Shown: piece by piece, positions 1 to 36,464 of the stretch
How positions within the stretch are numbered: the stretch's first letter is position 1
Layout of the letters: each line of letters starts with the position of its first letter
DNA from: Candidatus Bathyarchaeota archaeon
GTDB taxonomy: Archaea > Thermoproteota > Bathyarchaeia > Bathyarchaeales > DTEX01
Assembly (NCBI GenBank): GCA_018396405.1
Contig: JAGTQD010000008.1
Location: forward strand, 1 to 36,464
DNA: 36,464 nucleotides
Reading direction: 5' to 3'
Translations under genes and position numbers: made by a program
Notes under the pieces: generated by a model
What the model saw: only the letters and a program-made list of their open reading frames with translations
Database searches by the model: none
Told to the model about the DNA's origin: nothing

Positions 1-1
1 T

Positions 2-1156
2 TTAGAGTATAGAAAAATGCAAGGCTTTAATGCTTTACAAATAAATATTTTACCACAGCATGATAGGAGCGAAACAAAATACCGAATAAATCCTTTTCAA
101 ATTCTTTCTGATGGAAAATGGGATTTTAGTAAAAAAAACAACAAATATTTTGATAGAGCAGAAAAAATTATTGAAATGGCTGTTGAAAGAGGTTTTGTGC
201 CTGCTCTAGTAATTTTATGGTGTGATTACGTTAAGGGTACAAGACTGACAATGAAAGATGAATCAAAGGTTATACCAGAAGAATATTTAGAAGAATACGT
301 TGAATATGTTGTCGAAAGATTTGGAAAATATGATGCAATATTTATAGTAAGTGGAGATACAGATTTAGCAACAGAAGATGCAATGAGGTACTACAGTACC
401 GCACTTAGTATTGTCAAAGGTGTGTCTCCCGGCTCCCTAACAACAATGCATTTAGTTGGGGGATTAAGTGATCTTCCAGAATCTATAATTTATTCTCCTC
501 ATTACGACTTTTACATGTATCAATCCGGTCATCGTAAAGAGCATCAATATCGCCCATATGAAATGGCCCAGAAATTCTATAACATGCCTGTTAAGAGACC
601 AATAGTTAACGGTGAACCATGTTATGAAGGAATGGGATCCATAAGAGCCTATGAAATATACGGGAGATTTAATAACTTTGATGTGAGAAAGGCTGTTTGG
701 CAAAGTCTCCTTTCCGGAGCAAAGGCGGGAGTAGCCTATGGAGCGCACGGAATATGGTCATGGCAGAAACTAGATCGAGAATATAGGTATACTGTCTCTT
801 ATGGTACACCTTATCATTGGAGTACAGCGTTGCATTTTCCAGGAGCATTTGATGTGGCATTTGCAAAGTGGATCTTTGAGAAGTACGACCTATTTGATGT
901 GGTGCCTGCAAATGATAAGCTTTTGAACGAAACTCCAGAGATTCGTGTTGCGCAAGGAGTAGATAAGATAGTAATTTACTCGCCTTTTAATGTAGATATA
1001 AAGTTAAAAGTTGATAGTTCACTATACGAATGGGAAGGAATAGAGCTTGAAGGTCGAAGAATCTTTAAGCCAAGAATTAAAGACGAGGGAGGTTTCTCTC
1101 GAATAAAGATGACAGTTTTCAATGGAGATTTCCTAATAGTTGGAACAAAAATCTAA
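2..1156 (+). CDS. DUF4038/GH140 (apiosidase-like) glycoside hydrolase, 5'-truncated by window edge
   Basis: Frame is open to base 2 upstream of the listed Met. Motifs KYFDRAEKIIEMAVERGFVPALVILWC, IVSGDTDL, RPIVNGEPCYEG and DVRKAVWQSLLSGAKAGVAYGAHGIWSW resemble the DUF4038 TIM barrel, with NGEP a likely catalytic-Glu motif. Confidence 0.75.
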   Translation, partial: LEYRKMQGFNALQINILPQHDRSETKYRINPFQILSDGKWDFSKKNNKYFDRAEKIIEMAVERGFVPALVILWCDYVKGTRLTMKDESKVIPEEYLEEYVEYVVERFGKYDAIFIVSGDTDLATEDAMRYYSTALSIVKGVSPGSLTTMHLVGGLSDLPESIIYSPHYDFYMYQSGHRKEHQYRPYEMAQKFYNMPVKRPIVNGEPCYEGMGSIRAYEIYGRFNNFDVRKAVWQSLLSGAKAGVAYGAHGIWSWQKLDREYRYTVSYGTPYHWSTALHFPGAFDVAFAKWIFEKYDLFDVVPANDKLLNETPEIRVAQGVDKIVIYSPFNVDIKLKVDSSLYEWEGIELEGRRIFKPRIKDEGGFSRIKMTVFNGDFLIVGTKI

Positions 1157-1982
1157 AAACGCTTATAAGGAGCGGTTTCACCACTTGGACATTAAGTATC
1201 TTGTTAGAAAAAGTATAAGTATAAGAATGAAAGTTGTTGAAATTATTTATAAGTCAAGAATGGGTCATATAGGTGGGTCGCTATCTGAAACCGATATTCT
1301 CGTAGCCCTCTTCTATGCTGTTATGAAGCCTGATGATAAATTTATTCTGAGCAAAGGACATAGTGTAGAAGCATACTATGTTATTCTTGCAGATAAAGGG
1401 TTAATACCGTGGGAGGAGCTGGAGAAGTATTGTCATTTCGGATCAAGACTTATCGGTCATCCATCCGTTGATATTCCTGGAATTGATGTTGCAACAGGTT
1501 CTCTTGGGCACGGCTTATCAATCGCTTGTGGTATGGCTCTTGCGCTAAAACTGGATAAAAAGGATAATAAAGTCTATGTACTGATGGGTGACGGTGAACT
1601 CCAGGAGGGGTCAGTTTGGGAAGCCGCAATGTTTGCTAGCACGCATAAGTTAGATAATTTAGTTGCAATAGTTGACAGAAATAGGTTACAAATTGGAGGT
1701 GATACAGAATCTATTGTGAAACTCGAACCGTTAGCTGACCGATGGGCTTCTTTTGGATGGGAAGTTAAAGAAATGAACGGACATGATATTGAAGAGATAG
1801 TTAATACGCTTAATTCGTTCACTTTTAATTCAAAGCCTCATATTGCAATAGCAAGAACTATAAAAGGTAAAGGTGTGAGTTTCATTGAAAATAATTATAG
1901 GTGGCATCATGGCGAACTGGACGAAGAAAAATATCAAAAAGCAGTTGAAGAATTGAAACGTCATCTGGAGGCAATAGGATGA
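1140..1982 (+). CDS. Transketolase, N-terminal (TPP-binding) subunit
   Basis: GHIGGSLSETDIL, FILSKGHSVEAYY, ATGSLGHGLSIACGMALA, MGDGELQEGSVWEA. The listed start is TTG at 1140 and overlaps the upstream gene; the true start may be internal. Confidence 0.93.
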   Translation: MEQKSKNAYKERFHHLDIKYLVRKSISIRMKVVEIIYKSRMGHIGGSLSETDILVALFYAVMKPDDKFILSKGHSVEAYYVILADKGLIPWEELEKYCHFGSRLIGHPSVDIPGIDVATGSLGHGLSIACGMALALKLDKKDNKVYVLMGDGELQEGSVWEAAMFASTHKLDNLVAIVDRNRLQIGGDTESIVKLEPLADRWASFGWEVKEMNGHDIEEIVNTLNSFTFNSKPHIAIARTIKGKGVSFIENNYRWHHGELDEEKYQKAVEELKRHLEAIG

Positions 1983-2926
1983 ACCCTCATATACCATGCA
2001 GAAAAGCCTTCTCTGAAAAACTTTTTGAATTAGCAAAAGATGATAAGTCAATTATCGTCTTGACAACCGATGCTCGTTTCTCTGCGGCGATAGATGTTTT
2101 TTCTTACCATCTTCCTAACCAGTTTATTGATGTTGGAATAGCAGAACAAAATGCTATAGGTATAGCTGCTGGCCTATCTAAAATGGGAAGAAAACCCTTT
2201 GTTTTTATGCCAGCCTGCTTTTTAAGCGCGAGGTGCATAGACCAAATAAAGGTTGATGTGATATATTCAAAGTCAAATGTGAAACTCATAGGTGTAAGCG
2301 GAGGAATAAGTTATGGTCCTTTAGGTTACACTCATCATGCGGTTAATGATGTCGCAATAATGAGAACTTTTCCAGGAATGACTATAATATTGCCTTCAGA
2401 TGCTAACCAGGCAAAATTGGTGGCTGAAAAGCTAGTGGAGCATACTGGTCCAGTTTATGTCAGAATGGGGCGCGGTCCTGTTCCACCAGTTTACCATGAA
2501 AATTTAAGATTTGAGATTGGAAAAGCAAATTTGCTAACGGAAGGAGATGATGTCACTATTATAGGTATTGGTGAAACAACATATTATTGCCTGGAGGCAG
2601 GCAAGCTCCTAAAGAAAAATAGTAATATCAATGCTGAAATCATTGATATGCCAACTGTTAAACCTCTAGATGAAGATTTGCTCTTCAAAGAGGCAAAGAA
2701 AACTGGCAGGATAGTAGTTGTTGAAGAGCATTCAATTTGCGGTGGTTTGGGAAGTGCCATCGCAGAGTTTTTATCCCAAAACTTCCCTACACCAATGAAA
2801 ATTTTATCTTTACCAGATGATTTCCCAATAGCAGGCTCATCTTTACAAGTATTTGATTATTATGGGCTTACGCCTGAAAAAATTTCTCGAAGTGTAGTTG
2901 ATTTCTTAAGCAGATTCAGAAAATAA
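1979..2926 (+). CDS. Transketolase, C-terminal subunit
   Basis: FIDVGIAEQNAIGIAAGLSKMGRKPFV, GPVYVRMGRGPVP, VVVEEHSICGGLGSAIAE. ATGA overlap with the N-terminal subunit. Confidence 0.93.
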   Translation: MNPHIPCRKAFSEKLFELAKDDKSIIVLTTDARFSAAIDVFSYHLPNQFIDVGIAEQNAIGIAAGLSKMGRKPFVFMPACFLSARCIDQIKVDVIYSKSNVKLIGVSGGISYGPLGYTHHAVNDVAIMRTFPGMTIILPSDANQAKLVAEKLVEHTGPVYVRMGRGPVPPVYHENLRFEIGKANLLTEGDDVTIIGIGETTYYCLEAGKLLKKNSNINAEIIDMPTVKPLDEDLLFKEAKKTGRIVVVEEHSICGGLGSAIAEFLSQNFPTPMKILSLPDDFPIAGSSLQVFDYYGLTPEKISRSVVDFLSRFRK

Positions 2927-2941
2927 TTTTGGGGATGCAAA

Positions 2942-4420
2942 TTGGACAATGAGGAAACATACGTTATAACTATTGATCAGAGTACGTCTGCGACTAAAGG
3001 CATACTTTTTAATTTAAAGGGCGAAAAAATATATGAATACTCCTTATCCCACGCCCAATATTATCCGAAGCCTGGGTGGGTAGAACATGACCCTGAAGAG
3101 ATATACAAGAACACTCTAGCAGTAATTTCGATTCTCAAAGAGAAAATCGCTGAAGAAAATATCCTAGGTCTGACAATAACTAATCAAAGGGAAACGGTTA
3201 TTATGTGGGATAAGAATAGCGGAAAGCCATACTATAACGCTATTGTATGGCAATGTCTTAGAGGCGCAGAAATATGTGATGAATATCGGAAGAGAGGATA
3301 TGAAAAGATGATTACGGAGAAAACCGGCCTAGTTTTAGATCCATACTTCTCAGCAAGTAAGATAAAATGGCTTATAGACAATATTGCTCCTCCCACGAAT
3401 CGACTTCTTATAGGAACAATTGACAGCTGGCTTATATGGAAGCTTACGGAGGGCAGAGTTCACGCAACTGACTATTCTAATGCATCAAGAACAATGCTTC
3501 TCAACATAAAGAAACTTTGCTGGGATGAGGAACTATTAAATCTATTTGGTATTCCGAGCTCAGCGATGCCGAAGATTTATTCATCCAATAGTATTTTTGG
3601 CTTCTCCGATTGCGGAGGTTTATTAAGGAGAGAAATACCAATAAGTGGTGTTCTTGGAGACTCTCAAGCTTCCCTCTTCGGAGAAGGTTGCTTTAAGAGA
3701 GGAATGGTAAAGGTAACTTATGGAACAGGCTCTTCAGTTGCAATGAATATAGGCCATGAATATATGGTTCCGCCTAAAGGTATCGTAACATCCATTGGCT
3801 GGAGAATTAACAATGATGTTTCCTATATTTTAGAAGGTAATGTTCACGCAACGGGTGCAACGATAAGATGGCTTATAGACAATATTGGATTAAGTGTAGA
3901 ATTAGACAATATTGAAAAAATGTGTCTTTCACTAGAGGATAATGAGGGAGTATATTTTGTCCCGGCTTTTAGCGGACTAGGTGCGCCTTATTGGGAAAAT
4001 AGGGCAAAAGGAATAATATACGGTCTTACTCTTAAAACTAAAAAGGAGCATATTGTAAGATCTGCTGTAGAAGCAATAGCGTATCAAATAAAAGATGTCA
4101 TAGAGGTTTTAATGAAGGGTTCAAGAATAAAAATCAATAAAATAAAAGTTGACGGTGGAGCTGCAAGAAATAATTTTTTAATGCAATTTCAAGCTGATAT
4201 TCTGGGGATTCCTGTATTAAGAGCTACAATAGAGGATATGTCTGCCTTTGGTTCCTTCCTAATGGGTGGATTGGGCTTTAAAATTTGGAAGAGTTTAGAT
4301 GACCTCGAAAAATTACTATCAGAAAAGAAATGGGACATTTTTACGCCAAAATTGTCTCCAGAGAAAAGGAAAAAATACTATAATGAATGGAGGAAAGTCG
4401 TGAAAAAATCTCTGCCATAA
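2942..4420 (+). CDS. FGGY-family carbohydrate kinase (glycerol kinase-like fold)
   Basis: IDQSTSATKGILFN, LTITNQRETVIMWD, NAIVWQCLR, DPYFSASKIKWLIDN, GDSQASLFGEGC, KVDGGAARNNFLMQFQADILG. TTG start. Confidence 0.9.
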   Translation: MDNEETYVITIDQSTSATKGILFNLKGEKIYEYSLSHAQYYPKPGWVEHDPEEIYKNTLAVISILKEKIAEENILGLTITNQRETVIMWDKNSGKPYYNAIVWQCLRGAEICDEYRKRGYEKMITEKTGLVLDPYFSASKIKWLIDNIAPPTNRLLIGTIDSWLIWKLTEGRVHATDYSNASRTMLLNIKKLCWDEELLNLFGIPSSAMPKIYSSNSIFGFSDCGGLLRREIPISGVLGDSQASLFGEGCFKRGMVKVTYGTGSSVAMNIGHEYMVPPKGIVTSIGWRINNDVSYILEGNVHATGATIRWLIDNIGLSVELDNIEKMCLSLEDNEGVYFVPAFSGLGAPYWENRAKGIIYGLTLKTKKEHIVRSAVEAIAYQIKDVIEVLMKGSRIKINKIKVDGGAARNNFLMQFQADILGIPVLRATIEDMSAFGSFLMGGLGFKIWKSLDDLEKLLSEKKWDIFTPKLSPEKRKKYYNEWRKVVKKSLP

Positions 4421-4522
4421 AAAGAAACTAGAAATATATTATCATGAGGAAAAATTATTAAGTTTTAAAGTCAACAAAAAAGTTAAAGTCTAGATGAGTG
4501 AAAAGGTAGAGAGGGAGCTTTG

Positions 4523-5935
4523 ATGGATATAACTTTTGGTTTAATTGTGGGTAACAGAGAGTTCTTTCCTGAAGAATTAGCAATAAAGGGAAGAGAAAGA
4601 ATGCTTAAGGTTCTAAAAGAGGAGGGCTTCGAAGTAATATGCCCATCAGGTGATGATACCAAGTTTGGGGTCGTTGGATCCTGGGAGGATGCAAAAAAAT
4701 GTGCTGAACTGTTTAACAGAAATCGGGATAAAATCGACGGATTAATTATTTCACTGCCAAATTTTAGTGATGAGAAGGCGATAGCCAATACAATAAGAAT
4801 GAGCGGACTCAAAGTTCCAATCTTAGTGCACGCTTTTAGAGACAATATGTCACAGATGGATCCTCTCCATAGAGGCGATAGTTTCTGCGGCAAAATCTCT
4901 GTATGCAACAATCTCCTTCAATATAGGATACCATTCTCTTTAACAACTCTACATACTGTTGATCCTGAAGAAAAAATCTTTAGAGAGGATTTAAAGTGGT
5001 TTGCTGGGGTCTGTAGAATTGTTAAGGGCCTTAAAAACATAAGGTTGGGCGCTGTCGGGGCGAGGCCCTCAGCATTTAATACTATGAGATACTCTGAGAA
5101 AGTTCTTGAAGCATATGGGCTATCCGTGGAAACAATAGATCTATCGGAAATTATAGCTGAGGTCAATAAAATAAGCGATTCAGATCCAAAAGTGAAAGAA
5201 AAGATTAATGAAATAAAGAGGTATGCTAACATAGTAGAAGTTTCTGAAGAGAAGATAAAAGTTCTAGCGAAATTTTATTTATCTATGGAAAAATGGATTA
5301 AAAATAATGATATAAAGGCAGTTGCAATTCAATGCTGGACATCCATAGAAAGGAATCTTGGAATTATGCCATGCGCTATAATGAGCATGCTTAGTGAGAA
5401 AATGGTTCCTTCAGCATGCGAGGTTGACGTTACAGGAGCATTATCAATGTACATTTTGCAATTAGCTTCCGAAACTCCTTCCGCATTAGTAGATTGGAAC
5501 AATAACTACGGATTTGAGGAAGACAAGTGTATAATTTTTCATTGCGGAAACATGCCAAAATATATATTGGAAATAAAATGGATCGGATATGGTGAAATTA
5601 TAGGAAAAGTTGTTGGTTCTGAAGCCGCATTTGGAGCTTGTACTGGAAGAATAAAAACTGGACCAGTCACTTTTCTCAGAATAACAAGTAATGACGCTCA
5701 CGGAAGACTTAAAGCATATATTGGAGAGGGAGAATTAACAGATGATTCTATTGAAACTTTTGGTGCTTATGGAGTAATAAGAGTGCCAAACCTTCAGAAT
5801 TTAATGAAACATGTATGTAGAAATGGCTTTGAGCATCATGTAGCCATAAATAGATCTCATGTAGCGAGAATAGTCTACGAAGCACTAAACAATTATTTAG
5901 GAATAGAAACATATTGGCATAATAAATATACATGA
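4523..5935 (+). CDS. L-fucose/L-arabinose isomerase family sugar isomerase
   Basis: Full-length match to the family style. Probable metal-ligand regions ACEVDVTGALSMY, ALVDWNNNYG and FEHHVAINRSHVA retained. ATG at 4523 after GAGGGAG. Confidence 0.8.
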   Translation: MDITFGLIVGNREFFPEELAIKGRERMLKVLKEEGFEVICPSGDDTKFGVVGSWEDAKKCAELFNRNRDKIDGLIISLPNFSDEKAIANTIRMSGLKVPILVHAFRDNMSQMDPLHRGDSFCGKISVCNNLLQYRIPFSLTTLHTVDPEEKIFREDLKWFAGVCRIVKGLKNIRLGAVGARPSAFNTMRYSEKVLEAYGLSVETIDLSEIIAEVNKISDSDPKVKEKINEIKRYANIVEVSEEKIKVLAKFYLSMEKWIKNNDIKAVAIQCWTSIERNLGIMPCAIMSMLSEKMVPSACEVDVTGALSMYILQLASETPSALVDWNNNYGFEEDKCIIFHCGNMPKYILEIKWIGYGEIIGKVVGSEAAFGACTGRIKTGPVTFLRITSNDAHGRLKAYIGEGELTDDSIETFGAYGVIRVPNLQNLMKHVCRNGFEHHVAINRSHVARIVYEALNNYLGIETYWHNKYT

Positions 5936-5961
5936 AATATTTGATTATTTATAAACTTCTC

Positions 5962-7977
5962 TCATAAGAATTCCACTATAACGATAGTGTATATTACTAG
6001 TTTAGGTATCTTAAACAATATTTTATCTTTGTCTTCAAAGTAGTTCTTTATTTCTTCTTCTCCCTCATAGTCAGGCGATAGAACTGATATTCTTTTTAGT
6101 CTTCTTTTTGCGGGATTTTTTAGCTCCACTAGAATATTTTTAATAGTGTTATTTACGTCAAAGTTCACAAGGTGTAAAATCAGTTCTTTATTCCTCCTAT
6201 AAAACTCCGCGACAACACTTAATGGTGCATAAATTTTTAATGGTATCCTTCCTTTACTGGCCCACTCAACTGCTTCAACTAGCTCATACCAGTTTTTAGG
6301 AAGTTTCCACTTATTTGGCGAAATATCAATGTATTTTCTTTGCTCTTCATCTTTTTTTAGAGGAATTTGCTCGGCTGGCTCTATTCTTGGTATGTAGACA
6401 ACGCGACCTTTACCATAGAAGTTCATATTTTTATGAGCATCTTCAATTTTTTCAAAACCAAATAAATCTGCTAATCCAAAACATCTCCTTCTTCTACGCC
6501 ACTCATCATAAAGTGAGGTTGCATCTGTAGCCACTAGGCCGCCACCATTAAAAACGAATTCACGAATTCTTCTAATTTGTTCGTCACTCAAAGATTCCTG
6601 GTTAGCTAATACTAAGACAGAATACCTTGGTAAGTTTTCTATCTGCTGATCGAAGATAATGTCGAATGGTATTTTGGCCTGAATAAGTGTTTGCTCAAAG
6701 AGGATTGTGCTTAGGTGTGTGCTAAAATTATTATAGGCCATAGAAGTAAATGAGCGTAAAATAGCAACTTCAGCGATGCTCTCTGCATTAGTATACAAAT
6801 CTTCATGCTTTAGATAAAAATCATAGTAGTGCAAAGTCTCTATGTCCTTAGGTCCATAAGGTCCACCCTCATATCCAAACCCCGGGATCATAAGTGGCTT
6901 ATTGAAAGCCATAGCAACCGCCCACTCTACTTTGCCAGCTCCGCGACAAGGTGGCGAAGCAACAGTCATGTTCAAGATTCGTGCAACTTTAAAGCTCCTT
7001 ATCTCCGAAATTAACGCTCCATCCTCAGTCATATGGGCGTATACTCCACTATCCATTATCATGCAATCACATGCACCCGAAAATCTTGAGTGATCAATGG
7101 CTTCAATGAACGCTCTATTTCTGCCATAAATGCCCTTGATATTTATTGCAACTGGAATTGAGGGATTAAGACTTTTTATATACTTATATATCTCCCTAAA
7201 GAATTCGGCTTTACTGTGACATCTAAAATCTATCCATTCTTGTTTTAATGGGTCATCTATAGTAATTAGATCCCAAGGTTGATTAAAGATGTTCCATGTA
7301 GGTGGTGAAATTAAATCTAGTCTTGTAAATCCAAATCTTTTCCTAAGAGTTTCCTCATCATATTTATTTCTAAGAAAATCTTTAAATTTCTTCACGCATT
7401 TTGGGCAATGGCATGATTGGGGCTCTGGTCTGCCTATACCAGGATTGTCAAAAAAGATTCTATCGGCTCCTATCTCTTTGATAGCATATCTAACAATTTC
7501 CTTTATATATCCTAAGTACTCCTCATTATTGTAACAAGGGAAATATCTATTCGTTTGATGACCAGAATACGTAATTGGTTTTCCATCCTGGTCTATTTGA
7601 GCCCATTCACGAGCTTTAGGGTTCTCAAGAAATAGTGTCTCCGCAAATAAAGTTCCACCAATGTACACGCTAACTTTTATACCATACTTATGGCATAACT
7701 CAACGAGTTTTTTAGTATTCTGCATCTCCTCTTTTTCAATTTCAAATCCAAAACCTTTATAGAAGTGAACACCGCCACCATCAGCTGGCAAAAGTCTAAC
7801 GCCTAGAGCTGCTATTTTCCTAATATTTTCTTCAGAATGAGCAATAGCGTATTGTTCTTCAATATCAGTTATTGTTCCCCCTCTTCTCCTTTCGAACATA
7901 AGTGGTTCATTGCTTGGCCAAACGATCTCTTTCAAAAGGTTCTCTCTAAGAGCGTCGTCCAAATCTTCTCCCTCCAA
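5962..7977 (-). CDS. Glycoside-hydrolase-like TIM-barrel protein with beta-galactosidase trimerisation-like (GATase1-like) domain
   Basis: IGADRIFFDNPGIGRPEPQSCHCPKCVKKFKDFL (Cys motif after the barrel strand as in GHL/GH42-like proteins); PRYSVLVLANQESLSDEQIRRIREFVFNGGGLVATDATSLYDE is trimerisation-domain-like. No signal peptide; TTG start. Confidence 0.65.
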   Translation of the reverse strand: MEGEDLDDALRENLLKEIVWPSNEPLMFERRRGGTITDIEEQYAIAHSEENIRKIAALGVRLLPADGGGVHFYKGFGFEIEKEEMQNTKKLVELCHKYGIKVSVYIGGTLFAETLFLENPKAREWAQIDQDGKPITYSGHQTNRYFPCYNNEEYLGYIKEIVRYAIKEIGADRIFFDNPGIGRPEPQSCHCPKCVKKFKDFLRNKYDEETLRKRFGFTRLDLISPPTWNIFNQPWDLITIDDPLKQEWIDFRCHSKAEFFREIYKYIKSLNPSIPVAINIKGIYGRNRAFIEAIDHSRFSGACDCMIMDSGVYAHMTEDGALISEIRSFKVARILNMTVASPPCRGAGKVEWAVAMAFNKPLMIPGFGYEGGPYGPKDIETLHYYDFYLKHEDLYTNAESIAEVAILRSFTSMAYNNFSTHLSTILFEQTLIQAKIPFDIIFDQQIENLPRYSVLVLANQESLSDEQIRRIREFVFNGGGLVATDATSLYDEWRRRRRCFGLADLFGFEKIEDAHKNMNFYGKGRVVYIPRIEPAEQIPLKKDEEQRKYIDISPNKWKLPKNWYELVEAVEWASKGRIPLKIYAPLSVVAEFYRRNKELILHLVNFDVNNTIKNILVELKNPAKRRLKRISVLSPDYEGEEEIKNYFEDKDKILFKIPKLVIYTIVIVEFL

Positions 7978-8197
7978 GTCCTGAGGGGAATGGACTTATA
8001 TTTAAAGATTTTGTGGAAGAAATATGCCAAGTAATACCGGACTCTATGTTTTCTCTTACAATTTTTGGAGGTTTTGAGACATAAAAGGAGCCACTTACAA
8101 TAATAATGCTTACGTTATTAATGGCACTCTTCAATCTGTCCATAACTCATAATTTTCGAACCCTAAAAATAAATAGCTCTTAGTCTCTCTATTAATT

Positions 8198-9280
8198 TTG
8201 GTGAAATGTATGAGGCCATTCTTTAAGAAAGAGGACATTTTTAAGTTTAATCCCAACATACCCGAAGTTCATGCTCCGACAATTACGGAAACAAATAACG
8301 GCGACCTATTAGCAGCATGGTTTGGCGGGTCAAAAGAGGGTGCAAGCGACGTAGCAATATACTCATCTAGGTTTAATCTAGATGATGAAAAATGGAGCGA
8401 CCCTAAAATTTTAGCCGATATCCCTAAAAGATCGGATCAAAATCCGGTCTTATTTACCCACGGAGATACCATCTGGCTCTTCTTCTCCAGTCTTGAGGGC
8501 GGTGGCTCAACTAGTATAATCATGTATAAGAAAAGTCTCGATGATGGCTTTACTTGGTCTGAAGAAAAAATATTTCGAAAGAGAATGGGTCTGTGGGTTA
8601 GAAATAGACCAATCATCCTCAATAATGGTGATTTTCTACTACCAATATATGATAGGAGGGCTATGCCTAACTGCTGTTATGTTATGATTTCTGAGGATGA
8701 TGGTGAAACATGGGAAACTTATGGCCCAATAACTTCGATAACTGGATGCGCACAGGGAAATGTTGTTCAATTATCTGATGGAACATTAATGATGTATATG
8801 CGGACAAGAAGTCACCCCTTACACCAGTTCTTACACGGCCCACAAAGGCTAACCAAAATAGAGATTTCACCAGGCCAGTTTATAATAAAGAGAGAATCGC
8901 CTTCAATTGGAGGGTTTATATGGGAGTCCAGATCAAATGATAATGGAAGAACATGGAACCAATCTTCAGAGACAACAATACCAAATCCCAACAGTGGGAT
9001 CTCCCTTATAAAACTTAGAGATGGCAACCTTGTCTTAGCATTCAATGATACCCATGTTGGGCGCTCGCCGCTTAATGTTGCATTATCAACGGATGAAGGT
9101 AAAACTTGGATGTATAAAAAAGTGCTTGAAAATGGTGAGGGCGAATTCTCCTATCCTCAGCTTATCCAGTCGTCCGATGGGTTAATTCACGTTGTCTATA
9201 CGTATAGAAGACTAACAATTAGGCATGCCGTTTTCAATGAAGAATGGCTGAAAGAAAAAGAGCAATCTTTAGCGGATTAA
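8198..9280 (+). CDS. BNR/Asp-box sialidase-like beta-propeller protein
   Basis: EVHAPTITETNNGDLLAAWFGGSKEGASDVAIYSSR, Asp-boxes SLDDGFTWSEE, SEDDGETWE, SNDNGRTWNQ, STDEGKTWMY. No signal peptide. Confidence 0.82.
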   Translation: MVKCMRPFFKKEDIFKFNPNIPEVHAPTITETNNGDLLAAWFGGSKEGASDVAIYSSRFNLDDEKWSDPKILADIPKRSDQNPVLFTHGDTIWLFFSSLEGGGSTSIIMYKKSLDDGFTWSEEKIFRKRMGLWVRNRPIILNNGDFLLPIYDRRAMPNCCYVMISEDDGETWETYGPITSITGCAQGNVVQLSDGTLMMYMRTRSHPLHQFLHGPQRLTKIEISPGQFIIKRESPSIGGFIWESRSNDNGRTWNQSSETTIPNPNSGISLIKLRDGNLVLAFNDTHVGRSPLNVALSTDEGKTWMYKKVLENGEGEFSYPQLIQSSDGLIHVVYTYRRLTIRHAVFNEEWLKEKEQSLAD

Positions 9281-9296
9281 TTTAAAAATTTCCCCT

Positions 9297-11513
9297 CTAA
9301 AGCATTATCACCACATCTTTTCTCCTATATTTTGGGGTGACCTTCAATTGTCTTATTTTTCCATTTTGATAAATGCATTCAATAATGGTTTTGTAAGGTG
9401 CATGAAGCTTGAATCTTACATTCCAATTTTTTGGCCATGCTGGAAAAAGAATTATCTTATCGTTAACGCATTGAAGCAACATTGCTTGTAACGCTATCAT
9501 TCCAACATTCCCATGCGTTTGGTCAGGCACCCAATCAAAGTTTGGTCCCCAGAAAGCTGGAAACCTACAATATTTGTACCTATATTTGTCAGAGAAACGC
9601 TCTATAATAAGCTCCTGCGCCTCTAATGTTAAACCTAAATAGGCGGCTTGAATAACGTCCTGCTGCCAACCTTTATTGCCTTTAAAACGTCTGCTGAAAT
9701 ATGTTTCTTGAGCAACCTCAATATTTTCTCTACCAACCCCATAAATTCTAAATGGGAACACCGCGTAAAGTTCTGGGTTCTCGCAATTTCTTGGTTTGAC
9801 ATCTTTAATTTCTTGAGCTGGAGCAAGAATGCTTTTTCCATTTTCACTCTTAACTGGAATTGGGGGCATCTCCTCAAGCAAGCGTTGCCAAAATAATCTA
9901 TTATTTTCGTCTGAGATATGCGGAGGAAGGCGTAATAGCTTATTTAACACAAAAGTTAGGCCTGCAATGTCAGGTAGAGGATTAACACAATTCCACCACG
10001 TCTCTAATGCTTGCGATGGCTCAAAGCGGATTTTTCCATTTTCATCTCGCTGATGATGTTCATCGTAAAATTGAAGAATGGCATTTGCCAGTGGGAGTAA
10101 AATCTCCTTTGCGAATTTTTCGTCTAAAGTATAAAAATAGTAATCGAGCATCATTGCGATTAACTCGATGCCTCCTTCCCAATGATATCTAATGTAACCA
10201 TTCTCTACATAAGAGACATGTTTTCCTTCTCGTTTCCACCCGTAATTGTCGAGCGCGTATGCCCCCCAAAAATATAATGTTTCGGGAAAGTATGCCCCCC
10301 TATGACCAAAGTATATTCTGACTCTTGTCTCAGCCATCGGTAGTAAAGCCAAGTACATTCTAAATAATGGTTGCATCATATCAAAGTCGCCGGACTTTAG
10401 CATTGGCCAATAAATTAGGCGAGTGTTCTGAAACCAGTAAGGTCCACCCCATCTTCGGTAATCTGCATTAAGCCCCTTCTCTTCATGATCAAAAGTAAAA
10501 ATTGAACCATTAAATTTAATTGGATAAGCGCCCAAACCAGCAATAGCATTCATAAAGCGTTGCAGAATATAGCCACGCGTAACAATTTTACAGTTTTCAT
10601 CACCATCAATATAAATCCAGCTGCGTTTCCAGAATCTTCTCCACCATTTTCTGTGAGCAGTCCTTTTATCAATTAATCTTCTCTCCTTATCAGACTCAAC
10701 AAGAATCTTGAGTTTGTTTAACCATTCGTCGAGATCCTTAGTCTGAGCGGTAAGCAGGTAGATTGAAAGAAAATGCTTTTTCCTTGGCTTAACACTCTTT
10801 AGGGTTTTTTCGTTCTCCAGGATTAATCCTTCTGCTCTGATAAGTCCACCGAATGTTCTGTTAAGTAGTGGGTCCGGAAACCAGCGTGTTATCTCCTCTA
10901 AACCTTGATTAATCATCGTCTCCATATATATCGAGACATTGTTTCTATGGCACCATACTATACAATCCTTCATTTTGGAAGATAAAACCACGTCAGGATA
11001 TTCCTTTACTGGATGGGGTGCACCTCTCATTCCATAAGCGCTCTCAATTTCTTCCTTAGATAGTTCCCTTTCCCTATTTCGCCATAGTTCAAGAATAACC
11101 TCCATGTTAACCCTCTTATTAGAGCGAGCATTCAGTCTAATAACTGGCTGATCAACATCGACCCATATCAAAATGTTAATCTTCATTTCTTCTTTTACGC
11201 ATGAAATTTCAATTTCTCCCCTCGCTAAGTTTAAAATCTGGTTAAAAGATGAATAATTATTAAACGGATTTGGTGCAAATTTTATGCGTACTTTTCCAAC
11301 CTTCACTAATCTTGCATTTTCATCCCATGCATCAGTCTTACTTATATATAGAAGAAGATCACCTCCTTCCTCAACCCAAACATTAAGCCCTACATCACCG
11401 TTACCAAGAGGCATCGACTCAGAAGAAGATTTAGATGGTTTAGTCCATATTAGCAGTTTTCTTTCTAAGTCAAAAATCGATTCATCTATATTGTTCGAAT
11501 GAGACATCATCAT
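9297..11513 (-). CDS. DUF5703-type / GH95-like six-hairpin glycosidase
   Basis: N-terminal W-TKPSKSSSESMPLGNGDVGLNVWVEEGGDLLLYISKTDAWDENARLVKVGKVRIKF; alpha/alpha-barrel region with VPDQTHGNVGMIALQAMLLQ; C-terminal beta-sandwich. Starts ATGATGATG. Confidence 0.7.
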   Translation of the reverse strand: MMMSHSNNIDESIFDLERKLLIWTKPSKSSSESMPLGNGDVGLNVWVEEGGDLLLYISKTDAWDENARLVKVGKVRIKFAPNPFNNYSSFNQILNLARGEIEISCVKEEMKINILIWVDVDQPVIRLNARSNKRVNMEVILELWRNRERELSKEEIESAYGMRGAPHPVKEYPDVVLSSKMKDCIVWCHRNNVSIYMETMINQGLEEITRWFPDPLLNRTFGGLIRAEGLILENEKTLKSVKPRKKHFLSIYLLTAQTKDLDEWLNKLKILVESDKERRLIDKRTAHRKWWRRFWKRSWIYIDGDENCKIVTRGYILQRFMNAIAGLGAYPIKFNGSIFTFDHEEKGLNADYRRWGGPYWFQNTRLIYWPMLKSGDFDMMQPLFRMYLALLPMAETRVRIYFGHRGAYFPETLYFWGAYALDNYGWKREGKHVSYVENGYIRYHWEGGIELIAMMLDYYFYTLDEKFAKEILLPLANAILQFYDEHHQRDENGKIRFEPSQALETWWNCVNPLPDIAGLTFVLNKLLRLPPHISDENNRLFWQRLLEEMPPIPVKSENGKSILAPAQEIKDVKPRNCENPELYAVFPFRIYGVGRENIEVAQETYFSRRFKGNKGWQQDVIQAAYLGLTLEAQELIIERFSDKYRYKYCRFPAFWGPNFDWVPDQTHGNVGMIALQAMLLQCVNDKIILFPAWPKNWNVRFKLHAPYKTIIECIYQNGKIRQLKVTPKYRRKDVVIML

Positions 11514-11583
11514 TGATCCTTTTTAGTTAAGGAAATTCATCGATTTAATATTTTTGGAAAAAATCAGACCTTCATTGAGGAAA

Positions 11584-11592
11584 CTATAAATA
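11584..11592 (+). promoter_or_regulatory. Putative archaeal TATA box for the TIM-barrel isomerase
   Basis: CTATAAATA about 50 nt upstream of the start. Confidence 0.4.
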
Positions 11593-11638
11593 GTGCTAGG
11601 TAACTCCAAAAATAAAATGCACGGCTTGGTGATCTTTA

Positions 11639-12442
11639 TTGTTTAGATTGGCATGCTGTATGCGAGCTACCCCGGAAAACCTTGAGGTTCTCTCGAAACT
11701 TAACTTCTATGGTATAGAGATTCCAGCTTCCGTGCAATTAAATCCTTATATTATTTCTAAAGAAGAGCGAGAAAAAATAAGAAGCATGGTCGAATCTTTT
11801 GATCTCAAAATAGTTGCAGCAAACGTAATTTATCCGAGGGAGATGCGGCATGTCGCTGAAGATGAAAATGTTAGACAAAAAAGCATCGAATATACATGGA
11901 AGCTGGCGGAAGCAGCCGCCGATATAGATTGCAGGATACTAGTTTGGGGTTCATCTTTCGCAAGAAATATACCGCCAGATATGCCATTTGATGTTGGAAG
12001 AGAAAGAAATTTGGCGATTCTTAAAGAGGCTGAAAAAGCTGGACAAGAATATGGTGTTATATTCGCTATAGAACCACTTTCTAAAAGGGAAAGCAACTTT
12101 ATAAATACTGTTATAGAGGCATATGAGGTAGCGGAGTCAATAGGCGCGAATTATCTTATGGTTTTAGCTGACTTAAGACACATGATTCGAGAGGAAGAAA
12201 GCGTTCTCGATTCACTAAGAAAAGTCTCTAAACGTTTAGTGCATGTTCATATTGCTGATGAAAATTCACGTGTTCCAGGTAAAGGCGTATTAGACTTTAC
12301 CAAGATATTAAAGGTTCTAGAAGAAATAGGCTATAAAGGCTGTCTTTCGATTGAGTCCAGAATAGAAGGTAACGTTATGGAAGAACTTGCATTTGCCAAA
12401 AGATATCTTGAATCCTCATATGCTAAAATCTTTGCTCCTTAA
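11639..12442 (+). CDS. Sugar phosphate isomerase/epimerase family (xylose isomerase-like TIM barrel)
   Basis: FYGIEIPAS, AAADIDCRILVWGSS, FAIEPLSKRESNFINTVIEAYEVAESIG, LVHVHIADENSRVPGKGVLDFTKILKVLEEIGYKGCLSIE. TTG start preceded by GGTGATC. Confidence 0.85.
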   Translation: MFRLACCMRATPENLEVLSKLNFYGIEIPASVQLNPYIISKEEREKIRSMVESFDLKIVAANVIYPREMRHVAEDENVRQKSIEYTWKLAEAAADIDCRILVWGSSFARNIPPDMPFDVGRERNLAILKEAEKAGQEYGVIFAIEPLSKRESNFINTVIEAYEVAESIGANYLMVLADLRHMIREEESVLDSLRKVSKRLVHVHIADENSRVPGKGVLDFTKILKVLEEIGYKGCLSIESRIEGNVMEELAFAKRYLESSYAKIFAP

Positions 12443-12543
12443 TGCTGCCAAAATTAATTGTTTAGCTAAGAAAACAATTAGTTTATAATGCCCCATTATT
12501 TTTAGTCTCAAAAATTAATATATGTGATAAGGAAAGGATTATT

Positions 12544-12636
12544 ATGTTTCGTCTTTATGAAAAGACCAGCAAATACTCAAGTCCGAAAAATTTAAAAGAG
12601 ATAATTTTGAAAATATCTGGTGAGGAAGATCCATGA
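12544..12636 (+). CDS. Possible 30-aa micro-ORF (MFRLYEKTSKYSSPKNLKEIILKISGEEDP)
   Basis: ATG preceded by GGAAAGG; stop TGA overlaps the downstream ATG as ATGA. TATA-like AATTAATATATG lies upstream. Confidence 0.3.
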   Translation: MFRLYEKTSKYSSPKNLKEIILKISGEEDP

Positions 12637-14522
12637 AGAGAAAGTTCTCTCTATTATATATAACCCTATTGATAATCTTCTGTCTCCTCCTTTCGTCACA
12701 ATCTAACTTCTTTATGAAGGCACGAGGTACTCAGGGTTCATGGCCTTGCTTCATGAATAACTTAGCTAACACTGGGTATGCTGAAGAAGTCTCTCCACGA
12801 ACGGCGAACTTAATGTGGAATCGGACCGTGGGCAATATAGAGAGTGGATGTGCCATTTACAATAATTTTGTTTATGTCACTACAACAAATACTCAAGCAG
12901 TTTACGCATTAAATCTGGAGACAGGTGAAGTTATATGGTCTACTCCAATCGGAAGGACTATGCGTTGTGTTCCGGCTATTGCTGATGGAAAAGTGTTTGT
13001 TGCTGATGAAAGCGGATATATAATATGCCTAAATGCAAGTGATGGTAGTGTAATCTGGGAAATTCAGCTATCCTCTCAGTCTATATCACGCGCTCATCCA
13101 AAGGTTGTTGGAGGAATGGTTTTAATCGGTTGCTATGATGGGTATCTATATGCTCTTAATGCCTCACCAGTAAATATGCCTCTTGAGAATAGAATCATAT
13201 GGAAGTTTAAGACTGGTGGTCAGATAAGGGGCGCGCCAGCTATCGTGGATGGCAAGGTCTACATAGGGTCAAATGATGATTATATTTATTGCATTAGTCT
13301 CAGCAGTGGCGAGGAGATATGGAGGTTTAAGACTGGTGGAGATATTCGTGGGTCACCTACAGTTGCTTATGGTAAAGTTTACGTTGGATCATTTGATTGT
13401 TATGTTTATGCGTTTGACATGAATACTGGAAGAATGATATGGAATTTCACAACAGGAAATAGAGTTAGTGGGACCCCGGCAGCCGCTTACGGTAAGATTT
13501 ATATTGGATCACAAGATAACTGGATCTACTGTCTCGACGCCGAAACAGGAGCCTTAAAATGGAAATTTGAGACCAAAGGGCTTGAATATAATTCTCCAGC
13601 GGTCGCCAACGGACTCGTGTACATGGGTTCAAAGGATAAATCAATCTATTGCCTTAACGCCGAAACAGGAGAGCTTGTCTGGAAATATGAGACTGGAGGT
13701 GAGATTCGGGGTGCACCTGCAATTGTTAACGGTATACTTGTAGTCGGCTCGTTTGGTGATGGTAACGTCTACGCGTTCAGTGATGTTCCTGCCATCAATA
13801 AAACTCTAGTTGTTGAAGTTCTCTGGTCTGATGGTAGTGGGATAGCTGGAACTGAGGTTACCGTTAATAGCAAATCAGCCCTTACTAATTCTTCCGGTAT
13901 AGTTACCTTTACGCTTCCCATTGGATCATACAATCTGACGGTTAAACATAATGGACTCCTCCTTGTTTCAAGGAGTATAGATTTAAATGATAATATGAAA
14001 ATAACAATAAACGTGCCCAAGAAAATAACTCTTAATGTTGAAGTTCTTTGGACTGATGGAAGCGGAGTATCTGAAGCCATGGTTGAAATTGACAGCTTAT
14101 CAGCTTTCACAAATACTTCTGGAAAAGCTACATTCAGTCTCGATCCTGGGTTATATAATTTAACGATAAAGTATTTAGGATTTACTCTAGAATCCCGAAT
14201 AATAGAGCTTACAAAAGATACAACCATAGGCGTTATCAAAGATAAAGGACCCTTTGAGCTCATAGTAAGTCTAAGAAACCAGGTTGCGTATTTAGAGAGT
14301 GAGAGAAAAACCCTAGAAGAGCAAGTTAATAGCTTAACAAGCCAGGTTAACAGCCTAAATAATCAGATAGATAGCTTGAACAGTCAAATTAAAAGCTTGC
14401 AATCTCAAGTCGCAAATAATCTCTACATGGGGCTTGGAGCTGGCATAGTTATTGGATTGATAGTGGGAATAGGCATCGGCTTACTGATGTTTAAGAAGCC
14501 AAGCCTCCCTTCCACTCCTTAA
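12633..14522 (+). CDS. Secreted PQQ-like beta-propeller protein with two Ig-like repeats, coiled coil and C-terminal TM anchor
   Basis: Signal peptide; repeated VYIGSNDDYIYCISLSSGEEIWRFKTGG units; twin VEVLWSDGSG/VEVLWTDGSG domains; SLTSQVNSLNNQIDSLNSQIKSLQSQV coiled coil; NNLYMGLGAGIVIGLIVGIGIGLLMFKK. Confidence 0.88.
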   Translation: MKRKFSLLYITLLIIFCLLLSSQSNFFMKARGTQGSWPCFMNNLANTGYAEEVSPRTANLMWNRTVGNIESGCAIYNNFVYVTTTNTQAVYALNLETGEVIWSTPIGRTMRCVPAIADGKVFVADESGYIICLNASDGSVIWEIQLSSQSISRAHPKVVGGMVLIGCYDGYLYALNASPVNMPLENRIIWKFKTGGQIRGAPAIVDGKVYIGSNDDYIYCISLSSGEEIWRFKTGGDIRGSPTVAYGKVYVGSFDCYVYAFDMNTGRMIWNFTTGNRVSGTPAAAYGKIYIGSQDNWIYCLDAETGALKWKFETKGLEYNSPAVANGLVYMGSKDKSIYCLNAETGELVWKYETGGEIRGAPAIVNGILVVGSFGDGNVYAFSDVPAINKTLVVEVLWSDGSGIAGTEVTVNSKSALTNSSGIVTFTLPIGSYNLTVKHNGLLLVSRSIDLNDNMKITINVPKKITLNVEVLWTDGSGVSEAMVEIDSLSAFTNTSGKATFSLDPGLYNLTIKYLGFTLESRIIELTKDTTIGVIKDKGPFELIVSLRNQVAYLESERKTLEEQVNSLTSQVNSLNNQIDSLNSQIKSLQSQVANNLYMGLGAGIVIGLIVGIGIGLLMFKKPSLPSTP

Positions 14523-14585
14523 TTATTTCTCTTTTTAAAAAATCTTATACTTGTGAAGATATGTATGGTATTGAGGTGAAAACCG

Positions 14586-16103
14586 GTGAAACTTCACCGT
14601 CTAGTTATTCTCATCGTAATAGTTCTCATGGTCTTCTCTGTCTTATTTTTTCTTACAAAGATGCCAGTGAGCACACATGTAGAAACAGTAAGCTATGAGT
14701 GGTCATATAGAGGTTTTTCCGTTGGATATTTACTAGCTGAAAGAGAAGGTTTTGGTCGAAGTGTAACTGGTGGGCTTGGTGGTAAAGTTTATCATGTGAC
14801 TACGCTTGCTGAGAGCGGGCCGGGAAGTCTCAGGGATGCGGCTGAATCTAGTGAACCTCTCTGGATAGTGTTTGATGTTAACGGAACAATAAATCTCTCA
14901 AAACCAATAAACGTCAAATCACATAAAACGATTGATGGGAGGGGAGCTCAAATAACTATTTCTGGATACGGTTTTTCGATTAATGGCGCCTCAAATGTAA
15001 TAATTGTTAACCTACGTTTTGATACCGCTAAAGAGCCAGGTATAGACGCCATAGAAATTAGAGGTTCAAATAATGTGTGGATACATCACTGCGACATAAC
15101 AAATTATTCGGATGGCGGGATAGACATAGTTAGGCAATCAACTAATATAACAATTTCATGGTGTAGATTTTGGAATCATGACAAAGTTATGCTGATTGGC
15201 AATGATCCCTCGGCAACAGCTGATGAAGTAATATGTGTGACGCTTCACCATAATTTCTTCTTTAGGACTGTCCAACGGAACCCAAGGCTCAGATTTGGAA
15301 AAGTAGATGTCTACAATAATTATTATTATGGGTGGCAAGCTAGCGCTGCCATAGCGGTAGCAATGCATGGCCAAATATTGCTTGAAGCCAACATAATTGA
15401 GGCTGAGGATAGAAAAACCTTTATTTCTTCAACAGCTGGTTCAGATCCAGAAGAAGGATATATCAAGATGATTAACAATCTTCTCTTAAACGGTGCAGTT
15501 GCCAAGGAGAATAAACCTGAAAAAGTGTTTAGACGCGAAGATTATTATACAGCAAATATAGAGCCTGCGAGTGAAGCATTAAAGGAAAGGATAATGGCAT
15601 TCGCTGGAGTGGATTTTCCAGCTGAAGCGAGAATAATGAAGGATCACAAGCTTATTATGGAGGATTTTCGTTGGAAAGAAATTATGGGAGATCCAATAAA
15701 TGTGGGGGTATCAATAAAATTATACGCCATTGTTCCACCATATAGAAGCCCATCTGAGAAAGCGGTTATCTATGAGTGGAATTTTGGAGATGGAAATATT
15801 ATAGAAACAAAATCTTTCTCGATTTCTTATGTCTATAGCAGCCCAGGAAACTATACTCTTAAAGTATCTCTGAAGGATCAAAATGGTGTCCTACTAAAGA
15901 CAATTTATGCTAATGCTAGAGTGATAAGCTCGTCCTCTAATGGATTGAACTCAAGTTCAAGCACAGCGGATCGTGACATAGGCTCAGAAAATAATTTTTT
16001 CATACTTATATCAGTCATCTTGCTTTTCATTGCGGTGACAGCTATTTTTATGGCATCTTCTCGCAGAAAATATTGGTTTAGTAATCCTCGTTCAAGAACA
16101 TAA
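14586..16103 (+). CDS. PL1-type pectate lyase with PKD-like domain and C-terminal TM anchor
   Basis: GGLGGKVYHVTTLAESGPGSLRDA, KTIDGRGAQITI, VWIHHCDITNYSDGGIDI, NITISWCRFWNHDKVMLIG, LHHNFFFRTVQRNPRLRFGKVDVYNNYYYGW; PKD-like YEWNFGDGNIIETKSFSISYVYSSPGNYTLKVSLKD. GTG start. Confidence 0.9.
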   Translation: MKLHRLVILIVIVLMVFSVLFFLTKMPVSTHVETVSYEWSYRGFSVGYLLAEREGFGRSVTGGLGGKVYHVTTLAESGPGSLRDAAESSEPLWIVFDVNGTINLSKPINVKSHKTIDGRGAQITISGYGFSINGASNVIIVNLRFDTAKEPGIDAIEIRGSNNVWIHHCDITNYSDGGIDIVRQSTNITISWCRFWNHDKVMLIGNDPSATADEVICVTLHHNFFFRTVQRNPRLRFGKVDVYNNYYYGWQASAAIAVAMHGQILLEANIIEAEDRKTFISSTAGSDPEEGYIKMINNLLLNGAVAKENKPEKVFRREDYYTANIEPASEALKERIMAFAGVDFPAEARIMKDHKLIMEDFRWKEIMGDPINVGVSIKLYAIVPPYRSPSEKAVIYEWNFGDGNIIETKSFSISYVYSSPGNYTLKVSLKDQNGVLLKTIYANARVISSSSNGLNSSSSTADRDIGSENNFFILISVILLFIAVTAIFMASSRRKYWFSNPRSRT

Positions 16104-16193
16104 CAATCTCTAGGCAAATATTTGCTTTTCTGCTTTAACGCGTAATTTTTAAATAAGGAGTCTAAGGGATATTTATTAATGAGAGGGAGTCTC

Positions 16194-18359
16194 ATGTCTT
16201 ATGAAAAAGTTTACGTACCAGCCGTTACTAAGAAGGCGTTAGCATTAGCTCTTATAGGCATAGCTATCAGCGCCCTTATGTGGCCCGGTAAGAGTTTAGG
16301 CGTTGGAAGTAAACCCGTTCCAATGATAAGATATAGATTCCCCTATTCAACCGACGAGTATTGGTGGGAGGGCGGGCACTACTTTCAAGCCCTTCTAGGT
16401 TGCTTCTCCGTTGGGCTAGCTTTCATATTTGTCTGCGGTCTAGTGAACTACGGCGCATCGAAGGGATGGTGGAAAATAAAATTCTCAGGGCAGGAGCTGG
16501 CATTGATAATGGCACTAGTGCCACTAGGAGCAATATTTGGCGGTTCAGACTATTGGAACCCATGGGAGCAAACAACCATAATACAGGGTTTCGTACCCGG
16601 AGTAGTAACTGACAGTTCTTGGTGGAATCTTATTCCGCCAGTAGTTTTCGGTCCGAGAAGCGCATCGGTTTGGTCATATTGCTATGTGCCCGGAAAGCCA
16701 ATCAAGGGTACATATATGCCCTGGGAGATACCCTGGCTAGCTATATTACCAAACATGCTGATATTCTGGGTCTTCCTCATGCTTATGGTGATTTGCCTAA
16801 TGTGTGCGAGCGCACTAATGAGGTACATATGCATTAAGACCGAGTATTTAGCTTTTCCGTTCAATGAGGTTTACGGTGGCATCGTTAATCTTGCTAAAAT
16901 AGATGAGCAAACGAATAGGCCGGGAATGTTCTCGAAGCCATTTGTAATCGGATTTCTAGTATCTTTCTTATGGACATTTGCCTTTTGGGGCTTAGACCAA
17001 TGGATTATGCTGTTTAAGGGAGAGATATTTGATACATGGAAGGGGCGTCTACCTGATCCGAGAACATGGTATCCTACCGATACCCTTGCGTGGCCAGCGT
17101 ATGATTTTACGCTTCTCGATCTGCTGGACTGGTCACCGCTTTTCTTCCAAACTGGCTTATGGGAGATAGGCTGGGCATCGCTTATACCAATAAATGTTCT
17201 ATTGAGCGGTCTAATAGGTTTTGTCGCAATATATGTTGTTCTCCCGCCAGTTTGGGTCTATGTAGCCAATCAAACTCCGATGAATCCGAACACATCAGCC
17301 TTTGAGGCGATTAAGAGATTACAACGTGGCTATACATGGGGAGGCTTATGTACCGTGCCAATGTTTCTCGGAATGTGCTTGGCAATTATAGTAGCTATGA
17401 TCGTGAACAATTGGAGAGAGTCGCTTATAATCTTTAAGTCAATAGTTAAAGAACCCTTCAAGGAATTTGATGAGGATCGACCACTTCCCTATAGATGGCT
17501 ATGGTGGATAATGCTAGGCAGCTTTTTCTTATGGTTCCTTATGGGAATTTTCGTTTTCCAAATGATGCCAATACCACTATTGTTGTATGGCATCTTCATG
17601 GTTGTTACATATCTTGCTACAGGAAAAATAATCTCTGAATCAGGCGGTTGGCTAGGTTTCATGCAACCAAACTACTTCTCAGCCTTAAACTTCACAGGAG
17701 CTATGATTACATACCACTTTAACCTCCTGCCTACTGGTAATCTAGATACTAGTACCGTTACTACCCTCTGGTACATAGCTAGAAATCGATCCATTAATAA
17801 TTGGTTTGAAGTAGTGCCATGGTATACACTATATTCGTTAAAGATGAGTGAATCTCAAAATCTCAGAAGCCGGAAAATGCTATTAGCGCTGATCGTAGGG
17901 TTTGCTTTAGCCCTGATTATCAGCCCAATATTATATGAAATAGAAGTGGCGTATGCTCCCTATTCCGACGCGAGAGGAAGGGGCATCATTAACCTGATTA
18001 AGGATAACCTAAGTAGGGGCACTATTGAATCCACATATCAATGGACACAATACAGCAGGTACACATCTATCTCCTTACAGACAGTCGCAATATCTTTCGC
18101 TGTTATCTTAGCTCTCTCTATCCTGCAGCGATATATAAGCTTCTTAAGGTTCCTTAGCATTGGAGGCTTAATTACTGGAGTATGGGTTGGCTATACAATG
18201 TGGGCTTCATGGATAATAGCCCTTATTATCAAGATAATCGTACTTAGAGCTGGCGGCACAAAAATGTACGAAGAAAAGCTAAGGCCTCTATCATTAGGGT
18301 TCTTTGCGGGAGGACTGATAGCGTTCTTTCTTGCACAGGTGGGCTGGATGCTAAAGTAG
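16194..18359 (+). CDS. OPT-superfamily/DUF6785-like multi-TM membrane protein
   Basis: Many hydrophobic segments; FSGQELALIMALVPLGAIFGG; IKTEYLAFPFNEVYGGIVNLAK; C-terminal IIKIIVLRAGGTKMYEEKLRPLSLGFFAGGLIAFFL. Likely start ATG 16194 after GAGGGAG; ORF track starts at 16179. Confidence 0.65.
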   Translation: MSYEKVYVPAVTKKALALALIGIAISALMWPGKSLGVGSKPVPMIRYRFPYSTDEYWWEGGHYFQALLGCFSVGLAFIFVCGLVNYGASKGWWKIKFSGQELALIMALVPLGAIFGGSDYWNPWEQTTIIQGFVPGVVTDSSWWNLIPPVVFGPRSASVWSYCYVPGKPIKGTYMPWEIPWLAILPNMLIFWVFLMLMVICLMCASALMRYICIKTEYLAFPFNEVYGGIVNLAKIDEQTNRPGMFSKPFVIGFLVSFLWTFAFWGLDQWIMLFKGEIFDTWKGRLPDPRTWYPTDTLAWPAYDFTLLDLLDWSPLFFQTGLWEIGWASLIPINVLLSGLIGFVAIYVVLPPVWVYVANQTPMNPNTSAFEAIKRLQRGYTWGGLCTVPMFLGMCLAIIVAMIVNNWRESLIIFKSIVKEPFKEFDEDRPLPYRWLWWIMLGSFFLWFLMGIFVFQMMPIPLLLYGIFMVVTYLATGKIISESGGWLGFMQPNYFSALNFTGAMITYHFNLLPTGNLDTSTVTTLWYIARNRSINNWFEVVPWYTLYSLKMSESQNLRSRKMLLALIVGFALALIISPILYEIEVAYAPYSDARGRGIINLIKDNLSRGTIESTYQWTQYSRYTSISLQTVAISFAVILALSILQRYISFLRFLSIGGLITGVWVGYTMWASWIIALIIKIIVLRAGGTKMYEEKLRPLSLGFFAGGLIAFFLAQVGWMLK

Positions 18360-18375
18360 CTATGGAGAGGTGGAT

Positions 18376-21300
18376 ATGAAAAGCAGAAAATTTTCCCCAT
18401 TTTTTCTCCTTCTCCTATTACTATTAACAGTTAACGTAGTTGCAAGTCAAGGGCCTATAATGAGGCCTTACGCTGAAGTTTCCTTTAATTATTCAAGTTT
18501 CATATCGGCTGTGAACATGTCTGCGGTCATGGAGCATGTCAGTTTCTTTTCAAGCCTTAAAACGCGTGCCACCGGATATGCTGGAAATAGTGAAGCCGCA
18601 AACTACATTTTAAGAAAATTTGTTGAGTATGGATTGTCAGACGTTAGGAGTGAAGCTTTCTCCGTAGTAGATTGTATAAATTATGGAGCAAACGTCACCA
18701 TTATAGAAGAAAATATAACCATCCCCTTACATCCGATTTTACCAAACCTTATTTCTCCATCAACCACGCCTTCTCAAGGTTTTTCAGGGAAACTTATTTA
18801 TGGTGGAACAGGAGAAATTAGAGATTTTGAAGGAAAAGATATTGAGGGTAATATAGTTCTTTTAGAGTGGCATTCTGGACCAAACTGGATTAATGCCGCT
18901 ATGCTTGGAGCTAAAGCGGTAATATTCCTGCCTCCTAAACCCGGCGACATTATTTTTTCATTATATGGTGTAGCATCATCAACGTCCTACGTGCCTAGTC
19001 CAGTAGACAAGAACTTATGGAGCATACCCTTAAATTTCCCAAGGTTTTACGTTGAGGAGAAGGACGCTCAAACGCTCATGTTGAATGTTAATCGCCAGGT
19101 TAATCTAAAATCAACTCATAGATGGGCTGAAGTGATAAGCTGGAATATTATAGGATTCGTCAAAGGAAAAGAGAGACCTGAGGGAATAATTGTTCTCTCC
19201 TCGTACTATGACTCTTATTCAGAGAGTCCATCTGTTGCTCCAGGAGCTCAGGAATCGCTGGGCATATCCGTCTTACTAGAGTTAGCAAAATATTTTGCTA
19301 AACCCGAGAATAAGCCTCCTCTTACGTTAATGTTTGTTGCGTTCGGTGGGCACCATCAATCCCTAGCTGGCGCAAGATACTTTGTTGATGAATATTACTT
19401 TCCCGCTTCAAACGCTACGAAACGGCAAATAGGCGAGCGAATCTGGTGCGTAATTAACCTAGATTTTTCTACAGGGTCAGATTACGTTTTATTTACGGTA
19501 GATGGTAATGCCTTTCAGGGTCCTGGCATTGATGGAGATACGTTTAGAGATTATGGTGAGAAATTTGATATCGTTTTGAGGAGGTATCTCTCTGAATTAG
19601 AGAGTCAAGTAGGCCAAAAGTATAAAGCCTACATTAAAGTAGGTTACTTTAGCAAGGAAGATCTCGACGCAACAGAAATTCCTAATATCATGGCAACGAA
19701 ATTCTTGTCGTATGACCACGAGGTCTTCAATGTTCTACCATATCCACCATACGCATGGTCTATTACAACAGGGTACGATCCTAGACCTTACTATAGGACT
19801 CCTTTTGACACTATTGAAAAGATTAACTGGGAAAATTTAAGGGTTCAGCTTGAATGTATATACGCGCTTCTCTTAAGATTCGTATTTTATTGGTCTGATT
19901 TTGAGCAACCCACTATAACATTTTATTGGCCCCATCACGGTATTACAGGAACTGGCGTAGGTGTAGGAATAATATATGGACGAGTGGCCGTTTGGGATGA
20001 AGCTAAGGGTTCATGGAAGGTCTTGACCAGATCAGACTTCGGTTCTTTGACTCCTCTAGTGTTCTTTAGAGGGTCACATGCACTGGACAGGCGTTTCCTC
20101 CCCATTAGGGATGATGGCGTTTTTATCATTAAAACTTGTATTGTACCAACTACAAAGAGATCTTGGGATATATCGGTTTGGATTATTAACCCTGAGACTG
20201 GTAATATTATTTTTGCGCCTGATCAAGGAAGATATAGATTTACCGCCGTTTTCTCAGCCGTTCATAAAACGGAGGGAGAAGTTAGAGAGATAGATATACC
20301 TCTTTTCACAGTTTTCAATGCTTCAACCATGGCGATAATAGGTTTAACTAGTTCAGTAAACCTTGTGAAAGCTGAGGATCTTAGTCCAGTTACTAGCTAT
20401 GGTGTGTGGTATGAGGATGTGGGTGCAAGCAGACTTTATATAGTGGCAGTTCCTCCTAATGAACCCATTTTACTACCGAATTTTATTCTGTCAAATGCTG
20501 ATGAAAGTTCCCTTCTAGGAAGAGGTTTTTCAATCAAGCCTGATACTCAAGTGATTATTCGACTTCCTATTTTGGAATGCGCTAAAGATACTCTTTGCCT
20601 AAGTAAACATTATATAAATCGAATACTTTCACAGGGAATAGATATAACAGGTGAATCATTCTACCTAGAGTCCATCAGCTGCGAAGAAAAGATAAATGGA
20701 GCATATAAAGCTCTCCTAGAGAAGGAGTATTCTAGAGCATATGTGCTTGCTATAGAAGCCTTATCAACCGCGAGGAGAGTTTTAGATTCCGTGAGAAGCT
20801 ATGGGACACAAATAATAGTAACAATGCCCCTTCTATATTTGTTGGCAATCCCATTTGTAGTTCTTTTTGAGAAGATGGTGTTTAATCAAAGAGGGGCTAA
20901 AAAGGCTCTCTCCTTAGCTGGAGTAATGGCTACTCTACTGATGGCACTCTATATATTGCACCCTGGTCTTTCTATGTCGGCTTATCCACTGGCTCTTCTT
21001 GCAAGCTTTTGTGTAATATTGACTGCTTCACTAACATTGGTTATAATATTGAGGGATGTTACATCATTCATGAATGAAATCAGAAAAAAGAGAATCGGCG
21101 TTCATGAGGTTAAAATAAGCAGAACAGAATTAGCCCTCTATTCCTTTATGACTGGAGTAGAAAATATGCGAAAGAGAAAATTCAGAACAACATTAGTTTT
21201 AGTGTCCGTTTGCCTACAGTTTTCATCTATAATATGCTTTGTATCTCTTTCTCCGTTAACTTTAGAGATCCCAGCCGAATTTGGTATTACCACACCAATG

Positions 21301-22839
21301 CCTGATTGTATATTGATCCGAAGGTTTGAATGGGGTCATGGAAATATCGAGGTTGGGTGGAAAGCTATAGAGTATTTAGTAGCTAAATATAGTGCTGTTT
21401 CGCAGTTTATTCCAGTTGCATGGAAATATACGCTCTGGCCAACGTTTAGAAGTACGACCACAAATGATATAGGATTCGCCGTTAGAAAAGAGCAAAACAC
21501 TATTTATCCTAAAGCGTTACTCGGCCTTCCACCAGACGCAAGAAATATCTTTTCCACTTTTCTTTTAGAAGGAAGCAGATGGTTTATTTCCGGAGAGACC
21601 AGAGCTTGTATTTTAAGCGAGAAACAAGCTAAGGCTCTGAACATTAGAGCTGAGAATCTGCCAGCTGAAGTAATCATAGATTCTATGGTGTTCAAAGTTA
21701 TAGGGATAATGTCAGATGCTTATGACTTGATAAAAAATATTGATGGAGAGTCTCTCACACCAATTAAACGGGATTATCCCCCAGGAGTTGAAAACCCCTG
21801 GGACGAACACCTAAATTCCTATGAAGTTCTTATAGTGACCTATGATAGTGTCATTTGTTTAGGTGGGGTGACGGCTGCTGTTATTATAGTGCCTAATGAC
21901 CCGAGCATTGTCAGATCTATAGGGAATGAAATTCAAAGCAATATCGGTGTTCTTACTAATGTTGATGTATATTCTAGCCAAAAAGGAGAAGTCTTCATAC
22001 ACGGAGAAGCGACAAGAATCACGCTGACTGGTTTTCTATTCCAGATCATCCCAATGATTGTCGTGTCACTAATACTTCTCAATTCAATATTGGGTTCAGT
22101 ACATGAAAGAAGAGCCGAAATAAAGACCTATGGAACAATAGGTCTCTCACCTCTCCATGTAACATTCATATTTTTGGGGGAGTCCCTAGTGTATGGTATA
22201 CTTGGTGCGGTAATTGGATATCTTCTGGCAATGGTGCAATTCAGATTATATGAAGCTCTTACAGGCTTCCAGATTGCTAATTATGGATCTAATGTGGCTG
22301 CTCTGGCAATATCTTTAAGTATAGCATCAACTTTAGCATCCTCTTTATACCCAGCTTATGTTTCGGGAAAGGCGGTTACTCCTAGCCTGGAGAGAGCATG
22401 GAAAATACCAACTAAACCAATTGGTGAATTGTGGGATATTCCACTACCGTTTCTTACATCAACGAAAGCTGAAACAAAGGGGGTTATGCTATATATCTAC
22501 GAATTTTTATGTGAACATAGTATTCCAGATGCGCCCAATTTTATGACATCAAATATAGAGATAACAGAATTCGCTCTAGAAAATAAACCTGCCTTCCAAG
22601 TTAAGAGTAACGTTCGACTAGCCCCGTATAATATCGGGATAACACAAGAATCAAAAATAATCGCAGTAGAAGAAAGCCCATCGCAATGGAAATTCACAAT
22701 AATTCTAAGGAAAACAAGCGGGCCTTCAAGAGACTGGATTCGATTGAACCGCGTTTTTATAGATCAAATAAGAAAGCAGCTATTATTATGGAAAACTCTT
22801 TCGGAAAGCGAGAGAAATAGATATATAACTTATGCCTAA
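18376..22839 (+). CDS. Signal peptide / PA domain / M28-like (degenerate) peptidase domain fused to FtsX-like permease
   Basis: PA-like GFSGKLIYGG...GNIVLLEW; M28-like IIVLSSYYDSYSESPSVAPGAQESLGISVLLELAKYF; C-terminal FtsX-like region MIVVSLILLNSILGSVHERRAEIKTYGTIGLSPLHVTFIFLGESLVYGILGAVIGYLLA. Likely ATG 18376 (GTG 18370 in ORF track). Confidence 0.8.
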   Translation: MKSRKFSPFFLLLLLLLTVNVVASQGPIMRPYAEVSFNYSSFISAVNMSAVMEHVSFFSSLKTRATGYAGNSEAANYILRKFVEYGLSDVRSEAFSVVDCINYGANVTIIEENITIPLHPILPNLISPSTTPSQGFSGKLIYGGTGEIRDFEGKDIEGNIVLLEWHSGPNWINAAMLGAKAVIFLPPKPGDIIFSLYGVASSTSYVPSPVDKNLWSIPLNFPRFYVEEKDAQTLMLNVNRQVNLKSTHRWAEVISWNIIGFVKGKERPEGIIVLSSYYDSYSESPSVAPGAQESLGISVLLELAKYFAKPENKPPLTLMFVAFGGHHQSLAGARYFVDEYYFPASNATKRQIGERIWCVINLDFSTGSDYVLFTVDGNAFQGPGIDGDTFRDYGEKFDIVLRRYLSELESQVGQKYKAYIKVGYFSKEDLDATEIPNIMATKFLSYDHEVFNVLPYPPYAWSITTGYDPRPYYRTPFDTIEKINWENLRVQLECIYALLLRFVFYWSDFEQPTITFYWPHHGITGTGVGVGIIYGRVAVWDEAKGSWKVLTRSDFGSLTPLVFFRGSHALDRRFLPIRDDGVFIIKTCIVPTTKRSWDISVWIINPETGNIIFAPDQGRYRFTAVFSAVHKTEGEVREIDIPLFTVFNASTMAIIGLTSSVNLVKAEDLSPVTSYGVWYEDVGASRLYIVAVPPNEPILLPNFILSNADESSLLGRGFSIKPDTQVIIRLPILECAKDTLCLSKHYINRILSQGIDITGESFYLESISCEEKINGAYKALLEKEYSRAYVLAIEALSTARRVLDSVRSYGTQIIVTMPLLYLLAIPFVVLFEKMVFNQRGAKKALSLAGVMATLLMALYILHPGLSMSAYPLALLASFCVILTASLTLVIILRDVTSFMNEIRKKRIGVHEVKISRTELALYSFMTGVENMRKRKFRTTLVLVSVCLQFSSIICFVSLSPLTLEIPAEFGITTPMPDCILIRRFEWGHGNIEVGWKAIEYLVAKYSAVSQFIPVAWKYTLWPTFRSTTTNDIGFAVRKEQNTIYPKALLGLPPDARNIFSTFLLEGSRWFISGETRACILSEKQAKALNIRAENLPAEVIIDSMVFKVIGIMSDAYDLIKNIDGESLTPIKRDYPPGVENPWDEHLNSYEVLIVTYDSVICLGGVTAAVIIVPNDPSIVRSIGNEIQSNIGVLTNVDVYSSQKGEVFIHGEATRITLTGFLFQIIPMIVVSLILLNSILGSVHERRAEIKTYGTIGLSPLHVTFIFLGESLVYGILGAVIGYLLAMVQFRLYEALTGFQIANYGSNVAALAISLSIASTLASSLYPAYVSGKAVTPSLERAWKIPTKPIGELWDIPLPFLTSTKAETKGVMLYIYEFLCEHSIPDAPNFMTSNIEITEFALENKPAFQVKSNVRLAPYNIGITQESKIIAVEESPSQWKFTIILRKTSGPSRDWIRLNRVFIDQIRKQLLLWKTLSESERNRYITYA

Positions 22840-22909
22840 AAACATTTTTATTTTTTATATAAAGAAACTTAAGTATTTAGGGAATTAAAAGATTAATAAG
22901 GTGGGATGA

Positions 22910-24316
22910 TTGACTAAAAATTCCTTCCCTAAAACACTAATTAATGTTTTAGATTACGGTGCTGTTGCAGATGGCTTAACGGATAATACAAAAGTTATAA
23001 ATGAGGCTATTGAAGCATGCGCCGAGAAGGGTTCTGGAGTAATTTATTTCCCGCCGGGCAAGTATCTTACAGGTCCTATTATTCTTAAAAGTAATGTAAC
23101 TCTTCATGTTGAGAGAGGCGCAATCATATTATTCACCCGAAACTATAGCCTTTATCCAATCGTAGAAACTCGGAGGGGAGGGATACACCTATATCAATGC
23201 ATTCCGCAATTATTCGGCAAGGATATTGATAATGTTAGAATAGAGGGGGAGGGGATCTTTGATGGGCAAGGCGACGCCTGGAGACCTGTGAAAAAATCAA
23301 AGGTTACAGACGAGGAATGGCGTAGATTAGTGGAATCAGGCGAAGGGGTTGTTGATGAGAGTGGAAAAGTGTGGTGGCCAACTCTTAATGCTCTTAAAGG
23401 AATGAAGATTATTGAGAAAATTTTAGAGAGTGGAAGAAAACCCACAAAGGAAGAGTGTGAAAACACTCGTGAATATCTCAGGCCGCAGCTTGTCCAATTT
23501 TATAATTGTAAGAATGTAGTTATTAATGGGCCAACCTTTCAAAATTCCCCCTTATGGACAGTACATTTAGTATACTCGGAAAATGTTAGGGTAGAAAATA
23601 TAACTTGCCTAAATCCATGGAACTCTCAGAACACTGATGGTTTAGATATTGATTCATGCAGGAATGTGCTTGTGAAAGACAGCTACTTCGATGTTGGTGA
23701 TGATTGCTTATGCATTAAATCTGGAAAGGACGAAGAGGGGCGTAAAATTGGAAGGCCGACGGAAAACATTACAGTTGTGAACTGTATTATGCGTCGTGGT
23801 CATGGTGGTTTTGTGATAGGTAGCGAAATGTCTGGCGGAGTAAAAAATGTTGTGGTGAAAAATTGTATTTTTGACGGAACAAACATAGGGCTTCGCTTTA
23901 AAACTCAACGTGGACGTGGAGGAATTGTTGAAAATATATCCATAGAGAATATTACGATGCGAAATATAAAAGAGCAAGCTATACTCTTCACAACCTTTTA
24001 TAGCAATCTCCCCCCAGAACCATTCTCCGAAAGAACTCCAATACTTCGTCAATTTAAAATTAGTAACATTATATGCGATGGAGCTGAGAGAGCAGTTGAA
24101 GTTTCTGGTTTACCTGAGATGCCAATTGAAAAAATAATTTTCGAGAACATTAAAATTCGCTCTAAAAAAGGAATCTATCTAAATAATTGTAGAAAATTGA
24201 AGATGATTTATGTTGAGATTGAGACGGATGATTATGCTCCTCCTCTTGAGTGCCATAATGTCGAGGATTTAGAATTAATTGATTTTAAATCAAAAAGCCG
24301 AAAAACCGAGCCTTAG
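22910..24316 (+). CDS. GH28 polygalacturonase-family glycoside hydrolase, no signal peptide
   Basis: VLDYGAVADGLTDNTKVINEAIEAC; catalytic motifs NTDGLDID, VGDDCLCIKSG, RRGHGGFVIGSEMSGG, LRFKT. Confidence 0.93.
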   Translation: MTKNSFPKTLINVLDYGAVADGLTDNTKVINEAIEACAEKGSGVIYFPPGKYLTGPIILKSNVTLHVERGAIILFTRNYSLYPIVETRRGGIHLYQCIPQLFGKDIDNVRIEGEGIFDGQGDAWRPVKKSKVTDEEWRRLVESGEGVVDESGKVWWPTLNALKGMKIIEKILESGRKPTKEECENTREYLRPQLVQFYNCKNVVINGPTFQNSPLWTVHLVYSENVRVENITCLNPWNSQNTDGLDIDSCRNVLVKDSYFDVGDDCLCIKSGKDEEGRKIGRPTENITVVNCIMRRGHGGFVIGSEMSGGVKNVVVKNCIFDGTNIGLRFKTQRGRGGIVENISIENITMRNIKEQAILFTTFYSNLPPEPFSERTPILRQFKISNIICDGAERAVEVSGLPEMPIEKIIFENIKIRSKKGIYLNNCRKLKMIYVEIETDDYAPPLECHNVEDLELIDFKSKSRKTEP

Positions 24317-24330
24317 AGAGATGTAAAGCT

Positions 24331-25914
24331 ATGGTTCCAGAATGGGTGATAAAAGAGCTACATCTGAGGGAAGAAGTTAAAAACTGGATTCATGAGGCAA
24401 TTAAAAGGCAACAGAATACACCTTGGCAAGGAGGGCATGATGAAGGAACTTTTGTTAGCTCATGGATTGGATATTACCTTTTAACTGGAGATAATAAATG
24501 TCTCAGGTTCCTCCATTGGTTAAGAGATTCCTTCCTAGAATGGTCTAAGAAGAATCAATATCACGGATATTATCCCTATGGAGAAGTGCATCATCAGCCG
24601 GAAATCTATAACAATTTTCTTGGACACTTGTGGAGAGCTGAGAAAAACGAGATTAATGTAAAGGTTATTGAGGATGCCGCCCACCACATCGGTAACTGGA
24701 TAAAAGATGTGCCCGAATGGTATGACTGGAAAAATCATAGATTTAGAAGCTGGCAGCTGGGTACTCGTGAAGTAAGAGATTATCCACCCTATAACTTTGA
24801 GGTTTGCGATCACTTTCGTCTAATACAGATGGCATTAAACGCGTATCTTGCAACAAAAGATAACAGATACTTAGAGATCTCCCGTGACTATACAGATAAA
24901 TGGTGTAAACTCATCCTGGAGTCAGATGAACTGCCAACAATAATACTTCCATCTTCAGACTTCATGGAAAAGCTGGAGGAGATCGAGAAAAATGGAAACT
25001 TAGATCCTCAAGTAATGCGAGCATATAGAGCCATAAGACACGCCCAGGGAAATATTCAAAGGTACATTGGAGGAAAAGTTCTTGACACTCTTCTTGATCT
25101 TTATTATCTAACGGGTGAAGCTAAATATCTTAACGCCTTTAGAAAATCTTTAGACAAGATCATTTTGACCACGTCTAGAGTTCCAGTCGATATAATTGCA
25201 AGATATCGTGAGATAACCGGAGATAAATCTTATGATGAGATAATTTTAGATCTCATTGGTAATTCTCTTGAAGAACGTCTTCCATCGATACTTATGATTG
25301 AGTGGCTTGGAACTAAAAAAGATGGTAAATACGATGTCGTAAGGAAGTATGCCTTTCGTGACGAGCATGGCAACATTAAAGAGTGTAAGGTCTCGTCACC
25401 CTCGAATCTAATAATAGCATATAAAATCTCCTTAGATGAAAATCTACTAAACAAGTCTATGAGTCTTGCTCAAAAAATGCTTGCTCTAGCTAGAACCTGT
25501 CTAAGAGACGGTAGAGAACATGGATGCGAAGGGAATATTTACCTTCATGGAGTAGGGGAAGAAGCAGTCTATGTGTTGTGCTCAGTCACTCTTGGATGGT
25601 ATAAGATCTGTGGAGGTTTTCTACCACGTGTATTATATTTTAGAGGTAATGGTGAACTTGGTTTGCCGGAGAATGTGGCAAGCTTATTTAAACCAGCGCT
25701 AGAAAAAAACGAAATAAACATTATTCTCTATAATAATCTTGATAGCGGTGAGCACATAAAAATTAAAGTTATGGAAGAGAATTACGGAATAAAGAATGCG
25801 TACATAAATAGTTCACCGGCTGTTTTTTCCTCTAAAGAAATCGAAGTATCTTTGAAATGTCGAGAAAAAGCTGAAGTGAGGATTATTTTGGCTTCTCAAT
25901 ATGATAATGCTTAA
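24331..25914 (+). CDS. Putative (alpha/alpha)-barrel carbohydrate-active enzyme with C-terminal beta-sandwich
   Basis: Trp/His-rich helical repeats (YGEVHHQPEIYNNFLGHLWR, DAAHHIGNWIKD, YLTGEAKYLNAFRKSLDK, HGCEGNIYLHGVGEEAVYVL). Follows GH28 after 14 nt. Family not recognised. Confidence 0.5.
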   Translation: MVPEWVIKELHLREEVKNWIHEAIKRQQNTPWQGGHDEGTFVSSWIGYYLLTGDNKCLRFLHWLRDSFLEWSKKNQYHGYYPYGEVHHQPEIYNNFLGHLWRAEKNEINVKVIEDAAHHIGNWIKDVPEWYDWKNHRFRSWQLGTREVRDYPPYNFEVCDHFRLIQMALNAYLATKDNRYLEISRDYTDKWCKLILESDELPTIILPSSDFMEKLEEIEKNGNLDPQVMRAYRAIRHAQGNIQRYIGGKVLDTLLDLYYLTGEAKYLNAFRKSLDKIILTTSRVPVDIIARYREITGDKSYDEIILDLIGNSLEERLPSILMIEWLGTKKDGKYDVVRKYAFRDEHGNIKECKVSSPSNLIIAYKISLDENLLNKSMSLAQKMLALARTCLRDGREHGCEGNIYLHGVGEEAVYVLCSVTLGWYKICGGFLPRVLYFRGNGELGLPENVASLFKPALEKNEINIILYNNLDSGEHIKIKVMEENYGIKNAYINSSPAVFSSKEIEVSLKCREKAEVRIILASQYDNA

Positions 25915-25992
25915 ATCGGCTTGAGGAGTCTTTATTGCGAAATCTTTAAGTTTTTCTGAAAAATTAGATAATTTAGGGAGAGAATTTGAAAG

Positions 25993-26661
25993 ATGAGTTT
26001 AGGTGTGATTGAAACTGGTCTAATCATCTACGGTATCATTACAGTTTACTGGACTCTTCTTGGCACCTATATGCTAGTGAAAACAAATGTTATAGGGGTA
26101 AAAGCAGCACCCCTCATCATATTGTACTCTTTATCAGAATGGTTAGTTGGAAGAATAATGTACATATTTTTTCCCGAAATTCCTCCTCATCCAATTCTAA
26201 TATTATCTGGAATTTTGAATGCGCCTCAAGTGATATTAACCACAATTTATGTTTACGTGAACACTGGGATAATAAAAATCAGGTGGACAAGGTATTTGCT
26301 TCTCTTCTCATTTTATGTTGGAGTAAACAGGCTGTTAACTTTTATATATCGTTTCTCTCCTCTACCCGAGGTCTTAGTTTTACCTGTAATTCTCTCCGGG
26401 TGGGCGGGTTACCCAGCTTGGTTTTATGTTTACGTTAAATCCAACAGAGTCTTCACATATAAGAATGCCTCCATTATTATAGCCCTCCAGATTTTAGCGT
26501 GGATTGTCCCAGTATTTATGATGTATAACCTAAATCAAAAATACTCCCTTATTTCATTAACACAGCAGATTCTTAATTATCCAATAACCATTATAACACT
26601 AATCTTTCTTGATAGATATCGGCTGAGAAAAGTGGTAGAGGTGTCAAGTAGTGTACGTTGA
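25993..26661 (+). CDS. Uncharacterised polytopic membrane protein (about 7 TM)
   Basis: Hydrophobic segments throughout; stop overlaps the next ORF. Confidence 0.7.
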   Translation: MSLGVIETGLIIYGIITVYWTLLGTYMLVKTNVIGVKAAPLIILYSLSEWLVGRIMYIFFPEIPPHPILILSGILNAPQVILTTIYVYVNTGIIKIRWTRYLLLFSFYVGVNRLLTFIYRFSPLPEVLVLPVILSGWAGYPAWFYVYVKSNRVFTYKNASIIIALQILAWIVPVFMMYNLNQKYSLISLTQQILNYPITIITLIFLDRYRLRKVVEVSSSVR

Positions 26662-27169
26662 ATATGAAGGTTTATGGATTGCTGGAGGCCACTGGCTTTT
26701 TGCATTTGCTATTATTTATTGGATATGGGATGATTCGCAAAGGCATAGCAAGAGAGCTTGGCCTTGGATATTGCTAATATCCCTTGGGGATCCCCTGGGC
26801 ACATACCTAAACAATATATACCGCTATGAGATATTACCAAGTAGAGGAGTCTACCCATATCTTGTGCCATTATTCAAGTATAGGTCTGACTATTTTATAG
26901 AGCCAGTTTGGATTTTAGATAAAATTTTCTTTTGGAATACCTTCTATAATGTGGTTTCATGGACCATCATATATATTGTCATCTTCTGGATTTATCTTGA
27001 CTGCAAAAGATCGAATAGAAGGGCTACTCCTTGGATTTCGGTTGCAAGGTTCATACAAATTGCTCCATTCCCAATAAATTATTTCATACCTTTAGGAGGC
27101 TATACGGGCCAAATTTTCATATTAGTAGGCTACCTACTACATAAATATGGGTATTTACGGAGGAAATGA
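26651..27169 (+). CDS. Uncharacterised small membrane protein with internal duplication
   Basis: YWIWDDSQRHSKRAWPWI and FWIYLDCKRSNRRATPWI repeats; GTG start overlapping the upstream gene. Confidence 0.7.
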   Translation: MYVEYEGLWIAGGHWLFAFAIIYWIWDDSQRHSKRAWPWILLISLGDPLGTYLNNIYRYEILPSRGVYPYLVPLFKYRSDYFIEPVWILDKIFFWNTFYNVVSWTIIYIVIFWIYLDCKRSNRRATPWISVARFIQIAPFPINYFIPLGGYTGQIFILVGYLLHKYGYLRRK

Positions 27170-27170
27170 T

Positions 27171-27857
27171 ATGAGGAAGGGATTTATAAGAAAAGAATTT
27201 CTCACGAGTTTAATGGTGCTATCATTTTTCTTTCTTCTAACAATCTTTCCCAATATAAATATTTGTTTCCCTCCCCTTATCTTCGGAAATGCTGAGATTA
27301 ATTTTACAAAAATTAATGTTGATGGACGTGAAGAAAGCTTAAGAATAATGAATGTGACTCATTCACCATTGTATCCACAGCCTAATGAGAGGGTAAGAAT
27401 AATCTCCAAAATTGAAGGTGAGGAGAGTAAGATAAAGAGGGTTTTATTAAGGTATCGGGAAAGAATCAATTTTCATTGGTATGGAATACACCGGTACTGG
27501 GGCATATATGAATGGTCATGGGAGCCATTAACTTGGAATGTTTACACCAACTGGATGGAGAAGGAGATGAAGCTGATAGAAAATGGCACCTATGAGGCTG
27601 AATTACTTGAGCTACCATATTACTCAACAGTTTGGTATCAGATTTGCGTGATAGATTTCGCAAACAATATTATCGTATCTGATGTTCGGGAATATAATGT
27701 TGTAAGAGGAGATAAAACAATAATCTATGATATAGTAGGAGATTTAATTACATGGCTTCTATATGTATCTGTTGCACTTCTCTTGGTTAGAGGACTTAGC
27801 AAAGAAGAATCTAGTAAATCATCAAATTCATCCTTAAAGGGGGTTAAAAATGTCTGA
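27171..27857 (+). CDS. Uncharacterised exported protein with extracellular domain and C-terminal TM
   Basis: N-terminal KGFIRKEFLTSLMVLSFFFLLTIFPN signal/TM; C-terminal IIYDIVGDLITWLLYVSVALLLVRGL. GGAGG at 27159-27163 favours ATG 27171 over 27147. Confidence 0.65.
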   Translation: MRKGFIRKEFLTSLMVLSFFFLLTIFPNINICFPPLIFGNAEINFTKINVDGREESLRIMNVTHSPLYPQPNERVRIISKIEGEESKIKRVLLRYRERINFHWYGIHRYWGIYEWSWEPLTWNVYTNWMEKEMKLIENGTYEAELLELPYYSTVWYQICVIDFANNIIVSDVREYNVVRGDKTIIYDIVGDLITWLLYVSVALLLVRGLSKEESSKSSNSSLKGVKNV

Positions 27858-29700
27858 AATAAAGGGTGGTTTCACACTAAGATCATTCTTAATACTTGTC
27901 TTTTTAGCCTTTATAGTATGCTCGATAAACACATGGACTGATATATCGATAGGGGTTTCCCTTTTATCTAGCTACGCTCTCATAGTGATCGCGGCTCAGC
28001 TAAGCCGCTTTTTCGGCTCACCACTCACAGCTCAAGAGCTAAGCACTTTACTTGTTGGATTAGGCGCAATCCAATTTAATTATGGAATTTCCAGAATTTT
28101 TGAAGCCTATCTTAATCAAAACCATATATTGACCAGTTTTGGAATTGAGAAGCTTCCATATTGGGTTTCGATTTTACCTGAGACTGGTTTTTATGCTTCC
28201 CGGTCATTTTGGCATCCTGTTTCAAGAACGATCTTTCTAAGGCTAGATAACTTGTTATTGCCTGGCTTACAGGCAATAGCCGGTTTATCCTTAGGGATTC
28301 TGAACAAGATAATTTATGTTGACCAGGAGAAACTACCTTATCCACAAGTTCAAGTGGATGCCGAGCTTTGTCTAACCCTCTCGGAAGGAGAGAGAACAAA
28401 AATCTCAATCTTCAATCTCTCTTTTCTAGTAGCTTTTCTCTACGGAGTTTTTATCTATATTTTGCCAAGCATTGCCCCGGCATTCCGTGGCATTCAATCC
28501 CTATGGTTTGATTTAAGTTCTTGGGTTCAAACATTTTTTCCCGGAGCATGTTTCGGCGTATCTGCCCATCTTCCGTTACTCTTACCCGGGCTCTATCTTC
28601 CTCCAATAGTAATATTCTCCCAGTTCATAGGCTCAATGGCAGTATGGGTTTTTGGAAACTGGTACGTTGTAACTAATGGTCTAACGGAGTTTTCAAAGAT
28701 TTACTCGTTTGGTATGCCCATATCCCACATTTATAGATGGGCTTATATGTATGTTTGGTTAATGCCAATGATGGGACTCGGCATCTTTATTGGATTATCT
28801 TCTTTGAGACCCTCAATTCTGTCTAGAGTATATTCATCACTTGGAAGGAAAGGAGCCGGTATTGAAGGAAAAATATTCTCGATATGGCTTGTTGTAATAC
28901 CCTTCGCCTGCGTTATACTTAGTAACCTCTTAGTTATATGGTATAGAGCCCCCGATTATCCTCTATTTCCATGGCTTCCGGCGGCATTCAGCATTATCGT
29001 TTCGCTATCCCAATCATTACTTTTAGGACTAGCTAATGGTACCGGAGTTAGCGTGAGAATACCAGAAAACATAGATAAGCTAATACTAGTTGCCACAGGC
29101 TATCAGGGGACTAATGGATGGCTTTTATCCCCGGTAATCATCTCACCATCTTTTGGCGGCTACGTTGATTCAAATTATAAGCTATCTCAGCTCACTAGAA
29201 GCTCTTTTGTTGATTACTTGATAATGTATTTCGTAATTGGCCCAATATCCATAGTATTCTCCCTCCTAATCACTCAGGTACTATGGAGCATATCACCAAT
29301 TCCCTCTGAAGATTATCCCTGGTCAGCAGTTGACTGGCCTAGGAGGGTGGTTGAAAGAATCATGTGGATTACAAGACCGCCCGGAGTTTTTCGTCTAGAC
29401 TGGATGATGTATGGTGTACTTTTAGGAGCGGCAATCTATATTCCTCTCTATTTCTTACACTTGCCAGCCAGTAGGATACTTGTCTCCCTATATGCTGGAA
29501 TGAGTATGCTACCACCGATGGCCGTAAATATGCTGATAGGATATTTCATAAGACTACTACTTGAGCGCTTCATTGGCAAAGATAAATTCAGAAACTATAG
29601 ATTTACAGTTGTAGCTGGATTAGCTGCTGGGACCGGTTTCTCATCAGCCATAGGAGTGAGCTGCACGCTAATATTAAGATCAATAGTTTTAGGAATCTAG
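27850..29700 (+). CDS. OPT-superfamily-like multi-TM membrane protein
   Basis: FGSPLTAQELSTLLVGLGAI (cf. FSGQELALIMALVPLGAI in the 16194 gene), FGGYVDSNYKLSQLTRSSFVDY, DYPWSAVDWPRRVVERIMWITRPPGVFRLDWM. Confidence 0.65.
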   Translation: MSEIKGGFTLRSFLILVFLAFIVCSINTWTDISIGVSLLSSYALIVIAAQLSRFFGSPLTAQELSTLLVGLGAIQFNYGISRIFEAYLNQNHILTSFGIEKLPYWVSILPETGFYASRSFWHPVSRTIFLRLDNLLLPGLQAIAGLSLGILNKIIYVDQEKLPYPQVQVDAELCLTLSEGERTKISIFNLSFLVAFLYGVFIYILPSIAPAFRGIQSLWFDLSSWVQTFFPGACFGVSAHLPLLLPGLYLPPIVIFSQFIGSMAVWVFGNWYVVTNGLTEFSKIYSFGMPISHIYRWAYMYVWLMPMMGLGIFIGLSSLRPSILSRVYSSLGRKGAGIEGKIFSIWLVVIPFACVILSNLLVIWYRAPDYPLFPWLPAAFSIIVSLSQSLLLGLANGTGVSVRIPENIDKLILVATGYQGTNGWLLSPVIISPSFGGYVDSNYKLSQLTRSSFVDYLIMYFVIGPISIVFSLLITQVLWSISPIPSEDYPWSAVDWPRRVVERIMWITRPPGVFRLDWMMYGVLLGAAIYIPLYFLHLPASRILVSLYAGMSMLPPMAVNMLIGYFIRLLLERFIGKDKFRNYRFTVVAGLAAGTGFSSAIGVSCTLILRSIVLGI

Positions 29701-29769
29701 CGCCTTGATGAACTGACGAAGTAAACAAAAATTATTTAGGCAACTTATTGCATTTTATCCCTGATAGAC

Positions 29770-29786
29770 GTCTCCTCAAGGGAGGC
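29770..29786 (+). promoter_or_regulatory. Candidate hairpin over the Shine-Dalgarno of the second pectate lyase gene
   Basis: GTCTCC-TCAAG-GGAGGC: 6-bp stem (one U-G) covering GGAGG, 8 nt upstream of the TTG start. Confidence 0.35.
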
Positions 29787-29793
29787 CGAAAAA

Positions 29794-31551
29794 TTGAGCT
29801 ACAGAAAATTATGTCCTCTGCTTGTGTCCTTTCTCCTATTAAGTATTATCCCAATGGTAGTTGAGTGTAGTGAGATTGCTGATGAAAACTGGAGTTACAG
29901 AGGTTACTCTGTCAGAGATTTACTTGCGGAAAGAGAGGGCTTTGCTAAGAGTGTTACAGGTGGTCTAAATGGTAAAGTATATCATGTAACCACTCTTGCT
30001 GATGGTGGCCCTGGAAGTCTGAGAGCTGCTCTTGAAAATAGTGAAAAACTTTGGATAGTCTTTGATGTAAATGGAACAATATGGTTAGATAGTCCCATAT
30101 ACATTTTCTCAGATAAAACAATAGATGGCAGGGGAGCTCAAATAGTAATAAGATACAATGGTTTCAGAATAATGAGCCAGCGGAACATCATTATAGCATA
30201 TATACGTCTTGAGTTTGGAGGCGGTGACGCTATTGGCATTGAAGGAGAGTCAACGAACATCTGGATTCATCACTGTGATATAGTGGGTTTTGGGGATGGA
30301 GCCATAGATATAACTAAGACGGCTGGTCCTTCAGTAGACGTAACTATATCATGGTGCAGGATATGGTGTCATAAAAAAGTTATGCTCATAGGCTCCGATG
30401 CTCTTGATGAAACAGTAAAAAATGTGAGGGTAACTCTCCACCACAACTATTTCTTCATGACGGGAGAACGCAATCCGAGAGTTAGATATGGAAAGGTGGA
30501 CGCATTTAATAACTATCTTTACGGTTGGGCCGATTATGGTATGGGAACAAGCATGTACGGTGAGCTTTTAGCTGAAGCAAATATTTTTGAAGCTCTAGAT
30601 GATGCCGATGCTGTTGTGCCTGGTGTTGGTACTGGAGCAGAACCAAGTTATCCATCATATGTAAGATTAAAAGATAATCTTCTCCTAAATGGGGCTATTG
30701 CGAGAGAAAGGGAACCCGAGAGAGTCTTCAAACGAGAAGACTATTATACAGTTAATGTCGAACCAGCAACCGAAGAACTAAAGATAAAAATAATGAGTTT
30801 GGCTGGGTCAGGTGTACCGTTCCCGCCAAGGATCATGGTGAACGTTAAATCTCCCGATTTCTATCCATCAAAACACTATATTAATCCGAAATCTGATCCG
30901 TTTGTTTTTTCTAAAACTGGGTTAGACCCACCAATCTATGTTGGTAACTTAACTAGATTCTATGCCATAATAGAAGCCTACAAGTCACCACTAGATAAAC
31001 TAATTTTCTGTGAATGGGACTTTGGTGATGGAACAAAGATAACATTAAATGAAAGTCAGATAGTCCTCTTTAGAGATCCCTCGGTAAAACACGCTTATAG
31101 TCAGGCTGGAAGATACATTATAACCCTAGCTATTAAAACTGCTGGTGGGCAAACAATTGTAGTTACAGAGCCAGTCAATATTATGCCTGCAGGAGGAACC
31201 AGTAGTGAGCCAGGGGGAGATCAACAGCCGCCGCAACAACCGCCACAGGAACCTAGTAACCAGACTAATGGTGAAACTGGAAGCATGGATCCAGCGTTAC
31301 AGGAATATGTGTCTCAACTTCAGAATGTAATATCTAACCTACGGAATCAAATAGCTAGTTTACAGAGTCAAATTACAGAATTGGAAGTTCATAGAAACAA
31401 TCTACAAAATCAATTAGCAAACTTATTAGACCAAGATGCTGGCTTGCGGGTGCAAGCTTCAAATAATCTTTATATGGGTATTGGAGCTGGGGCAGTAATA
31501 GGCCTAATTATAGGCATAGCAGCTACAGCACTACTAAAAAGAAAACAATAA
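29794..31551 (+). CDS. PL1-type pectate lyase with PKD-like domain, coiled coil and C-terminal TM anchor
   Basis: GGLNGKVYHVTTLADGGPGSLRAA, IWIHHCDIVGFGDGAIDI, VTISWCRIWCHKKVMLIG, LHHNYFFMTGERNPRVRYGKVDAFNNYLYGW; CEWDFGDGTKI PKD-like; NNLYMGIGAGAVIGLIIGIAATALLKRKQ. TTG start. Confidence 0.9.
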   Translation: MSYRKLCPLLVSFLLLSIIPMVVECSEIADENWSYRGYSVRDLLAEREGFAKSVTGGLNGKVYHVTTLADGGPGSLRAALENSEKLWIVFDVNGTIWLDSPIYIFSDKTIDGRGAQIVIRYNGFRIMSQRNIIIAYIRLEFGGGDAIGIEGESTNIWIHHCDIVGFGDGAIDITKTAGPSVDVTISWCRIWCHKKVMLIGSDALDETVKNVRVTLHHNYFFMTGERNPRVRYGKVDAFNNYLYGWADYGMGTSMYGELLAEANIFEALDDADAVVPGVGTGAEPSYPSYVRLKDNLLLNGAIAREREPERVFKREDYYTVNVEPATEELKIKIMSLAGSGVPFPPRIMVNVKSPDFYPSKHYINPKSDPFVFSKTGLDPPIYVGNLTRFYAIIEAYKSPLDKLIFCEWDFGDGTKITLNESQIVLFRDPSVKHAYSQAGRYIITLAIKTAGGQTIVVTEPVNIMPAGGTSSEPGGDQQPPQQPPQEPSNQTNGETGSMDPALQEYVSQLQNVISNLRNQIASLQSQITELEVHRNNLQNQLANLLDQDAGLRVQASNNLYMGIGAGAVIGLIIGIAATALLKRKQ

Positions 31552-31576
31552 AACGTTAAATCCCCAACACCTTTTT
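31438..31576 (+). repeat. 139-bp perfect direct repeat, copy 1 (3' end of pectate lyase gene plus terminator region)
   Basis: gctggcttgcgggtgcaagc...gaaaacaataaaacgttaaatccccaacaccttttt; identical to 33110-33248 (offset 1672). Confidence 0.95.
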
Positions 31577-31577
31577 T
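31561..31577 (+). terminator. Putative T-rich archaeal terminator
   Basis: tccccaacacctttttt shortly after the stop codon; duplicated after the next gene. Confidence 0.4.
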
Positions 31578-31600
31578 CAATACTATAGGTTCTCGAAAAT

Positions 31601-31612
31601 TTTATATATAAA
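31601..31612 (+). promoter_or_regulatory. Putative TATA box for the PQQ-propeller gene
   Basis: TTTATATATAAA just upstream of 31622. Confidence 0.5.
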
Positions 31613-31621
31613 GCACCTTAA

Positions 31622-33223
31622 ATGTTATTAGAGAGATTATGGGGGAAAGTTAGATTGTATTGGAAGAAAAAACTTGCGATGGTTACGTTAGTTAGTCTGG
31701 TGTTTCTTCTACTGGTTCGAACAAATGTAGTTTTCTCTAGTTCCATCGTTTCCTCATCTTATTACGGTTGGCCTATGGCTGGCCGAGATTTATGCCGCAC
31801 GAGCTATACGTATGAGGAGGGTCCTCAAACAAACTGCACAGTTTGGATATTTGATACTGGAACAGGTGCTAGCTATGGTATCCGAAGTGGCGTGACCATT
31901 GCTAACGGTATAGTTTACTTCGGCTCAGATGACGACCATGTATACGCTGTTAACGCTACAACTGGTAAATTATTATGGAAGTTCTATGGAGGACATGATA
32001 TGCGAACAGCGCCAGCTGTCGCATATGGTTACGTGTATGTTGGCTCAAGAAACGGTACATTCTACTGTCTTAATGCTCTTACGGGAGAGTTAGTATGGAA
32101 GTTTACTAGCGGCCTAAGTGGACAGAGTATTATACGCTCCTCAGCGGCAGTCTGGGATGGAAAAGTTTATTTCGGCTCAAGAGATAAGAGGTTATATTGT
32201 CTAGACGCCTATACGGGCAAAGTTATATGGAATTACACAACTGGTGACCAAATAGATTCCTCTCCGGCAATATTTAACGGCATAGTTTATATTGGTTCAG
32301 ACGATGACAAAATACATGCTGTTAATGCTACAACTGGTGAGCTAATATGGAATGTTAGTATTGGAAATAATGTTCTTCGAGCGCCAGCTGTTGCATATGG
32401 TTTAGTTTTTGTAGCTTCTCAAGGCAACATTCTATTCGCTCTTAATGCCTCCACAGGCGAGCAGGTATGGAATCAAACATTGACAAATGCTGTTAGCACG
32501 AGAGGTGGTGTTGCTGTTGCCAATGGCAAAGTTGTTGTAGCTGGTACTCAAGGTGGCTTAGTATACTGTTTTGATGCAAAGAATGGAAGTCTACTCTGGA
32601 CATATTCCATAGGCGTTTCAGCCGCCTGGTATGCTGTACCAGCTATCGCACAGAACACGGTCTACTTTCTAGGCAGGGATGGAAAAGTTCACGCAGTAGA
32701 TTTGAATACTGGTCAGGCGGTATGGACTTACATAGTTACAAATTCCTCAACAGAGATTAGTAGGTGTGATGAAGCATACGGTGCAGTTGCATACGGTAGC
32801 TTCTTTATAGGCGCGGGAAACGGCAAATTATACTGCTTCGGAACACCAGTACCCCTCGGAGTATTATCTGAATATAAATCCTCGGCGGAAAATCAAATCT
32901 TAAGTCTTCAGTCGGAGATAAATGCGCTACAAAATCAGATAAGCAGCTTACAAGGACAAATAAATAATCTTCAGAGTCAGATATCTGACCTACAAAGCGA
33001 GCGATCTAGTCTTATGAACCAAATAAATAGCTTGCAGAATCAAGTAAGCACATTAGAGAGCGAAAAAAGCAACCTGCAGAGCCAAGTTACTAATCTACAG
33101 AACGAAAACGCTGGCTTGCGGGTGCAAGCTTCAAATAATCTTTATATGGGTATTGGAGCTGGGGCAGTAATAGGCCTAATTATAGGCATAGCAGCTACAG
33201 CACTACTAAAAAGAAAACAATAA
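31622..33223 (+). CDS. Secreted PQQ-like beta-propeller protein with long coiled coil and C-terminal TM anchor
   Basis: Repeated YFGSDDDHVYAVNATTGKLLWKF-type units; about 10 regular heptads QSEINALQNQISSLQGQINNLQSQISDL...; C-terminal NNLYMGIGAGAVIGLIIGIAATALLKRKQ. True start may be TTG 31655. Confidence 0.88.
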   Translation: MLLERLWGKVRLYWKKKLAMVTLVSLVFLLLVRTNVVFSSSIVSSSYYGWPMAGRDLCRTSYTYEEGPQTNCTVWIFDTGTGASYGIRSGVTIANGIVYFGSDDDHVYAVNATTGKLLWKFYGGHDMRTAPAVAYGYVYVGSRNGTFYCLNALTGELVWKFTSGLSGQSIIRSSAAVWDGKVYFGSRDKRLYCLDAYTGKVIWNYTTGDQIDSSPAIFNGIVYIGSDDDKIHAVNATTGELIWNVSIGNNVLRAPAVAYGLVFVASQGNILFALNASTGEQVWNQTLTNAVSTRGGVAVANGKVVVAGTQGGLVYCFDAKNGSLLWTYSIGVSAAWYAVPAIAQNTVYFLGRDGKVHAVDLNTGQAVWTYIVTNSSTEISRCDEAYGAVAYGSFFIGAGNGKLYCFGTPVPLGVLSEYKSSAENQILSLQSEINALQNQISSLQGQINNLQSQISDLQSERSSLMNQINSLQNQVSTLESEKSNLQSQVTNLQNENAGLRVQASNNLYMGIGAGAVIGLIIGIAATALLKRKQ

Positions 33224-33248
33224 AACGTTAAATCCCCAACACCTTTTT
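33110..33248 (+). repeat. 139-bp perfect direct repeat, copy 2
   Basis: Identical to 31438-31576 by direct reading. Confidence 0.95.
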
Positions 33249-33457
33249 CCCTTATAGTACTGATTTAAAAACAGATTAAAGTTGAAGATTATTATGGGAT
33301 CGCTTATACAAGAATCTTATGACCCTAACATCCATCTATGTCTCAAAATTTATCAAGAAGATAACAAAAGAGAAAAGTAACGTGTGGATTTGAGAATTAA
33401 AACTTAAAAACTTAAATACGAGTTTTTTATCTGAAAAGATAAGATAAGTGATCGATA

Positions 33458-36400
33458 ATGTACGCGAAGCGTTTACTAATATCTCTCTCATATATGTCTT
33501 TGATAATTTTGCTGATCAGCATAGTCGATGTTTTTCCCTTCTTCCATATCTATGCTGCAAATGCCTTACAAGATTATGGATCACCTTATATAAGAGTCAA
33601 CGCCATAGATGCTTATAGCAAGTCTCCAATTAGAGACGTTAAAATTCTTATATGGGATATGAGCTCTGGTGTGGAGAATCTGAGCTCTCTTCTGACGGAT
33701 GAAAATGGCATATGTATCTTTAAGGCAGCACATGAAGGCCGCTACTTAATTTATGCTTATCAAGGTAATTTGACAAGTGGAAAGATTAATTATGCACCTA
33801 TAGGTCCTATTGAAGTTAAGTTATCATTTTATGAAACTAGTCGAAATATTACACTTTACATGCTTCCTTCAGCAACAGTTTGTTTAATAGGGGAAATATG
33901 GACCCCCGAAATTCCTGGTTTTCATGGGAGCTTTACGGTTACTATTATTGATCCTAAAACAAAAGCCCCCCTTGTTCTGGAGGAAGGGCAATTCATAAAC
34001 ACGTATAATATGATGACTAGATATTTTCTAAGAGAAAATGGAAACCGGCTAAATTCATCATTGATTTTTATACCGGCTGAAAGAAGTATCGACCTAAAAA
34101 TTCAATGTTCGTTTTATATTGTAGGAACTGGATTTATAAGTTTTACAACCCAAATTGAAAATATTAATCTTAGATGGAAGAGTGAACCTGAGGTTTTTTC
34201 ATTATCATACTATAGTCTTCTTGAGAGTATAAAGAGAGTTAGGAGAGAATCTCTTTTAAAAATTTCAGAAGAAATCGATAATCTTAGAAGAAAAGGTTTC
34301 TACTTGTTAGAGGAGCAAAATCTTGTCAATAAATATATGGATGCTCTTAATAATGCGGAGAGAGATCTGCATGCTGGTAACTATTATGAGTGTTGGAAAG
34401 TAGTTAGTATGGTTTGGAGGGAATGTCAAAATATTAGGAGAACACTTGATTATTACTTATTAGCAAGCAGCTCGAGCGCCGTATATCTTCCATCTTTTCT
34501 CGCGATTTATAGTATCATTTTAGCCTCCTTTCTATTTGAGGATACCCATAAAAAGATAATTTCAAGCGCGTTGCTATTCGCGCTTTTTATTATTTTGCTG
34601 TTTTACCTATATCCTGGAACAAGAGTTATTTTGGATCCGACTTTAGGAAACAGAAATATATTCTTAGCATCATCAGCTATATCTTTCATAACTACACTGG
34701 GCTTATTTTCTCTTTTCTCTTTTCGTTCAAGGTTAGGTATTGAGGGACTAACATCATTCAGAGATATTATTGAGACGATGCTGTCCCTGGGGAAAAGGGA
34801 AATAAAAGCTAGAAAACTTCGCGGATTACTGACAATATGCTCGGTTACTTTACTAGTTCTAGCTTTTACATCCTTTACTTCATTTGGTGGTGTATTTGGG
34901 ATAGTATCTGAGAGACTAAACTATACGCCGAGTTCAGAGGGTATCCTTCTGAAATCTTTCGGAAACGTAACATTCACGTTAGGACAAAATACGTATCGTC
35001 TGTTTAATCCTATGAGCATAGGATACTATGAAACTCTAAGAAATGACCCACTATTCCAAAATATCGCCCCTAAAATAGAGACCTATCCTAATGAAAAACC
35101 TATTTTAAGAATTTTTTCAAAAACATCAGATCTTCCAATCTATGGATTAATTGGAATAATACCTGAAGAGGAAGAGCGTTTTACGAGACTTAACGAAATA
35201 ATAATTAGTGGCAGCTACTTGAGCGAAAAAGATTGGGAGATATTAATAAGCGATTCGGCGGCCAGAAAACTCAATGTTAAACCAGAAGATAGTGTAACAC
35301 TTTCAACTGAGGGTTTCTCCAGAACATGTATTATAAGAGGAATCTTTGACGACTCGCTTTTCCGACAACTGACCGAAATTGATGGGCAACCTTACGCACC
35401 TAAAAAGATATCTATTGTGGACGAAGTTCAATCCTTCGTTGTATGCAGCCCAGATGAGATCATAATAATGTCGTTTAACTCTGCTTTAAAACTTCAGGCT
35501 GAAATAAACAAAATAAATCAAAGGGAACCTAGTGATCCTGGAACATTCAATTGTCTTTCTAGGATTGCGGCAAAACGTGCATCTGGATCTAGTGTAAATG
35601 CTGTAATTGATGTCATAGTTAAGAGCTATGGAAAGGAAGTGTATATATCGGAAGGTGGGCATGTAGATCGGTACTTTATAGGCTTCCTTTATGAAGTTAA
35701 GGGCGCATTGGAAATAACAATACCAGTCGTAATGGTGATTTTAAATGTTGGTGCATTAATGTTAAATGCAGTTTATGAGCGCAGTAAAGAAATGAAAACA
35801 TTAGTTATTTTAGGCTCTAACCCAACGCATATAGCACTACTCTTTATAGCTGAAGCTACGATTTTGGGTATGGTTGGTGGCGGACTGGGTTATCTTTTTG
35901 GTATAGGCTTCTATAGGATTATGCTATTATTTGGTAGTGGCCTTGAAGTTAAGGAAAAGATCGAGTGGTGGTGGAGCTTTATATGTTTTGGAATAGCAGT
36001 ATTGGTTTCTGTAGCCTCAGCTCTTCAGCCAGCCTTAAGAGCAGTCAAGCTTTACACACCCTCTAAGATAAGGAGGGCTAAGATTTCAGAGGAAGATAGA
36101 GAAGCGAGAAAGAGAGAGATTTTCCAGGTTCGCCAAGAGAGAAGAATTACAATGCCAGTAAAAGTTAATGAATCTATCTTCTTAATATTTATAAATTCAC
36201 TAATAAATTATCTCAGAGAGTTAAGTATGGGAGTTTACGAAAAATTTACTGATATTGTAGAAGAGCCGGAACTACAAACGCCTGGTGGTAGAACTATAAA
36301 AAGGATAAAATTTAGGTACGTGAATAACATTGAAAAAATTGAGTTAAATAATGAGATAACGTGCAGTAAAGAACCAAAAGAGGATTATTACAGGGTTTAT

Positions 36401-36464
36401 TTGACGGTTAATCTTGATCAAAAACAAGTTTCAGAAGAATATGTATATAGGATTGCTAATTTCG
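33458..36464 (+). CDS. Large FtsX-like permease with N-terminal extracellular (carboxypeptidase-regulatory-like) region, truncated at 3' window edge
   Basis: Not in ORF track (no stop in window). Manual translation from ATG 33458 stays open to the end: MYAKRLLISLSYMSLIILLISIVDVF...; FtsX-like EITIPVVMVILNVGALMLNAVYERSKEMKTLVILGSNPTHIALLFIAEATILGMVGGGLGYLFG. Confidence 0.8.
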   Translation, partial: MYAKRLLISLSYMSLIILLISIVDVFPFFHIYAANALQDYGSPYIRVNAIDAYSKSPIRDVKILIWDMSSGVENLSSLLTDENGICIFKAAHEGRYLIYAYQGNLTSGKINYAPIGPIEVKLSFYETSRNITLYMLPSATVCLIGEIWTPEIPGFHGSFTVTIIDPKTKAPLVLEEGQFINTYNMMTRYFLRENGNRLNSSLIFIPAERSIDLKIQCSFYIVGTGFISFTTQIENINLRWKSEPEVFSLSYYSLLESIKRVRRESLLKISEEIDNLRRKGFYLLEEQNLVNKYMDALNNAERDLHAGNYYECWKVVSMVWRECQNIRRTLDYYLLASSSSAVYLPSFLAIYSIILASFLFEDTHKKIISSALLFALFIILLFYLYPGTRVILDPTLGNRNIFLASSAISFITTLGLFSLFSFRSRLGIEGLTSFRDIIETMLSLGKREIKARKLRGLLTICSVTLLVLAFTSFTSFGGVFGIVSERLNYTPSSEGILLKSFGNVTFTLGQNTYRLFNPMSIGYYETLRNDPLFQNIAPKIETYPNEKPILRIFSKTSDLPIYGLIGIIPEEEERFTRLNEIIISGSYLSEKDWEILISDSAARKLNVKPEDSVTLSTEGFSRTCIIRGIFDDSLFRQLTEIDGQPYAPKKISIVDEVQSFVVCSPDEIIIMSFNSALKLQAEINKINQREPSDPGTFNCLSRIAAKRASGSSVNAVIDVIVKSYGKEVYISEGGHVDRYFIGFLYEVKGALEITIPVVMVILNVGALMLNAVYERSKEMKTLVILGSNPTHIALLFIAEATILGMVGGGLGYLFGIGFYRIMLLFGSGLEVKEKIEWWWSFICFGIAVLVSVASALQPALRAVKLYTPSKIRRAKISEEDREARKREIFQVRQERRITMPVKVNESIFLIFINSLINYLRELSMGVYEKFTDIVEEPELQTPGGRTIKRIKFRYVNNIEKIELNNEITCSKEPKEDYYRVYLTVNLDQKQVSEEYVYRIANF

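Follow-up and report, generated by a model that had tools for sequence, protein, structure and literature searches.

A candidate D-apiose catabolic operon in an archaeal genome, on a contig rich in pectin-degradation genes

Five genes at the start of a 36,464-nucleotide contig from Candidatus Bathyarchaeota archaeon very probably form an archaeal operon for the catabolism of D-apiose. This reading draws on the gene families, their order, their placement in trees and residue signatures. The contig (G000:C87) was analyzed in its entirety, and we refer to it as the window. An earlier note on this DNA proposed that the cluster carries the whole route from glycan-bound apiose to central metabolism. 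The families, clades and signatures described below support this proposal, except that a sugar transporter of the (ABC) type known for D-apiose is missing from the operon. We infer the operon's substrates, cytosolic location, uptake route and regulation. We found no earlier description of archaeal apiose use or archaeal GH140 in the literature, although many journals lay outside our search.

In the proposed pathway, a GH140-type apiosidase would release D-apiose from apiosides, whether fragments of plant pectin or others, and an isomerase with the FucI/AraA fold would convert D-apiose to D-apulose. An FGGY kinase, derived from glycerol kinase, would phosphorylate D-apulose to D-apulose 4-phosphate. 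A two-subunit ThDP transketolase would then transfer the C1-C2 unit of this compound to glyceraldehyde 3-phosphate, yielding dihydroxyacetone phosphate (DHAP) and xylulose 5-phosphate. DHAP would enter glycolysis, and xylulose 5-phosphate would reach pentose metabolism via a ribulose-phosphate 3-epimerase encoded elsewhere in the genome. A gene for this epimerase is present on contig C51 of the host, whose genome also has one gene of the OMP decarboxylase/HPS family.

The five open reading frames all lie on the forward strand (Table 1), and an opposite-strand gene marks the 3' boundary of the operon. The earlier note's description of five co-directional, tightly spaced genes is borne out by the reading frames and their Pfam matches, with corrections to start codons and spacing. 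Two genes probably start later than their longest reading frames, namely those for the transketolase N-terminal half and the isomerase. In the former case, homology to other AptA proteins begins at the TTG codon and there is an AAGGAG upstream of it; with this start the gene would follow the apiosidase after a 28-bp gap, rather than overlapping it by 17 bp. The two transketolase genes overlap by 4 bp, and gaps of 15 bp and about 100 bp precede the kinase and isomerase genes, respectively. A promoter scan using a sigma-70 model, which is not suited to archaea, found nothing above shuffled sequences.

Table 1. Genes of the candidate operon and its downstream neighbor, in window positions
Feature	Position	Strand	Evidence and remarks
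Apiosidase (GH140-type, PF13204)	2..1156	+	Pfam PF13204 1.6e-70; 384 aa present, 5' end cut by contig start
Transketolase N-terminal half (AptA-like)	1140..1982	+	Pfam Transketolase_N 4e-41; probable start TTG 1185
Transketolase C-terminal half (AptB-like)	1979..2926	+	Pfam Transket_pyr 1.5e-31 and Transketolase_C 5e-33
FGGY kinase, putative D-apulose-kinase type	2942..4420	+	Pfam FGGY_N 2e-67 / FGGY_C 1e-36
Putative D-apiose isomerase (ApsI-like), FucI/AraA fold	4520..5935	+	Pfam Fucose_iso_C 1e-28; probable start ATG 4523
GHL6/GH42-like glycoside hydrolase candidate	5962..7977	-	Pfam GHL6 3.8e-9, GH42 6e-8

The host genome is archaeal. Its assembly comprises 1.49 Mb in 108 contigs and is rated 95.6% complete. 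It encodes the C-terminal family of RNA polymerase Rpb5 (Rpb5_C), whose matches among control genomes are confined to archaea. In addition, one gene of the window contig belongs to a large peptidase/permease family that is present in 10 of the 11 genomes of the genus, G000 included. Because of these two observations, it is unlikely that the contig is a stray or misbinned bacterial one.

The natural points of comparison are bacterial. D-apiose clusters have been described in Escherichia, where a kinase and two transketolase genes are associated with growth on D-apiose, and in Pectobacterium, where the isomerase gene apsI is present in addition to the kinase and transketolase genes (PMC13001218). 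Our reference genes are those of the E. coli SE15 cluster named in that paper. Plasmids of Klebsiella, Rahnella and Sodalis carry the order AptA-AptB-isomerase-kinase near a ribose-type ABC transporter, and their isomerase belongs to the fucose/arabinose isomerase family. From this comparison of clusters we infer that it is ApsI, since it is the gene that the Escherichia clusters lack. The window shares with the established pathway (D-apiose degradation I, found in Pectobacterium, Klebsiella, Rahnella, Escherichia and others) the isomerase family where an isomerase is present, the clades and signatures of the kinase and the split transketolase, and the clustering of the genes. It differs in that its host is archaeal, in that an apiosidase gene heads the operon, in the order A-B-kinase-isomerase rather than A-B-isomerase-kinase, and in having no adjacent ribose-type ABC transporter or regulator.

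The window's order of transketolase halves, kinase and isomerase also occurs in three bacterial loci (L100, L104 and L115), and two others (L128 and L131) have the isomerase first, followed by the transketolase halves and the kinase. The same four-gene order is kept in G009, a genome of a sister archaeal genus, at 68-74% identity (72% for the isomerase). The G009 genes share their contig with a gene of DUF373, an archaeal family. There is no apiosidase beside them, and a remote PF13204 protein is encoded on another contig of that genome.

The first gene of the operon was considered GH140-like in the earlier note, and this holds for its Pfam family as well as for its closest solved structures in sequence and fold. 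By sequence, these structures are the GH140 enzyme 8t9w, annotated "Apiosidase" (4e-21), and BT_1012 (5msy/3kzs; 4.4e-10). Since the window is a complete contig and the gene starts at its edge, the predicted protein is truncated; relatives in the same genus have about 40 additional N-terminal residues. The AlphaFold model of the truncated protein is poor (pLDDT 65), but its top fold matches are still 8t9w and 5msy. The catalytic motifs GD and GEP..YE are kept, with SGDT and NGEPCYE aligning to GGDRT and DGEPIYE of 8t9w; we take the roles of their Asp and Glu to be those assigned from BT_1012. Thus, the window enzyme shares its PF13204-type sequence and catalytic motifs with BT_1012, which acts on RG-II, and with 8t9w, which comes from a mangrove metagenome. 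It differs from them in its low identity and missing 5' end, and its intact relatives have no signal peptide, as judged by eye from their N-termini. The apiosidase is therefore probably intracellular, and it may act on imported apiosides.

Among 121 genomes of the order, this apiosidase family is restricted to family f1. Three genomes of the same genus encode apiosidases 64-70% identical to that of the window and have no apt genes; an intact one at the upper end of this range (70%) lies at L238, positions 5809-7089. In one of the three genomes, G069, a window-type isomerase survives as a decayed fragment about 29 bp downstream of an intact apiosidase gene (contig G069:C253; L239, positions 6600-7076). 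This remnant contains stops and frameshifts, and it scores 38.9 bits, compared to 22.3 for the best of 300 shuffles. Its position indicates an earlier linkage of the apiosidase to the apt genes in this genus, followed by partial loss. No convincing remnants of other operon genes were found beside the apiosidase in G016 and G039.

It might seem that the kinase and transketolase are a plain glycerol kinase and a housekeeping split transketolase that merely lie beside an apiosidase and an isomerase. The kinase does exceed the cut-off of the NCBIfam GlpK subfamily model (607.9 versus 498 bits), and the G000 assembly contains no other full FGGY kinase and no other transketolase. However, the bacterial apiose-cluster kinases likewise score best with GlpK models, and the phylogenies and residues of both enzymes, which we now describe, speak against this explanation. 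We consider it very improbable.

The transketolase N-terminal half is 42-44% identical to AptA-like proteins of the E. coli, Klebsiella, Caballeronia and Rhizobium clusters and contains the ThDP motif GDG..N, while the C-terminal half is 34-41% identical to AptB. The concatenated halves group with AptAB (support 88/85), and in a second tree the apt and archaeal housekeeping transketolases are split with support 100/100. An AU test rejects grouping with the single-chain housekeeping enzyme of the genus (p = 0.004). Placing the halves with the archaeal housekeeping enzymes as a whole costs 8.7 log units and is disfavored without being rejected (p = 0.11). The earlier note had counted against the apiose reading the combination of subunits that group with housekeeping archaeal pairs and a genome with no other transketolase copy; the second circumstance holds in the G000 assembly, but the combination does not.

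A residue signature agrees with the trees. Where the yeast enzyme has Asp477, the conserved Asp of the GEDG motif, 14 of 14 apt enzymes have Leu, whereas each of the 29 other enzymes keeps Asp. In the window's C-terminal half, the motif, aligned to solved enzymes, reads GPLGYTHH, with Leu (residue 115 of this half) at the equivalent position. Asp477 reads a substrate hydroxyl next to the cleaved bond. Loss of this donor-site contact fits apulose 4-phosphate, because C3 of that donor is branched and tertiary.

It is important to consider the absence of the single-chain transketolase from the G000 assembly, as each of the ten other genomes of the genus has this enzyme. Its absence may be an assembly gap. 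Given this absence, the split pair could also do housekeeping work, and it is conceivable, if unlikely, that the apt-type enzyme replaced the single-chain one and, as the sole transketolase, works in apiose use as well as in central pentose metabolism. In G009, both types coexist, so there the split enzyme looks dedicated, which also argues against a housekeeping role for this type of enzyme.

The kinase, which the earlier note correctly described as an FGGY kinase of glycerol-kinase type, is 34-39% identical to its apiose-cluster counterparts (39% to that of E. coli). In a tree of 52 sequences, it groups with all apt-operon kinases (97/95), whereas GlpKs from its own genus group with E. coli GlpK. 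A smaller tree splits the apt and GlpK kinases with support 100/99, and an AU test rejects a tree in which the window kinase is constrained to GlpK (p = 0.013). The glycerol contacts in E. coli GlpK are Arg83, Glu84, Trp103, Tyr135, Asp245, Gln246 and Phe270. Gln246 and Phe270 are unchanged in 7 of 7 GlpKs, and both are Ser in 15 of 15 apt kinases (Q246S, F270S). The window kinase likewise has Ser at both positions, so that two of the glycerol contacts are replaced; the smaller side chains might make room for a branched ketose. On the basis of the tree and these residues, we rejected its identification as a glycerol kinase. Because the protein passes the GlpK model, as apiose-cluster kinases do, automatic annotation would nonetheless call it GlpK.

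The last gene encodes a sugar isomerase, as had been noted; it matches Fucose_iso_C and belongs to the family found in apt clusters. Over 465 residues it shares 48% identity with the Klebsiella apt-cluster isomerase, compared with only about 27-35% for paralogues elsewhere in the archaeal phylum. Of 398 genomes searched in the phylum, two have a close copy (G000 and G009). The structural model is confident (pLDDT 92), and Foldseek matches it to L-arabinose isomerases (TM up to 0.84) and L-fucose isomerases. Glu301, Asp325 and His440 do not vary among 23 relatives, and the Glu-Asp spacing of 24 is also that of FucI. A tree of 99 sequences places the enzyme within a broad bacterial family, apart from the archaeal paralogues (support 100). 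The best 80 relatives in the genome collection, which may omit records close to the window's genome, are all bacterial, which suggests that the isomerase was acquired horizontally. The window also encodes a TIM-barrel protein resembling IolO and psicose epimerases (11639-12442), a possible sugar epimerase. We dropped it as a candidate apiose isomerase, as the enterobacterial apt isomerase is of FucI type.

However, the isomerase is a poor marker of the pathway on its own. About 70 of the 80 bacterial loci are not beside apt genes, and some are near XylB-type kinases; the family may act on other sugars as well. Therefore, the isomerase supports the apiose reading only in context, and we rejected it as a sole marker. 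These observations raise the possibility that the operon uses the same chemistry (isomerase, ketose kinase and two-carbon transfer) on a different sugar, for instance some other pectin-derived ketose, branched or short; the apiosidase-like enzyme would then act on a related glycoside. It is also true that PF13204 is broader than the proven apiosidases, and that the only NCBIfam isomerase model matched, far under its cut-off, is that of a sulfoquinovose isomerase. Yet all of the enzymes co-occur in apt clusters, the E. coli type of which supports growth on D-apiose (PMC13001218), and the apiosidase linkage appears independently in G069 and in the bacterial locus L086. We regard a different sugar as improbable.

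The sulfoquinovose match deserves separate consideration. A sulfo-transketolase pathway has been described (PMC13219744), and the window might be thought to encode such a route, with a sulfoquinovose isomerase and a split SqwGH transketolase. The transketolase is indeed split, but the match to the isomerase SftI reaches 136.6 bits against a cut-off of 700, and the enterobacterial apt isomerase gives an equally weak one. Moreover, the operon encodes an FGGY kinase and an apiosidase, and not a sulfoquinovosidase, SqwI or SqwF. Given the low score, the kinase and the missing genes, we rejected this route, which is extremely improbable.

The apiose reading also has a parallel in L086, an uncharacterized locus of an uncultured bacterium (302-15355). 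The bacterial isomerase nearest to that of the window (61% identity) lies there within 8 kb of an apiosidase of 44% identity, and a single cluster holds both of them together with a ribulose-phosphate epimerase. L086 differs in having two FGGY kinases of other kinds, one of them XylB-type, as well as a sugar ABC transporter; for 9 kb in either direction from its isomerase there is no transketolase. It is possible that this cluster is a variant apiose route.

Pectin fits as the source of apiose, because the contig carries pectin enzymes. Beyond the operon, it encodes two PL1 pectate lyases, a GH28 enzyme, a DUF5703/GH95-like enzyme and other candidates. This pectin-degradation island adjoins the operon and occupies positions 5962-31551; both lyases carry PKD domains, and the island further holds BNR_2 sialidase-like and GHL6/GH42-like enzymes. 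DUF6785/6784 and OPT-like membrane proteins lie within it, along with three small genes without a Pfam match (16179-18359 and 25993-29700), and a role of these membrane proteins in oligosaccharide uptake is possible. A 1489-aa protein between these segments (18370-22839) combines M28 peptidase and FtsX permease domains, and the contig ends with the gene of a related FtsX protein (33458-36463). Genomes of the genus contain as many as about 20 matches each to such proteins.

The operon represents a known pathway in a new domain, extending a recently described route of plant-sugar catabolism to archaea. Its location on a contig rich in pectin enzymes suggests that some archaea use apiose-bearing pectin. 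In addition, the replacements Q246S and F270S in the kinase and of Asp477 by Leu in the transketolase distinguish D-apulose kinases from glycerol kinases, and apulose-phosphate transketolases from ordinary transketolases, the look-alikes for which automatic annotation mistakes them.
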